The notes under the pieces are model-generated. The model was not told the origin of the DNA. It saw only the letters and a list, made by a program, of their open reading frames with translations, and did no database searches. A stretch of 64,000 nucleotides of DNA from Allolobophora icterica (lineage: Eukaryota; Annelida; Clitellata; Crassiclitellata; Lumbricidae). Below, piece by piece: positions 1 through 64,000 of this stretch (within the stretch, counting starts at the first letter, position 1; every line of letters begins with the position of its first letter). A program made the translations under genes and the position numbers. Where the stretch lies: positions 8,675,751 through 8,739,750 of the forward strand of contig OY744610.1 of the NCBI GenBank assembly GCA_963556255.1, in the 5' to 3' direction.

Positions 1-525
1 TCTCGTACTTTGTCAGTTATACATGCCACCCCGAGCTTCTTTCTGATGTCCACATTTCTTTTCCTGTCCTTCAGTGAGATCCCAAGTATCCATCGTAGCA
101 TTCTCATCTCTGTTCTCTCCAGTAACCCTTCATCCCTTTTTGTCAGCGCCCAGGCCTCTGCTCCATATAGCATCACCGGTCTTACCATTGTTTTGTATAC
201 CTTTCCCTTGAGTTGAGTTGGCATTTTGGCGTCACACAACACTCCCGTTAGTTCTCTCCATTTCTGCCAAGCCACCTTAATCCTGTTCCTGATGTCATGC
301 TCGCAGCCACCCTGTGCATTCATGGTCGATCCCAGATATTTAAATGTTTCAACCTGTTTCAGTGACTTTCCTGCAATGTCTCTGATCTCAATTGCTTCCG
401 TTGTTTTTGAGCAGACCATGGTTTCTGTCTTATTGATGTTTATCTTAAGCTCTCCACTGCCATCTGCCAGTCTGTAAAACGTGCTTGCATCTTCGCCTCT
501 GCATCGTCCGCCAGTATAAGATCAT
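1..525 (-). pseudogene. Non-LTR retrotransposon fragment: end of reverse transcriptase and C-terminal region
   Basis: Read on the minus strand, this stretch gives the last part of a LINE polyprotein. It contains the catalytic box (LILADDAE, from about 525), then ETFKYLGSTMN, then the MLYGAEAWALTKRDE block and the RMLRWILGISLKDRKRN block. Those last two blocks are typical of the C-terminus of RTE/craniofacial-development-protein-2-like LINE ORFs. At least one frameshift lies near 470, between WQMAVES and GELKININKTE. The fragment runs off the left edge, so its 3' end is not visible. It is the same general type as the LINE at 40236-42650. Confidence 0.85.
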
Positions 526-1477
526 ATATTTTGAGTATAAAATTATTATTTAGTATTTAACGACATCTGGCGGTTGTAAGAACATTTGATTTCGATCTAA
601 TCTTGAAGAAAGTAAAGCCACTTTAAATACTCGTTGCAGTCGATAGCATAGGCGTAATTTGTGGGTACGAAGGCTACCCGTATCCCACTTGTTGGACTGT
701 GGAGTACCGTATCTCTCACTTTTTAAACAAGACCAATCAATATTTTATTATTGTGCCTTCCCTGAGATCGCAGTCTCCGCCTTGCTTCATGTTTGTAGAC
801 AGGGAGAGAAATATGCACCACAAAAGTACTTTTTAAACACAGGTAAACTAGAGCCAGACGAGCTGAGTAACATGCAGTCCGAAAAGCAGACTTTCAGCCA
901 CACAGGTCACCCGACAGACTGACCGCCGTGACCGGCTCGCAGATATGGACCACGGCTAAACTCTTCTCCATGCGATAAGCGAAAGTGGAGAAGAAATTGG
1001 TACGACCATCCACTTTCTAGACCTGGTTGATCGGAAGAAAATTTAGAAAAGCTCTAACTGTTTAATTGTGCAGAACCTTTAGGTGATTATTAATTCGAAC
1101 GGTTGTTAAATTGTCGATTACAATTACAATTACGCTTACAGTTCATTATAATTAAGACACTTTCAATGACTAGTAACAGCACCGTCTTGATGGCAGAGTA
1201 TCGATTAAACGAAAATGCATTAAATATATTCGTTCCAAAGTCACCGATTAAAAGGTGTTTAAACTGATCAATATAATTAGTTGCGGTAAATGATAACGAC
1301 ACCTGGCGGCTGACAATATCGTTGACTTCGAACTTCGCTTACTTATAACGACATCAAAACTTAGTTGAAGTACCGTAAAGTATAAGAATAAGAATAAATT
1401 ACGAATCATATAATAGTGGGTTATGATTTTTCTAATTTGAGGACTGGAAAAAAGTTTCTTTGCCCACCGCACTTTTT
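526..1477. other. Unassigned AT-rich stretch
   Basis: No gene or recognisable repeat was found. An 87-codon open frame at 659-922 has no motif and no neighbours that support it. The sequence around 1300 (ACCTGGCGGCTGA) echoes a repeat seen near 17120 and 18250. Confidence 0.4.
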
Positions 1478-1742
1478 GAGATAGTCGATGACGTCACGTT
1501 GTCCTTGGCGATCTGTATATATATATAGTATATATAATGTACATATGTATATATATAAGATGGCTTCCAGGTGGGAATTTAGCAAACATTATTATTATGT
1601 ATCTTTTGTTGCTATAGAAACCCTGAAATGGCTGATCACCAGAGGAGCCGATCATTGAATTGTAGCAAAAGGTCGTTCAACACTCGACGTTGTCATGGCG
1701 CTTGCCGATCGCCAAGGACAACGTGACGTCATCGACTATCTC
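1478..1742. repeat. Inverted-repeat (MITE-like) unit with perfect 36-bp arms
   Basis: The arms at 1478-1513 and 1707-1742 are perfect inverted complements over 36 bp and share GATGACGTCACGTTGTCC. The 193-bp spacer starts with an AT dinucleotide-rich tract and contains no gene. Target duplications are not obvious. The arms contain the palindrome TGACGTCA. A foldback or MITE remnant is the simplest reading. Confidence 0.7.
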
Positions 1743-2344
1743 AACAAATTTGGATATAATATATTTTTAGTATATCTAGAATAATATGTAATTTCATAAT
1801 GTAGGCTATATAAACCATGGAAGCCGCAGGATGTCGTTTAAATACGAAATTACAAAGCCTCGATTAGACACCTTTCATTAAAGATATCATATTACTATAA
1901 TAAACGTTGAAATCTCGTTGCATTACTGCTTTGCTGTCAACGTTGAACAGGTCGATTTGACGAAACCACAAAATGTCGTTAAATACGAAATATTAATTAT
2001 AATCTCACTCATTAAAGTTGGAGAAAGGAGGAGGGCGACGCTAGTCATCTTTTTTTATGGAATAGCTCATGAATACGCTGGTGCCCTGCGCTTGGCTTTC
2101 GAGTGACGCTTTCAAAGTTTGGGGATTATGATTTCGACGATTACGATCGGACTAACCAATCGCTGACTCATTTTCACTTATTTCCAAACGGTATAGGCAA
2201 GTTTGGAGTCGATGGCCTTGGTATAAGATGTCGTTTAACAATAGGGATTAGAACTATGCTCCTCCTTCTTACCCGTTGTGGCCTGACTTCTCTACGCTAC
2301 AATAATTCTGTATGACAAACTTAAACATTGAGTACTAATGAATA
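1743..2344. other. Dispersed SINE-like repeat remnants, no gene
   Basis: The stretch contains repeated pieces such as GTCGTTAAATACGAAAT (near 1830 and 1975) and GACACCTTTCATTAAAG (near 1868). These belong to the SINE-like family seen at 2345, 4735, 5960, 10995 and 46195. The short open frames have no support. Confidence 0.4.
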
Positions 2345-2495
2345 AGTGAAGTTCTGTTTTGACATCTTTAAATGCTTTGTTCGGACGTTATAAATTAATC
2401 TTCACTGCACTGTATAGGCCTATGCTTTAAATTGTCGTCAACGGCCTTTGATGTCATATGACGACGCTAAGCCTTGGAATAATAAATAATAATTG
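2345..2495 (+). repeat. SINE-like dispersed repeat copy
   Basis: The copy has a head of the form GACATCTTTAAATG, then a TCGGACGTTATAAATTAAT segment, then GTCGTCAACGGCCTTTGATG and a TAATAAATAATAA tail. Similar heads and tails recur at 4735, 5960, 10995 and 46195. No tRNA box was convincingly seen, so SINE class is inference. Confidence 0.5.
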
Positions 2496-2746
2496 ATTCT
2501 TTTACATGTGGCATTCGCCCTGCGCCCTGTTTCTTAGTTGTAGATATAAAATGCGTTGCTGTAATTCGTTTCTATACATATAAGTTTCGTAGGAACGTGA
2601 ATAAAACTCATTAGCGTCGCCTCGCTCCAGTTATCCAGGCTTGGGACTGGCACGGCCAGAGTACGAGCAGCGGCGGAGTTCATAATCGGATTAGAAGAAA
2701 GAGAGTTTACGGACTTCTCATGACAGGAAAGGTCTTTAGCGTCTTC

Positions 2747-2909
2747 CAGGACTGTAGTGGTAAAATTAGAGGTGAGTACATGCGCACGCTACCGGTTAGT
2801 TTTCCGATAATAATTAGAGATGAGTACAAATATTTTGTGAGGTGAGTATACGGTCTCTAGAGGTGAGTACAACGCTGTGTACCAGCGTATATCCTCGACT
2901 ACAGCCCTG
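2747..2909. mobile_element. hAT-type MITE, copy 1 of the CAGGGCTGTAG family
   Basis: The unit is bounded by CAGGACTGTAGTGG and ACTACAGCCCTG and contains the internal phrase GAGGTGAGTA several times. It matches two other copies at 5308-5613 and 17871-18068 that have clear 8-bp target duplications. Here the flanks (GCGTCTTC and ACTCTTCC) do not form a clean duplication, so this copy may be older or rearranged. Confidence 0.75.
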
Positions 2910-3224
2910 ACTCTTCCCTTTGTTGTTGATTCTGTGGTGGATGGATTTTTTGGTCGCACCGTTGCCTTTGATTTCCGTTACCTAAAACGCTACTAGATTT
3001 ATTTACATTATTTCTTAATAGAAGTTTTTCTAATTTTCGCAGTTTTTATATATTTCTTCATTAGACACCTTTAATTAAAGGAATAGGCGTGCTATAATAG
3101 TCGTGAATTGCGTTCAATCGATGCAATGGATCCGACAACCACAAGATGTCGGTAAAAATGAAATACTAATATACAATCCCATTTAGTTTAGCGCGAAAGC
3201 AGAACACCTCACTGCCTTAAAGGC
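2910..3224. other. No gene seen; partial SINE-like repeat
   Basis: Contains AGACACCTTTAATTAAAGG near 3063 and GATGTCGGTAAAAATG near 3145, both degenerate matches to the dispersed SINE-like family. Nothing else was recognised. Confidence 0.4.
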
Positions 3225-3325
<101 letters not shown>

Positions 3326-4067
3326 TAAACTCGGGTGGCGTCACTTCCTTTATTGAATTCTGATAGTGCCAGAGCGCAGCCTTGACAAAGGAGGAGGGCG
3401 ATGCTAATCATAATCATACATAATCCCTCATAATCTCCGGTTACGGGGTTCATAATTTCACTTTACCTGAGAAAAACGACAAAAACCTAACCTCTCGTAT
3501 GCTTTATAAAAACACTTTAAATTTTGCGTGGAATAAAATTTTTCTTAACTCTCGGCCAGGAGGGAATTTTTTTCCAAAATTTCTTTTTCAGATATTGATG
3601 TTATAATGATGCTATGATTGTTCTGGAAGTATTCCTATAAGTTATTTTGCATTATACCGTCACCACAATTTTTTTTTATTCACTTGAAAATAAGTTTTCT
3701 GCACATTCTCGGCAGAAGTACAACAGAAGAACACCGGTCATGCAACATGTCAAAATTTGTGGTCAGTACCACAAAAACAAAGAGTTATCATTGTGAAAGT
3801 GACCGCTACAACGTAGATCAGTATTTGAATTTGGTGTGATATACAATTCAAAGCATGGGGCAGAGCACAGTCCAACTTCACCACACTCTCTGCAACTGTA
3901 TCACGTTTGCGACCTGCTATTTTGACCTAAAATACGGACACGACGACGATGACGACGGCCGGCTAGTAGGCGCCAGTGACCACGTGACTAGGCCAAGATT
4001 ACACCAGGGCTGCTACAGCATGTACTAAGACACCCTCTGCACAACAGACATGACCTTCTAACGTTAT
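3326..4067. other. Unassigned, possibly body of a degenerate piggyBac-like element
   Basis: No convincing coding sequence. A 73-codon frame at 3618-3839 has scattered Cys/His residues but no recognisable family motif. It lies immediately inside the piggyBac-like terminus at 4068-4193, so it could be remnant transposon sequence. That is inference from position only. Confidence 0.35.
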
Positions 4068-4193
4068 CCCGAGTTTATACGGGCTCCACGCCTACTAGGT
4101 GGTGAGTTCTATCCTTGCCCGAGTTAACTCGGGATCCATGCTATGGGAACGGATTCCTCAGCCCGAGTATACTCGGGATCCACGCTAAAGGGG
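4068..4193. mobile_element. piggyBac-like transposon terminus with three palindromic repeats
   Basis: Three 16-bp palindromic units of the form CCCGAGTTAACTCGGG lie at 4068-4083, 4118-4133 and 4162-4177. They are followed by GATCCACGCTAAAGGG and then TTAA at 4194-4197. Read outward-in, the end is TTAA followed by CCCTTTAGCGTGGATCCCG, which fits the piggyBac pattern of a TTAA target and CCC/GGG terminus. The opposite end was not identified. Confidence 0.6.
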
Positions 4194-4197
4194 TTAA

Positions 4198-4734
4198 CAA
4201 TTAACTACTTTAGCACTTTACTGTTTTCTGTAATATGTATACTTTACTCTAACATTCATTAATATGTTCAGTCTCTTTCACCAACCGTGACCTGATTTAT
4301 TATCAATTGCAATTATTGTCTGTGTAACACAGTGTAATATAATGTATTAAACATTTATACAGCGCCCCTTAGAGTCTCTCAGAGGCGCTAAACACGCGTT
4401 ATCAGTTGAAAACAAATGCGTTTGTAGCAATCGGATAAAGGAGACAAAGTCTCTAGTGGTAGCAGTGTCACGAGATGAGACCGGACGGCTGTTCCAGAGC
4501 AACGGTGCTGCCACAAACAAGGCTCTTTGTGTGCTCTAACTGTACGTGACCGGGTAATCCCATCGCGTCTGTGTCGACGGAAATCTTTCAATAAACGAAT
4601 ATTTAATTATATTTTGATTGATAATCATCTATGTTGTGATACGACGTCGCTAAACAGTAGGATACATGTATCATAGTTATCAGCTGTGTTATTTTATGTC
4701 GTTAAACAATGATTACTACTGACATTGTACAGTA
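4198..4734. other. No gene seen
   Basis: Includes AGCGCCCCTTAGAGTCTCTC near 4360 and TTATGTCGTTAAACAATGATT near 4695, which look like repeat tails. No supported coding sequence. Confidence 0.4.
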
Positions 4735-4852
4735 AAGTTCTGTTTTGACACCTTTAAATGGTGTCTTTTTCGCACGTGGTAAATTCATTTTCACTGACAA
4801 AATAAGCTTTGTCGACGTAACGGCAGTTGTTCTCAAAATATGTCGTTAAAAT
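4735..4852 (+). repeat. SINE-like dispersed repeat copy
   Basis: Carries GACACCTTTAAATGGTGTCT, then TAAATTCATTTTCACTGAC and ends ATGTCGTTAAAATC, directly before the CATC microsatellite. It is the same family as 2345-2495. Confidence 0.5.
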
Positions 4853-4854
4853 CT

Positions 4855-5110
4855 CCATCCATCCATCCATCCATCCATCCATCCATCCATCCATCCATCC
4901 ATCCATCCATCCATCCATCCATCCATCCATCCATCCATCCATCCATCCATCCATCCATCCATCCATCCATCCATCCATCCATCCATCCATCCATCCATCC
5001 ATCCATCCATCCATCCATCCATCCATCCATCCATCCATCCATCCATCCATCCATCCATCCATCCATCCATCCACCCACCCACCCATTCATCCATCCATCT
5101 ATCCATCCAT
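4855..5110. repeat. (CCAT)n microsatellite
   Basis: About 255 bp of near-perfect CATC tetranucleotide, with a short run of CACC variants near 5071-5085. It creates long artefactual open frames on both strands that are not genes. Confidence 0.98.
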
Positions 5111-5307
5111 TTGCTGTAGGTTTCTCTCATCCTCATCTCTTAGGTAGGGTTAAAATCAAGCGTCTATAGCTTATCCAAAACTCACTTGCCAGAGCTGTCA
5201 CTAGAACGCCCAAACATCATCATATCACTCCCATCCTCAAATCACTCCATTGGTTAACAAATCCCAGTGCGAATCAACTACAAAAAGTCCCATCACTAAC
5301 CTACAAC

Positions 5308-5613
5308 CAGGGCTGTAGTGGTAAAATTTGAGGTGAGTATACGCTACCGGTGACCAGCGGCGTAAAAAAATTTGAAGACCTTTTTTAGGAATTCGTCTAA
5401 GAAAAATTTCTGACTTTTCACAAATTCCCTAAAAATTTTCTGACTTTTTACGATTTCGTCTCTGAAAAAGTTGATGACCTTTTTTAGTCATTCGCCCTAA
5501 GAACCTCTAAAAACCTGTCAAAACCTCTCTTTTTCCTCCAAATTTCATTACTCAGGTCTCTACAGAGGTAAGTATACGCTGTATACCCGCGTATACCCTC
5601 GACTACAGCCCTG
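5308..5613. mobile_element. hAT-type MITE, copy 2, with 8-bp target duplication
   Basis: Starts CAGGGCTGTAGTGG and ends GACTACAGCCCTG. The flanks are CCTACAAC at 5300-5307 and CCTACAAC at 5614-5621, an exact 8-bp duplication that splits the LINE sequence. This copy has a longer, distinct interior with repeated phrases like GACCTTTTTTAG and CTGACTTTT. It encodes no protein. Confidence 0.92.
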
Positions 5614-5727
5614 CCTACAACTCCCTACAATATTCCCAGCCCAAGTACCTTCGTGATCTCTTCACCATTCAGACAACCCGCTCCACCCGATCATCGTCCT
5701 ATCTTAGTCTTTCTCGACCCCCAGTCA

Positions 5728-5870
5728 AGGTGAGAATTGTCGGCGAGGGGTTGGGGGTTTTACCCCCCAGTCTTTCTTAGGACCCCATAGTAAAGTCTTC
5801 ATTGCACACCCCAACTCCATGTAAATCAAAGTCTAACCCCCCCAGTCTTTTTCCTACAATTCTCGTACTG
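5728..5870. mobile_element. Small insertion with 10-bp target duplication
   Basis: A 143-bp insert interrupts the LINE fragment. CCCCCAGTCA occurs at 5718-5727 and again at 5871-5880. The ends AGGTGAGAATTGT and ACAATTCTCGTACTG are loosely inverted. The family is unknown; the size of the duplication fits hAT or MULE loosely. Confidence 0.6.
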
Positions 5871-5959
5871 CCCCCAGTCACTACTCACCTCAAGTTCTCC
5901 AACCGAGCCATTTCCATCACAGCACCACGCCTCTGGAATGATCTCCCCCTGAATTTCGC

Positions 5960-6075
5960 AATTTCTTTAAATGGTGTCTTTCGGACGCTATAAGTATCTC
6001 GTTTTCTGTGAATTAATTATATTTGTGAATTGTCGTCAACGGCATTTGATGTCATAAGACGATGTTAAACACTGG
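5960..6075 (+). repeat. SINE-like dispersed repeat copy
   Basis: Carries TTTAAATGGTGTCTTTCGGA, GTCGTCAACGGCATTTGATG and a tail ATGTTAAACACTGGATTAAT directly against the TIR element at 6084. It truncates the LINE fragment before it. Confidence 0.5.
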
Positions 6076-6083
6076 ATTAATAA

Positions 6084-7926
6084 CACTGCTATGCATGATT
6101 TTTGATGTTCTGCCAAAAACATGTTTTTCTAAAAGATTTTAGTCTGCTGATTTCAAAAATGATATCCGTTTTTCTGTATCACGTAGGGTTTTCTCGACAT
6201 CTCTGCCGCATTTGACACCATTGATCACAGCCTTCTTCTTCAACGACTATCTTCTTGGTTTAGCGTCTCTGATACTGCTCCACTCTGGTTCCAGTCCTAC
6301 TTGTCTCCCGATCCTTCTCTGTTAAAGCCTCCAGCCACTGCTCACAACCCCTTCCTCTTTCCTGTGGTGTCCCTCAAGGCTCCGTCCTGGATCCACTACT
6401 TTTCATCCTTTATACCACACCCTTAAGCCATCTCATAAAATCCTCCTCTGTCGACCACCATCTCTATGCAGATGACACCCAACTCTTCATATCCTTCTTC
6501 CCAGACTCTTTTTCCACCGCCATCACACAACTACTCAACGTGGTTAACCTTATTTAAGAGTGGATGTCATCCAATCTCCTCTGCCTTAACCCTTCCAAAA
6601 CTGAATTCATCATCCTAGGCCTTCCTGATCAAATCAAGAAAATCCCTGATCCTTCCATAAACCTTTCGACTAACTCATCGTCTCTCTCCTTCACCGCTGA
6701 CTCCCCTGTTCGCAATCTTGGTGTTATTTTTTATCCACACCTCTCCTTCTCTAACCACATCTCCAACCTCTCGCGCTCCTGCTTCATGCACATTCGTGAC
6801 CTCCGACGCATGCGACCCATGCTCGACCTTAAAACTGCCTCCACCGTTGCTACCTCCATTGTTCATTCAAAGCTTGATTACTGCAATTCTCTTTTTCTCA
6901 ACCTCGAATCCACTCAAATCAAGCATCTACAGCTTATCCAAAACTCACTAGCCAGAGCTGTCACTAGAACGCCCAAACATCATCATATCACTCCCATCCT
7001 CAAATCACTCCATTAGTTAAAAATCACAGAGCGAATCCACTAGAAAGTTCTATCACTATCCTACAACTCCCTACAATATTCCCAGCCCAAGTAACTTCGT
7101 GATCTCTTCACCATTCAGACCCGATCATCGTCCTATCTCAGTCTTTCTCGACCCCCAGTCACTACTCACCTCAAGTTCTCCAACCGAGCCATTTCCATCA
7201 CAGCACCACGCCTCTGGAATGATCTCCCTCCTGAATTCTGCACTTTCTCAGTGCCTCCATCATCATTGCTACCCGTCCTTCATCCTCCTCCTCTTGTTCC
7301 TCTATCTATCACCCCCGGACTTTCACTCAGAACTGAAGTCTCACCTTTTCAAATACTCCTACCCTGACTCATCTGATCCTCCGCCTTCCAATTCTTCTCG
7401 CCGTAAACGACACCCGCCTTGACAGCTACTCTGCCTCTCCTGATCTGGTACCCTGGAATCGGACTTGGACCACTTTTGGACTACTCTCTGGAAACCCCCT
7501 TTGATTTGATGGACTATTTCTGGATGATGAACAGAGATTGTTCGTCAGAGGAAGAACACGCAAGAAAATCTAAGAAAACACGTTTCTGTCCCTAAGACGG
7601 TTTATGTCTCAGTTTCATTGTATACAAGATTTTGCCATATATTTTGTATAAATTATTGTAAACATCTGGGCACTGTCATCTGTTTCTAAGATTTTGACAT
7701 CAGGACTTTTATAAACCTTTCTTATAATTTTTTTCTGCAGTGTATCAAAGAGAAAATAATTTCTCAATAATGTACAAATTCAATAAACTTATAATTTGAT
7801 TTGTACGAAATTGTGACGTGATGGCCAAATTTCATCAACATATTTGAAATCAGGATGTCAGAATTGTATAAAATCAGTAAAAATAAATCAGACATCTGAT
7901 TCTTTCTTTTAAAATGCATAGCAGTG
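6084..7926 (+). mobile_element. 1.84-kb TIR element carrying LINE sequence, copy 1
   Basis: The outer ends are CACTGCTATGCAT and its complement ATGCATAGCAGTG, 13 bp each. TAATAA occurs at 6078-6083 and at 7927-7932. A TAA core is also compatible with a 3-bp TWA target as used by PIF/Harbinger elements, so a non-autonomous Harbinger-like element is a reasonable guess. A near-identical copy lies inverted at 14873-16719. The interior at about 6193-7440 is derived from an L2/CR1-type LINE. No transposase is encoded. Confidence 0.8.
6193..7440 (+). pseudogene. LINE (L2/CR1-type) reverse transcriptase to C-terminus, captured in a TIR element
   Basis: Translated pieces include [48 protein letters not shown] and SKLDYCNSLFLNL, ending in the SELKSHLFKYSYPDSS block. 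These are the reverse-transcriptase fingers/palm and the conserved C-terminal tail of L2/CR1-like LINEs. The frame is broken by stops near 6425, 6556 and 7015. It lacks the endonuclease and the first part of the RT domain. Confidence 0.85.
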
Positions 7927-8280
7927 TAATAATAAGTCGCTAGTCAAATCAACTTGGAGACAATGGATTGGTAATGACTAGAAGAAGTAGCTAAGTGATC
8001 TTAACTATAACATTTCGAGGCCGATGCTGCATGACGTGGTGCGGATGACCACATTGGCCCGTCTGGCATACGTAGCCACGGCATGGTGTGGGTTCGTGGG
8101 GACCAGGAGTGCAGTCAGGGGCGTCTACACCATAGAAACCTTGGAGCAAATGCTCCATCCACGAAATAGGGGTGGTGGTATCTGTCAATGTGCGTGCCAC
8201 CATTTTAGGGGGGAGGAAGGAGGAGGGCTGAAGAAGGGGAAGGGGAAGTTGCTCCAATGACTTAGGGGGGATAGACACTA
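7927..8280. other. Unassigned spacer with overlapping open frames
   Basis: Open frames of 78 codons (plus, 8024-8260) and 95 codons (minus, 7991-8278) overlap. The minus product is Cys/His/Pro rich but was not recognised. Not enough support for a gene. Confidence 0.35.
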
Positions 8281-10697
8281 GGGTGGAGTGAGAAACATAA
8301 AAATTCTAGAAAATGATCGTAATAGTGATGGATAGTTGCCTTTTGGTATAGTTAGTTATCACACAAAATATTTTTTTTAAATTCGTTCGGGAAGATGTGC
8401 CCCAACGAGTTTCAAAATTTGATAATTTTTGAAAAAATATCAAATTTAGGAAAATTTCAAAATTCTTAAATAATGTCACACACTAATTGTAATAGTGTTT
8501 AGGCATTTAATTACGACGTATTTAATGACCATGGAAGAGAAAATTTATAAAATCTGCCTTCTAAGATATGCCCCAGCGAGTTTTAAAATTTGACATTTTC
8601 CACAAATTTGTCAAAATTTAAAACAATTGTATAAACTTAAAATTTTTTAAAACGCTTAGTGTAAAATAGTGTTTAAGCATTTAATTATGATGTATTTAAT
8701 GACCATGCAAAATAAAATTAATTAATGATTGTATCTTAGCAATATTAAATAACCACAAAAACAATAAACAACAGAAACAGTGAATCAATACTTATTTTAT
8801 TCCATTGATTTAACTCGTTTGAAATTCTGCTTTAAAACAAGGAATTATTAATTAACGTGATTCCAATCTGGCAAGGATGAAACCATGTCTAGATGTTTGC
8901 CCAACCACAGCAGCAGGTGCCTCAGTAACAAGTTTTACAGAGCGCTCAACCGATTGTGATGGCATGGAAATTCTGGAAAATCCAGTGTTGGCACACACTC
9001 ACAGGCGATAAATTCTTCAAGGTCAGCTTTGAAAAGTGTGGAAATGACCAGTACTTCTGTTAGGCCTACTTTTACGTTTTGCCAATCAATTAAATCGATG
9101 TAGTCATTTGCAGCAAAGTTAAGTTCTGTAATAGAAAATTCACGTATTCTGTTTGCCTGTTGACATTCATATCTGGATCGCAAGAATGTGCTTAGGCCTA
9201 GTCCTAGAACACGGATATGCTTCCGAGTCTCAGTTATCATTCCAAGAAGGATGCTTCCTGGATGTCCAAAAATCCATTTCACTGTATTTTCGGGTCTATA
9301 ACAGCCGTAAGAACTTCCGGCAGCAGGTAACGTGATCTGGAGATTGTATGTCAAAGGTGCATAGAACCATATTTGCACGAGGGTTTCATTCGGATGCAAA
9401 ACCACATCGGAGCATACACTCTTACAACGTATGTCGCCAATATTTTCAGATTGTCTGATGGGCATTCACTTGCATCACCAGGTTTCGATTAGCTGTGATT
9501 ACCCATATGGAGTGCGACACAGCACCTTGATTACGTCTGGCCAGAGATTGAGAACAACATCCTTTATTACTGCCTCCAAAATCTTCAGAAAAAGTATAAA
9601 CGAAAAGTACAAGAAGGTAAAAGAGTAGGCAAATTTAAAAAAACCAATGATCCCAAAAACAAAATGGCAGCAGATAATTTGTCAGGATCTAACACATATA
9701 ATTAAACAAATAATTATGATCATGATGAAACCATTGAGAATGAACCTGCTGAAGGAACGGTCCTCGTGTCAACATCCCATTCTCCAGATGAAACATTTCA
9801 CCTCTACAGCTACGTATCTCCACCTCTACAGCTACGTAAAAAAATTGCTGGCATTTGCAAGAGCGTACGACAGACATGCAATTTCGGATCAATCAGCAGG
9901 ACTGTTAGTTTCAGTTGTTTTGCAAGACTTTGGCCTTATATCAAAAGCTATTCCAGAACTTAACTTTGCTGCAAAGGATTTTCCAGAATTTCCATTCCAC
10001 ACATGATCGGTTGAGCGCTCTGTAAAACTTGTTACTGAGGCATCTGCTGCTGTGGTTGGGCAAACATCTAGACATGGTTTTATCCTTGCCAGATTGGATT
10101 CACGTTAACTAATTCCTTGTTTAAATACAAAAGCAGAATTTCAAACGAGTTAAATCAATGGAAAAAAACAAGTATTGACTCAGACTTCAGTGATTAACAA
10201 GTATAGTCTGTTGGGATTGTTTATTGTTTATTCAATATTGCTAACATACAGTCATTTATTAATCTTATTTTGCATGGTCATTAAATACATCACAATTAAA
10301 TGCTTAAACACAATTACACTTAGGGTTTTAAAATTTTTTAAGTTTATACAATTGTTTAAAATTTTGACAAATTTGTGGAAAATGTCAAATTTTAAAACTC
10401 GTTGGGGCACATCTTAGAAGGCAGATTTTATAAATTTTCTCTTCCATGGTCATTAAATACGTCGTAATTAAATGCATAAACACTATTACAATTAGTGTGT
10501 GACATTATTTAAGAATTTTGAAATTTTCCTAAATTTGATATTTTTTCAAAAATTATCAAATTTTAAATCTCGTTGGGGCACATCTTCCCGAACAAATTTT
10601 TAAAAAATATTTTGCATGATAACTAACTATACCAAAAGGCAACTATCCATCACTATTACGATCATTTTCTAGAATTTTTATGTTTTTCACTCCACCC
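8281..10697. mobile_element. Foldback-like DNA transposon with ~700-bp inverted arms and TA target
   Basis: The element begins GGGTGGAGTGAGAAACATAA and ends with the complement CACTCCACCC, flanked by TA on both sides (8279-8280 and 10698-10699). The inverted similarity extends from about 8281-8990 to about 9975-10697, including the shared LARLDSR-encoding stretch. A TA target suggests the Tc1/mariner group, but no DDE transposase was found. The unique centre is about 1 kb. Confidence 0.8.
8870..9465 (-). pseudogene. Unknown transposon-associated ORF, C-terminal part
   Basis: A 176-codon frame lies at 8935-9465. After a frameshift near 8955 the alternative frame reads VERSVKLVTEAPAAVVGQ and ends LARLESR stop. 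The right arm encodes an almost identical tail on the plus strand (about 9999-10110). The VER..KLVTEA motif resembles C-termini of uncharacterised transposon-type proteins in invertebrate genomes. This is memory-based and the family name is unknown. The reading frame is broken, so this is probably not functional. Confidence 0.5.
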
Positions 10698-10994
10698 TAT
10701 TATACAGGCCAAAGCTACATTCGTACAATTGAATACCTGTGAAAAATCCCGAAATTGCACAAACACCACAAACGAGTATTACAGTTCAAATAAAGTTTCA
10801 CCAGGTGGCGCTATTGTGAAATACCATACATCAGTCGATTGCAAATTTAATTTGGATTGTAATAAGCCAAATCCCGTTATAATATTCCAATCCCTTATCC
10901 AGATACTGCAATGAAAACACTAGGGTCCGGTCGAAACCACTTTCCCCCCGGGCATTCGTGTACCAACAAATACCCATGGCGCTCGATGGATGAT
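10698..10994. other. No gene seen
   Basis: Short spacer between the foldback element and a run of SINE-like repeats. The 61-codon open frame has no recognisable features. Confidence 0.4.
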
Positions 10995-11345
10995 ATAAAG
11001 TGCGTTGCTATATCAGACACCTTTAAATCGGTTTTATAAGTGCCATAAATACCTTATTTTCGTCTAATCGCTCATATCTCATCACTAACTGGTTTACAGC
11101 ATAAGAAGCTCGCAGTCAACGGCCTTGGCGAATGCAAGCTGTCGCTTGAGATTAAAAGATAAATAAGTGCGCTGCCGCATTAGACACATTTAAATGGTTT
11201 CTTTTTAGTCCAATCAAATGCATTTTCGCTCAATCGCTTTGGCCAATAAAAGGCAGATGCTTGCTAAGGAATATAAATACGTAAGCCCGACGTCAGTGGC
11301 CTTGATACTGATAGCCATAAGTTGTCGCTGGGAACTAGTATTATG
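10995..11345 (+). repeat. Two adjacent SINE-like repeat copies
   Basis: Both units carry a TGCG(T/C)TGC head followed by TAGACA(C)CTTTAAAT-type sequence (about 11000 and 11170), and internal TTTTCG(T/C)(T/C)(C/T)AATCGCT. The arrangement is paralleled at 46270-46480, suggesting the pair moves or was duplicated as a unit. Confidence 0.5.
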
Positions 11346-11836
11346 CTCCGATTTGTGTGTGCTAAATCCTCAGGGTATCATGGACTGCGAAGAAGGGAAC
11401 GAGTGGGTGTTGGAGACTGCTGCAGTAGAGTGGAAAAGAGTCTCCTCGGATTGATGAAGCGGAGGAAGCTTTCTTATTTCTGACATAATTTATGCTGCGG
11501 AAGAGTTGAGATTGCCTGGAGAAGGAGATTATCCATTTATCCAGATAAATATCTGGATAAAGGGATAATCTAATTAATGTCCATGGAAATCTGCAGTATA
11601 ATAACTATCAATTACGTTTAATGCTTTGTTGCTATAAGATGTCTTTAAACACTAGAATAGGCTACATACATAATCGCTCGAGGTACCTACATTTCAAAAG
11701 AGCAGTCCCTTAAGATATCTCGAGGGGCAGAACTAGTGGCTACCTAACCGCTGCGTAGTATCAGAGGGATTGTCCAGAAATATAAAATAGAGATCCAAGC
11801 CCGGTTGCTAGAGAGACTAGAGAGTGGAGGCATTAA
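11346..11836. other. No gene seen; repeat tail similar to 46200-46275
   Basis: The phrase CGCTCGAGGTACCTACATTTC near 11670 matches CGCTCGATGTTCCTACATTTC near 46233. Otherwise unassigned. Confidence 0.4.
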
Positions 11837-11899
11837 TTATTCGTGGGCCATATTGGCTCTATACGGGTCCCATATGGGAATATGGGTCCTATATCGACT

Positions 11900-12055
11900 C
11901 CATGTGGGCATACTGGCAGATGATGAGCTGGAAGCAGGAGGATCATGTAATTCGGAGTACGAATTCTTGAAAAGGTGAGACTTCAGTTTTGATTGGAAAT
12001 CCCGAGGGTGACAGACTGAGGTAAAAGATGCAATTATGATGGACCTGCATGGGAA
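11900..12055 (-). pseudogene. L2/CR1-type LINE C-terminal fragment
   Basis: On the minus strand the tail SKLKSHLFKNSYSELHDPPA is readable. It matches the LINE ends at 7320 and 15460. It is severely truncated and is cut at the right by the MULE element. Confidence 0.75.
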
Positions 12056-12429
12056 GAAATACGTAAATGGCTTACATCGATAAGGGCGCGCATAAAAGAG
12101 CGCGACACAAAAGAGCGTGCACATAAGGGCGGGGTCAAATAACCAGTCTTGTTGTCAAGACCTTAAACCTCAAGACCAAGACCAAGACCAAGACCTTGAA
12201 CCTCAAGACCAAGACCAAGACCAAGACTTTGAACCTCAAGACCAAGACCAAACCAAGACCTTGAACCTCGAGACCAAGACCAAGACCAAGACCTTGAACC
12301 TCAAGACCAAGACCAAGATCAAGACCCAAAAAATCGCAATCAGGTCAAGACTTCTAAAAATTGTCAAGTCGGAATATTCGCAATTTTAATGAAAACATGA
12401 GTCTTTTATTTTATTCAAGCAAATTAACT

Positions 12430-12624
12430 TTAAATGCAAACTGCAGAGAAATCCGAATTTGTATTCAAAAGTCCTTCATGCAATTTATTATTCCAAATGC
12501 CTTTTGTATTTTATAAGAACCAATTCGCTCAGAATTTTCTGACCAAGACGTGCGTGGTGGGCCTCATAAAAGTTCCGCTATGTGAAAAAATTAAAAATTA
12601 CGTTCTACAGGTGCTGAAGTCGCT

Positions 12625-12721
<97 letters not shown>

Positions 12722-12859
12722 GCTTTTCAAGCACTGGATGTAAATGTACAGGTAGTGAGTCCTTTTGAAATCTTCCCATGGTTTATCATACCGTCTGATA
12801 CAGAATAACTGTTGCTGCTGCCAATGGGTTTTCCTGACCAACAAGACTCTGGTATCCAT
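12430..12859 (-). pseudogene. hAT transposase C-terminal (hATC) remnant interrupted by (TG)n
   Basis: The minus strand reads VLLVRKTHWQQQQ, then DKPWEDFKRTHYLYIYIQCL, followed by a long Cys-Val run from a TG dinucleotide tract, then a remnant of the CVPATSAPVE motif. CVPATSAPVE is the hallmark of the hAT dimerisation domain. Sister copies keep the motif without the expansion (34900-35060 and 42810-42880). A frameshift follows. Confidence 0.85.
12626..12718. repeat. (CA)n microsatellite
   Basis: About 46 CA repeats, uninterrupted, lying inside the sequence that encodes the conserved CVPATSAPVE motif of the hAT remnant. Confidence 0.98.
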
Positions 12860-12864
12860 TCATA

Positions 12865-14096
12865 GGGTGGGTGATGGGTAAGTGGGACAGACCACTAAAG
12901 TGGGACAGCTAAGCTAGTGAGGCTTACATGCGTATTATGTCCAAATACATCCAAAATCTAAAAATACATAGTCTATGGCAATATACCCGACGTCATTAAT
13001 ATGTGCGTACAGACGTTTTATTTGGAAGTGTTTAATGGCCTTTGGTTGTGCGTGTAACATTCAATTTTCGAAAGTTAGTGAATTTGCGGTATTCATAATT
13101 TTGATAACATTAACTTGCTAAGGCCATTGTCGACACTAACGATAAATAATTATATTGAATGCAATTTATGTTGAAATATACTGACGAAATGAATTACCAG
13201 CAAAGGTTTTTATCACCAAATGTCAACATGCATTTAAAAAGCCTGCTGGTGTATAGGTGTCCCACTTTAGCGACAGCTGTGTTGTCAAAGTGGGACAGCG
13301 ATCTGCTGCTAAAGTGGGACAGCCTATTCCAGCTGAACTAAGCACTAGACTAGTGATTAAGTCGCCTACTCACATACTGACCAGCAAGGAACATGGCGAG
13401 TTTCTGAAATAGAAGGTCAGTCGACATAAGCCTAAGAAAAACAAGGGGGAGAGAACTTGAATGGCCCTACTTCTAATGGAAGCAAAGTAAAGAGACAGAA
13501 GAAAGAAAATGAAGTGACAGCTAAGCCGAAAAACAAGAAAGCAAAAAAGAAAGCTGCGACCGACTATAGGCCTACAAATGAGCCCTCCACTTGCTACGAG
13601 TGTAGTGTTGTCGAGAACAGTAAAGCCGACAAGAAACTCGCACAGTCTTGGATACAATGCAGCCGCTGTTTTCTGTGGTGCCACGAGCCATGTGGGGAGA
13701 TAAATGGAATTTTAGATGATGATGATTTTTTTGTGCTCTCTGTGCGCAACAACTTACCTTCTAGCCTTCAGTTATCATTGACTATCTTTTTGTATGTTAA
13801 CTAGGCCTATAGGCCTTTAAGTTTTTATGCTCATAGAGCCTATCAGTGTTGGACCACTTTAGTAGCAATAGTGGACCACTTTACCGTTTTCCGAAAAAAT
13901 TGTAGATTGTCGTGCCTTCCTAAGCAACATCAAGTTATGGACCACTTTAATACCTATTTTGTCCCACTTTAGTAGCTCCTGGAATCAGACACAGTCTAAA
14001 CTGTCTGTATATGCATTTAGTTTGGTCTGTTTTAATATATCGACTCCACGACTGCACGCCATTCCCTTAAGTGTCCCACTTACCCATCACCAACCC
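12865..14096 (+). mobile_element. pogo/Tigger-like element, internally deleted
   Basis: The ends are GGGTGGGTGATGGGTAAGTG and the complement of GGGTTGGTGATGGGTAAGTG, flanked by TA at 12863-12864 and 14097-14098. Subterminal sequence repeats AAGTGGGACA or its relative TGGACCACTTTA many times (for example near 12898, 13260, 13310, 13855 and 13975). The remaining ORF encodes a Cys-rich C-terminus rather than a full transposase. It is inserted in the hAT element 12144-14373. Confidence 0.82.
13457..13804 (+). pseudogene. PHD-like zinc-binding C-terminus of a pogo-type transposase
   Basis: A 115-codon frame starts with a Lys-rich stretch (KRQKKENEV, NKKAKKKAA) and then contains CYECSVV, SWIQCSRCFLWCHEPCG. 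The spacing C-x2-C ... W-x-x-C-x2-C ... H-x2-C is a PHD-like finger often found at the end of invertebrate pogo/Tigger transposases. The DDE catalytic domain is missing, so it is probably a deletion derivative. The first ATG at 13457 may not be the original start. Confidence 0.6.
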
Positions 14097-14381
14097 TAGA
14101 TATTGGTCGTATGATGCAAGCAGGCCTGATACAGAATTCTTGAGTTCTGTTAAATGACTGTTCATATTGACAGCCGGTCTTGGTCTTGGTCTTGCGAGAC
14201 CAAGACCAAGACTTTGAACCTCAAGACCAAGACCAAGACCAAGACCTTGAACCTCAAGACGAAGACCAAGACCAAGACTTTTGGTCTCAAGACCAAGACC
14301 AAGACCAAGACTTTTAAAAACGAACTCGAGTGCACTCGAGACCAAGACCTTGGTCTCGAGGACAACAAGACTGCAAATAAC

Positions 14382-14470
14382 ATCGCAGGTCAATAAGAGC
14401 GTGTTGCAATTTGAGCGCGCGCTAATAAAGGCGTGTGCATACAAGGTCGTCGTTTAATAAATCAATGCGT
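14382..14470. repeat. Left MULE end, continued after the hAT insertion
   Basis: The tract CAATAAGAGCGTGTTGC, GAGCGCGCGCTAATAAAG, GGCGTGTGCAT is the continuation of 12069-12143. The same sequence without interruption appears reverse-complemented at 16790-16987. Confidence 0.8.
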
Positions 14471-14659
14471 ATGAAAGCACACATAAATACATAATACTAA
14501 CATTTAATCGCTAGCAAAGGCCGGTGTAAATGAAATCGCCGTTTAGAAAGCCTTGTCTATGAAATAAACTCTTAAATTATAGTCTCGACTAAATCTCGAC
14601 TAAAAGTCGTTCATTTAGAGTCAGTAAGTTGCAATGCAATGCAACCATATACATGTACA

Positions 14660-14810
14660 CCCTAAACATTCATAGAACTCCTTCCCTTACTCATCTGATC
14701 TTCCACCTTCAAATTCTTCTCGGTCTTAAAGACACCCGCCTTAACAGCTGCTCTTCCTCCCCTCTTAATCAGGATCCCTTGGTAATCGGACTTGGACCTC
14801 TTTGAAAAAA
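14660..14810 (+). pseudogene. L2/CR1-type LINE 3'-end fragment
   Basis: Contains TCATCTGATCTTCCACCTTC and GGTAATCGGACTTGGACC, matching the LINE 3' ends at 7370-7480 and 20300-20370. Confidence 0.65.
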
Positions 14811-14872
14811 AGCCTCATGAATTTACTGGTGCGTCGCAATAGAACAGAACTTGACGCCAACATAGATTATTA

Positions 14873-16719
14873 CACTGCTATGCATTTTAAAAGAAAGAAT
14901 CAGATGTCTGATTTATTTTTACTGTTTTTATACAATTCTGACATCCTGATTTCAAATATGTTGATGAAATTTGGCCATCACGTCACAATTTCGTACAAAT
15001 CAAATTATAAGTTTATTGAATTTTTACATTATTGAGAAATTATTTTCTCTTTGATACACTGCAGAAAAAAATTATAAGAAAGGTTTATAAAAGTCCTGAT
15101 GTCAAAATCTTAGAAACAGATGACAGTGCCCAGATGTTTACAATAATTTTATACAAAATATATGGCAAAATCTTGTATACAATGAAACTGAGACATAAAC
15201 CGTCTTAGGGACAGAAACGTGTTTTCTTAGATTTTCTTGCGTGTTCTTCCTCTGACGAACAATCTCTGTTCATCATCCAGAAATAGTCCATCAAATCAAA
15301 GGGGGTTTCCAGAGAGTAGTCCAAAAGTGGTCCAAGTCCGATTCCAGGGTACCAGATCAGGAAAAGCAGAGTATACCTGTCAAGGCGGGTGTCGTTTACG
15401 GCGAGAAGAATTGGAAGGCGGAGGATCAGATGAGTCAGGGTAGGAGTATTTGAAAAGGTGAGACTTCAGTTCTGAGTGAAAGTCCGGGGGTGATAGATAG
15501 AGGAACAAGAGGAGGAGGATGAAGGACGGGTAGCAATGATGATGGAGGCACTGAGAAAGTGCGGAATTCAGGAGGGAGATCATTCCAGAGGCGTGGTGCT
15601 GTGATGGAAATGGCTCGGTTGGAGAACTTGAGGTGAGTAGTGACTGGGGGTCGAGAAAGACTGAGATAGGACGATGATCGGGTCTGAATGGTGAAGAGAT
15701 CACGAAGTTACTTGGGCTGGGAATATTGTAGGGAGTTGTAGGATAGTGATAGAACTTTCTAGTGGATTCGCTCTGTGATTTTTAACTAATGGAGTGATTT
15801 GAGGATGGGAGTGATATGATGATGTTTGGGCGTTCTAGTGACAGCTCTGGCTAGTGAGTTTTGGATAAGCTGTAGATGCTTGATTTGAGTGGATTCGAGG
15901 TTGAGAAAAAGAGAATTGCAGTAATCAAGCTTTGAATGAACAATGGAGGTAGCAATGGTGGAGGCAGTTTTAAGGTCGAGCATGGGTCGTATGCGTCGGA
16001 GGTCACGAATGTGCATGAAGCAGGAGCGCGAGAGGTTGGAGATGTGGTTAGAGAAGGAGAGGTGTGGATAAAAAATAACACCAAGATTGCGAACAGGGGA
16101 GTCAGCGGTGAAGGTGAGAGACGATGAGTTAGTCGAAAGGTTTATGGAAGGATCAGGGATTTTCTTGATTTGATCAGGAAGGCCTAGGATGATGAATTCA
16201 GTTTTGGAAGGGTTAAGGCAGAGGAGATTGGATGAAATCCACTCTTAAATAAGGTTAACCACGTTGAGTAGTTGTGTGATGGCGGTGGAAAAAGAGTCTG
16301 GGAAGAAGGATATGAAGAGTTGGGTGTCATCTGCATAGAGATGGTGGTCGACAGAGGAGGATTTTATGAGATGGCTTAAGGGTGTGGTATAAAGGATGAA
16401 AAGTAGTGGATCCAGGACGGAGCCTTGAGGGACACCACAGGAAAGAGGAAGGGGTTGTGAGCAGTGGCTGGAGGCTTTGACAGAGAAGGATCGGGAAGAC
16501 AAGTAGGACTGGAACCAGAGTAGAGCAGTATCAGAGACGCTAAACCAAGAAGATAGTCGTTGAAGAAGAAGGCTGTGATCAATGGTGTCAAATGCGGCAG
16601 AGATGTCGAGAAAACCCTACGTGATACAGAAAAACGGATATCATTTTTGAAATCAGCAGACTAAAATCTTTTAGAAAAACATGTTTTTGGCAGAACATCA
16701 AAAATCATGCATAGCAGTG
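14873..16719 (-). mobile_element. 1.85-kb TIR element carrying LINE sequence, copy 2 (inverted)
   Basis: Begins CACTGCTATGCAT and ends ATGCATAGCAGTG. TTA flanks both sides (14870-14872 and 16720-16722); a 6-bp comparison gives TTATTA against TTATTT. It is an inverted, nearly identical copy of 6084-7926: a 107-codon translated stretch (15380-15703 versus 7099-7422) is the same residue for residue. It lies inside the MULE element 12069-16987. Confidence 0.85.
14960..16610 (-). pseudogene. LINE (L2/CR1-type) sequence captured in TIR element copy 2
   Basis: Same content as 6193-7440 on the opposite strand, including [28 protein letters not shown] and SKLDYCNSLFLNL. The same stops are present, so the breaks pre-date the duplication of the element. 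Confidence 0.8.
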
Positions 16720-16789
16720 TTATTTATGTAAAGAACTTGAGTCAAACCACAAAAGCATGTACACAGCAGCACAAAAGCATGTACACAGC

Positions 16790-16987
16790 AGTAGCGCGTT
16801 TAGATCACAAGACGCTCTTACTAACCTGCGATTTATTAAACGGCGACCTTATAATGCACACGCCTTTATTAGCGCGCGCTCATATTGCAACACGCTCTTA
16901 TTGACCTGCGATGTTATTTGACCGCGCCCTTATGTGCACGCTCTTTTGTGTCGCGCCCTTTTATGCGCGCCCTTATTGAGGGATACC
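16790..16987. repeat. Right MULE end: GC-rich iterated blocks
   Basis: Successive GC-rich blocks separated by A/T linkers, for example CGCGCCCTTATGTGCACGC and CGCGCCCTTTTATGCGCGCC. It is the inverted counterpart of 12069-12143 plus 14382-14470 and keeps the uninterrupted form. Confidence 0.8.
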
Positions 16988-16996
16988 TACGTAAAT

Positions 16997-17870
16997 ACGT
17001 AATCATGTTTTTATATTTCTTGTTAAACGACATCTCTTTACATATAATTATTATTATTTATTATTACAAACATTTTTAACGCGCGCAAGGTCACCCAGAA
17101 ATGCGAATCTGAGGCGCGGATAGTCAGCCGCCAGGTGAAGAGCGTTCACTAGGTAAATGCGCTTCCACTTTTTTTGCAAGTCTGTTTATTGTTTAACGTA
17201 GACCTCTGAGACTGATGCCTCCCCTAACGTTCAACGCAAGCCTAGTCGACTTGACTAAAGTGACAGTTTCTTTCTTTCTTTCTTTCTTTGTCTCCTACTG
17301 TTTCATATATTTTATCAAAAATTCACTTTTAAAAAGTTTTCTTCAACCCTATTTTGCCGCCCCTGCCAAAGTGCCGTCCGGGGCGGCTCGCCCCGTCTCC
17401 CCCTTCGGTACGCCACTGGATGCAGTTCAGAAAACGGAAACTACTACAAACTGAGCGGTTATAATAAAACACCTTTTAAACGCTTTCAACGTTTGCTATT
17501 TAAAGCGCACACTTGCATTAGCAACGGTTGAAACTTTCATATAAGAACTTAGCTGCAATGCTAATTAAGACTGGATACGTCTACGGTCTAGAGCTGTAAA
17601 GTGTACCTTTAACTCTTCCGCAGCGAATGCGGTCGATTTAGACCGCATCGACAAGGAACGCACATTTTGGCTTAAAATAGCGATGTTTAGAGTTCTATTT
17701 ATACATTTTAGCTATATTGTACATTCCATAAAAAACCCTCACGTGGGATTTTCCAATAGTTTGATGAAGTTACAAGGACAAATTAGACCGATGTTTTGGA
17801 GAACAACATAACGATTATTACACGCAGGCATTTAAATTTCAAATAGCCACGTCCCCTACTTGGTCATTGG
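16997..17870. repeat. Mixed repeat debris: inverted-repeat arm and a hAT end
   Basis: Positions 17062-17140 are an inverted match to 18244-18325 (shared core CAGATTCGCATTT... read in reverse). Positions 17337-17418 end GTACGCCACTG after a run of GGGGCGG-type sequence, which looks like the terminus of a hAT element of the CAGTGGCGTA type; the partner end was not found. A hairpin ATGCGGTC-GATTTA-GACCGCAT lies near 17625 after TTAA, perhaps another piggyBac-type end. No gene. Confidence 0.5.
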
Positions 17871-18068
17871 CAGGGCTGTAGTGGTAAAATTAGAGGTGAG
17901 TACACGCTACCGGTTAATTTACCTAAACTAATTAGAGGTGAGTATACGCTAACGGTTTATTTTCCGAAACTACATAGAGATGAGAACAAATATTTTGCGA
18001 GGTGAGTATACGGTGTCTAGAGGTGAGTATACGCTGTATACCCGCGTATACCCTCGACTACAGCCCTG
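17871..18068. mobile_element. hAT-type MITE, copy 3, with 8-bp target duplication
   Basis: Starts CAGGGCTGTAGTGG and ends GACTACAGCCCTG. GTCATTGG flanks it at 17863-17870 and 18069-18076. The interior carries GAGGTGAGTA-type repeats as in copies 1 and 2. Confidence 0.93.
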
Positions 18069-18159
18069 GTCATTGGCCGTTTTTCTGTAATCTAATGCGT
18101 TTTCATCAGCCAAGTCCAAATAAATAAATTATATCGTTCAATAAATATTGTAAAGGCAC

Positions 18160-18240
18160 TCAAACAAATATATTCTTCCTTCAAGAAACGCCTCAAAACT
18201 CATTACTTCTCACTGGCTTTCAAACATATGGATATCTAAT
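18160..18240 (+). pseudogene. Short LINE C-terminal fragment
   Basis: Reads SFKKRLKTHYFSLAFKHMDI stop, the usual closing block of L2/CR1-type ORF2 proteins. Isolated fragment. Confidence 0.6.
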
Positions 18241-18410
18241 TGCTCTTGACCTGGCGGCTGACTAACCGCGCCTCAGATTCGCATTTCCGTGTGACTTTGC
18301 GCGCGTTAAAAATGTTTGTAATAACAATAATAATACTAACAGCAGGGCCGTTTTTAAGGTTCCGCGAAGGTCGGTGCAAAAAGTTACAAAAGGGGCCCCA
18401 TGTCGGTCGA

Positions 18411-19261
18411 TTTACTATCATAAGGGCGACTTCGAAAGGGCGACCATCAAAAGGGCGCGTTCAAAAAGGCGCCGCTCATAAAGGCGCGTGTTTAAAAGGG
18501 CGCCGACCAAAAGAGCGAGCAATTAAAAGGGCGACAATCGAAAGGGCGACAAAGTTCGAAGTTGGAAGAAGGATATAATAATTGTAAACATAAAATCGGT
18601 CGAAGGTTGGCATAGGGGATTCAGTCAACTACTTGGAGCTTCTCATCCCACTATATGGAAATTCATAGACAGTTTGAAGAAAGAACAGAGTCTCAACGAA
18701 ATGAAGTTGGAGCAATTCGTTTCGGGTCTACATCGCTCGCGTGGAAGGAAAATCTACAGGGAAGTTGCCAAACGGATCAAGACCATAGTTGAAGATTATG
18801 GCAACAGAACAAACATGGAGTATCAAAGAGGGATCGCTCATAACCTCAACCTCAACATTTGAAAAACAGACGTTGTTTCTAAAGACAGTAGTACTAACTA
18901 TGGAAATATCACTAAATAACGTTGGTCTAACATTTGAAAAACAGACGTTATCTCTAAAGACAGTAGTAATAACTATGGAAATATCAATAACATTGGTCTA
19001 ACATTTGAAAGACAGACGTTGTTATTGTTATTATTATCTTTAAAGACAGTAGTAATAACTATGGAAATATCAATAAAAATTCGTCAAACTAACATTTGAA
19101 GAACAGAACTTAAACCTATTATTCGCCCTTTCGATTGTCGCCCTTTTAATAGCTCGCTCTTTTGATCGGCGCCCTTTTAAACACGCGCCCTTATGAGCGG
19201 CGCCTTTTTGAACGCGCCCTTTTGATGGTCGCCCTTTCGAAGTCGCCCTTTTGATAGGATA
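18411..19261 (+). mobile_element. MULE remnant with GC-rich iterated inverted ends
   Basis: CCATGTCGGTCGA occurs at 18398-18410 and 19262-19274, a 13-bp direct repeat (longer than the usual 9-11 bp of MULEs). The ends (about 18411-18550 and 19117-19261) are inverted copies built from blocks like AAAGGGCGACCATC, AAAAGGGCGCG and AAAGGCGCCGCTC. The interior keeps a MULE transposase C-terminus followed by three copies of an imperfect 80-bp repeat (AACATTTGAAAAACAGACGTT, AAAGACAGTAGTA). Confidence 0.82.
18605..18862 (+). pseudogene. MULE transposase C-terminal fragment
   Basis: The frame reads GWHRGFSQLLGASHP, then TIWKFIDSLKKEQSLNEMK, then RRKIYREVAKRIKTIV-like sequence and NRTNMEYQRGIAHNL. The order W-x-F...HP.IW.FI..LK.EQ...E followed by Y-x-R-I...Y is that of the C-terminus of MULE transposases in invertebrates. 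The catalytic DDE region is missing. An in-frame ATG exists at 18674 but upstream coding context shows it is not the true start. Confidence 0.85.
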
Positions 19262-19556
19262 CCATGTCGGTCGAGCGGCCGTTGGTTACCAATACCATAT
19301 AGGCCTACGGTGTATAAATAAGCATGATATAAAAATTATATCTAAGGCTTTCGAGTAGCTACTGTTGCTATCTGCATGACATGTTCACTGAGTCGAGAGT
19401 TTTTTTTATATCGCATTTACCCCATTTATCCCTTAGTTATTATCCGTATACACACTGTGACACTAGCAGAGGCGCGTTTACAGAAAACGGGACCATGATA
19501 TGCGCAAACTTTTGTGGTGGCCTTCTGAATTTGTAGACTGAGAGTCTGAGACTCTG

Positions 19557-20400
19557 GTGGTGTTAAGTCTATGTTTCTCCCCAAGCTCTTTTTTCACCTC
19601 CATCACACAATTACTCAACTTGGTTAACCAAATCTTTCAATGGATGTCATCCAATCTCCTCTGCCTTAGCCCTTCCAACACCGAATTCATCATCCTAGGC
19701 CTTCTTGACCAAATCAGGAAAATTCCTGAGCCTTCCTTACACATATATCGACTCATATCGACTCTTCGTTTCTTACCTTCACCTCCGACTCCTCTGTCCA
19801 CCAAGATTGCGGACAGAGTGTCCGCAATCTTGGTATTACTTTTGATCCACATCTCTCCTACTCTAACCACATCTGCAACTTCTCGCGCTCCTGCTTCATG
19901 TAGGCTACATTCGTGATCTCCGACGCATCCGGCCCATGCTCGACCTTAAACCTGCGTCCACCATTGCTACCTCCATTGTTCATTTAAAGCTTGATTACTG
20001 CAATTCCCTCTGTCTCAACATTGAATCCACCCAAATCAAGCATCTGCAGCTCATCCAAAACTCACTAGCCAGAGATGTCATTAGAACGCCAAAACATCAT
20101 CATATTCATATCACTCCCATCCTCAAATCACTCTATTGGCTAATAGTCCCAGATCGAATCCACTCCAAAGTCCTGTCACTAACCTACAACTCCCCACAAT
20201 ATTCCCAGTCTAAGTATATTCGTGATCTCTTCACCATCAAGGCAACCCGCTCCACGAGATCATCCTCCTAACTCAGATTCTCTCGACCCCAGTCACTACA
20301 AAGTTGCTGCTCTGCCTCCTCTCTTGATATGCCCCCAGGCATGGTAACCGGACTCGGCCTTTTTCTGGACTACTCTTTGTAAACCCATCTGATTTGACGC
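19557..20400 (+). pseudogene. L2/CR1-type LINE C-terminal fragment
   Basis: Readable pieces include WMSSNLLCLSPSNTEFIILG, LKLDYCNSLCLNIESTQIK and the KATRSTRSSS region. It matches the LINE at 6550-7150 but is more divergent. Frameshifted and partly duplicated near 19790-19840 (ACCAAGATTGCGGACAGAG and its inverse). Confidence 0.8.
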
Positions 20401-20789
20401 AGCGCTCGTGAATACGCTGGAATCCTGCGCTTGGTATTCGAGTGGCGCTTTATCATGTGCTGCTGGTCAAAAGCCACGAAGTTGAAGCCGTTTTTGTCAG
20501 TGCTATTGACACTGTAATTATAATAATAGGGCCTATAATAATAATAATCTTTTCTTTAATTATGCGAATGCAAACGCACTGCGCTGTACATTGAACATAC
20601 ATATTATAGTAGAATTTAACGGCAGCCACGCAGGGCGCCTTACATACATGTATTAAGTAGAAGCACATGATAACAGTTTTACAGGAGTAGAATATAACTG
20701 CTTATGCGGCGCCAAATCACGGCCTACTATAATTCATTTAACAACCGCCGCCGCCTAGCGAGTGGAAGGCAGAATTAACCTTAAATAAC

Positions 20790-20866
20790 GGGTGTCTACG
20801 GGATTCGATCTTGGTATACCTTCAGCTCTTCACGCCAGTGTGTTATCCATTACTCTACGGGCCCCC
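20790..20866 (-). pseudogene. tRNA-like sequence (tRNA-derived, degenerate)
   Basis: On the minus strand the sequence starts GGGCCCGTAGAGTAATGGA and has a B-box-like CAAGATCGAATCCC. The first part resembles the 5' half of tRNA-Arg, with a plausible A box (AGTAATGG). The arms pair poorly and the anticodon cannot be set, so it is best read as a tRNA pseudogene or the head of a tRNA-derived SINE. Confidence 0.5.
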
Positions 20867-21822
20867 CGTTATAGCTATAGAAGCTATTTTCAAGGAATGT
20901 AAAGTTATTTGATTCAATGATTTTAGTCTAAAAGACGCAAAAACATTTATAAGTGTACAGTAACCTACTTAATTGTTTGAATTATTAGCCCAAATGAACA
21001 AAACAATTTTAAATTACAATAATGTAGGCCTACTTCTATGTGAATGCCAAACTGTTAAAAAATAGAAAATAGGTTACATTTAAAATAATTAAAAATTCAC
21101 AAATGATAATTTTTATAATTGAATTTTTTTTTTCATTCGTTTGGGCCCTCCGAGATTTGGGGCCCTAGGCACGCGCTTAGTGCGCCAATACGTATACGTA
21201 AACGCGCCTCTGGACACTAGGAAGAGGCAGCCAGTGAGTGTTTGAGAGGAAGGGTAGATTTACATAGAACACTTCAAGACTATATAATATAACGACAATT
21301 TGTCAATAAAATCTGATAAATCTAAAATATGTAATTAATTCTTGAACGTTGCAGCCTACAGCAAAATTTATGTCAAAGGCCAAAATATCAGCGGTCCGTT
21401 TTCATCTCTCGCAGTCAAACAGTTTGGTGAAATCCAGCAAATTCAGGCTAAACAGTCTAAATCCCACGTCTAGCTTTTTGTGACATGAAAGCGTCAAAAA
21501 CTTATTTCAGTTGTAAGTCGTTTGCTATATTACTCTCAATTGACAAAAACGCCAAAACAATGGGTTGTCATTGTGACATACACTTGCTAATTTTACAGAA
21601 ATTTGAAATGAGACAGAGACTTGCATACGACATTTAGCAACAGTCACTAAAAGTCCCTTCACGTAACCATGTGCAGTGTAATCAGACAGATTGAGAAAAG
21701 CCAGGAAAGACTTTTACCTCCAGTTGTCTCGCTGGATAATCAATTTTACATAAAACTCGGCTCAGGGGCCCTCGGTGCGCCGCACCGTTTGCACCTGTGT
21801 TAAAAACGGCCCTGACTAACAT

Positions 21823-22559
21823 GGTTAAATCAAAATAACTTCACATTCCTTAAAAATAGCTTCCAGAACAAAATTAATCATAATTAGTGTAAAAATACTC
21901 ACAAAAGGCTTCAAGTTCCATTTCTTGGGTTTTGCATATGATAGGCTAAATATCACCAGAGGCTCAGGCTCTCAGTCTATAAGTTCAGAAGGGCCCCAAA
22001 ATGTTTACGCCTAGGGCCCCGTTTTCTGTAAACGCGTCTCTGCCTCACATCTCTCACAGGCACTAAGTATTTCCTACTCAACCGCAGATACCTGTTCAAT
22101 TCTCTAGGCTATCTCACCCTCTGGTCTCCTCATTCTCTCAGTCCATCACTGTAGCACCGAACTTTTCCCCCTTGACATCCCGGAATCTGACCGGGCAGCA
22201 AAACAGGATCAAATTATTTGACTATTGCGGACTTGGGTTTTTATGACACCTTAAGTTTTTGTTTAAGCTGGTTTGTCCGAATCGTCACCATGCCCGCTTT
22301 ACATTAGGCCTACATTCTTAGGCCTAGCCCATAGGCTAATTAATATAGCTTCTGCAGCAGGTTTCGTGTTTTCTCCGGCTCCCTCCTTAATATTACATAA
22401 CTGCATTACACATCCTCTTATTTAAATGATAACTTATACATCACGTGCATTGTGCGACGTCACAGTTATATATTTTGGGACGTCATTATTCGATGTAAAA
22501 ATCGACTTGTTTCAAAGGTAAGTAATTAAGTAAGTAAGTAAGTATAAAAAAGGTTTTTC
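21823..22559. repeat. Repeat debris including a partial hAT end; no gene
   Basis: Positions 21930-22043 end CGTTTTCTGTAAACGCGTCTCTG and match the left end of the hAT at 19467 in inverted orientation. A short TAAG-type microsatellite lies near 22516-22543. Nothing else was recognised. Confidence 0.5.
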
Positions 22560-22754
22560 TCATGTTTTCGGCTTGCGGTAAAGCCGTCATGGGATCTAGG
22601 CCTTAAACCATAAACCCTCGGCTTAACAGGTGGAAGCAGCTTGTGCAAGACATGACCTGAATTGCAAAGGGTCGATTGCCTCTCTAATTTTCAAATAATT
22701 TTTATTTATTTCCTGTAATTCCGTTTGTGACTTGTTTTAGGTGCGCTGGAGATT

Positions 22755-24119
22755 ATGATAGTCTACTCTTTCGAGGTATTCTCCGAAACCCAGTCTAATA
22801 GACCCCTATTAAATAATTATGACCTAGATCCTGACGACAATTATTTCACAATCAAACCAGAGGACCACGGTTACAGATCACCTTCTCAAGTTATACCCAT
22901 ATTAAATACCCACCGCACCACTTACAGTTTTTCATTGATACACATCAATTGCAGGAGCCTACTCAATAAGTTAAATGACTTAAGACTTGTAGTTGAAGAA
23001 ATGCAACCCTCAATTCTTGCCTTAACGGAAACATGGCTTACTGATGACCTAGCAGAGATGGGTGTTATTCCAGGTTACACCTTCACTCAGAAGTCCAGAC
23101 CTACTGGACATGGTGGTGGTGGTGTAGGTTTTTTCATAAAAAACGGTATCCAGTTTAACCTTTTACCAAATTTCTTAGAATTTCCCTCAAATCACACCTC
23201 ATATGAGGGCTTATTTGTTAACCTACCAAACGATAGAGGTAAGCAGTTACTCGTAGGTGTAATTTACAAACCCCCTGGCCAATCCCTTCTTACTTTCAAT
23301 TCAGAATTCGACCAGGTTCTAACTAAGATCACCCAGTCAAAAAAAGATGTGATAATAGCTGGTGATTTTAATATTGATCTACTGAAATACTCTAATCATG
23401 CTGCAACTGGTAATTATGTTGATATGTTATCCTCACATCACATCCTACCCGTCATTAGCAGACCTACTAGAATAACTTCTACTAGTTACTCCCTGATTGA
23501 TAACATTCTAACTAACATCTGGCCCAAAACCATCCATTCCTCTATACTAGTGCTTGATATCTCTGATCATCTCCCTGTTTTGGCATGGTTTGACCTAAAT
23601 TCTCCCCTAATCCGTTTGAATGCCCCTATCATGAAACGAATTATCAACAGTAATACGATTAAGCAATTTCATCAAAATCTCAGTCAATCGGATTTTACCA
23701 TTGCACTTCAACAATGCAATGCGCCTGACTCTAATGCAGCCTATGAATCCTTCCTCACCAAATATAAGCAAGTATATAATTCAGCATTTCCCATGTGTAA
23801 TGTCACCACTAGCAAGTATAATTCCCCTAGCAATCCCTGGATGACTGATGGCTTATTAATCTCCTGCAAAAAGAAAAACAAACTTTATAAGAAATATATG
23901 AAAACTCCTAATGAAATCAATAAAGCCAAATTTATCTCATACAGAAACTCTTGTAAGAAGGTTATGACCAAAGCCAAACGGGACTACTATGCTACCCAAT
24001 TTGCTAGATACAGTCATGATCTGAAAAAAACCTGGCAAATTATTAAATCCCTCATCAGTAATGGAACTCAAGATACCCACATTGAAGAAATTGTTGTTGA
24101 TATTATAATCAATCTATAA
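22755..24119 (+). pseudogene. LINE ORF2 N-terminal part: apurinic-type endonuclease
   Basis: The 454-codon frame shows the order of the APE-type endonuclease: HINCRSLLNKLNDL, ALTETWLTDD, GGGGVGFFIK, IAGDFNIDLL, SLIDNIL and ISDHLPVLAWF. These hold the catalytic Asn, Glu, Asp-Asn and His positions of the family. Downstream is a linker with many Lys and Tyr. The frame ends early by a frameshift around 24100; the correct frame resumes with DNSIIADKFNSYFSSIAK. The start at 22755 follows a non-coding stretch, so it is plausible. Confidence 0.88.
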
Positions 24120-25848
24120 CGGATAACTCTATAATAGCTGATAAATTCAACTCCTACTTCTCCTCTATTGCCAAAAATCTCTCGAGTAAGATATCTCCCT
24201 CTGCTAGACAATTTCCGGATTACTTGGACCCTCCAATTCCTAATTCCTTTGCGCTCTACCCCACCTCTCCCGAAGAAATTATTCACCTGAGTCAGAGTAT
24301 CAAACTGTCACATAGTCACAACTGATTGCTTAGACCCAACGATTGTAGGACCCTCTGTTCACCTCATAGCCGAGCGGCTTGCTATCATATTCAATTGCTC
24401 TCTGAGAACTGGCACTGTTCCTTTAAGTATGAAATCATCTATTATATCTCCCATCTTTAAACAAGGAAATAGAAGCGACATAACTAACTACAGACCAATC
24501 GCAATACTGCCCTACTTCTCGAAACTACTAGAAAAAATTGTTTATTCAAGATTATATAACTTTGTAGAAAAAATGAATCTCCTATATCCTCTACAGCATG
24601 GCTTCAGAAGTGGTCATTCTACTATTATGTCTCTTATTGATATACATAACCAAATTACAAAAGCCATTGATACTAACAAAATTTCCATTGGAGTATTTCT
24701 CGATCTAAGTAAAGCTTTCGATACAGTAGACCATGAAATCTTACTTAAAAAATTAGAGAACTTTGGAATCCGGGGAACACCTCTCTCCTGGTTCAGAAGC
24801 TATTTGTCCTCCCGACATCAACAAGTTAAATGTAATCAAGAGATATCCAGCACTAAACCTATATCCTATGGCGTCCCCCAGGGGTCCATCCTAGGTCCTC
24901 TTCTGTTCCTTATTTACATTAATGACCTTTCTAAAGCCTCATCGCTCCTCCACGTCGTACTGTTTGCTGACGATACAAATGTATTCCTCTCTGGGTCCTC
25001 TCCCCGTCAAATTGCAACGACCATCAACATTGAATTAAACCTTATTTCTGATTGGTTTAAAGCTAATAAATTATCCCTTAACATAAATAAGTCCAACTAT
25101 ATAGGGCCTACTATTCTCTTCAAGCCATAAACTAATTCCCCAGCTCAGTGAACCAATTTTAATTGACAACTTACCAATACCCCAAGTTTCCTCTGTTAAA
25201 TTTCTGGGTATTCACATTGACCAACACATCAACTGGTCTGTCCATATTGCTCAAATTGCAAATAAAATTTCTAAATCCGTTGGGATTATCACACGCATTT
25301 CCTCACTCATTCCCTCAAAAATTCTGTTAAATCTTTACTATTCACTTGTATACCCTTACCTCTCTTATGGCAATTTAGTCTGGGCAGCAAACTACAAGTC
25401 AAACTTACAACGTCTTGTAGTCCTCCAAAAGCGCATTATTCGAGTCATTACTAGATCCCCAAGGAATTCCCATACCTTCCAATTATTCCAGTCCATGGGC
25501 TTATTGACCATTGCCAGTATAACATCTTATCAAATCTGCGATTTCATGCACCGCTATACCTTCAATTCACTACCCAATGCATTTTTTAACTTTTTCACAA
25601 GTACTTCGGATATTCATCCCTACCCTACTAGGAATAAATCCAACACTTACCAGATTGAATTTGCACGTACTAACATACGGAAATTCTCAATAACCTATCT
25701 AGGACCAAAACTATGGAATAGTCTCCCCTCTGATTTAGGCCTACGACACATTCCAAGTTACTATGTTTTTAAAAAAACCTTCGTTCACACCTACTTATTA
25801 GACAGATTGCCCAGTGACAGCCTGCTGCGACCCCCTCCCAACTGATTT
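24120..25848 (+). pseudogene. LINE ORF2 C-terminal part: reverse transcriptase
   Basis: The 24429-25130 frame contains IISPIFKQGNRSDITNYRPI, the FLDLSKAFDTVDHEIL block, YGVPQGSILGPLLFLIYIND and the catalytic FADDTNVF. Frames must shift near 24320 and near 25110. After the second shift VSSVKFLGIHIDQHINW, LNLYYSLVYPYLSYGNLVW and the C-terminal PYPTRNKSNTYQ...GPKLWNSLP block follow to a stop at 25843. The overall plan fits CR1/L2/Jockey-group LINEs. The break near 25105 includes an extra GGGCCTA-like word. With at least three breaks it cannot be active as it stands. Confidence 0.88.
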
Positions 25849-26322
25849 ATTTTACTTTGTTGTTTTTTGTTGTTGTTGTTTTTTTTTGTTGTTTTTCCTT
25901 TTTTTTGCCACTAAGTCTTACTATTCCGTTAACTAGTTGCCCACCTTTTGCAAATTCGTTGTCTCTAAATAGGTCTCAAAGGCTCATGTGTACATGGCCG
26001 TCGTCGAGTTTTGTTAAGTAAATGGGGGCCCTTACTAGCGGGACCCTGGTCCTTTTAGGGCTTCCTATTGACCACTCACAGCATGATATAGCCTTCTAAA
26101 CCCATGAATATCTTAATGTTTCAAACCTTTTCAGCATCATAGTGGCTATTTAAATTATATTTTCTTGTATATTGTCACGTTTGCTTTGTGGTTCAATAAA
26201 CTGATTGATTGATTCAATTTGTTCAGCATTTGCCGACTACTGCTGTGTTTTGTTAACTGTTTTTCAAGAGTAAACGTTTGTTCTGCAGATCCTAGGCCTG
26301 CGACTACGTCATGTCCTAGAGC

Positions 26323-28241
26323 CAGTGCCGTTTTAAGGCATAGGCACGCGAGGCCCGGGCCTAGGCCCCGCGCAGCGGGGGGCCCCGCGGCGGCCCAGAA
26401 ACAAAATAACAATATTATAGGCCCTAAGTTCTGTTCTAACAAGTAACAATTCTGCAAAGCAAAGTAAGAACAATAACACATTTTTATTATTTTTTTTAAA
26501 CAAATGTCTGCGGTCTGCATTTTTAGTTAAATATAGTTATTGGTAATAAAATCAGAGCGCTATAGAAATAACTCAATAATTTTAACGCATGGCGACGATG
26601 GCGCACAACTTGCTGTCGGCTCTTGGCTACTAGGCCTATGTTTGTTTTCATTTGTCTGCTTTTCACAACGCTATTCATACGAATTTTTATGTCTTGGTAA
26701 GTTAATATTAATTTTTAATATTAAATCTCTCTGTCCTATAATCTAGTCATTTTTTAAATTGTTTTAAACTTTAAATTATAAAAATGGCAAAAAGCGTATC
26801 AAAATTCGCACAGTTGATAGGATAAATAGAATGATGGCGTGTCGACGCTCGGTACTGAGTCGGTAGTGAACTTGGCAAACTTATTTAACTTAACAAAATC
26901 ACTTCATTTCCACCTCCTCCAATGTATAAGGTTGAGGATTTTTTTTATAGTTTCTACCCTTTTTGTTATGCAGATTAAGATTCTGATTGTCAGTTATCAC
27001 CGTCGTTCACGGTAAACCGATTTGCAACTTTTGGCAAATTATCACTAGGCCTACGATCAATTAAACGAAATATCAGACAACCCATCAAAAATGCGTAGAA
27101 ATTATATGAGTGGTGCCGCGAAGAGAAAAAAGGAAGCAACTGAAATTGAAATGTCGAACAAACATCCAAAAGTATCTTCTTTTTTTCAAAGTCAGAAAAC
27201 ACAATCATCATCGCAGTCCTACATTGTTGAGATACTCTTAGCCTACGTTGTCTTACTCGTCTACTGATGTCATTGTTTGCGATAAAGATGAACAGTTATT
27301 GCCGCTACAAGATGATGGTCTACCAGTCGAAAGTACAGATGTTGTCACTACACCAAAATTCGAAGCCTATTTCGCAAGATGTAAGCCCTGCGGAGTCAGC
27401 GGACTATCCAACTGATGCAGCCTTAGGCTATGGAGTCCAATCACGGAGGAATTGCGATCTTATTGGATTCGTAAAGGTCCTGCTACTGCTAGTTGCCAGC
27501 ATAAAGAGTCTGACTTTAGTACGACTCAACGCGTGTATCGAACGGGAGATAAGTTGCATAGACGTTGCTTAACTGATTCCTGTTTCCGTCGTGAACTGCG
27601 AAATGGTGACTCAGTTTGTCGCGAGTGGCTGCTCTTTTCTCCATCGCAGAAGTCTGTGTATTGCTTTGTCTGTCGCTTGTTTTCAACAACAACGATGGGT
27701 CATCAATCTTTCTGTCAATGATGGTGACAAACTGTACGGGTGAACGTTCTTTCTCAAAACTTAAATTAATCAAGAACGAGCTTCGCAGCCGTATGATGTC
27801 ATGAGCATAGAATCAGATGTCTTGGAGTCTTTGAATTTCGATGATATTATAAAAGACTTTGCTCAGAGCAAAACACGAAAGCGATGTTTGCAAGAAATTG
27901 TCGTTACAAAGTCACAATCCATGTATAACATGTACTCATTATAATCACACTTTCAGTTTGTATAACAAATAAACAATGGAAACTGTAAAGTATGTTAAAC
28001 TAAACTTTTATTTTACACTTGTAGTACAAAGATTGATGTGTTAGCTGTGTTATTATGAGTTTAGTAACAGTATACTATATTAATAAATTTAACAAAATGA
28101 CACATTTGCACGTACAATGCACTAATGCAATACTCTGTATCTGAGACTGAGATATTGAGACGGAAATCGGATTACGTTTAAGGTTATTTAGGGTTTGTGC
28201 GGGTTGTGCCTAGGGCCCCCAAACTCCTTAAAACGGCTCTG
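26323..28241 (+). mobile_element. Internally deleted hAT element (zinc finger MYM/TTF type)
   Basis: Ends are CAGTGCCGTTTTAAGG and CCTTAAAACGGCTCTG. The flanks (CCTAGAGC and GAAGCAGG) do not match, so no target duplication survives. The interior encodes the N-terminus and the extreme C-terminus of a hAT transposase with the catalytic core missing. Confidence 0.8.
27091..27945 (+). pseudogene. hAT transposase remnant: TTF zinc finger joined to dimerisation tail
   Basis: The N-terminus reads MRRNYMSGAAKRKKE with a KVSSFFQSQ stretch. A TTF-type zinc finger follows in another frame: RSYWIRKGPATASCQHK, DFSTTQRVYRTG, FRRELRNGDSVCREWLLFSP, VYCFVCRLF. It is followed directly by TNCTGERSFSKLKLIKNELR and SIESDVLESLNFDDII, the hAT C-terminal dimerisation domain. 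About 400 residues of RNase-H-like core are absent. Several frameshifts. Confidence 0.85.
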
Positions 28242-28385
28242 GAAGCAGGAGAGCGAGAGGTTGGAGATGTGGTTAGAGAAGGCCAGGTGTGGATCAAAAG
28301 TGACACCAAGATTGCGGACGTGGGGAGTCTAAGGTGAATGTCAGAGACGATGAGTTAGTCGATAGGTGTATGGAAGGGCCTAGGA
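28242..28385 (-). pseudogene. L2/CR1-type LINE fragment
   Basis: The sequence GAAGCAGGAGAGCGAGAGG and the following stretch match 16017-16120 (minus strand of the LINE inside TIR element copy 2). It is cut at the left by the hAT element. Confidence 0.75.
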
Positions 28386-28512
28386 ATGAAAGAGTGCCTA
28401 AAAACCATGTCCACGAAACAGACATCAGCTGAATCCGACAGTGAGAAGCAAACCACTGAAGGTCAGATTAAGTTTATGCAAAGAAGTTTTCAATTAGTAA
28501 CCACGGGATGTG

Positions 28513-28929
28513 GGTAATCCTGGGCTTTAGCGTCCGAAACTATTTACATTGCATGAGCGATGAAAACGTTTCACAGTTAAACTGAAACAAGAAGTTGGAA
28601 GATTGATGAAAATATCAATGAAACTAGAAGCCGGATGATCGATGAAAATATTACATAATTAAAGTCAAACTAGAAGTTGGAATTGCGATGAAAATATTAT
28701 ATCGTTTTAGTGCCGATATTTTTCCCGTATATGACCGATGAAAACATTTTATAGTAAAACTTGAACTAGAAGTTGGAAGATTGATGAAAATATTCACGAA
28801 ACTAGAAGCTGGATAATCGATTAAAATATAAATGAAACTAGAAGTTGGATGAACGATGATTATTATATTGTATATTGTATTAGAACGTTTCAATGAAAAT
28901 AGTTTCGGACGCTAAAACCCAGGATTACC
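28513..28929. mobile_element. MITE with 33-bp terminal inverted repeats and internal minisatellite
   Basis: The arms 28513-28545 and 28897-28929 are inverted over 33 bp with one mismatch (GGTAATCCTGGGCTTTAGCG at the left). The interior is built of loosely repeated units of about 40 bp: AAACTAGAAGTTGGA, (C)GATGAAAATAT. The same unit vocabulary builds the minisatellite at 43745-44110. No clear target duplication. Confidence 0.78.
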
Positions 28930-29685
28930 TTGTGCGCTACATGCGTCATTTGCCCTTTAAGATGTAGGGCCTACTCTTAAACTACTCAACAGTAAGTCTG
29001 CTAATGCTAGTTTCATACAAGGATATAATCCAGTTAAAATTAGATGAAGGTAAATATGAAGTATGTGAAGTATAACATTTCAATGTACTATATAAATATA
29101 TTACATTCGTCATTCAGTGAAATATAAGTATGCGCAATTCACGACGCACAGCTTGTTTACTTAAAGGCTAAGAACATAGTGTAGCATAAAAATCACCGAA
29201 GACAAGAAAACGTCAAATATTCAAGATACATGACAATCCTGATTTAGACAATAATCTTTCGTAATGACCAGACATAACATCCAAAACTTAATTTAAGTAG
29301 AATAAACTAAATAATTTCTTCACTTAAATACTTAATAGATCACCAATGCAACGACAATAGGCTAAGTATCAATAATCTAAAATAGTCTCACAAAATTATG
29401 TACAGCTAACAGTTAAATGGCTGGTCCAGCAGAAATATTGGTGCAGTTAAATTTAATATTTAACAGTTAAGTTGCCAGGTAGTACAATCCAGCATGAAAG
29501 ACTTTACTGCATATTTAGCAAATATAGCATAACATTTCATCTTACATCTGTGGTTCCTATAAAAGGAGGAACCTCTAGATTCTCTAAATCAGAATGCCTA
29601 CCGAAATAAAAGTGGTACAAAGTACCTATTCATGTCAGTATGCATACTATGCATCCCAGCACCTCAATAGCATCTTTTTTTTATC
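28930..29685. other. Probable 3' flank of the zinc-finger gene; no separate gene
   Basis: AT-rich non-coding sequence downstream of the minus-strand zinc-finger stop. Nothing else recognised. Confidence 0.4.
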
Positions 29686-31476
29686 TCACATTACAACCGT
29701 TTTCAACATGTCATCAACTAAGTTGTCAGGTGGAGAAAATCGATGAGTAGAACAATGCTCTAGAAATTCCTCCTCTACTTCAAGCAAATCGTCACATATA
29801 CCACATCCAAAAGAGTTTGACAAAGACACTTTTGCATCCACTGAAAATGTTAGTTTGCTAATATACAGACATTCTCCATCCCTAATTTTCGGTAAAGGAC
29901 TTGCAATTCCATTAGAATCTGGATATATGTTCTTTGAGAAACGTTCATTTGGTTTATCAATAACAACTGTTATATGATCAGATAAGTTAGCAATTGCTTC
30001 GCTTCCCATTTCAGGATCCTGTGGCTGTGTTCCTGCACGGAGTTTAAACTGATTGGCTGAAGAACTGCTCTTTGTATAAGGTTTATTGTGCGTGTGTTGC
30101 TTCTCAGTTGCATGAGTTCTTCTGTGAATCTTTAGATTTCCCATTTGTGTGAATCCCTTATTGCAAACCTCACAGATGTATGGTTTTTCTCCTGTATGAG
30201 ATCTCATGTGCGCTTTCAGATGAGCACCTGCAGCAAATGTTTTCTGACATATCTGGCACATGTATGGTTTTTCTCTACTATGGGTTCTCATGTGCATCTT
30301 CTGTTGGCTACGATCAGAAAATAATTTCTTACACACATGACATTTGTATGGTTTCTCACCAGTATGGGTTCTCATGTGAGTTTTCAGATTACCACCTTGA
30401 GAAAATGTTTTATTACATATCCGGCACCTGTATGGTTTTTCACCAGTATGGGTTCTCATGTGCATTTTCAAAATACAATAATCAGTGAAAGATTTCTGAC
30501 ATAACGAACACATGTATGGTTTTTCGCCAGTATGGGTTCTTGCGTGGCTTCTAAGACAACTAGAGTCTGCAAATGATTTCTCGCATAGCTGGCACCTGTA
30601 TGGTTTTTCGCTAGTATGGGTTCTCATGTGCAGCTTCAGATAGCTACGAGCAGCAAATAATTTCACACACACGTGACATCTGTATGGTTTCTCACCAGTA
30701 TGAGTTCTCATGTGAGTTTTCAGATTACAACACTGAGAAAATGTTTTCTGACATATCTGGCACCAATATGGTTTTTCTCCAGTATGGGTTCTCATGTGTG
30801 ACGTCTGTTGGCTATGATTACCAAATAATTTCTTACACACTGGACATTTGTGTGGCTTCTCGCCAGTATGGGTTCTCATGTGCGTTTTCAGATGATCATG
30901 TTTAGCAAATGATTTATGACATAACTTGCATGCGTAGGGTTTTTCGCCAGTATGGGTTCTCATGTGCGTTATCAGGTTACCATCATTAGCAAATGTTTTC
31001 TGACATATCTGGCACCTGTATGGTTTTTCTCCAGTATGGGTTCTCGTGTGCGTTTTCAGATGATCGTGTTTAGCAAATGATTTCTGACATAACTTGCATC
31101 TGTATGGCTTTTCACCAGTATGGGTTGTCAAGTGCGTTTTCAGATTACCGCCTTGAGTAAATGTTTTCTGACATATCTGGCAACTGAATGGTTTTTCTCC
31201 AGTATGGGTTCTCATGTGCGTTTTCAGATCACAATTTCTAACAAATGATTTCTGACAAGACTGGCAACTGTATGGTTTTTCTCCTGTATGACGTCTGATG
31301 TGTTTTTTCAGATTACTACTCGAATCAAATGACTTCTGACATTTCTGGCACCTGTATTGTGTTTCTTCCATATGGGTTCCCGTATTCGCCATCCGGCTAT
31401 TTACCATTGAATCGATAATTTCACTGTTTCCTCCAGTATGGGTTCTTTGATTACCTCTCAGATGATTAACTTGCAC
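29686..31476 (-). CDS. C2H2 zinc-finger protein with 15 canonical fingers
   Basis: Probable nuclear DNA-binding protein. Reading N to C, 15 tandem fingers of the form C-x2-C-x12-H-x3-H are joined by HTGEKP-type linkers (first YRCQKCQKSF, last YICEVCNKGFTQMG). Two linkers deviate: HTSEKP after finger 9 and HSREKP after finger 13. Around residue 570 a lone divergent finger follows (CGICDD ... EHCSTH). No KRAB, BTB or SCAN domain is visible. The 5' end is uncertain: position 31476 is a GTG, the frame stays open to 31527 and is preceded there by TAG, which could be a splice acceptor (minus strand), with KKPHSCQLFQQ upstream. The first in-frame ATG gives a start inside MVNSRMANTG. It is the clearest intact host gene in the window. 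Targets cannot be inferred. Confidence 0.9.
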   Translation of the reverse strand: MQVNHLRGNQRTHTGGNSEIIDSMVNSRMANTGTHMEETQYRCQKCQKSFDSSSNLKKHIRRHTGEKPYSCQSCQKSFVRNCDLKTHMRTHTGEKPFSCQICQKTFTQGGNLKTHLTTHTGEKPYRCKLCQKSFAKHDHLKTHTRTHTGEKPYRCQICQKTFANDGNLITHMRTHTGEKPYACKLCHKSFAKHDHLKTHMRTHTGEKPHKCPVCKKLFGNHSQQTSHMRTHTGEKPYWCQICQKTFSQCCNLKTHMRTHTGEKPYRCHVCVKLFAARSYLKLHMRTHTSEKPYRCQLCEKSFADSSCLRSHARTHTGEKPYMCSLCQKSFTDYCILKMHMRTHTGEKPYRCRICNKTFSQGGNLKTHMRTHTGEKPYKCHVCKKLFSDRSQQKMHMRTHSREKPYMCQICQKTFAAGAHLKAHMRSHTGEKPYICEVCNKGFTQMGNLKIHRRTHATEKQHTHNKPYTKSSSSANQFKLRAGTQPQDPEMGSEAIANLSDHITVVIDKPNERFSKNIYPDSNGIASPLPKIRDGECLYISKLTFSVDAKVSLSNSFGCGICDDLLEVEEEFLEHCSTHRFSPPDNLVDDMLKTVVM

Positions 31477-31527
31477 ATAAGGTTGCTGAAATAATTGACA
31501 GCTGTGTGGCTTTTTAATGACGAGATT

Positions 31528-33635
31528 CTACATTAAGGTGGTATTTCTATGGTTTTGGATAAGCATGGGTTTTGGTATGCACTTCAAGGCACTTTCCTGT
31601 GTGAAAAGTTTGTTGTAACTACTGTTGTCAAGCCTTAACAACACCAGTAGTGTCCAGTTTCTCACATAACTGCCGACTCAATTTAATTTTGCGTGACAGA
31701 TCCTTACAAGAAGGTTTCATGTTTCATCTGTCAGTGATTGTTATGTTTCAAGTAAAGTATGAAATTAGTCACATAGAAAAACCTTTATGACGAAGTACTG
31801 AACCTATCCAGTCTTTGCATAATAGCACACTTTTATGGTATCGTTGAGTTTGATTTTCACTGAAGATGAAACAGTTGACAATACCGAAAGTTGTAGTAAA
31901 GAATCCACTGTATTGTTCTTGATTTCTTGATGAGATGTAGACCTTGTTTTACAACCGCATTTCGAAGCTCTAACAGAATATTCCTTGTCGTCTTCATATA
32001 CTTGCTAAAAATAACAGTAAAAGCTTAACATTTATATGTCTCAAAATATAGTACCATGACTGTTCTCCACTCGTAGCTCAGTGACTAGTTAGTAGCAATG
32101 GCATAGCACAATTCCAGGAATTCTTTAGGGTCATTCCATGCGAAATCAACAAAAAATTGCAGTTTTTCCCATTCTCTGATTCAGAATATTCCTGATCATT
32201 TGGTATGAAGAACTGCAAAGTTTTGCATGTCTGCAGCGAAAACTGACCGACACATGGGCTTTAGAAGTTGGTAGTGGTAGGAAGAAAATTGTACGCAAAT
32301 TTACAGTGGCAAAATTTTTGTCATTTTCAGACTTCCATAACTTTTGATGTAAAGAGATACACACATTTGGGTTTCAGTTTTGAGTTCTGAGCATTGCATA
32401 GATTTACATGGTCAAGTAAGATTTGCTGTCTTTTATAATGAGCAATTCAGAGTTGTCGAACCCATTTTTGTCATGTTTGCTGACACACTGCACCTGCAGT
32501 ATATGTCAGAAAGGAATACATTTTGTGTGGTTTTATTCAGCTATTGTTGGAGTTGTAAACGTTTAATTTATTTGTGTCTTGGTTGACAGGAACTGTTGTA
32601 GCACTTAAAGAAATCTTTCAGTCAGAAAACAATAGAATCGGATATAATTTTCCTGCTCGTAATTTTATAGTCACAAACGATTGGAAAAATATATTAAACA
32701 GATCTGGGATCAAATGTTGCCTATAAGAGGTTGATTTTCATTATAACAAATGACTTAAATCTACCATCGCATCGAGTAAATGAAGAACCCATCCAGTTGG
32801 CTATAGATCTTAAATTGGAAGTTGCATGCTGAGACAACATGCACATTTTATAATTCACCAGATGATGCAACACCCCTGATTTAAACAATAACTAATGGTA
32901 GCAAGCGATGGGCATCATTTCGAGGCTGCACGAATTATGCAACAGTTCTAATATGTAGTGGAAAAACACTGTAGCGTCACTTAAAACACTGTAGCTCCAC
33001 TTAGAACATTGCAGCTCATTTTCTCAGTTAAATGTGGATTAGGTCTATCATCCTTGTTCTCTCAGTTTAAAAAAACTATTACTAGTGGATTACTTGCATG
33101 CTTAATTTAACTGACAAGTTTAAGCAATGCTGCAGCCATAATATCAAATAATCTGCTTTGTGTATAAACTAATAATTTATTAGTATACTAAAATATATAC
33201 ATGTAGTATATGCAACAAAATGAAATCAAAAATTTTGTAATTAAAAAACAAACATTTTGCTAGTTGAAATTACGCTAACATACAACCTCATATCATTAAA
33301 TAAGAAGTTACAAAGTCATTTATATTAAACCTATATTATTTAATTAATTCATTTCCTGTCAAGTCTCTGTAGGAAATAAATCGAGTGCATAATTACTGCG
33401 ACGTTCATCAAGTCATTAAATAATTCACAATCATCTGCATCTATCGACCTGGATGATATTCATAGAATAAGTACCAAAAATCAACCATTATATACTTAGA
33501 AGCAATGGTAAAGCGTAAAATGATTTAATTTCCCCGACTTTAAATTATTTATTTAGACATATTGACCAACGAGTCATATAGAACGATGCATGACAAAGAA
33601 CTGCATCTAACTACATCTATTGATATTCGTCGGAA
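31528..33635. other. Long AT-rich non-coding stretch upstream of the zinc-finger exon
   Basis: No supported coding sequence in 2.1 kb. Upstream exons of the zinc-finger gene could lie here but no splice-consistent coding segment was recognised. Open frames at 32146-32364 and 32380-32586 have no motif. Confidence 0.4.
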
Positions 33636-33708
33636 GCGCACGGGTAAAATGCTGATTTGCTGATTGGCGTCAACTGGGTAAAATGCTGATTGGAATAAAG
33701 CTCATTGG

Positions 33709-33924
33709 TCATGATGATTGGTGGAATGTTGGGTAAAATGCTGACTGGAAAAAATTGTGATTGGTGAAGAATTTGGACAACCCTTTAAAAATATACTGTT
33801 TTGGTGAAGCTCTTGTTCCGTGACTTTTGACCATCATAGATCTGCAAATACTTTCTGTCGCATAGACCACTGCCCCATTTTCGTTCTTTTGCGGATCCAC
33901 AAAAATGCCAACGATATCCATCAA
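33709..33924 (-). pseudogene. Unknown coding-like segment, duplicated inside the TIR element
   Basis: The minus strand reads MDIVGIFVDPQKNENGAVVY and then RSMMVKSHGTRASPKQYIFK. The second copy (about 34425-35410, interrupted by a hAT) reads MDIIGIFVDPQKKENLAVID and RSMMVPSHGIRASPKQHIFK with a stop where copy one has Glu. Substitutions between copies often keep the amino acid type. The family was not recognised. Confidence 0.45.
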
Positions 33925-34491
33925 CTTTCCAATAATTCTTCTTCATAAATAAAAATGAAGAATTGATCCTCCCATCGGTCGATCAACAACTGTATATACT
34001 GATTGACTATTAAAACACTCTTAGATATCACTCGACTGCAATATTTCAATCCAATGTATGTGAACTATGGGTAAAATGCTGTTCGAAAAGTGCTGATTGT
34101 AACAAAAGAAAGTAACAATCAGTCTAAATTATTATTATTATTAATCAAATATACTGGCTGTTGTGTAAAATCCTGTAAATAGAATGCGGACTGTTTTCTA
34201 CTAAATATATAAAAGTTAGTTTAAGGTATTTAGTAACATCTAATTACCAGCCAACTTTTATAAGCACATATCACAAATGTACTTTTTCTTTCTGTTAGAA
34301 ACACTAACACAGACATGAATCACACTCAATTCAATGTTAATTTTTTTAAAGTTTTGTCTTTGCATTTCCATGCAGAAAATAGCTACGACATTTTCGTCAC
34401 CATTGTAGTTGACGACAGAATTTGGATGATCCTTTAAAAATATGCTGTTTTGGTGAAGCTCTTATTCCATGACTTGGGACCATCATAGATC

Positions 34492-35319
34492 CAGACTTGT
34501 TGTCCTCGAGACCAAGGTCTTGGTCTCGAGTGCACTCCAGTTCATTTAAAAAAGTCTTGGTCTTGAGACCAAAAGTCTTGCTCTTGGTCTTGGTCTTGAG
34601 GGTAAAAGTATTGGTCAATGTCTTGGGGTTCAAAGTCTTGGACTTGGTCTCGCAAGACCAAGACCAAGACCGGCTCTCAATATGAACAGTCATTACACAA
34701 CCCAAGAATTTCAAAATTTATCAAGCCTGTTTGCATCATAGCCTACGATAAATACCTACGGACGGATGCAAGTTTTGTTGGCCAGGAAAACCCATCGGCA
34801 GCAGCAACTAAGTTATCTGTGTCTGGAAGTCCTGCCAAGACCTTTACTGAAGCCAGACGGTGTGATAAACCATGGAAGGATGTCAAAAAGGCTCACGGTT
34901 TGTACATTTAAATCCAGTGCTTGAAAAGTTACTGAGTGTGCCAGCGACTTCAGCACCTGTAGAACATACTTTTTCACATGGCAGAATTTTTATGAGGCCC
35001 CACAGGTCACGTCTTGGCCAGAAAAATCTGAGTGAATTGATTTTTATAAAATACATTTAAGGCATTTGGAATAACATTTGCATGAGGGACTTTTGTAAAT
35101 ACGAAGTCGGAATTCTCTGCAGCCTGCATTTAAAGTTAATTTCCCTGAATAAAAAGACTCACGTTTTCATTAAAATAACGATCAGTCCGACTTGAAAATT
35201 TTTGTGTGAGGAAAATAAGATGTCTTGGGCTGAATGTGATTTCTTGGGTCTTGGTCGCGATCTTGGTTTTGAGGTTCAAAGTCTTGGTCTTGAGGTTTAA
35301 GGTCTTGACAACAAGACTG
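34492..35319 (+). mobile_element. hAT element with CCAAGA arrays, copy 2
   Basis: Starts CAGACTTGTTGTCCTCGAG and ends GACAACAAGACTG. CATAGATC flanks it at 34484-34491 and 35320-35327, an exact 8-bp duplication. Both ends carry CTTGGT/CCAAGA arrays. It encodes the tail of a hAT transposase (34740-35060) and is shorter than copy 1. Confidence 0.93.
34740..35060 (+). pseudogene. hAT transposase C-terminal (hATC) fragment
   Basis: Reads YDKYLRTDASFVGQENPSA, then EARRCDKPWKDVKKAHG and, after a frameshift near 34910, PVLEKLLSVPATSAPVEHTF, FMRPHRSRLGQKNLSELIF. SVPATSAPVE is the hAT dimerisation signature. The catalytic part is deleted. Confidence 0.88.
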
Positions 35320-35861
35320 CATAGATCTGGAAATACTTTATGTCGCATCGATCACTGCCAGGTTTTCTTTCTTTTGCGGATCCACAAAAATACCAATGAT
35401 ATCCATCAACTTTCCAAAAATTCTTCTTCACGAATAAAAATGAAGAATTGATCCTTCAATTGGTCGATCAACAACTGCATTTACTGGTTGAAAATTAAAA
35501 CACTCTTAGATATCACTCATGACTGCAATTATTTCAATCCAATGTAAGTGAATTCTCCAAAATTCAAAATTTATAATAAGCTCCACAATTATTTGGGGTA
35601 TTTATAGTGTTTTAAAAGTTTTGTATTTGTTGATTACAATACCCTTCTTTGATCACTACTCACCTGGATTTCAATTAGCATTTGTTAATAAAAACAATAT
35701 TAAAAACAACAAAGTGTATTGTCATCTTTGATAACCTATTGCTTGGATTTCAATCAGCATTTTACCCTTTGATTTGCTGATTTGGCATTTTCCAATCAGC
35801 ATTTTAACCCTTGAAAATCAGCAGTCAGCAAATCAGCATTTTACCCATGCCCTCGTCGGAA

Positions 35862-36289
35862 TGACTTTCCAGCCATTGTCTAAAGCATTATCTCACCAAA
35901 TAATATTGGCAACTATCTCAGTAAGTAAGTAAGTAAGTATTTTCTTTATTTAACTTTTTGCAAGAGATTAGCACTCCAGTGTACATGCATCAAATAATAC
36001 AATACAGAATAAAACAGTTAAAAAACACAGTATCACAATCAATATGAATATAGCATTCTCCCAATGAAATTTTTCCTCATGTTATTGTCCAGTGGAGTAA
36101 GCACTCTATCATGAGACCGAGGTCTGAGAACATAATATGTAGGTTTCTTGGGTGGGAGCAATTTGTAGAGTACATGACCAGGGTTGTTTAAGACCCCCGT
36201 GAAAAGGCCGACATCATCTTCCTACAGAGTTGGTCAAAAGTTGGCCCACCCTCCGGCAGGTACCCCTGCCTAGTCATCTTGTTTACAAT
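35862..36289. other. No gene seen
   Basis: Contains a short (AAGT)n tract near 35917. Nothing else recognised. Confidence 0.4.
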
Positions 36290-36621
36290 CAATCAATCAA
36301 TTTTTTTTATTGATCCACAAAGCAAACCTGACAATATACAAGAAAATATAATTTAAATAGCCACTATGATGATGAAAAGGTTTGAAACATTAAGATATTA
36401 ATGGGTTTAAAAGGCTATATCATGCTGTGAGTGGTCAATGGGAAGCCCTAAAAGGACCAGGGTCCCACTAGGAAGGGCCCCCATTTACTTAACAAAACTC
36501 GACGACGGCCATGTACACATGAGCCTTTGAGTAGACCTATTTAGAAATAACGATTTGGCAAAAGGTGGGCAACTAATTAACGGAATAGCAAGTGGCCAAA
36601 AAAAGTAAAATAAATCAGATG
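36290..36621 (-). mobile_element. 5'-truncated copy of the 22560-26216 LINE
   Basis: Reverse complement of 25839-26216, including the ATCAATCAATCAAT tail and the AAAGGACCAGGGTCCC region, with scattered differences. It retains only the 3' UTR, the usual outcome of incomplete reverse transcription. Confidence 0.9.
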
Positions 36622-36882
36622 GCTTTGAGTTTATTTTTATCATGCTGGGATGCAAATCCCCACCATGCGGGTTTTGCATACAGCATGCATGCAACTGTCG
36701 TCGCCCTTGTAACATCAAAGACGTTGGGACCTTTAAGACCGTGGGCTTTCAGGGGTTCGGCCCGAATCCCCGAAACGAATTTCGGCCGGATCCCCGAAAT
36801 CGAATCGACACTAACAAGCCTAATTAGTATGTACATACGTGGCCTCCGAGATGCATTAAGGCCACGCTAAGTCTACGTCATG

Positions 36883-39103
36883 CAGTGGCGTAACAACCAT
36901 ATAACGAGGGTGGACAAAGTCCAGGGGCCCCCGAGGTCGAAAGGGCCCCCAAGCTTTCCTACTGCGCACCCTGTGTGACATTTTGCTTTAGTGCCCTATT
37001 ATTTCATTTTCCTCCGAGCGCAGACATTTTTTAATTGGTTCATTGACATATTTGGTTCTGATGACATATATAGCCTACGCGTACGCCCTACGGTGTTCAA
37101 AAGTACCACATCAAGGCCCACCTAGGTCTGAGCTTCTCTGCAGCCTGAGGAATAGCCTGTATATATGATACATATGTACGTGTTGTCTATCTAGGTCGCC
37201 GGTGTCGGGGTACTTGACCCTAATCCACGCACAGTACAATGAAAACCCATGAGTTATATTCTCCCTTTTAGGCGCACATTACTGCATACACTTTACGGTA
37301 TACGCATATCTCTCAGCTCCAGTGCTAAGGAATTTCTGTAATATTATCTGCCTAATTGTTATCTGTTTCTCGCTCTCTCACTAGCTCGCTCTCTGTCTAT
37401 GTCTATCTCGTTTTCTCTCTCACTCGTTCTGTCTCTGTCGCAATCTGTCTCTTTGTCAATGTCTCTCTAAAAGCCTTGTACCCTATACACACTACACTGT
37501 CTACAGTCGTTGTAGACTACAACGACTGTAGTCTTCGTGCTCCTCAGCCTCACGTGAAAGTACAATACGTCTTTCTTGTTCAGAATACAGTCATTCGCTT
37601 ACTTAAAAACGACTTCTAATTAAATTTTTAATCGACGGCTAAAGCTATCTTGAACCAGAGAAACTAAGACTCAACTGAAGGTATGGAACTTCTAATTTAG
37701 AATAGCAGTTCTGAACTTCTTGCTGCTTTGCTTTTGTAATTAGTATATAATATAAGTAATTATAATCTGCTTCACTTCGTGAAACATTACAAATGCCTTA
37801 AACCTTAAACGTTAGGCCTACGCTGTGAATCTGAATTTGCCTCGAGAGCAAAGATTCCACGGAGAGAAGTGATGCCACTGGTTTGAAGCCAAACATGGAG
37901 AAATTTAAGTTCATATATTTATTATCATTTGGGAACAATTGTTACTGACAATTGACAGTGCATCTCGTGCACTTCAATCAGTCTATATATATACTGTAGA
38001 CCTATCTACAGCAGCGCTACCAGACTTCTCTCTGTGGCATTTGACTTAACATGCGTGATTCATATGAATCTATCATTACTACAGCTACAGCAATTAGTCA
38101 GCTTTTGTAAGATTACGCCGAAGTTAGAAAGAGTCGCACAAATAAATTCTCTGGTGAACTGAACAGTGACGATCGAACCAGAAATAACTTTCAAGAGTGA
38201 TGTATTTTTCGCTATTGTAGACAGCAATGCTTCAGCTTAAGAGTCGTTTTGAAGGGCAGTGTTTAGTTTCTGCAGCGTTTAGTTTTCTTTAGGCTATCCC
38301 AAATCTCTTCTGCACTTATCCGATGTTCATTTGGAATTAGCAGCAACAAAACTGCAACAAACATATTAATCGGACATCGGCCCCGATTTTTTGTCAGAGG
38401 CGCGGTCCTTCAGACGTGAGTTCAGCAAGGAACTCGAAACAACAAAAACTGTGTTGGACATACTGAAACTCATATTGGGCTTGGCTACTGCCTGTGTGCT
38501 TTTGACACTCTCCCAGACTATTGGGACTCCCAGTCACCGTTGCCAGTACTCCTTCTCCAAGTTGAAACTTATAAAGACGTATCTTAGATCCACTACCTCA
38601 CAGGACAGGCTTGATGGTCTTGCTCTTCTTGCGATCGAAAATCGAATGTGCAAAGCAATTGAATATTGATAACTTGATAGACAAATTTGCTCATAGTAAA
38701 GCTAGAATAGCCAAATTCGTGAAGTAATTCTCTGAAGAACTACAGAGATGGAGCGCTCAGCACTGGCCGTGACTGGCCACGGTGACTGGGTGAGTGACAA
38801 ACAGCACAAAGACATGTAGCCAATTCCGTGATATATAGATGACATGATATGAGATCTGCATACATTATATTAGGCCTAGGCCTACTGCAAGTGTACGTAG
38901 GCAATACATTTTTTGTATTTTTTTTGTCTTGAACTATCAATGTGATTTGAAATATGGGTCATTAATGAGAACATTTAATACTCTTTTTTAATCTAACTGC
39001 AGTTTAAAATATAGCTATATCATTATTTTTACGTTTTAATGGGTAAGGGCCCTTAAAAAACCAAGAATGTCCAAGGGCCCCCGGCTAGGTTGTTACGCCA
39101 CTG
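36883..39103 (+). mobile_element. hAT element (CAGTGGCGTAACAACC type)
   Basis: Ends are CAGTGGCGTAACAACC and GGTTGTTACGCCACTG. ACGTCATG flanks it at 36875-36882 and 39104-39111, an exact 8-bp duplication. The flanks on each side share a second repeat (GGGGTTCGGCCCGAATCC near 36750; CGGGGATTCGGGTCGACC near 39210), so it was inserted in another repeat. It retains a transposase tail. Confidence 0.93.
38385..38672 (+). pseudogene. hAT transposase C-terminal (hATC) fragment
   Basis: Reads FRREFSKELETTKTVLDIL and then YSFSKLKLIKTYLRSTTSQD, LDGLALLAIEN. This matches the ERSFSKLKLIKTYLRSTM-type dimerisation tail of ZMYM/TTF-type hAT transposases. The catalytic domain upstream is not readable. Confidence 0.85.
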
Positions 39104-39238
39104 ACGTCATGTATCACAGTTCAAATAGTTTTCGGGATTTCGCCCGCTTTCTATAAAACTGTTTACGGGAAATCGGGCAGTTGTGTATTTTCAGCGTTTT
39201 CAGGTTTCGGGGATTCGGGTCGACCCCGCTTTCAGCAC

Positions 39239-39490
39239 CCTTAGTGCATAGAGGGACTGCCTTGCCCTGCAACAGATGCGGTCAATGTGTTTTACAAAAG
39301 CAAGTGTTTCAGTAATTGTAACACCCAGCACCCTCATTTCTTCCACTCTAGAGATACCTGGTATGACATGTATCTTCCCGTGAACACCCCCACCCCTTCC
39401 GGATCTTACTAACATCTCCTGTGTCTTACTCTGATTTAATTTTAAGTTACATGTCTCAGCCCAATTACCCACATGGTTTAGTTCTTGCAT
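39239..39490 (-). pseudogene. LINE reverse transcriptase fragment
   Basis: Reads NHVGNWAETCNLKLNQSKTQ, EMLVRSGRGG and VEEMRVLGVTITETLAF, the stretch just after the catalytic YADD box in many LINEs. Belongs to a different family from the other LINEs in the window. Confidence 0.8.
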
Positions 39491-39869
39491 AACTAAGTGA
39501 CCTACCAGTCGTTAATTAAATGTGTACGCTCATTAAATTATATGCACAGGATTATAGAATCTAACCAGGTTTGGCACTAAAGTCGAATTTCCCGATAATC
39601 TGGTTTATATTGTCATCGTCACAAAATGGCGAGCGATTGAACATCACAAAATGGCGAGCGATTGGAGTGTTTCATTACTTTAACGAATATATGCTGGAGT
39701 CTATGAAAGTATATCCTGTCATCTAGCGAATGCATTTGAAGGTGCTACAACAACTAAGATTTTACACGTATGTTATTATAAACAGTCATGTCTAAAATTG
39801 CTATTTTTGACATTTAAGTAATTCTAGAAAGACAGAGGTGAACAGACTAATGGACAGCGCCTCATTATA
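39491..39869. other. No gene seen; short direct duplication
   Basis: CACAAAATGGCGAGCGATTG occurs twice near 39620 and 39648. Otherwise unassigned. Confidence 0.4.
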
Positions 39870-40102
39870 CAGACTTGTTGTCCTCGAGACCAAAGTCTTG
39901 GTCTCGAGTGCACTCGAGTTCGTTTTTAAAAGTCTTGGTCTAAGTCTTGGTCTTGAGGTACAAAGTCTTAGTCTTGGTCTTGGTCTTGGGGTTCAAAGTC
40001 TTGGTCTTGGTCTCACAGGACCAAGACCAAGACCGGCTGTCAATATGAACAGTCATTTAACAAAACTCAAGAATTTAAAAATGAATCAAGCCTGTATGCA
40101 TG

Positions 40103-40169
<67 letters not shown>

Positions 40170-40198
40170 GCATCATCATCATCATCATCATCATCATC

Positions 40199-40238
<40 letters not shown>
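40103..40238. repeat. (ATC)n microsatellite, probable LINE 3' tail
   Basis: About 45 ATC units with a few variants. On the minus strand it is a (TGA)n tract directly after the LINE coding end; RTE-type LINEs commonly end in such short tandem tails. Confidence 0.9.
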
Positions 40239-42650
40239 GTTCCTGACGCCAGCCATTTGGCGGCGATAGGTACGAATAAATGATCTCCATTGTCCTCGGT
40301 CATTTGTCAAGTCTAATGCCCCCCCCCTCAATGTTAGTCCAAGTGATGTTATGTCCTCAGTTATATTATCTATCCAGCGTAGTCTTGGTCTGCCTTTGTG
40401 TCTTTTCCCTTCGAATCTAGCATGTAGTGCACTGTGTGGGATTCTGTCAACTGGCATTCTCTCTACATGTCCAAACCATCGGAGTCTTCGTTGAACGACT
40501 TTGTCTAGCAGAGTTGTTTTGATGCCTAATGATTGTCTTATGTTATCGTTTCTTATTTTCTGCAGTCTTGAAATCCCTGCAATCTTCCTCAGCCAGCTCA
40601 TTTCTGCTGCAAGAATTCTTCTTTCATCTTGTTTTCGCATTGTCCAACATTCCGATCCATATAGGAAAATGGGTTGCATCATTGTCTCGTATGTTTTTGT
40701 CTTGGTTTTCTTTGTTAATTCTTTGCTCCTCCATATCCTGTTCACAGTGCTGAGGAGTATTTGAAATACAAAGTCTTTGAAATAGTATTTGAAATACATT
40801 TAAGTATTTATGTAGGCCCTATTTGTATTTCAAATACATTTAAAGTGATGTATTTTGTATTTGTATTTGAAATACTTTTCAGAGTATTTTGTATTTGAAA
40901 TATCAAATACTTCGTTAGAAATACTATTTATTACCTACTTACTCTCATAATTTCAAGCAAAATAAATTATCTCGGTAATAATAACTCAGTGGTCTTCTAA
41001 CTTAAGATCTTTGGTGAACTTTGTATAGTTACCAGTGTTGATCACTATATCTTGGCTGCTGTAACCCATCCATTCTGATACAACTTTTGAGAACTGTGGC
41101 TGTTACAGTAGAACAAGGACTTTTTCCTTTGAAAACTTGGCGAACCTGACATTGTGTTTCTGCAGCACGATGACTATAATTAATGGAGCATGTATCCTTC
41201 TATAGAATAAAATGTATTTTGTATTTCAAATGCAAAATACAACAATGTATTTGTATTTTGTATTTGAAATACTATTTTATATTTGTATTTCAAATACTTT
41301 TGAAAAATGTATTTGTACTTAGTATTTGAAATACATTTACAGAGTATTTTACCCAGCACTGCCTGTTCATTATTCCAAATGCTTGTGAAGCGCGTCCAAT
41401 TCTTCTTTGTATATCTTTTTCGTTGCTGCCATCAGCGTTTATTAGCCCTCCTAGATAGACGAATTGTTCTACTTGTTCAATAGCCTCTCCTTGGATTGTG
41501 ATAGTTATTGGTGTCTCTTTGGTCTTTTCAATCGCCATTGTTTTAGTTTTCTCTGCGTTGATCATTAGGCCGAATCTTCTACTGGTTTCGTCAATCTGTG
41601 TCGTTATATCTTGTAGTTCTGGCTCGCTTCTAGTGAGGAGGCCAATGTCGTCAGCAAATCGGAGATTATTCACCAGCTCTCCATTTAGCTTTATTCCCGC
41701 CTCGGTATTGTAAGGCTGAGTGACATTACTGCTTCTAACACTAGGTTAAATAAGTATGGGAATAAGATGCATCCTTGTCGTACTCCAGTTTTCGTGTGGA
41801 AGTATTCTGTTATCTTTTTATCTACTTTTATGGCACTTGATGATTTTCGATATATCTCTTGTACAAGTTTGATCATTTGCTCCGGTATTCCTGCGTTTTG
41901 CATCGCTCTCCACATTCCATCATGCCATATACTGTCGAATGCTTGTTTGAAGTCTATGAAGTTGATGAAGACTTTCTGGTTGTGCTCTATGCTTTTTTTT
42001 CAAGTATCTGTCTCATTGTGAATAGTTGATCAATTGTGCTTCTTCCTGGTCTGAACCCGGCTTGTTCTTCTCCAAGTGCTCTTTCAACATACTGTCTCAT
42101 TCTGTTTTGTATCATTTTGGTGAAGACTTTTCCTGGAATGCTCTGTAAACTAATGCCTCTGTAATTTTTGCAGTCTTGTGGATCTCCTTTTCTTTTGTAT
42201 ATAGGGACAATTGTCGATTTTGCCCAGTCTTCTGGTATTTCTCCATCTTGCTGAATCTTTGTAAGGAGGGTATGCATAGCATTAACAACTGTTTCTCCTC
42301 CTCCTTGAGGTAGTTCTGTAGTGATTCCATCCCTGCCTGGTGCTTTATCCTTTTTCATTTTGCTGATAGCATCTCTTACCTCTTCCTGTAGAAATGTTGG
42401 CATCTTTTCTTCTGTGTTATTTATGGACAACTCTGTGAGAACCGTAGGATTGTTATGTGTGTCGACGTTTAGTAGTTGCTCGAAGTGTTCCTTCCATCGT
42501 TTCTGTACTTTACTTTAGTACTTTACCATTTGCGTCTTTGACTGATGCCACTTTGAGCTCAAATTGTCCACTCAGTAGTTTTATCTTGTTATATACTTCT
42601 TGCATTCTATTTATCTTGAAAGCTTCCTCAGCTTCTTTACATTGTTGTAA
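40236..42650 (-). pseudogene. RTE-like LINE, 5'-truncated, split by a hAT MITE
   Basis: Reading minus strand from 42650: EAFKINRMQEVYNKIKLL, then the RT stretch DAISKMKKDKAPGRDGITTE, STIVPIYKRKGDPQDCKNYR, EEQAGFRPGRSTIDQLFTMR, TGVRQGCILFPYLFNLVLEA, LRFADDIGLL, and after the insertion FLYGSECWTMRKQDERRI, RLRWFGHVERMPVDRIPHS. The N-terminal endonuclease is missing. Frames break near 41985, 41690 and at the MITE. Typical of RTE/craniofacial-development-protein-2-like LINE ORFs. Confidence 0.88.
40745..41361. mobile_element. Non-autonomous hAT built of GTATTTGAAATAC repeats
   Basis: Starts CAGTGCTGAGGAGTATTTG and ends TATTTTACCCAGCACTG. CCTGTTCA flanks it at 40737-40744 and 41362-41369, an exact 8-bp duplication inside the LINE. 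The palindrome-like word GTATTTGAAATAC recurs many times in both halves. No ORF. Confidence 0.92.
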
Positions 42651-42880
42651 ATGACAAATAAATGACAAATACCTACGGCCGGATGCAAGTTTGTTGGCCA
42701 GGAAAACCCATCGGCAGCAGCAACTAAGTTATGCTGTGTCTGGAAGCCCTGCTGAGACTTTCTGAAGCCAGACGATCTTATAAACCATGGGAGGATTTCA
42801 AAAAGGCTCACGATTTGTACATTTACATCCAGTGCTTGAAAAAGCTACTGTGTGGACCAGGGACTTCAGAACCTGTAGAA

Positions 42881-43744
42881 CAGGGGTGGGCAAACTTTTG
42901 GCAGATGGGGCCACATTAAGTGCCAAAAAAATTCGGAGGGCCGGATAACAAATTTGTGTTTTAATAACGACAAACATGAAAAGAAGTTTAGGCCTACTTA
43001 TTTATAGTATATTAAATACACTTTGGTTGCAACTAATGAGATGTATGCGACTGTAACGTGCATGCATTTAATTAACGTTGCCCATAATCCGGAGTGATGT
43101 GCTGGTTGGAATTCACAGTTTGAGTTCAAGTTTAGATCACTTAACTGAGACCTGTAGGCCCTACTTGGATTTGTTTATCTTCATAGTTAAAATTAAATCT
43201 CTGTTGACAGATGTAAGTGGATGCGAATAACACAAACACTTTTAAAGCAAAAGTTTGTAGATTTGAGAATTTTTTCCTTCCTAAGTGAAGAAAAGAATAT
43301 TATGAGGTCTGATCCTTTCAGCTCTTCTTTGAGAACAAATCACAGTATAAATAATTATTTATACTGTGGAACAATGTCACGTTGTGGGTCTGTTAACTCC
43401 AGCTGAAGTTCCATATATGAGCTAACTGTTAATGTCAAATATGATACGGTATAATAAACAGCAAATTCAGTGTCAACTGATTAAAAAACCACAAATTATC
43501 CGAAGAACTCTTTTGTCAAACTTGATAGCTGAATGCTATTTTAAGTTCCCGTAGTTTTGTTCTTTCATCTGCTTTGAACGCAACATTAGCTTTACTTGAA
43601 CGGATTTCACTTCTAGGTTAGTTTATATTCAGATCGTTCATCCCACTACTAGTTTTAGTTAGATTTCAATCTTTCAACAAAACGCACAGGTGTTGAAATT
43701 ATAAACTTCAAACCATTTCACACCTGTTACCGTCTTCCAATTAG
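42881..43744 (+). mobile_element. Left end of another hAT (CAGGGGTGGGCAAAC type), extent unknown
   Basis: Starts CAGGGGTGGGCAAACTTTTG, a very common hAT-type terminus, followed by GGGGCCACATTAAGTG and GAGGGCCGGA. It interrupts hAT copy 3. The matching right end with flank CTGTAGAA was not found, so the extent is a guess. No transposase seen. Confidence 0.55.
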
Positions 43745-44110
43745 CAATTAGATTAAATTATTGCTAACAGTAGAACATGGACGAAAGATTGAAATATAAA
43801 CTAAACTAGAGGCGGGATCAACGATTAAAATATAACTTAAACTAGAAGCGGGATCAACGATTAGAATATAACTAATAGTAAAACCTGGATGAAAGATTGA
43901 AATATAACTAAAACTAGAGGCGGGATGACCGATCAAAATATAAACTAAACTAGAGGCGGGATCAACGATTAAAACATAACTAACAGTAGAACCTGGATGA
44001 AAGATTTATATATCACAAAAACAAGAAGCGGGATGAACGATCAAAATATAATCTAAACTAGAGGCGGGATCAACGATTAAAACATAACAAACTAGAGGCG
44101 GGATCAAGGA
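43745..44110. repeat. Minisatellite of about 40-bp units
   Basis: Units such as AACTAGAGGCGGGATCAACG, ATTAAAATATAACT and AACCTGGATGAAAGATTG alternate through 365 bp. The words resemble the interior of the MITE at 28513-28929. Confidence 0.85.
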
Positions 44111-44156
44111 AAGTCATAGTAGACGAAATGTCGGTAGAAATAGAAGCGTTAACAAC

Positions 44157-44290
44157 AGGCGCCGAATTGACCGGCGCCGAATTGACCATGCGCCGAATTG
44201 ACCGGCGCCCAATTGACCGCGCCCAATTGACCGGCGCCGAATTGACCGGCGCCGAATTGACCGACGCCGAATTGACCGGCGCCGAATTGT
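44157..44290. repeat. Tandem array of a 15-bp GC-rich palindromic unit
   Basis: Nine or so copies of GGCGCCGAATTGACC with small variants (GGCGCCCAATTGACC, GCGCCCAATTGACC). GGCGCC is a palindrome and AATT links the units. It resembles in style the GC-rich iterated ends of the MULEs at 12069 and 18411, but no partner array was found. Confidence 0.85.
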
Positions 44291-44300
44291 CATGGCACCC

Positions 44301-45193
44301 TAGGGACAGTAGAAAATCACGGTAAAAAATGCCAAAAACACGGCATACTTTAAAAAAATCGCGAAAAACACGGCAAAAACACGGCATCAACTCTCGCCTT
44401 CGATTCATCGTGATTAACATCAAATACCTTTGGTAGATATTGCTTTCGTAGCTGAGATGAAGATAGCAGCACCCCCCAGATTCTTCACATTTGTCTGCAA
44501 ATATTCCTTTAACTTTGGATGTTCCAATTTGTTTAATGGTATGTTTGCTGCAGCAAATGCTTCCACCAATTCAAACTGAGCAAGATTTCGCGCATCACCA
44601 GAATCAGTGACCTTCTGGAATGAACCTGTTATCGTGGCTTGCTTCTTCGCACGAGCTTCGGACGCTTCATCGAGACGTTTACGTTTTTCAGTGTGAAGCG
44701 GTGTTTGCAAATGTCGATCAATCGTACCTTTTCTCGTGTGATCCGGTGTAACATTACAACTTGTACAAAACAGACGACCGTCGTCGGCATGCAAAGTTCC
44801 TTTTTGATACTGCTTCGCGCGATCAGAACATGACACGTTAATAGCTTTCTTCATAGTAGATCGTTTAGGATTAAATTACTGAATTCATTCGCAAATAATT
44901 TGAAAAAAAATTAATAAACGGACAACCGGAAATGAATGAGTGACGTCAGGGTCCTCAGGAACTCAGAGAACCCTGCCTAGAATAGTGAATGACTAGTGAG
45001 TGGTGAGTAAGTAAGCCTTCATAAATACTTTCGACTGTGCAATACTTTAAACTGCCACAACCAAAAAAAAAGCAACAAACACGGCATTTTTTACGAAAAC
45101 ACGGCAAATGTAAAAAATCACGGAAAACACGGCAAATGCCGAAAAACACGGCTTCCGTGTTTGCCGTGTTTTTGTGATGTTCTACTGTCCCTA
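44301..45193 (-). mobile_element. hAT-like element of the CGGBP1 type
   Basis: Ends TAGGGACAGTAGAAAATCAC and GTGATGTTCTACTGTCCCTA are inverted with small differences. Subterminal AAAACACGGCA words repeat many times at both ends. Flanks do not show a clear duplication. It encodes a BED-type zinc-finger N-terminus on the minus strand and lacks a catalytic domain. Confidence 0.75.
44420..44854 (-). pseudogene. CGGBP1-like BED zinc-finger protein (hAT N-terminus)
   Basis: The 144-codon frame reads SDRAKQYQKGTLHADDGRLF, then CTSCNVTPDHTRKGTIDRHL, then KRLDEASEARAKKQATI and FELVEAFAAANIPLNKLEHP. The C-x2-C ... H-x4/5-H pattern is a BED-type finger, and the whole block matches the N-terminus of CGG-repeat-binding-protein-1-like hAT transposases. 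It ends soon after KNLG, so the transposase core is deleted. The ORF is intact and could still make a DNA-binding protein. Confidence 0.75.
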
Positions 45194-46194
45194 ATAATGA
45201 GCAGCAGCAGCATGTCAAACCCTTCCAACATATCAAGAAATGTAAAACAAGACTGAGAAGCTACATCTATTTCAGAAGCACAGGAAATCAGTCAAATACT
45301 CGAGTAGTGACTGAAATACACTAAAAAGTCAGTCAATGAGAAGGATGGTGGGTGATAAATATAGACAATACTTGCTTGTTACCAGAATTGAGAGTAGCAT
45401 TCAATACCTCAAATGACTTGGGTGCTGCAGTAGGCAAAATGAACTTATGCAGTGGGAGATATGAAAAGCAAATCAAGCCCCACCTCTACCACTGGTGCGA
45501 GGTTTATTCAGGATAGAAACAGCTGAGGGACTCAGATCAGAAATAAATGCTGATGTATCAATGGGTTGCAACCAGGTCTTATTCAGAGCAAGTAGGCCTA
45601 TATGTAAAGAATGTTCACAAATGAAATTATGTAAGACTGCTGAGGTTATGCTGCAGGGACGTAATTATAGTCAAATTCATTTATATAATGTAGACAGGAT
45701 TCTTGTATTTGACTTCGAGTCTTATATCTTGGACTGAAACACAAGAGAGTCCGGGAATACGAATCAACTCAAATACCAGTAAGAACATTTTCTATTTGTG
45801 TGATAAATTTAAACGAATCAGGGGCAACTGCAAATATGTCGGACAGCAAAATCTGGGTCAGCAGCAGATAGATATTTATCCTTGCAACCTGCAGCACGGA
45901 AAATACGTAGCCTAATCCAGGCCGAAGATTATTTGATAAACCCATGGCTTAATATAACTCCAACGAGCTCTCGTCGGAAACACATTCGTAGAACTCAAAC
46001 GACGCTGAATAAATCCAGAGTAAAAGAACTCCTTTGTAATCCAATCGAAGAAAACTCAGGGCCAATTCTTTAATCAGCGAATCGTGAAGCCTTCTGCTTT
46101 ACTTCCTTCAGAGAATATTCTTTTCCGTTCGAACGTTTATGCATCTGTTTCGCTACTTAACGCCTGGTGCTGAGAACAGGGCGGCAGAGTTCGC
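45194..46194. other. No supported gene
   Basis: Several short plus-strand open frames between 45495 and 46073 do not match any family I know and have no splice-consistent continuation that I could confirm. Confidence 0.35.
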
Positions 46195-46480
46195 TGTAGC
46201 TATAAAATGTCGTTAAACATTGGAATACATGCATAACCGCTCGATGTTCCTACATTTCAAACCAACAGTTCCTTAATAAAAAAAAATGCGTTGCTGTATT
46301 AGACACCTTTAAATCGGTTCTTACAATGCTATAAATACCTTATTTTCGCTTAATCGTTAGTCTCTCTCCACTAACTGAGTTACGGTAGGTAAGCTCGCCT
46401 CCAATGGCCTTGAGATTACAAAATAATAAGTGCGCTGCCGCATTAGACACCTTTAAATATTTAGCGATCAGCTTTTCGAT
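46195..46480 (+). repeat. SINE-like dispersed repeats, paired as at 10995-11345
   Basis: Contains ATGTCGTTAAACATTGGAAT, TGCGTTGCTGTATTAGACAC and TGCGCTGCCGCATTAGACAC, in the same arrangement as around 11005-11190. Confidence 0.55.
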
Positions 46481-46860
46481 GTATGTATGTAATGTGTTTA
46501 GCGGTTAACTGGTAGAGCGAAACTAGGTTGAAGTCGACGGTTTACCCATAACAAGTTCGTCCGTCATTTACAAGGGAAGAACGTAGGACGAATCACTCCT
46601 CTCGACGACCAATCATCCAGTCAAAGACTCAAAGAAAACGTAACCGTGCAACCAAATCCAGGTATCCAACAATGATAATAAAATGTAATCTGATGCTGAT
46701 TTCGGTATATTTATAAAGAATTGGATTGATAATTCTTAGACATAGATTAACTGTCTGGATAACTTGTACATATAATGCTGGCTTGAACGCTGGACATTAA
46801 ATCTTTTATAGAAAACTTGGAGCCCGTTTTCTATTTAATCTCCTGTTGCTTCCCGGTTTT

Positions 46861-46919
46861 TAAATTTAAAGTGATTCGACAGAAGAAAGAGGTTCTTCTG
46901 TCGAATCACTTTGAATTTA
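46861..46919. repeat. Long near-perfect hairpin (27-bp stem, 5-nt loop)
   Basis: Arms 46861-46887 and 46893-46919 are complementary except for one position; the core is GTGATTCGACAGAAGAA and the loop AGAGG. The stem is longer and the loop shorter than in a typical animal microRNA precursor, so a small inverted repeat is equally likely. Confidence 0.85.
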
Positions 46920-46923
46920 AAAA

Positions 46924-48400
46924 AGTCATTCATCACAGTAAAATCGTTTTAACAACTAGACTGATTACAGCGTTCTAACCTTTCTTTAGGAAAAATCTTT
47001 CTTGTCTGGCCTGTTCTGCGTGTTCCAACCCTAAAATTCACGAATTTTGTTTTCTTCATCTCGGTTCTACTTCGTCTTTTCAGTTTGTTGCCGTCGTATT
47101 TCTTCTTCAGTTTTCCTTTCTTAAATTCTCTCTTCTGCTTAAGTCTTCATCGATCGGCCTCGTACGTAACGTTCTGTCGTCTGTTCTATTTAAATTTCTA
47201 ACTGCTGCTCCTGCAACCCGTGTCTTATCTATCAAGCTTCTTCTGCTTTATTCTCTTTCCTCCCTGCATAGTTCTGTTTTTCTTATTTTTCTCTCAGTAG
47301 ACGACTAGACGTACATCTTCTTGTCTTCTTTGTCTCTCTCTCCTCCTGTATATTGCTTTCCTCTCTATCTTTTTTTCATCTGTACTGCGTTTCTATCCTG
47401 TCTTTCTTCCCATCAAGTCATCATCATCCTTCATCATGTTAAACACTTCCATTGTCATAGGCGAAGTTGGTTTCTCTACCATATTTTCAACAGCACCTCT
47501 CACGTCACTTTCTTCCTCTTCTCTCAGCTAGATCTCTGCAAGAATTCCATCAAAGCGTTCTTCGACCATTCTTTAGTTTCTCTTCCTAACCGATCCTCGC
47601 AAATGTTTGTTTCATCCTTCCTGACGATCTTTATTTCTGCATGTGTAGGTCCTACGAACATGTTGTCGTTCCACGTCACTTCAGTGATTCCACTTGATAA
47701 AATCGATGTATTTCTGTGGACTTTCAACGATATTTTTCTTTACCTGTGGACTATATCGTGGGTCGATTTTTAGGTTGCGATGGATTCGGTAGTTATTTTT
47801 CCAGCCGCTGCATTCACTGTACTCTTCAGCCGGGGTTGGGTCGGGAGTGCTTCTGAGAAGATAGCCTTGAAGAGGCGCTATATAAATTCTCCATATGAAT
47901 GGATGAATGAATTCACAGTTCTGTTATGAACCAAGTGAAATCAGTTTTATATTGTCATCAAATTGACTTCATTCGGATATTATGTGCTTCGATGTAGTCT
48001 ACTACATGCGCTCTTGTACATACACAAGAGATTGAACAAGTTGAAAAAGTTGAATGACAATAAAAGATTTAGTTCCTATTTAAATTACTGATTTTTGTGT
48101 AAATACCTAAATGCTTAAGTAAATGCACTGAACGCCATTCGGATTTAACACACCATCCTTTCTTTTAAAATTGAAACAAATGAAGAACAGAATTTAATCA
48201 AAATATCTACAAAGCAAAAAGGAACAAAATAATTTTTTGATACCGTAATTGAATTATGTAAACGAATTCTCCACGTTAAAAGAAAACAGGTTTATCAACA
48301 GTTGACTTGAAGTACATGTATTAAACGCTAGGATATTAAACGAGATGTCGAAACTATTTAATAGAAATTGCCCATATCGTTAATATAATTTACACTGGTT
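46924..48400. other. Pyrimidine-rich non-coding stretch
   Basis: The 46980-47560 part is strongly T/C-rich, producing a 150-codon frame at 47321-47773 with no motif. GAGGCGCTATATAAATTCTC then ATGAATGGATGAATGAATT near 47872-47912 looks like a SINE/LINE tail. Confidence 0.45.
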
Positions 48401-49269
48401 TTATTCTTCTGTGAAACGGAAGATGGTTATAACACTGCTAACAAAATTATTAGTATTAAAAGCCACTACCTCATTCCTCTCTCTGTTGTAGTGCAATCTA
48501 TGGGAAATATCGAACTGTCCCCAGCTGAGATAGGGACCAGTGAAATCCAAGGGATTGAATTCAGAATCTAACAGCTGGATGCTGTTGTGCGTATCATTTA
48601 TCACAATTCTACCATAAATATCTGCACAATACACACCACACGCTCTACGCAGTGGATTATACTGCCGTTCAATACTCCCGTTCGCATCGATCTCAGTCAA
48701 TACAGTTTGTGATTGGTCGTTAGAAGCAATCAATACATGGTTTCCATTTGATTTATGAATTATTCTGTCACCAAATCTCAACCCAAATATTGGGTTTAAT
48801 TGGGTCAACGCTAGGGTATGCTGCAAGGAACCGTCCGTGTTATATGTGATCAATGCGGCAGGATTCTGTCCTTGCTGCTCTGCAAGGATTATTAAGCAGC
48901 CATTGTCGGAAACGGATATAGTAGGATGTGGACTCTTTAGATCACTGATCCATGGTGATATGTTAAACTGATGTTCTTCATCTTTCGTAATGCGTAAGAT
49001 TGAAGAACAATACGATTCCATATTTAGGCAATGTACATAGACGCAGTTTGACACGTTGCAAGCTACTAAGTCCACTGGAAATGTTCCTGGTAGCGGGAAA
49101 TCGTTAATCTCTGCCATGTTGTTGCGATCGTGAACTTTAATACAGTATTGATCTTGTTGATTATCTTGTCTGCAGGTTGCAAATATTCCGTCTTTCAATG
49201 TAATGACTTTGAAGACGCGAGACTGGATCGAACACTGATGCAAAATTTCCACACGAATCGTCTGCTGAG
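48401..49269 (-). CDS. Last exon of a TRIM/NHL-like gene: beta-propeller-type domain
   Basis: On the minus strand the exon begins after TATTTTTAG (acceptor at 49270-49271) with the codons for AQQTIRVEILHQ and ends at a stop at 48401. About 290 residues hold repeated strand-rich blocks with NHL/Kelch-like flavour: DGIFATCRQDN, TISVSDNGCLIILAEQQG, NGNHVLIASNDQ, GVYCADIYGRIVIND, and a closing YNRERNEVVAFN. It looks like a multi-bladed propeller, as in TRIM-type proteins expanded in marine invertebrates. Joining to the exon at 50419-50580 keeps the frame (G plus CT makes the Ala codon). Function unknown; a ligand-binding or ubiquitin-ligase accessory role is only inference. Confidence 0.7.
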
Positions 49270-49505
49270 CTAAAAATATTACCCTATTATATGAATTGCG
49301 CAAACGAAGTGTAATGTGTTAAGCAAATTGTTCTAAAAAAAGACAGATTTATCAAAATACACACATGCATGCGTTTATACGTGGAAAGAAGGCAAAGAAC
49401 AATAAACTAAAAGCTAAATGATCCTGAAACGTGAGAACGGAACTAGTCGATGTCTTGTCGACACCGTTTTCTATACGGAATTAAATGCAAATTATGCTAA
49501 AACTA

Positions 49506-49970
49506 CTAACTAGCCGGGCATATTTTAACTGTATAACTAGTGGGACAAATGTCCCAGTAGTCTTAGGATTTGTCCCAGTAGTTAGGCTGATTTGTCCCAG
49601 TTAATGTATGTTGAAACTGTAACTAATGGGTCAAAAATGTTGGAGGAGTTTTAAGAGATGTCCCAGCAGTGAAATGATAAATAGTAAAAATGCATTGTTG
49701 TTACTGAAGAAAGTTATGAAAATTCCCAAAAAAGAAGGTCATAAACTTGTTGAGGAGATGATTTCCTAAAAAAACGTCATCAACTTTTTGAGGAGATGAT
49801 GTTTTGAGGAGATGATTTCCTAAAAAGTCGTAAACTTTTTTGAGAGACGAATTCCCAAGAAAAGGTCATCAGATTTTTCCAGAGACGAGTTCCCAATAGA
49901 GGTCATCATAAACCCACGGCCGACTTTTTCCAAGTAGTCTAAATCTCTTAAAATATGCACTGCTAACTAG
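49506..49970. mobile_element. Intronic MITE-like repeat
   Basis: CTAACTAGCCGGGCATATTT at 49506 and TTAAAATATGCACTGCTAAC at 49948 are inverted imperfectly. The interior repeats TGTCCCAGTAGT-type words (49550-49680) and GAGGAGATGATTTCCTAAAA-type words (49755-49830). It lies in the intron of the gene at 48401-50580. Confidence 0.6.
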
Positions 49971-50069
49971 TCTAACTGGATTTGTCAATAGACCATGGCA
50001 AAATCTAGTTGAGCAACAGTGCATCAAATCTAATCTGGCATTCGATTGTCACAGTGCAAAGTATCCACA

Positions 50070-50260
50070 TAAAAAAGCATAATGGAAGCTATATGGCCAA
50101 CCCTGGAGTCCAATAAGACGGACAGCTGCATTAAGAACAGACTGAAGCTTCGAAATATTACCTAGTGAAAGCCCAGCAAAGGTAGCGTTACAAGAGTCCA
50201 CCTTGGTGCAGATAAGGACGTGAATTAAAGTACGGTAGTAATAGCATGAAAGAAGCGTTT
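50070..50260 (-). pseudogene. LINE fragment in intron
   Basis: Minus-strand reading HVLICTKVDSCNATFAGLSL, then KLQSVLNAAVRLIGLQG, matches the post-RT block of L2/CR1-type LINEs. Not part of the host gene. Confidence 0.7.
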
Positions 50261-50418
50261 GGTTTACAGCGTCGTATCATCCGTGATACGGCGCTGATGA
50301 AGGTAACTCGTCATAGTAAGAATTACGACTGACATACACATTGACCGCATTTCCGATTTCAGATGTAGATATTCATGTACACAAATATAGCTAATTTCTT
50401 TTTTTATAATGAACTAAC

Positions 50419-50580
50419 CAGTTGCATCTAGAGCTCTGCGAAGTTCATTTCGAAAGAAGTTGCTCGTAAGTGTGCTGCTCCATTGCGAACAGACAGATCG
50501 AAGTCTGCTTATCACCAGATCAGCTTTTTCTTTCCACGCACTTTTGGCCAGCTTCATACCCTCCACTTCCATTACTACGG
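50419..50580 (-). CDS. Internal exon of the TRIM/NHL-like gene: coiled-coil-like segment
   Basis: The exon is bounded on the minus strand by CTAATTACAG (acceptor at 50581-50582) and G|GTTAGT (donor at 50417-50418). It encodes VVMEVEGMKLAKSAWKEKAD, then LVISRLRSVCSQWSSTLTSN and FFRNELRRALDATG with no stops; the helix-like charge pattern suits a TRIM coiled coil. The phase (2 bases in front, 1 base behind) joins exactly to the exon at 48401-49269. Upstream RING and B-box exons were not found to 54 kb. Confidence 0.6.
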
Positions 50581-50582
50581 CT

Positions 50583-51298
50583 GTAATTAGGATAGACTCA
50601 AGTAGCTCGATCGGTAGATCATGGAGCTACAGGTTCAATGAAAAAGATAACACGTCTGCTCACACATTTCTTTACAACTCATCATAAACACAAATCAATT
50701 AAATCAATTAAAGATCTTTCAATCGAAATATGCAAAGAGGGGATTCTGTTGAATAGACACATATTAGAAGGTTAAGCTCAATAGAAACATGAGAACGAGT
50801 AGATGTACATTACGGGCTTTGGCGCAGCACCTCACTATTCTATCAAATTTGTCAGGGGATGGTCGCCACCCCCACAATTTTTTGTCCCCACCACTCCATT
50901 ATCTCACCGAATTAAGAGGATGCCGATCTATACCATCTAGGCTTCCAGGGGGTCCTGAAACCCACGGACAATTATAGCAGGCCGACTTCCAGGGCCTCCT
51001 GAGGGCCTACGAACGCTTTGTGTGACCATTTTCATAGTTGTGACCATAATATCTGTCACATCTGTCACGTTTAAGCTAGGAGCGTAATAACAGCTTTAAC
51101 TATTTAAATTAGGAATATACGCCAAGTTGAATATATAAAAACGGTGCGGCGCTCCTGAGTAGGTATCTTGAAGGGGCTATTTTAAATTCACAGAACGAAT
51201 GAATGAAAGAATGGAAATAGAGAGACTGAGAGAGAGGTAGAGAGATAGACAGAGACATTATTTTATCATAATCATAATTATACCATAATCATCATCAT
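50583..51298. other. Repeat-like non-coding stretch
   Basis: Ends with GGGGCTATTTTAAATTCACA and GAACGAATGAATGAAAG near 51170-51205, a SINE/LINE tail. No gene. Earlier exons of the minus-strand gene were looked for and not recognised. Confidence 0.4.
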
Positions 51299-51583
51299 AG
51301 GCGCCGACTTTTGGTTTTGTCTCTGGGTGCCAGTCAGGGGCGGATCCAGAAGGTTTATTTTTTAGTCATCCGTCATTTTCCATCGTCTGCACAAAAAATA
51401 AAAGGGGGCCATGTCTCCTAAAATTTGGCGACTTTTAGGAATTCATCCCCATAAAAATGTAACGACCTTTTTAGGAATACCCCAAAATTTAATTTAAGGT
51501 CCGAATTCCTCTGGGGCCAGGCCCCCACCGAACTTTTTCTCTGGGTGCATTGGCACCCAAGGCCCCCAAGAAGTCGGCGCCCA
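51299..51583. mobile_element. hAT-like MITE (GGCGCCGACTT ends), with nested hAT debris
   Basis: AGGCGCCGACTT at 51299 and AAGTCGGCGCC near 51573 are inverted. The flanks are ATCATCAT and ATGATCAT (6 of 8). Inside lies GTCAGGGGCGGATCCAGAAG, a typical other hAT terminus, and phrases such as CGACTTTTAGGAATTC shared with repeats near 5380 and 49800. Confidence 0.55.
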
Positions 51584-52152
51584 TGATCATCATTACACCA
51601 GTAATATATACTTTTTCGCTGAATACAGAAAAAAGTAGAATCACTACTCACCAGATGATTGGTTTTTTCCTTGGGCGGATTGCCGTTTCGTCTTGTACAG
51701 TAGTCATGTCCTGAAGACCAAGGCCAAGACCGTAGTCTCAAGGGCAACAAGACCCCCGCTTAGACTCGTCAGGACGTGTTTTACACGCCGACGGCCTCCT
51801 CCCAGCAAAACTGCTGGTCTTCCGCCCCCATGTGTGGAACACGATTGTTGGACGGCAAATACTATGTAATGATATTTCAGGGTCTACAGGGTCTACAGGG
51901 TCTATTGTGTTGCCTGTATTGGAGTCGTCTAAACTTTTAGTGAATATATAACCAATATAAATCTTTTAAATTTTCACAGAGCTACGCTATACCCGGCCTT
52001 ATACTGGCACGGCATCAGCTAAAAAATCCGTAATAGCCAGGCTCGAAGGAAATTTTTTTACCATGTTAGGGCATCCGTCCTTATAACAGCGCCGTATGAG
52101 CTCAAAATTCGTAATAGCCAGGCTGTAAGGAAGAATTAAAAATTTAGGGAAT
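51584..52152. other. No gene seen
   Basis: Contains a degenerate stretch related to the CCAAGA hAT family near 51715-51755 (GACCAAGGCCAAGACC, AACAAGAC) and two copies of TCGTAATAGCCAGGCT-like sequence near 52030 and 52108. Confidence 0.4.
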
Positions 52153-52506
52153 TTAACGACTATAAACTAAATTATAATTGACCTCCATATTCTCCACGAC
52201 AGGTTCACCCAAGCCTAGTAAAATGTCATCTTCTACCTGTTGAGGTGGTTGTAAATTCTCATATTCAGAATCTGAATCTTGGTTTAGGCCTATCTTTAAC
52301 CTGTTAACATTTTCACGCAATAACTTCCGTTCAATTGCGAGCTGCCTTAATTTTAACGCTGATTCATTCAGCTGTTGTTTCGTCTTTCTGTAATTTTGAT
52401 TTATTTTGTTAAGCTGCATTTCTACAGATTTAATTTTCTCTTTTTTACTAACCTCTTTAAATGGAATATCAGCTAAAGCTCGCAAAAATTTCTGTTCCTT
52501 GTCCAT
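52153..52506 (-). CDS. Small hypothetical coiled-coil protein
   Basis: The 117-codon frame starts MDKEQKFLRALADIPFKE and is rich in Lys, Gln and Leu with heptad-like spacing (KSVEMQLNKINQNYRKTKQQ, LKLRQLAIERKLLRENVNRL), then an acidic tail (DSDSEYENLQPPQQVEDDIL). It was not recognised. It lies 1.3 kb left of the Polinton-type genes, on the opposite strand, and could belong to that element or to the host; the position is the only argument. Confidence 0.45.
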   Translation of the reverse strand: MDKEQKFLRALADIPFKEVSKKEKIKSVEMQLNKINQNYRKTKQQLNESALKLRQLAIERKLLRENVNRLKIGLNQDSDSEYENLQPPQQVEDDILLGLGEPVVENMEVNYNLVYSR

Positions 52507-52826
52507 TTCCGAATGATTATAGCACGCTTACCGTTCAACAACCGTCTTCCGACACATGGGATGTCAATCCAGACTGAGCAGGTCCTATATATAAACACCC
52601 ACGTTGCTCTGCCTGCCTGCCCACTTCCATAGTAAGCATGCAGAGACTCTTACGCGCAGCCTGCCCAGCGACCAAATTTTGCGACGGCCCATATAAGTCG
52701 ATAGTTAAGACTCGCACAGAGACTGGCAGGCGCGCGGCTACCCCAGCCTGGCCCAGCCAGCAAAGTTTAGCACAGAGCCGCAAGGCTAGCCAGCAACGAC
52801 ACATGAGATTCATGACAATACAATGA

Positions 52827-52955
52827 ATACATATGCATGCATACATGCATACATACATACATACATGCATACATACATGCATACATACATACATACATAC
52901 ATGCATACATACATACATACATACATACATACATACATACATACATACATACATG
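52827..52955. repeat. (ATAC)n microsatellite with ATGC variants
   Basis: Tetranucleotide ACAT/GCAT tract of about 130 bp. It creates long artefactual Tyr-Met-Cys-Val frames on the minus strand. Confidence 0.95.
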
Positions 52956-53050
52956 CGGAGAACCGAAAAGGCAGACACAGGCCAACGCAGACGCAGACAG
53001 AGACACACACAGAGGCGCACACAGGCACACACACAGAGGAAGACATATGC

Positions 53051-53282
53051 CCGCATAGAGGCTTTAGGCTGCATCATTCGACGCTTGATATAAAACAGAC
53101 GCGTATTATTTTCCATCAGTGCAGCAGTCTCCGCCAACTGCCTAATTGTGATTTATTGCTTTGTACCCGCATAGAGGCTTTAGGCTATATCATTCAACGC
53201 TTGATATAAAACAGATGCGTATTATTTTCCATCAGTGCAGCGGTCCTTGACAACCGCCTAATTGTGATTTATTGCTTTGTAT
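53051..53282. repeat. Tandem duplication of a 116-bp unit
   Basis: Two copies, 53051-53166 and 53167-53282, share CCGCATAGAGGCTTTAGGCT, CTTGATATAAAACAGA and CCTAATTGTGATTTATTGCT with a few differences. They lie upstream of the Polinton-type genes and might be part of its terminal or promoter region; this is not proven. Confidence 0.85.
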
Positions 53283-53381
53283 TATATTCCATTAGTAAGC
53301 ATCCTGTTTCACGTGATGTGGCTTTTGTTTAGCACTGAGAAATCTCGGGGATATAGGCCTACATTACATTTACGTAAAGTT

Positions 53382-53474
53382 CATCCATCTATCTATCCAT
53401 CATTTTCCATCCATCCATCCATCCATCCATCCATCCATCCATCCATCCATCCATCCATCCATCCATCCATCCAC
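53382..53474. repeat. (CCAT)n microsatellite
   Basis: About 20 CATC units, the same tetranucleotide as at 4855-5110. Confidence 0.97.
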
Positions 53475-53514
53475 CGCGGTCTGGGTTTTACAACAAGCGA
53501 ACCATAAACACAGG

Positions 53515-53702
53515 CCAAAATAATAAGGACTTTGACCGATCATCGCCCATATCGACGCCGTGCACTTTCAGGCGATGACTGTAAGCCTTAAATCCAACAG
53601 CGGCCTATTTTTATGTACTGTGGCGCTTCATACGGCGAAGGAGTATAAATCGTGTTTAAAGGACTTGTATAATTAAAGACTTGGAAGTCCTTATTATTTT
53701 GG
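53515..53702. repeat. 18-bp inverted repeat and a duplicated 31-bp word
   Basis: CCAAAATAATAAGGACTT at 53515-53532 is exactly inverted at 53685-53702. In addition CGCTTCATACGGCGAAGGAG near 53623 recurs as CGCCTCATACGGTGAAGGAG near 53722, each followed by TATAAATC. The region is non-coding and lies just before the first Polinton-type gene. Confidence 0.8.
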
Positions 53703-53844
53703 TCATGGCATCTATGTACGTGGCGCCTCATACGGTGAAGGAGTATAAATCAATAACAATAATAATAATAATAATAATTAGCCTTGTTTTGAATATTTTT
53801 TCAATTTAAATAAAAGAATCTGTTGTGGTATCTATAAAAACATA

Positions 53845-54120
53845 ATGTTAGGACAAAACTTCTGCAAGTGGTTAGTTATAGGTAAAACAAATCTGTGCTG
53901 TCGCAGATGTATTGGGGAGCACTGTTTCAAGCATTTAGCACAGCTGCGAAATGGCTTTGAGACGAGACCGTGCGCTAAATGTGGTAGGGGCATCAAAAAC
54001 CACTTAGGTGAGTGCATGAAGTGTGGCTATTATGCTATACAATCAAGAATACGACGTGGTGGGTTAGTCCGTGAATTTAATAAGGAATGGAAGCGACTAT
54101 CAAATATATCTGTAGAATAA
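53845..54120 (+). CDS. Small Cys-rich (zinc-ribbon-like) protein of the Polinton-type element
   Basis: A 91-codon frame contains CCRRCIGEHCFKH near residue 18 and CAKCGRGIKN ... CMKCGYYA near residues 43-62, which suggests one or two zinc-binding knuckles, followed by a basic tail (RIRRGGLVREFNKEWKR). I did not recognise the family. It is the first plus-strand gene before the polymerase, so an early DNA- or RNA-binding role is possible but not shown. Start ATG at 53845 is the first in the frame after a TAA-rich stretch. Confidence 0.6.
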   Translation: MLGQNFCKWLVIGKTNLCCRRCIGEHCFKHLAQLRNGFETRPCAKCGRGIKNHLGECMKCGYYAIQSRIRRGGLVREFNKEWKRLSNISVE

Positions 54121-54130
54121 AAAAATTATC

Positions 54131-54245
54131 ATTTGAACAAACGACATAGTTATTGTATTGAGTTAATAGAGATGAGCAAGCGACAATCGAACACATAGTA
54201 AACAAAATTTCGTTTTAAACAAACGACATAATTATTGTATTAAGA
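54131..54245. promoter_or_regulatory. Direct repeat upstream of the polymerase gene
   Basis: AACAAACGACATAGTTATTG near 54137 recurs as AACAAACGACATAATTATTG near 54218, each followed by TATT(G/A)AG-like sequence. The second copy ends about 40 bp before the polymerase ATG. A promoter or other control role is inferred from position. Confidence 0.45.
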
Positions 54246-54282
54246 AAAAGTTTGCCATAGTAATATAAAATAATTTATAACT

Positions 54283-57200
54283 ATGGCATTGTCTGCGAAT
54301 GAAAAAATTGAACAATTGTTGGGCGAGTTTACTGGCCCCCCAGCTCTTCGAGCTGTTCTAAAAAATATCTTAGACGAACCTATCCCAGATGCAGTCAAAA
54401 GGCGCTTACTACAGCCACTACTTCCAAGGCCAATTCCTCCAGCGCGCAAGCATAGAGGGGCAAAACGTAAATCCCTTCTAGCACAATTCGACCCACTCCT
54501 AATTAAGAAGGATAGAGGTGGACCACCACCCTTTCTAGTACACAAAGAGCTCGCCAACCAGCTTCTGAGAGACTTCCGTGCAGAAGTACCTCTTAACCAC
54601 AGGCTGGAAAGAGATGCGTTGGCTTTCTTGAGTGCAATGGAGCACAACATTGAGGCGCAACTCAACGAAGAGCTGTTGAAACAAGACGGTCTGAAATACT
54701 CACAAGTGTTGACAGTTGAGTTGGAAAAGCTGGCTCCGACCGTTGACATGTTGTACGACGGAAACGCGACCCCGGGTACTATTACCAATACGGCCTACTT
54801 TCGAAGCAAAGCAGTGCCAATTACGAATGCGAGTAAAATCCAAGGGGCTGTTCGAAAGGCCAAGGCCGAAGTACTAAAACTCCTCGAGGAGTATACCAAT
54901 GAAGGGTCGGGGTGGAGAGTGAAGCGGGTCGTGGCGCTGGACCTCAGTTTTGCAAGATATAAGCCTTTCCGAGGTAGGAGCTACTTTCCCACACCAAAGT
55001 ATATACCCCCTCGTACGGTTATTAATGTAAAGAATAAAGATAACCGATGCTTCGAGTGGGCCATACTAAGCGCAATGTATCCAGTAGAAAAGGACCCTCA
55101 ACGCCCTACTAAGTATCGTACACACCTCCTCGAGCTAAACTTCGATGGTATAGAATTTCCAGTGAAGGTCACAGATATCGGTAAGTTCGAACGTCAGAAC
55201 CCTAATATAAGCGTCTCAGTCTTCGGGTGGGATAAAGCTTTGTATCCAATTTATGTCTCAAAGCAGACCAATAGAGACTATAATATCGATCTTCTACTGT
55301 TAGTCAGTGGCGAGAATTACCACTACGTCTGGATTAAAGACCTTGGCCGAATTCTTAATCAAAATAGCAAAGACAAAAACAAGAAACACCCATGTCGTCG
55401 CTGCCTACACATATTCTGTAGACAAGACTTACTGGATGCCCATATCAAAGATTGTCAGGGCATCAGTGAGAAGCCTCAGCGAATTGAGATGCCAAAAGAG
55501 GATGAAAATATCCTCAAATTCCAGAACCACCACAAACAGATACAAACCCCATATATCATATACGCAGACTTTGAGGCGTTGAACATACCAATCGAAGGTG
55601 CAGTCATGAACCCCAGCAAGAGCAACACCAGACAGATAGCTGAGCAGAAACCGTGTAGCTTCTGTTACATAGTGGTTCGATACGATGGCCGCACCAAGAA
55701 ACCAGTTTTATATCGTGGAGAGGACGCCGTGCAACAATTCCTACAACGAATACAAGGCGAGCTGGACTCTATCAGACAAAGGCTGGCCACCCCGGCTAAG
55801 ATGGTTATGTCAGCAGTTGATCGCCAATCATTCCGCGAAGCTATCGATTGTCACATCTGCGGAAATGCGCTCGAAGAGGATAGAGTTCGCGACCACTGTC
55901 ACATTACCGGTAAGTACCGAGGTGCCGCTCATAACGCCTGCAACCTCAAACTTCGAATATATCCCGATAAGTGTAAGGTACCGGTGGTCTTCCACAATCT
56001 GCGAGGTTACGACAGCCACCTCATAATGCAAGCGATCGGAGGCTGTGAGGCCGCACAGGATGAGGCAACTGAAATTAACTGTATTCCAAACAATATGGAG
56101 AAATACATGACATTTAACATTGGACAACTACAGTTCATCGATAGTCTCCAGTTTCTAAACAGCTCGTTAGATAAACTATCAGGAAATCTGTCGCTAGAGG
56201 ATCTCAAAGTCACAACGGCATATATAAAGGAAAATTTCGTTCGCAATGATAGGACAAAACTAGATCTGTTGAGACGAAAGGGCGTATATTGTTACGAATA
56301 CATCCATGATTACCACCGCTTCGAAGAAGACCGACTTCCACCCAAGGAAGCGTTCTACAGCAAGCTCACACGAGAGAGCATTTCTGACGAGGATTATCAA
56401 CACGCACAACGAGTGTGGGACGAGTTTGACTGTAAAACTCTGGGCGACTATCACGACTTGTATCTCCGTACGGATGTACTTCTACTAGCCGATGTCTTCG
56501 AAACCTTCAGATCCACATCGATGAAGCACTACAGTCTGGATCCAGCAAATTACTTCAGCCTGCCAGGAATGGCCTGGGACGCATTGTTGAAAAAGACGAA
56601 GATCGAGCTCGAACTTTTAACCGATATAGATATGCATTTGTTCGTAGAGAAAGGTCTCCGAGGTGGAATCTCGATGGTATCTAAGCGCTTCGCAAAAGCC
56701 AACAACCCGCAATGCCCCGACTACGATACCACGAAGCCAGACAACTGGATCATGTACCTCGACGCGAATAATCTTTACGGCTGGGCGATGCAACAGCCAC
56801 TACCAGTTGGAGGATTTAGCTGGGAAAGTCCTACTCTCGACGAAGTGTTGGAAACTCCAGATGACGCGCCTGAAGGCTTCCTACTTGAAGTCGATCTCGG
56901 GTACCCGGAGCACCTCCACGAATCACATAGCGACTATCCCTTAGCACCGGAGACCCTGACAGTCCAAGAGGAGTGGTTGAGTGACTATCAGAATGTGCTT
57001 ATGAACGAGTTGGGAGGCAAGTTCACAAAGCATGTGAAGTTAGTACCAAGCCTACGACCTAAGGAGCGGTATGTGGTCCATTATAGAAATCTCAAACTCT
57101 ACCACTCGTTAGGGCTACGAGTTTCTAAAATTCATCGTGTCATTAAGTTTAGACAGGAGGCATGGATGGCTCCATACATCGAGATGAATACGAAATTGAG

Positions 57201-58023
57201 AGCGAAGGCAACGTCGGAATTTGAGAAGGATTTCTTCAAGCTGGCTAATAATGCGGTCTTTGGAAAGACCATGGAAAATCTTAGAAAAAGAATCAGGGTC
57301 AACCTGGTCCCGACCTCAAAAGTTGACAAACTTCGTAAACTAATTGCGGACCCGGCCTACATATCACACAAAATCTTCAACGACCAACTCGCCGCGATTC
57401 ACAGTTTGAAGAGCAAGCTCAAGTTAAACAGACCTGTATATGTCGGCCAGGCTGTCCTCGACCTCAGCAAGCATCTGATGTACGACTTCTGGTACAACGA
57501 TGTGAAAAACGAGTACGGAGAAAAAGCCCAGTTGCTATATACAGACACTGACAGCCTGTTATTTCAGGTGGAAACTCCGAACGCCTATGCCGATATGTGG
57601 AATAAAAAACACCTATACGACCTCTCAGAGTTTCCAAGAGACAGCCCCTATTACGACGTCGAGAACAAGAAAGTCGTGGGAAAGTTCAAAGATGAATGTA
57701 ACGGAGTTGCCATAGCCCAATTCGTGGGACTGCGTCCGAAGATGTACTCGATCTTAAAATCGGGTGGTTCAGAAATCAGGAAAGCAAAAGGCGTTCAGAG
57801 AGCAGTTGTGAAGAAGGATCTGCACCACGAGCTATACAAGGAGTGCCTGTTCGAACGAGAAGAGATGCGGCACACACAAGTCGTGATTAGAAGCCACGAC
57901 CACCAGATCGGAGTGTACGAGCAGAATAAGATCAGCCTCTCTCCATTAGACACAAAAAAGTGGATATCTCCGGACGGGATAACAACGCTGGCATATGGGC
58001 ACTACAAAATCAACGACGGTTGA
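54283..58023 (+). CDS. polB: Protein-primed family B DNA polymerase (Polinton type)
   Basis: Replicates the element's DNA. At 1246 residues it has the usual Polinton size. Visible parts: an N-terminal region of unknown fold; a C2H2-like finger around residue 370 (CRRCLHIFCRQ ... DAHIKDC); exonuclease motif I around 426 (YADFEALN), motif II near 570 (FHNLRGYDSHL) and motif III near 727 (YLRTDVLLLAD); polymerase motif A near 825 (YLDANNLYGW), motif B near 986 (KLANNAVFGKT), motif C near 1086 (LYTDTDSLLF) and a K-x-Y box near 1150 (RPKMYS). Between exonuclease motifs I and II sits CHICGNALEEDRVRDHCHIT with CNLKLR, an endonuclease VII/HNH-like zinc module. All catalytic carboxylates are present. 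It is convergent with the integrase gene, overlapping by 14 bp at the stops. Confidence 0.96.
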   Translation: MALSANEKIEQLLGEFTGPPALRAVLKNILDEPIPDAVKRRLLQPLLPRPIPPARKHRGAKRKSLLAQFDPLLIKKDRGGPPPFLVHKELANQLLRDFRAEVPLNHRLERDALAFLSAMEHNIEAQLNEELLKQDGLKYSQVLTVELEKLAPTVDMLYDGNATPGTITNTAYFRSKAVPITNASKIQGAVRKAKAEVLKLLEEYTNEGSGWRVKRVVALDLSFARYKPFRGRSYFPTPKYIPPRTVINVKNKDNRCFEWAILSAMYPVEKDPQRPTKYRTHLLELNFDGIEFPVKVTDIGKFERQNPNISVSVFGWDKALYPIYVSKQTNRDYNIDLLLLVSGENYHYVWIKDLGRILNQNSKDKNKKHPCRRCLHIFCRQDLLDAHIKDCQGISEKPQRIEMPKEDENILKFQNHHKQIQTPYIIYADFEALNIPIEGAVMNPSKSNTRQIAEQKPCSFCYIVVRYDGRTKKPVLYRGEDAVQQFLQRIQGELDSIRQRLATPAKMVMSAVDRQSFREAIDCHICGNALEEDRVRDHCHITGKYRGAAHNACNLKLRIYPDKCKVPVVFHNLRGYDSHLIMQAIGGCEAAQDEATEINCIPNNMEKYMTFNIGQLQFIDSLQFLNSSLDKLSGNLSLEDLKVTTAYIKENFVRNDRTKLDLLRRKGVYCYEYIHDYHRFEEDRLPPKEAFYSKLTRESISDEDYQHAQRVWDEFDCKTLGDYHDLYLRTDVLLLADVFETFRSTSMKHYSLDPANYFSLPGMAWDALLKKTKIELELLTDIDMHLFVEKGLRGGISMVSKRFAKANNPQCPDYDTTKPDNWIMYLDANNLYGWAMQQPLPVGGFSWESPTLDEVLETPDDAPEGFLLEVDLGYPEHLHESHSDYPLAPETLTVQEEWLSDYQNVLMNELGGKFTKHVKLVPSLRPKERYVVHYRNLKLYHSLGLRVSKIHRVIKFRQEAWMAPYIEMNTKLRAKATSEFEKDFFKLANNAVFGKTMENLRKRIRVNLVPTSKVDKLRKLIADPAYISHKIFNDQLAAIHSLKSKLKLNRPVYVGQAVLDLSKHLMYDFWYNDVKNEYGEKAQLLYTDTDSLLFQVETPNAYADMWNKKHLYDLSEFPRDSPYYDVENKKVVGKFKDECNGVAIAQFVGLRPKMYSILKSGGSEIRKAKGVQRAVVKKDLHHELYKECLFEREEMRHTQVVIRSHDHQIGVYEQNKISLSPLDTKKWISPDGITTLAYGHYKINDG

Positions 58024-59023
58024 GTATTCTATCGGGGGGTAGCTCAGTGCCCATAGGCACCAGAAGCAGCTCCTCACGGACAAAACCGCGGCCAGGCCCA
58101 TCAACTAGATGGTATAAAGCCGGTTGCTCAGCCTGCCGAACAACATCCAAAATAGCGTGGATGGTGAGCGACCAGTTAGGGTCGGTGGCTCGTTTGCTAC
58201 CACCCTCGAGCTCGCCGGGAGCGTACAAATATCGGACGAGAACGTCGTGTCCGAGAATAGGCTCATCCATTCCCCACAAACGAGTTTTCATTTGTGAATG
58301 AGAGGGCTTCTGTGTCACTTTAGCAGCTTTCATCGCTTCAACCGGCTTCATGTCGAGCAAGCGCGTCGGCTCATCGTTTAGTGCAGCTACAACTTCGGGC
58401 AATCGTCGAACCCATTCCACTGACCGTTCGGATGACCCCCTTGCATCCAGGAGCAATTCCTGAGCGTATTGAGCACCGAAGAGTCGCTCAGCTAGAGTAC
58501 GGTTAAAGCGTTCAACGATGCCCTGTTGGCGATGATTTCCGGCCTGTCCGCGTCTTACAAGAACGTCGTGCTTCGTCAGCAACGGTGTAAAATCACCCAT
58601 AAATTCGCGTCCAGGATCGACCTGAAAGAGTCGAGGCCAAGTTAATGGGCCCCTCTTATAGATCCGGCTTAAAGCGGCGGCGACTTCGGTCGCACTTTTG
58701 TTGATCAACGGTTCAGCTTCTTTGTATCGTGAGGCAACATCAACAACTGTGAGAGCGTATTTATAAGTCTTTCGACCTACTTTATCGTGAGGTAAAAACA
58801 AGAGATCGGCTTGGTGTACCGCGTTTGGTCGATTTTCATCGAACTTTGGACGCGGTATGCGGCGTGGAACGGGAAGATAAATCTGCCACACAGCTTGTTT
58901 CTTCAACCAATCACGAGCCTCCGCCTCGGAAACTTTGGCGGCTGAGGCTAGTTTCTTCACCGCGGCCTTACCTCGCCAGTAACCTCTAGGGCTGTAATAG
59001 ACGGCTGAAAGGTGCTTAGACAT
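58010..59023 (-). CDS. int: Retroviral-type DDE integrase (Polinton integrase)
   Basis: Joins the element's ends to host DNA. The start at 59023 (MSKHLSAVYYSPRGYWRG) is preferred to an upstream ATG at 59089 that adds a hydrophobic stretch. An N-terminal segment with KKLASAAKVSEAEARDWLKK is like the helical region before the core. The catalytic triad is visible: Asp near residue 72 (HQADLLFLP), Asp near 136 (FQVDPGREF) and Glu near 171 (IVERFNRTLAERL), a D,D-35-E spacing. A basic, chromo-like/SH3-like C-terminus follows (DPNWSLTIHAILDVVRQAEQ). It is downstream of the phospholipase gene on the same strand, with a 75-bp gap, and overlaps the polymerase stop. Confidence 0.93.
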   Translation of the reverse strand: MSKHLSAVYYSPRGYWRGKAAVKKLASAAKVSEAEARDWLKKQAVWQIYLPVPRRIPRPKFDENRPNAVHQADLLFLPHDKVGRKTYKYALTVVDVASRYKEAEPLINKSATEVAAALSRIYKRGPLTWPRLFQVDPGREFMGDFTPLLTKHDVLVRRGQAGNHRQQGIVERFNRTLAERLFGAQYAQELLLDARGSSERSVEWVRRLPEVVAALNDEPTRLLDMKPVEAMKAAKVTQKPSHSQMKTRLWGMDEPILGHDVLVRYLYAPGELEGGSKRATDPNWSLTIHAILDVVRQAEQPALYHLVDGPGRGFVREELLLVPMGTELPPDRILNRR

Positions 59024-59098
59024 TTCAGTAATACTATATATTACAAACAGGTAAACACATACACAAATGAATTTCATTTGCGTTTTCATAAATGAAAC

Positions 59099-59689
59099 TC
59101 ATTTATGGCCCTTTGTTCTGACACCCATCCCCAGCCTCGACTTCGCTGACATAATGGCCGATACCAGCCGCGCATCCTTCTTCTCATAATCCGGAGTTTC
59201 ATCGGTGAGTGCGATCTTCGACGCGGCTGCAGCGAGGATGTCATCTGCGTGGTTACGCCCCGGAGTATCTTTATGAACTGCGTAAGCCACATCATGGTGG
59301 AGGCACGCACGGTCGAGCTGATTAACACCGTGATAGCGCTGTGACAGCCGTTTATCGAGTTTTGTGAATGGTCCACAGTAAGAGTACTTTCCTGTATTCT
59401 GAAAAGAACCTCCAGGATTATCTTCCGAAGACATACCGGATGGAAGGCTCATATGCATCTCAGGCAGAGGCAGAATATTAAGAGCACTATTCAGTAGCGA
59501 GCCTCCGCTAGACTCATGAGTCTTGCGCTTCCGCACTTTAGAAGGCAAAATTTGGCTCTTCTTTGCACCGCAGACGGCACAGGTTCCCTTCTTGGCTGGC
59601 CGACCGTTTCGTAACTCGACGATTGTTTCATTTGAAGTCTCAGTATGTTTCTTACATCGTAGGCAATACATTGTGTTCGTTGAATACAA
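59099..59689 (-). CDS. DUF5679 zinc ribbon fused to a phospholipase A2-like domain
   Basis: N-terminal residues 7-45 read MYCLRCKKHTETSNE and KKGTCAVCGAKKSQ, the four-Cys DUF5679 ribbon common in large DNA viruses and Polinton-type elements. After a Ser/Pro-rich linker comes a phospholipase A2-like core: a calcium-loop-like YCGPFTKL near 104 and the catalytic DRACLHHDVAY near 126-136, where His and Asp are the expected active pair. The same type of lipase domain occurs in parvovirus capsid proteins, where it helps breach endosomal membranes; a similar entry role is inference. Start could be Met1 (59689) or Met7 (59671). It is divergent from the ATPase, 20 bp away, so the two share a promoter region. 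Confidence 0.88.
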   Translation of the reverse strand: MYSTNTMYCLRCKKHTETSNETIVELRNGRPAKKGTCAVCGAKKSQILPSKVRKRKTHESSGGSLLNSALNILPLPEMHMSLPSGMSSEDNPGGSFQNTGKYSYCGPFTKLDKRLSQRYHGVNQLDRACLHHDVAYAVHKDTPGRNHADDILAAAASKIALTDETPDYEKKDARLVSAIMSAKSRLGMGVRTKGHK

Positions 59690-59709
59690 TCATAACTCGT
59701 TGTCTCTAT
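59690..59709. promoter_or_regulatory. Very short divergent intergenic region
   Basis: Only about 20 bp separate the phospholipase start (minus) and the ATPase start at 59710 (plus). Transcription of at least one gene must therefore begin inside the other's coding region. Confidence 0.5.
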
Positions 59710-60396
59710 ATGGAAATAACAAATTTCGATCTCGAAGCCGACGATGGGAAAAAACACCACCATTGGTTGTTGCCATCAAGCATACGATGCATAATCTGTG
59801 GGCCTAGCGGATGTGGAAAAACAAACCTACTGCTCAACCTCCTTCTGAAAAAGGGGTACCTACGTTTTGACCGGCTCTATCTATACTCAAAGTCTCTGGG
59901 ACAGGAAAAATATCAGTTCCTCCGGGACTGGGTTACAGAGTTGGAAAAAGTTGCCGGGAAGGAAGTGGCTTCCTTTCACTCTTGCTCAGATGAAATAGTT
60001 CCAGTTGAATCATTAAATAAGAATGCCAGAAGCCTTCTAGTGTTCGATGACGTCATGCTTGAAAAACAGTCGCCCATCGAAAGGTATTTCACTATGGGTC
60101 GACACGGTGGCGCGGACTGCTTCTACTTAACTCAAAATTACTTCCGCATTCCCAAGCAAGCGATCCGTGACAATGCTAATCTTATCGTCCTCTTCAACCA
60201 AGACAGCAAAAATTTGCGAGCCATTCACGATACGTTCGTGGGCGGCGACATGTCTTTCGATGAATTCCGTACGTTCTTCAGCGAGTGCGCTGCCCAACCA
60301 TATGGATTCGCAGTCATAGATTTGACGTCCAAAGTGTACGATGGAAAATATCGTTGCGGGTTCGATCGCTTCTATAAGCCCAAGGCAAGTATTTAA
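59710..60396 (+). CDS. A32-like (FtsK/HerA-type) DNA-packaging ATPase
   Basis: Pumps DNA into the capsid in related viruses. The frame is open from 59563, but MEITNFDLEADDG at 59710 is the best start because it just clears the divergent gene and puts Walker A at residues 31-38 (GPSGCGKT), as in family members of this size (about 228 aa). Walker B is near 110 (SLLVFDDVM). Next come the RHGGADCFYLTQNYF and IRDNANLIVLFNQD blocks typical of A32-like packaging ATPases. It ends with YKPKASI. Confidence 0.93.
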   Translation: MEITNFDLEADDGKKHHHWLLPSSIRCIICGPSGCGKTNLLLNLLLKKGYLRFDRLYLYSKSLGQEKYQFLRDWVTELEKVAGKEVASFHSCSDEIVPVESLNKNARSLLVFDDVMLEKQSPIERYFTMGRHGGADCFYLTQNYFRIPKQAIRDNANLIVLFNQDSKNLRAIHDTFVGGDMSFDEFRTFFSECAAQPYGFAVIDLTSKVYDGKYRCGFDRFYKPKASI

Positions 60397-60567
60397 AGAC
60401 ATGATATAGGCAACATATAGTCGACATATGGACAAAAGTTATCGTTACTGATTGATTGAATGTGTATAAAAAATACCTTAGCGTGACAGTTGTGACGATA
60501 TTATCAGTCACATTGTAAAACTTGTCACACTTAAGAACTTACAAGATATAGTCGACATACAACCACG
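60397..60567. promoter_or_regulatory. Intergenic region with a partial copy of the next gene's start
   Basis: TATAGTCGACATATGGACAA at 60417 is echoed by TATAGTCGACATAC at 60547 followed by ATGTGGACAAAAGTTTCG, which is the start of the 366-aa gene. The upstream copy would encode only MDKSYRY. This looks like a small duplication of the promoter and start region. AACTTGTCACACTTAAG and GTGACAGTTGTGACG are other repeated words. Confidence 0.6.
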
Positions 60568-61668
60568 ATGTGGACAAAAGTTTCGTCTAAACAGGAGCGA
60601 GACGCCTTGACTCAGGATTATTTAGCTCGCAGAAATCGATTGAGACAGCGTTTCGTGGATGAGAAGCTCGGTGAAGCCAACCTTCAGTACGATGCGGCAA
60701 AGCTTTTTAAACCAATAGCCACAGCCACGGCTGAATCCCAGGTGGCTACGTCTAAGGAGCTGCAGAAAGTTACCAGCGCTTTACAGGATTTGCCGGCGCA
60801 GATTTCAGAGTCTGCTAATTTTAACCCGATAGCAGCTTTGTTCGGTGAAACCGCAGGAACAGCAGCTCCTGCGCTTCCAGCGCTTCCAGCATCCCGAATC
60901 CCCCCCGCACTGTTAGTTGATCCAAACAAATATCTCAACGTCGAGGCAATCATAAGGCACGGTTTCAGACCTCCGAGCGAGCTCGATTTAGCCGACAAGG
61001 CAGGTGCTGAAAAGATAATCGGTGAGGTCAATCACTATAATCGCCACACCCTGGGCAAAGAGAAAAAGCTGGCTAAAAAGCAAAAAGACGAAGAAAAGGT
61101 AGATGCGGTGACTGCAGATATCGAAGCCCTAAGGGAATATAAAAAGCGAATCGATACACTGATAGAGGGCCACACCCTCATCAAAAAGGGAAAGGGTTTC
61201 AGTGTTCCAACCGTTCCTCTGAAATTACAAGGTAACGCCTTGGGTGAGCTCTCCGTTGACCCCGTCGCCCTGTCTGCTGGTAGACTGAGAGTGTTTAAAG
61301 GTGGCAACCTCGTTCTCGAATCTCCGGCCGATGAGTCGTTGTTCAACCTACTAACAAAACGCTTCGTTAAGACTAAGCAATACTCGCCTCAGGCAATTGA
61401 AACTTTCAAAAAGCTCGTACAGATGTCTGGTCTGCCTATTCATGGCCGGAAAAGTAAAAAGTTCCAGCTGATTCGAGGCGGCGCGGTGCAATTTTACAAC
61501 GATCCAAACGCCCTGGTAGAGAGGTTGCAGCTTTTGGTGGCCTCTAGGGCCGCGGGAAACACTGGTCTCGGCAACGAAATCTCCGCCATTCTCGACGAGT
61601 TACTGCGTTCCGGTGCGATCTCCAAAGAGCTGGCACTCGAATTGAATAGAAACATGCTCATAAAATAG
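60568..61668 (+). CDS. Unknown 366-aa Polinton-type protein with coiled-coil and basic regions
   Basis: The family looks familiar from Polinton-type elements of invertebrates (from memory), but no function is known to me. Visible: an N-terminal Arg/Lys/Glu-rich helix (KQERDALTQDYLARRNRLRQ), an Ala/Pro-rich hinge near residue 95-115 (TAAPALPALPASRIPPA), a strongly charged coiled-coil segment near 155-200 (KEKKLAKKQKDEEKVDA), a middle domain and a C-terminal block (ASRAAGNTGLGNEISAILDE). The position between ATPase and capsid genes suggests a virion or scaffold role. Start ATG at 60568; 18 bp before the next gene. Confidence 0.8.
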   Translation: MWTKVSSKQERDALTQDYLARRNRLRQRFVDEKLGEANLQYDAAKLFKPIATATAESQVATSKELQKVTSALQDLPAQISESANFNPIAALFGETAGTAAPALPALPASRIPPALLVDPNKYLNVEAIIRHGFRPPSELDLADKAGAEKIIGEVNHYNRHTLGKEKKLAKKQKDEEKVDAVTADIEALREYKKRIDTLIEGHTLIKKGKGFSVPTVPLKLQGNALGELSVDPVALSAGRLRVFKGGNLVLESPADESLFNLLTKRFVKTKQYSPQAIETFKKLVQMSGLPIHGRKSKKFQLIRGGAVQFYNDPNALVERLQLLVASRAAGNTGLGNEISAILDELLRSGAISKELALELNRNMLIK

Positions 61669-61686
61669 AAATAGAAAACAAAATTC

Positions 61687-62487
61687 ATGGCTCAGATGGA
61701 ACGCTCGGAGAAACTGCTCGAAGAAATTAGAGAACTTTTACAGCCTAAGGAAAATTTTAGTATAGTTGTTTCCTCAGATACTACAGGGTGGACCACGGCT
61801 TTCTCACCGCCGCTGTACCTGGATCCAAAAAGACGCTATGAGCTTGCTTTGGTCAATCTTGAAACTTATAATTCTATTCCGAACATTGACAGCTCAAATA
61901 ACAAGTTCGTCTACAGCACCGACAATGGTGTGACGTGGAAGACGATCATTTTGCCCGACGGAAGCTACGAGATCGCACAGATTAATGATGAAATCGGTAG
62001 GCAGTTAGAAAAGCAAAATTCTCCGACGGGTGTGGCACCACTCGGCTTTAATTCTCCTATTACCATAGGAGCTAACGCATCTACCCTACGCGCCTTCATA
62101 AAAATTACGAATGCCCTATATAAGGTAAATATGGCTCAATCTACCATCAGGCAAATGCTCGGTTTTAACCCTCAGAGGCTTGGTAGTGGTTATAAAGAGG
62201 GAGAAAATCCAGTCGATATTCTCCGCGTGAACACAATCCTGGTAAATTGTGACATTATCTCTGGATCGTATCGAAATGGTAGCCAGCTGCCAGTAATCTA
62301 TAGTTTTTTCCCGGATGTGTCGCCCGGCTACAAGGTAATCGAGTCTCCGAAAAATCTGGTGTACCTACCAGTTGCACCGGCTGGTAACGTACAGGGCATT
62401 CGTGTGTGGCTGACCGACCAGAATGGTGAACAATTAAACCTCCGCGGTGAGACAGTAACTATAAGGTTTCACATCCGCAGTGCGTAA
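61687..62487 (+). CDS. Minor capsid (penton-like) protein of the Polinton-type element
   Basis: A 266-residue protein that is strand-rich after a short N-terminal helix (MERSEKLLEEIRELL). It contains blocks that I recognise from minor capsid/penton proteins of Polinton-like elements: GWTTAFSPPLYLDPKRRYEL, ALVNLETYNSIPN, TIRQMLGF, IISGSYRNGSQLPVIYSFFP, and a C-terminal RVWLTDQNGEQLNLRGETVT. It lies next to the capsid genes. A single jelly-roll fold is inferred from family membership, not shown. Its start is 18 bp after the previous stop. Confidence 0.82.
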   Translation: MAQMERSEKLLEEIRELLQPKENFSIVVSSDTTGWTTAFSPPLYLDPKRRYELALVNLETYNSIPNIDSSNNKFVYSTDNGVTWKTIILPDGSYEIAQINDEIGRQLEKQNSPTGVAPLGFNSPITIGANASTLRAFIKITNALYKVNMAQSTIRQMLGFNPQRLGSGYKEGENPVDILRVNTILVNCDIISGSYRNGSQLPVIYSFFPDVSPGYKVIESPKNLVYLPVAPAGNVQGIRVWLTDQNGEQLNLRGETVTIRFHIRSA

Positions 62488-62509
62488 ATGTTCACACTTA
62501 AATATTCTC

Positions 62510-62968
62510 ATGTTTGTTCTTGGAATTAAAAAGCGGCGTCGTGTCGTGGGTGGTGGACTTTTCGACTGGATACCCAAAATCGCGGGTTTCCTTGGCCGTG
62601 CAGGCTCCTTCATTTCGGCGAATAGAGGCACAATCACAAACGTTGCCAAGGCGGTTGGTAATGTCGCGAAAGCCGGCGCCACAACAGCATCTGCCGTCAG
62701 GCAAATTGTTGATGCCGTGAAAGCGAGACGCGCTGCGGCCGTAAATGAAGCTCATTTACGAAATGAAAATTCATCTGCCGCGCCCGCTGTCCCCGCACCT
62801 TTGGAGAAGGCGCTCAGCGAAAAGAGCATCGAATACTTGAAACAACTGGCTGTGAGTCCGCCACCCGTTGTTCCGACAATGGCTGACATAAACAGCCGCA
62901 TTGCTGGATCCGGTTTCAAGACTATAAAGCCGAGTCGTTGTGGTAGGGGTCTGTTTCTTGCAAAATGA
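62510..62968 (+). CDS. Short basic, glycine-rich protein, possibly a membrane-active core protein
   Basis: The frame is open from 62480, but the ATG at 62510 (MFVLGIKKRRRVVGGGLF) is a better start, avoiding overlap with the upstream gene. About 152 residues: a basic start (KKRRR), then a Gly-rich amphipathic helix candidate (GGGLFDWIPKIAGFLGRAGS), an Ala-rich region, and a C-terminal GSGFKTIKPSRCGRGLFLAK. The layout resembles small adenovirus and Polinton virion core or lytic-type proteins (protein VI/X-like). This is inference from composition and place. Confidence 0.7.
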   Translation: MFVLGIKKRRRVVGGGLFDWIPKIAGFLGRAGSFISANRGTITNVAKAVGNVAKAGATTASAVRQIVDAVKARRAAAVNEAHLRNENSSAAPAVPAPLEKALSEKSIEYLKQLAVSPPPVVPTMADINSRIAGSGFKTIKPSRCGRGLFLAK

Positions 62969-63079
62969 AAAAAATTTCCGACTAATTCACAAAACGGAAA
63001 AAAATGTTTAACCCACCACATATGAAATTAATTTGCAACATGATTAATAATTGAAGCTTGAACTTTTTTAACTATAATA

Positions 63080-64000
63080 ATGGCGGCATTTGACGTGCCG
63101 AGTGAAATGTTGGACATCGCTTCGGCGGTACCCGATGACAATAGCATAGAATCGTTTGAATACCGTGAGTATGAATCACAAAACCCTGCGGCTATTAACA
63201 ACGGCCAGGCCATACAGATAGACATCCAGAATCAAGACATTTTCACGCAACCTTCCAAGAGTTACCTTCTTGTGGAGGGCAGGATTACATCAACTGGCGC
63301 GGGTTACAACGCAGACTCGTTGGTGTCATTCATCAACAATGCTATCCCGTACATGTTTTCTCAAATTCGATACCTGGCTAACAATACCGAGATAGAGAAT
63401 GTCATGTCACCTGGGCAAGCCACGACGATGAAAGGCATGCTGGTATACGGCGATGATTTTTCCAAAGGCGAAGGTTTAAACATGTGTTGGCAGAAGGACA
63501 CGACCGCGGCGGCGGCGGCTGCGAATATCGGCTTCGAGGCCCGTCGACTGATGATCATTGGAAAACCCGTCCCTATTGGAACGTTTTCATTCATCGTTCC
63601 CTTAAGACATCTATTCGGTTTTTGCGATGATTATCACAAGGTCGTATACGGGATCAAACACTCCTTACTGCTGAGCCGGCAGGGGGATGCAGACGCGATC
63701 TTCAAGGAAGCCGCAGCGGCCAATGGCCAGATCGCGCTGACTAAACTCTCCTGGTTCATGCCGCATATAATACCCGCTCTGGAGTATAAAAGCATGCTTA
63801 TGAAGCAGATTGAAGCCAAGGTTAAGGTACCTGTAGCATTCCGCGCCATGCAATGCGACAACATTGCGGTGCCACGAGCGACGACTTTTTCCTGGCGTTT
63901 GAGCGTTAAGTCGGGCACGGAAAAGCCACGCTGGATTCTTGTTGCTTTTCAGACTGGAAAGAATGCACATCAAGGCCAGAATCCGGCACTGTTTGACCAT
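63080..64000 (+). CDS. Major capsid (hexon-like) protein, N-terminal 307 residues, cut by the window edge
   Basis: The ATG at 63080 (MAAFDVPSEMLDIASAVPDD) starts a frame that stays open to the window end. The sequence contains SFEYREYESQNPAAINNGQA, DIFTQPSKSYLLVEGRI, SFINNAIPYMFSQIRYLANN and GKPVPIGTFSFIVPLRHLFG, blocks typical of the double jelly-roll major capsid proteins of Polinton/adintovirus-type elements. It forms the trimeric hexon-like capsomer in such viruses. The remaining half or more lies outside the window. 111 bp separate it from the previous gene. Confidence 0.88.
   Translation, partial: MAAFDVPSEMLDIASAVPDDNSIESFEYREYESQNPAAINNGQAIQIDIQNQDIFTQPSKSYLLVEGRITSTGAGYNADSLVSFINNAIPYMFSQIRYLANNTEIENVMSPGQATTMKGMLVYGDDFSKGEGLNMCWQKDTTAAAAAANIGFEARRLMIIGKPVPIGTFSFIVPLRHLFGFCDDYHKVVYGIKHSLLLSRQGDADAIFKEAAAANGQIALTKLSWFMPHIIPALEYKSMLMKQIEAKVKVPVAFRAMQCDNIAVPRATTFSWRLSVKSGTEKPRWILVAFQTGKNAHQGQNPALFDH

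What the first reader, a model, noticed from the sequence alone, without database searches (positions are those of the whole stretch)
53800..64000. Apparently intact Polinton-type endogenous virus with replication, integration, packaging and capsid genes
Seen: nine compact open frames with conserved catalytic motifs (polymerase, integrase, Walker ATPase), against a background of decayed transposons. Known: this gene set defines animal Polintons/adintoviruses. Inferred: a recent insertion or a still active element that could make virions.
Basis: partly seen in the sequence, partly recalled or inferred. Interest (0 to 1): 0.9.

Follow-up and report, generated by a model that had tools for sequence, protein, structure and literature searches.

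The report
Recently inserted, recombining earthworm Polinton virus
An 18.6-kb virus-like element with replication, integration and capsid genes sits between its own terminal repeats in what appears to be an earthworm chromosome; it belongs to a large, recently spreading family whose members have traded gene blocks and carry different versions of a fibre protein that may bind host cells.

Summary
The nine frames are real. The element begins at window 50798 and ends 5.4 kb beyond the window (window-equivalent 69405): 18,608 bp, 5'-AGTAGATG ends, inverted repeats with 3 mismatches in the first 222 bp, and a 5-bp target duplication GAACG. Beyond the window lie the rest of the capsid gene, a core-like protein, a protease frame, a 721-aa fibre with partial phage-tail-fibre similarity and two small genes. 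The host is probably an earthworm (cytochrome b 92% to Eisenia nordenskioldi). The family is large: 62 full-length fibre genes among 62 scored candidates (of 1777), 50 without a stop. A sister copy elsewhere, with its own duplication, differs at 3/5163 and 1/1524 sites. Capsid and polymerase palm are equally constrained (dN/dS 0.076, 0.070), yet their distances are uncorrelated (r = -0.04), and the window copy is a patchwork. Fibre and p181 come in at least two classes. It is a known kind, a Polinton; what looks new is the extent of exchange between copies, the fibre classes and a terminal segment that changes ends. Virions are inferred, not shown.

The parts
50793..50797 (.). left copy of the 5-bp target-site duplication, GAACG (the right copy lies beyond the window at L009:5606-5610, window-equivalent 69406-69410)
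50798..51068 (+). left terminal inverted repeat; first 222 bp with 3 mismatches to the right end (right repeat beyond the window, L009:5316-5605, window-equivalent 69116-69405)
51110..53795 (.). variable terminal segment with microsatellites and a 124-aa frame at 52156-52527 (-); at the left here, at the right and inverted in six copies of the burst group
53845..54120 (+). 91-aa cysteine-rich frame, function unknown
54283..58023 (+). [quoted passage not shown]
58010..59089 (-). retrovirus-type integrase, 359 aa
59099..59689 (-). DUF5679 plus phospholipase A2-like protein, 196 aa (first ATG at 59671)
59563..60396 (+). packaging ATPase (Pox_A32 type); first ATG at 59710 gives 228 aa
60568..61668 (+). 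366-aa protein of unknown function with 41 homologues
61687..62487 (+). 266-aa protein, candidate penton (weak)
62480..62968 (+). 162-aa protein, function unknown
63080..64000 (+). double-jelly-roll major capsid protein; the gene continues beyond the window to L009:575 (window-equivalent 64375). Further genes beyond the window, in L009 coordinates (add 63800 for window-equivalents): 190-aa core-like protein 633-1205, protease frame 1172-1576 (first ATG 1271), fibre 1605-3770, p181 3777-4322, p201 4330-4935

Best explanation
This is a complete, recently inserted Polinton (Maverick) endogenous virus, one of a large family in the genome of what is probably an earthworm. Likely cycle: the protein-primed polymerase copies the linear genome from its terminal repeats; the integrase inserts it with a 5-bp duplication; capsid, ATPase, protease and fibre make a virion that carries the genome to new cells, including the germ line. 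Copies have diverged under purifying selection on replication and capsid genes alike, and have exchanged blocks of about 1 kb so often that polymerase and capsid histories are unlinked. The fibre C-terminus and p181 occur as alternative cassettes on a shared backbone. Shown: gene set, repeats, duplications, recency, selection, mosaic structure, fibre classes. Inferred: virion formation, reinfection, receptor binding by the fibre, and exchange during co-replication rather than by gene conversion between integrated copies.
For: Gene set. Terminal repeats with a 5-bp duplication: both ends found in 7 of 11 copies examined, duplication perfect in 6 and 4 of 5 bases in the seventh, and perfect in the sister copy. 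Recency: sister copy 3/5163 and 1/1524 differences with its own duplication ACTTT, its 2686-bp variable segment reported 100% identical; eight burst copies with 0-3 of 1524 polymerase differences, and 0/921 capsid differences in the 6 whose capsid piece was recovered. Selection: dN/dS 0.070 (polymerase palm) and 0.076 (capsid), 55 pairs of 11 copies each; 0.094-0.165 over longer polymerase stretches, 21 pairs of 7 copies; protease 0.119, 45 pairs. Recombination: polymerase and capsid dS r = -0.036, 2517 of 5000 permutations at least as high; r2 falls from 0.229 to 0.089 within 1.5 kb, 0 of 1000 permutations as steep; the window capsid part is identical to the burst copies (0/921) while the polymerase differs at 106-107 of 1524 sites, and the patchwork is seen along the element. 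Fibre classes.
Against: No virion, transcript or population data. Copies come from the top of score-ranked lists (91 of 1541 and 62 of 1777 candidates scored), which favours intact ones. The protease frame has no ATG before its conserved N-terminus, and its database hits are weak. The penton is unproven. Some copies are broken: longest polymerase stretch 623 aa in L006, one TAG in 12 of 62 fibres, a stop in 1 of 10 capsid pieces and in 1 of 9 protease pieces, a split fibre frame in L050. Gene conversion between integrated copies could also make mosaics.
Confidence: 0.85

Rival explanations
1. A self-synthesising transposon: the elements multiply only inside the genome by polymerase and integrase, and the capsid genes no longer make particles.
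For: Multiplication within one genome is plain: eight near-identical copies and a near-identical sister pair. No particle has been seen.
Against: Capsid and protease genes are about as constrained as the polymerase (0.076 and 0.119 against 0.070); 50 of 62 listed fibre genes have no stop, though that list is biased to intact copies.
Confidence: 0.2
2. The mosaics arise by gene conversion between integrated copies in the host chromosomes, not by recombination between co-replicating virus genomes.
For: Many similar copies share one nucleus; conversion tracts of about 1 kb would look like the blocks.
Against: Exchange is so complete that polymerase and capsid distances are unrelated while frames stay constrained; the two ends of one element share a base change that distinguishes it from its sister, which points to copying during replication. 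None of this excludes conversion.
Confidence: 0.35
3. An old, decaying endogenous virus that only looks intact by chance.
For: LINE remnants surround it; some other copies are broken.
Against: Sister copy with 3/5163 differences, perfect target duplication, and a low chance of open frames under neutral change (for the capsid part at 3% change the chance is 35%, so there it is weak).
Confidence: 0.03

Closest known systems
Polintons/Mavericks of vertebrates (PMC8097293; abstract and passages seen)
   Same: Polymerase, integrase, ATPase and capsid genes, terminal repeats, constrained genes; that paper reports 134 intact elements in 17 species, 12.7-24.6 kb, at most 38 intact copies in one genome.
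   Different: 5-bp instead of the 6-bp duplication given there; probable earthworm host; 49 of the 52 listed polymerase places have open frames of at least 1,000 aa (at least two of the 52 belong to a second family; full intactness of these copies was not tested); exchange of blocks and fibre classes.
Adintoviruses (original paper not held; definition from passages of the preprint PMC11071296)
   Same: PolB, rve integrase, hexon-type capsid; the preprint also reports mixed pairings of deep polymerase and hexon clades, so module exchange as such is known.
   Different: No chromodomain hit on the integrase; OTU domain and reciprocal hexon match not tested; here exchange is seen among close relatives in one genome.
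Polinton-like viruses of cryptophytes (PMC12220804; passages seen)
   Same: Bacteriophage-like fibre proteins with repeated modules, and expansions within host genomes.
   Different: Protist hosts, and other fibre domains.
Bacteriophage tail fibres
   Same: 48 shaft residues match a Caudoviricetes tail fibre at 56% (the only one of 50,697 phage records at E 1e-5); the C-terminus matches phrog_17517 'tail protein' (2.1e-6) and phrog_16348 (4.8e-8).
   Different: Similarity covers parts of one protein only; no Pfam family reaches its cut-off, and the short-class fibre of L054 has no Pfam match at 0.1.

Membership tests
[quoted passage not shown]
   PF03175 1.6e-21, 1246-aa frame. Protein priming itself was not tested.
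Polinton/Maverick | retrovirus-type integrase | tested here: met
   rve 4.5e-10
Polinton/Maverick | packaging ATPase | tested here: met
   Pox_A32 3.9e-8
Polinton/Maverick | adenain/Ulp1-type cysteine protease | tested here: inconclusive
   Weak PDB hits to adenoviral and ASFV proteases (0.0098-0.022), followed by unrelated hits from 0.12; no Pfam match for the part from the ATG; catalytic residues seen by eye, motif recalled.
Polinton/Maverick | double-jelly-roll major capsid protein | tested here: met
   PF21738 7.6e-30 for the window part and 5.5e-32 for the downstream part
Polinton/Maverick | penton (minor capsid) protein | tested here: inconclusive
   DUF5901 4.4e-4, below its cut-off; model pLDDT 34.7; only two sialidase hits at 0.14-0.15 in PDB
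Polinton/Maverick | terminal inverted repeats beginning 5'-AG | tested here: met
   AGTAGATG at both ends
Polinton/Maverick | short target-site duplication (6 bp in vertebrate elements) | tested here: met
   5 bp, not 6: perfect in 6 of 7 copies with both ends and in the sister copy
Adintovirus | integrase with C-terminal chromodomain | tested here: inconclusive
   A Pfam scan up to E 1 lists only rve and rve_3
Adintovirus | OTU-like domain at the N-terminus of PolB | not tested
   No model of the polymerase was made
Adintovirus | hexon reciprocally recognisable by BLASTP | not tested
   Reference hexons were not compared

The most novel reading that the evidence does not exclude
An animal germ line holds a freely recombining population of functional Polinton viruses: replication, capsid and fibre modules re-assort almost independently, alternative receptor-binding cassettes are kept on one backbone, and terminal segments move from one end of the genome to the other. 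It would be the Polinton counterpart of a sexually recombining virus species, still spreading.
Probability: 0.4. Interest if true: 0.8.

Novelty: new member of a known kind. Interest (0 to 1): 0.6.

Why it matters
Whether animal Polintons make infectious particles is open. A host with dozens of recent, largely open-framed copies, similar constraint on capsid and polymerase, and differing fibre genes makes that testable: presence or absence between individuals, transcripts and particles can be sought directly. Block exchange at this rate also means that a tree of one gene need not describe an element's history.

Tried and rejected
Left boundary near 53.8 kb: no matching inverted repeat there; the left repeat was found by comparing the right end with the whole window. 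The 2.7-kb left segment as a host insertion: rejected, since it recurs in other copies, at the right end in six burst copies. The 366-aa protein: no match at E 0.001 in BFVD or PDB structures. The penton as a single-sequence model: useless. Relatives in IMG/VR by polymerase and capsid: none confirmed. Rfam and tRNA scans of the window: nothing. Age from repeat divergence alone: given up, because in a mosaic the ends may have different parents, and ends change together. Total copy number by a capsid DNA search and an empty-site search did not complete. Left out of counts: L050 and L055 for the fibre (frame split; piece partial), L059 for p181 (partial), L050 and L059 for p201; L050 and L059 were put in the short class by sight. 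L059 is a divergent member: the lowest within-class fibre identity is 0.655, about as low as between classes, so there may be a third type. Missing: capsid pieces L065, L067 (the palindrome) and L077. In one search the L055 protease piece gave no match.
Full report
What is there. The nine frames of the finding are real. Pfam names the polymerase, integrase, ATPase, phospholipase/DUF5679 protein and capsid clearly; the 91-, 366-, 266- and 162-aa proteins have no match above a curated cut-off. By eye, catalytic motifs of polymerase, integrase and ATPase look intact (motifs recalled, no call).

Borders. The window lies at G000:C9:8675751-8739750 in a 1.118-Gb assembly of 328 contigs. I fetched 9 kb across the right edge. 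Comparing the right end with the whole window put the left inverted repeat at 50798, 3 kb left of the finding. The alignment gives 5'-AGTAGATG termini, 3 mismatches in the first 222 bp (my count on the printed alignment; 262 identities, 8 mismatches and 20 gap positions over its whole length), and GAACG on both sides. The element is C9:8726548-8745155, 18,608 bp.

Genes beyond the window. The capsid frame ends at L009:575 (PF21738 again, 5.5e-32). Then come a 190-aa protein (Adeno_PX 0.018, below cut-off), a protease frame with weak hits to adenoviral and ASFV proteases (0.0098-0.022), a 721-aa fibre, and 181- and 201-aa proteins. The fibre's C-terminus hits phrog_16348 (4.8e-8) and phrog_17517 'tail protein' (2.1e-6); 48 shaft residues hit one phage tail fibre, and 34 residues a PDB tail fibre at 0.022. 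The conserved N-terminus of the protease lies before its first ATG; how it starts is unknown.

Host. Contig C328 carries a cytochrome b that is 92% identical to Eisenia nordenskioldi; the named hits among the 120 listed are clitellate worms, mostly earthworms (their taxonomy is recalled). Its neighbours look like cox3, nad6 and atp6 (by eye), an annelid order (recalled). That C328 is the host's own mitochondrion is assumed.

Relatives. The 366-aa protein has 41 homologues, best 67%. The polymerase has 7,899 hits among 7,987 scored candidates; the best are unnamed (70%), and the first named is a land snail, Bradybaena similaris (68% over 69% of the query), followed by Elysia crispata. No relative was confirmed in IMG/VR.

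The family. A PolB2 search lists 52 places (91 of 1541 candidates scored), none with a stop inside the match, 49 with open frames of at least 1,000 aa. Of the eight given as loci, six are 90-95% identical in DNA to the window polymerase and two belong to a second family at 41% amino-acid identity. A fibre search lists 62 (the window copy included), each full length, 50 without a stop and 12 with one TAG (62 of 1777 candidates scored). The lists are lower bounds and biased to intact copies. Of ten more copies whose ends were fetched, six showed both terminal repeats; with the window copy, 6 of 7 have perfect 5-bp duplications and the seventh 4 of 5 bases (one, L012/L013, read by eye). Four of the ten showed no pair in the 3-kb pieces.

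Recency. The C5 copy carries the 2686-bp variable segment at reported 100% identity, differs at 1 of 1524 polymerase sites and 3 of 5163 sites around the fibre, and has other flanks and the duplication ACTTT: a separate insertion, not a segmental duplication. Eight copies on C1 (two), C5 (two, one palindrome), C9, C14, C15 and C19 differ by 0-3 of 1524 sites; the six whose capsid piece was recovered are identical over 921 bases to each other and to the window copy.

Selection. Mean dN/dS is 0.070 for the polymerase palm and 0.076 for the capsid part (55 pairs of 11 copies each; of the ten other copies none has a polymerase stop and 9 of 10 no capsid stop). Over longer polymerase stretches it is 0.094-0.165 (21 pairs of 7 copies). 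Protease 0.119 (45 pairs; 1 of 9 pieces with a stop), p162 0.083 (6 pairs only), p190 0.206 (45 pairs); p201 about 0.11, p181 0.22, fibre 0.40 within and 0.33 between classes. In simulated neutral change the palm stays open in 1.2% of trials at 7% and in none at 14%; the capsid part in 35%, 10% and 1.4% at 3%, 7% and 14%. The polymerase copies were picked by score; the capsid pieces only by their position beside them.

Recombination. Across 11 copies polymerase and capsid dS are uncorrelated (r = -0.036; 2517 of 5000 permutations at least as high). Within the palm, linkage falls with distance (r2 0.229 under 25 bp, 0.089 beyond 400 bp; 0 of 1000 permutations; four gametes in 8669 of 18721 site pairs; 19 copies, 194 sites). 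Against burst pieces the window copy is a patchwork: 4-26% different per 250 bases in the compared parts of the polymerase, about 1% in much of the integrase, 0/1201 at 62800-64000, 50 and 65 differences (gaps counted) per 250 in p190, 0/1000 at L009:1250-2249, then strongly different in the fibre C-terminus. Other copies show the same pattern near the fibre.

Fibre classes. Long (about 720 aa) and short (about 600 aa) fibres share the first 240 residues (76-96% per 60 aa) and then differ (3-70%). Between-class dS is 0.68 for the fibre and 0.61 for p181, against 0.19 and 0.14 within; p201 next door shows little class effect (0.195 against 0.169) (misaligned repeats may inflate the fibre values). 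Within-class fibre identity falls as low as 0.655, so a third type is possible. Fibre class does not predict polymerase or capsid distance (2710 and 2750 of 5000 permutations). Two copies with near-identical capsids (dS 0.015) carry different fibre classes.

Ends. The segment 51110-53795 is at the left in the window copy, but at the right and inverted in six burst copies at 89-90% identity (positions relative). Both repeats of the sister carry the same base change relative to both repeats of the window copy. This suggests that ends are copied onto each other or exchanged during replication (inference).

Literature. Listings only: Polinton and Maverick with mollusc (15 papers), gastropod (2) and annelid (4); Polinton with tail fiber (13) and earthworm (2); with recombination terms (9; 9); with phospholipase A2 (4); with fiber protein, receptor binding and invertebrate (0); adintovirus (29). 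Passages were seen of PMC8097293, PMC11071296, PMC11071308 and PMC12220804. The earthworm mention in PMC11071296 concerns an RNA virus. I recognised no report of this family or of such exchange between close copies, but the original adintovirus paper and the nematode Polinton paper are not held, supplements were not searched, and priority cannot be claimed.

Verdict. A known kind of element in an unusually informative state: complete, recent, numerous, constrained and recombining.

Noticed in passing
L064-L067 (C5:5768004-5781003): Two identical polymerase copies (0/1524) face each other, with a perfect 2140-bp inverted repeat between them centred near C5:5774503: a fold-back palindrome of part of an element, or an assembly artefact.
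   Followed up: partly
L002, L005: A second Polinton family lives in the same genome; its polymerase is 41% identical in amino acids to that of the window copy.
   Followed up: partly
12 fibre copies on C2, C3, C5, C6, C8, C9, C11 and C14: Twelve of 62 listed fibre genes carry exactly one TAG while otherwise full length; perhaps one inherited stop in an amplified lineage. Positions were not compared.
   Followed up: no
window 6076-7933 and 14866-16727: Large inverted repeat, 99% in its pieces, about 7 kb between the arms, of reverse-transcriptase-like sequence.
   Followed up: no
window 29689-31527 (-): A 613-aa open stretch of many C2H2-type zinc fingers (by eye) with an 84-bp period.
   Followed up: no
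window 12156, 14197, 34554, 39929: A 33-bp CAAGAC-type minisatellite recurs at four places on both strands.
   Followed up: no
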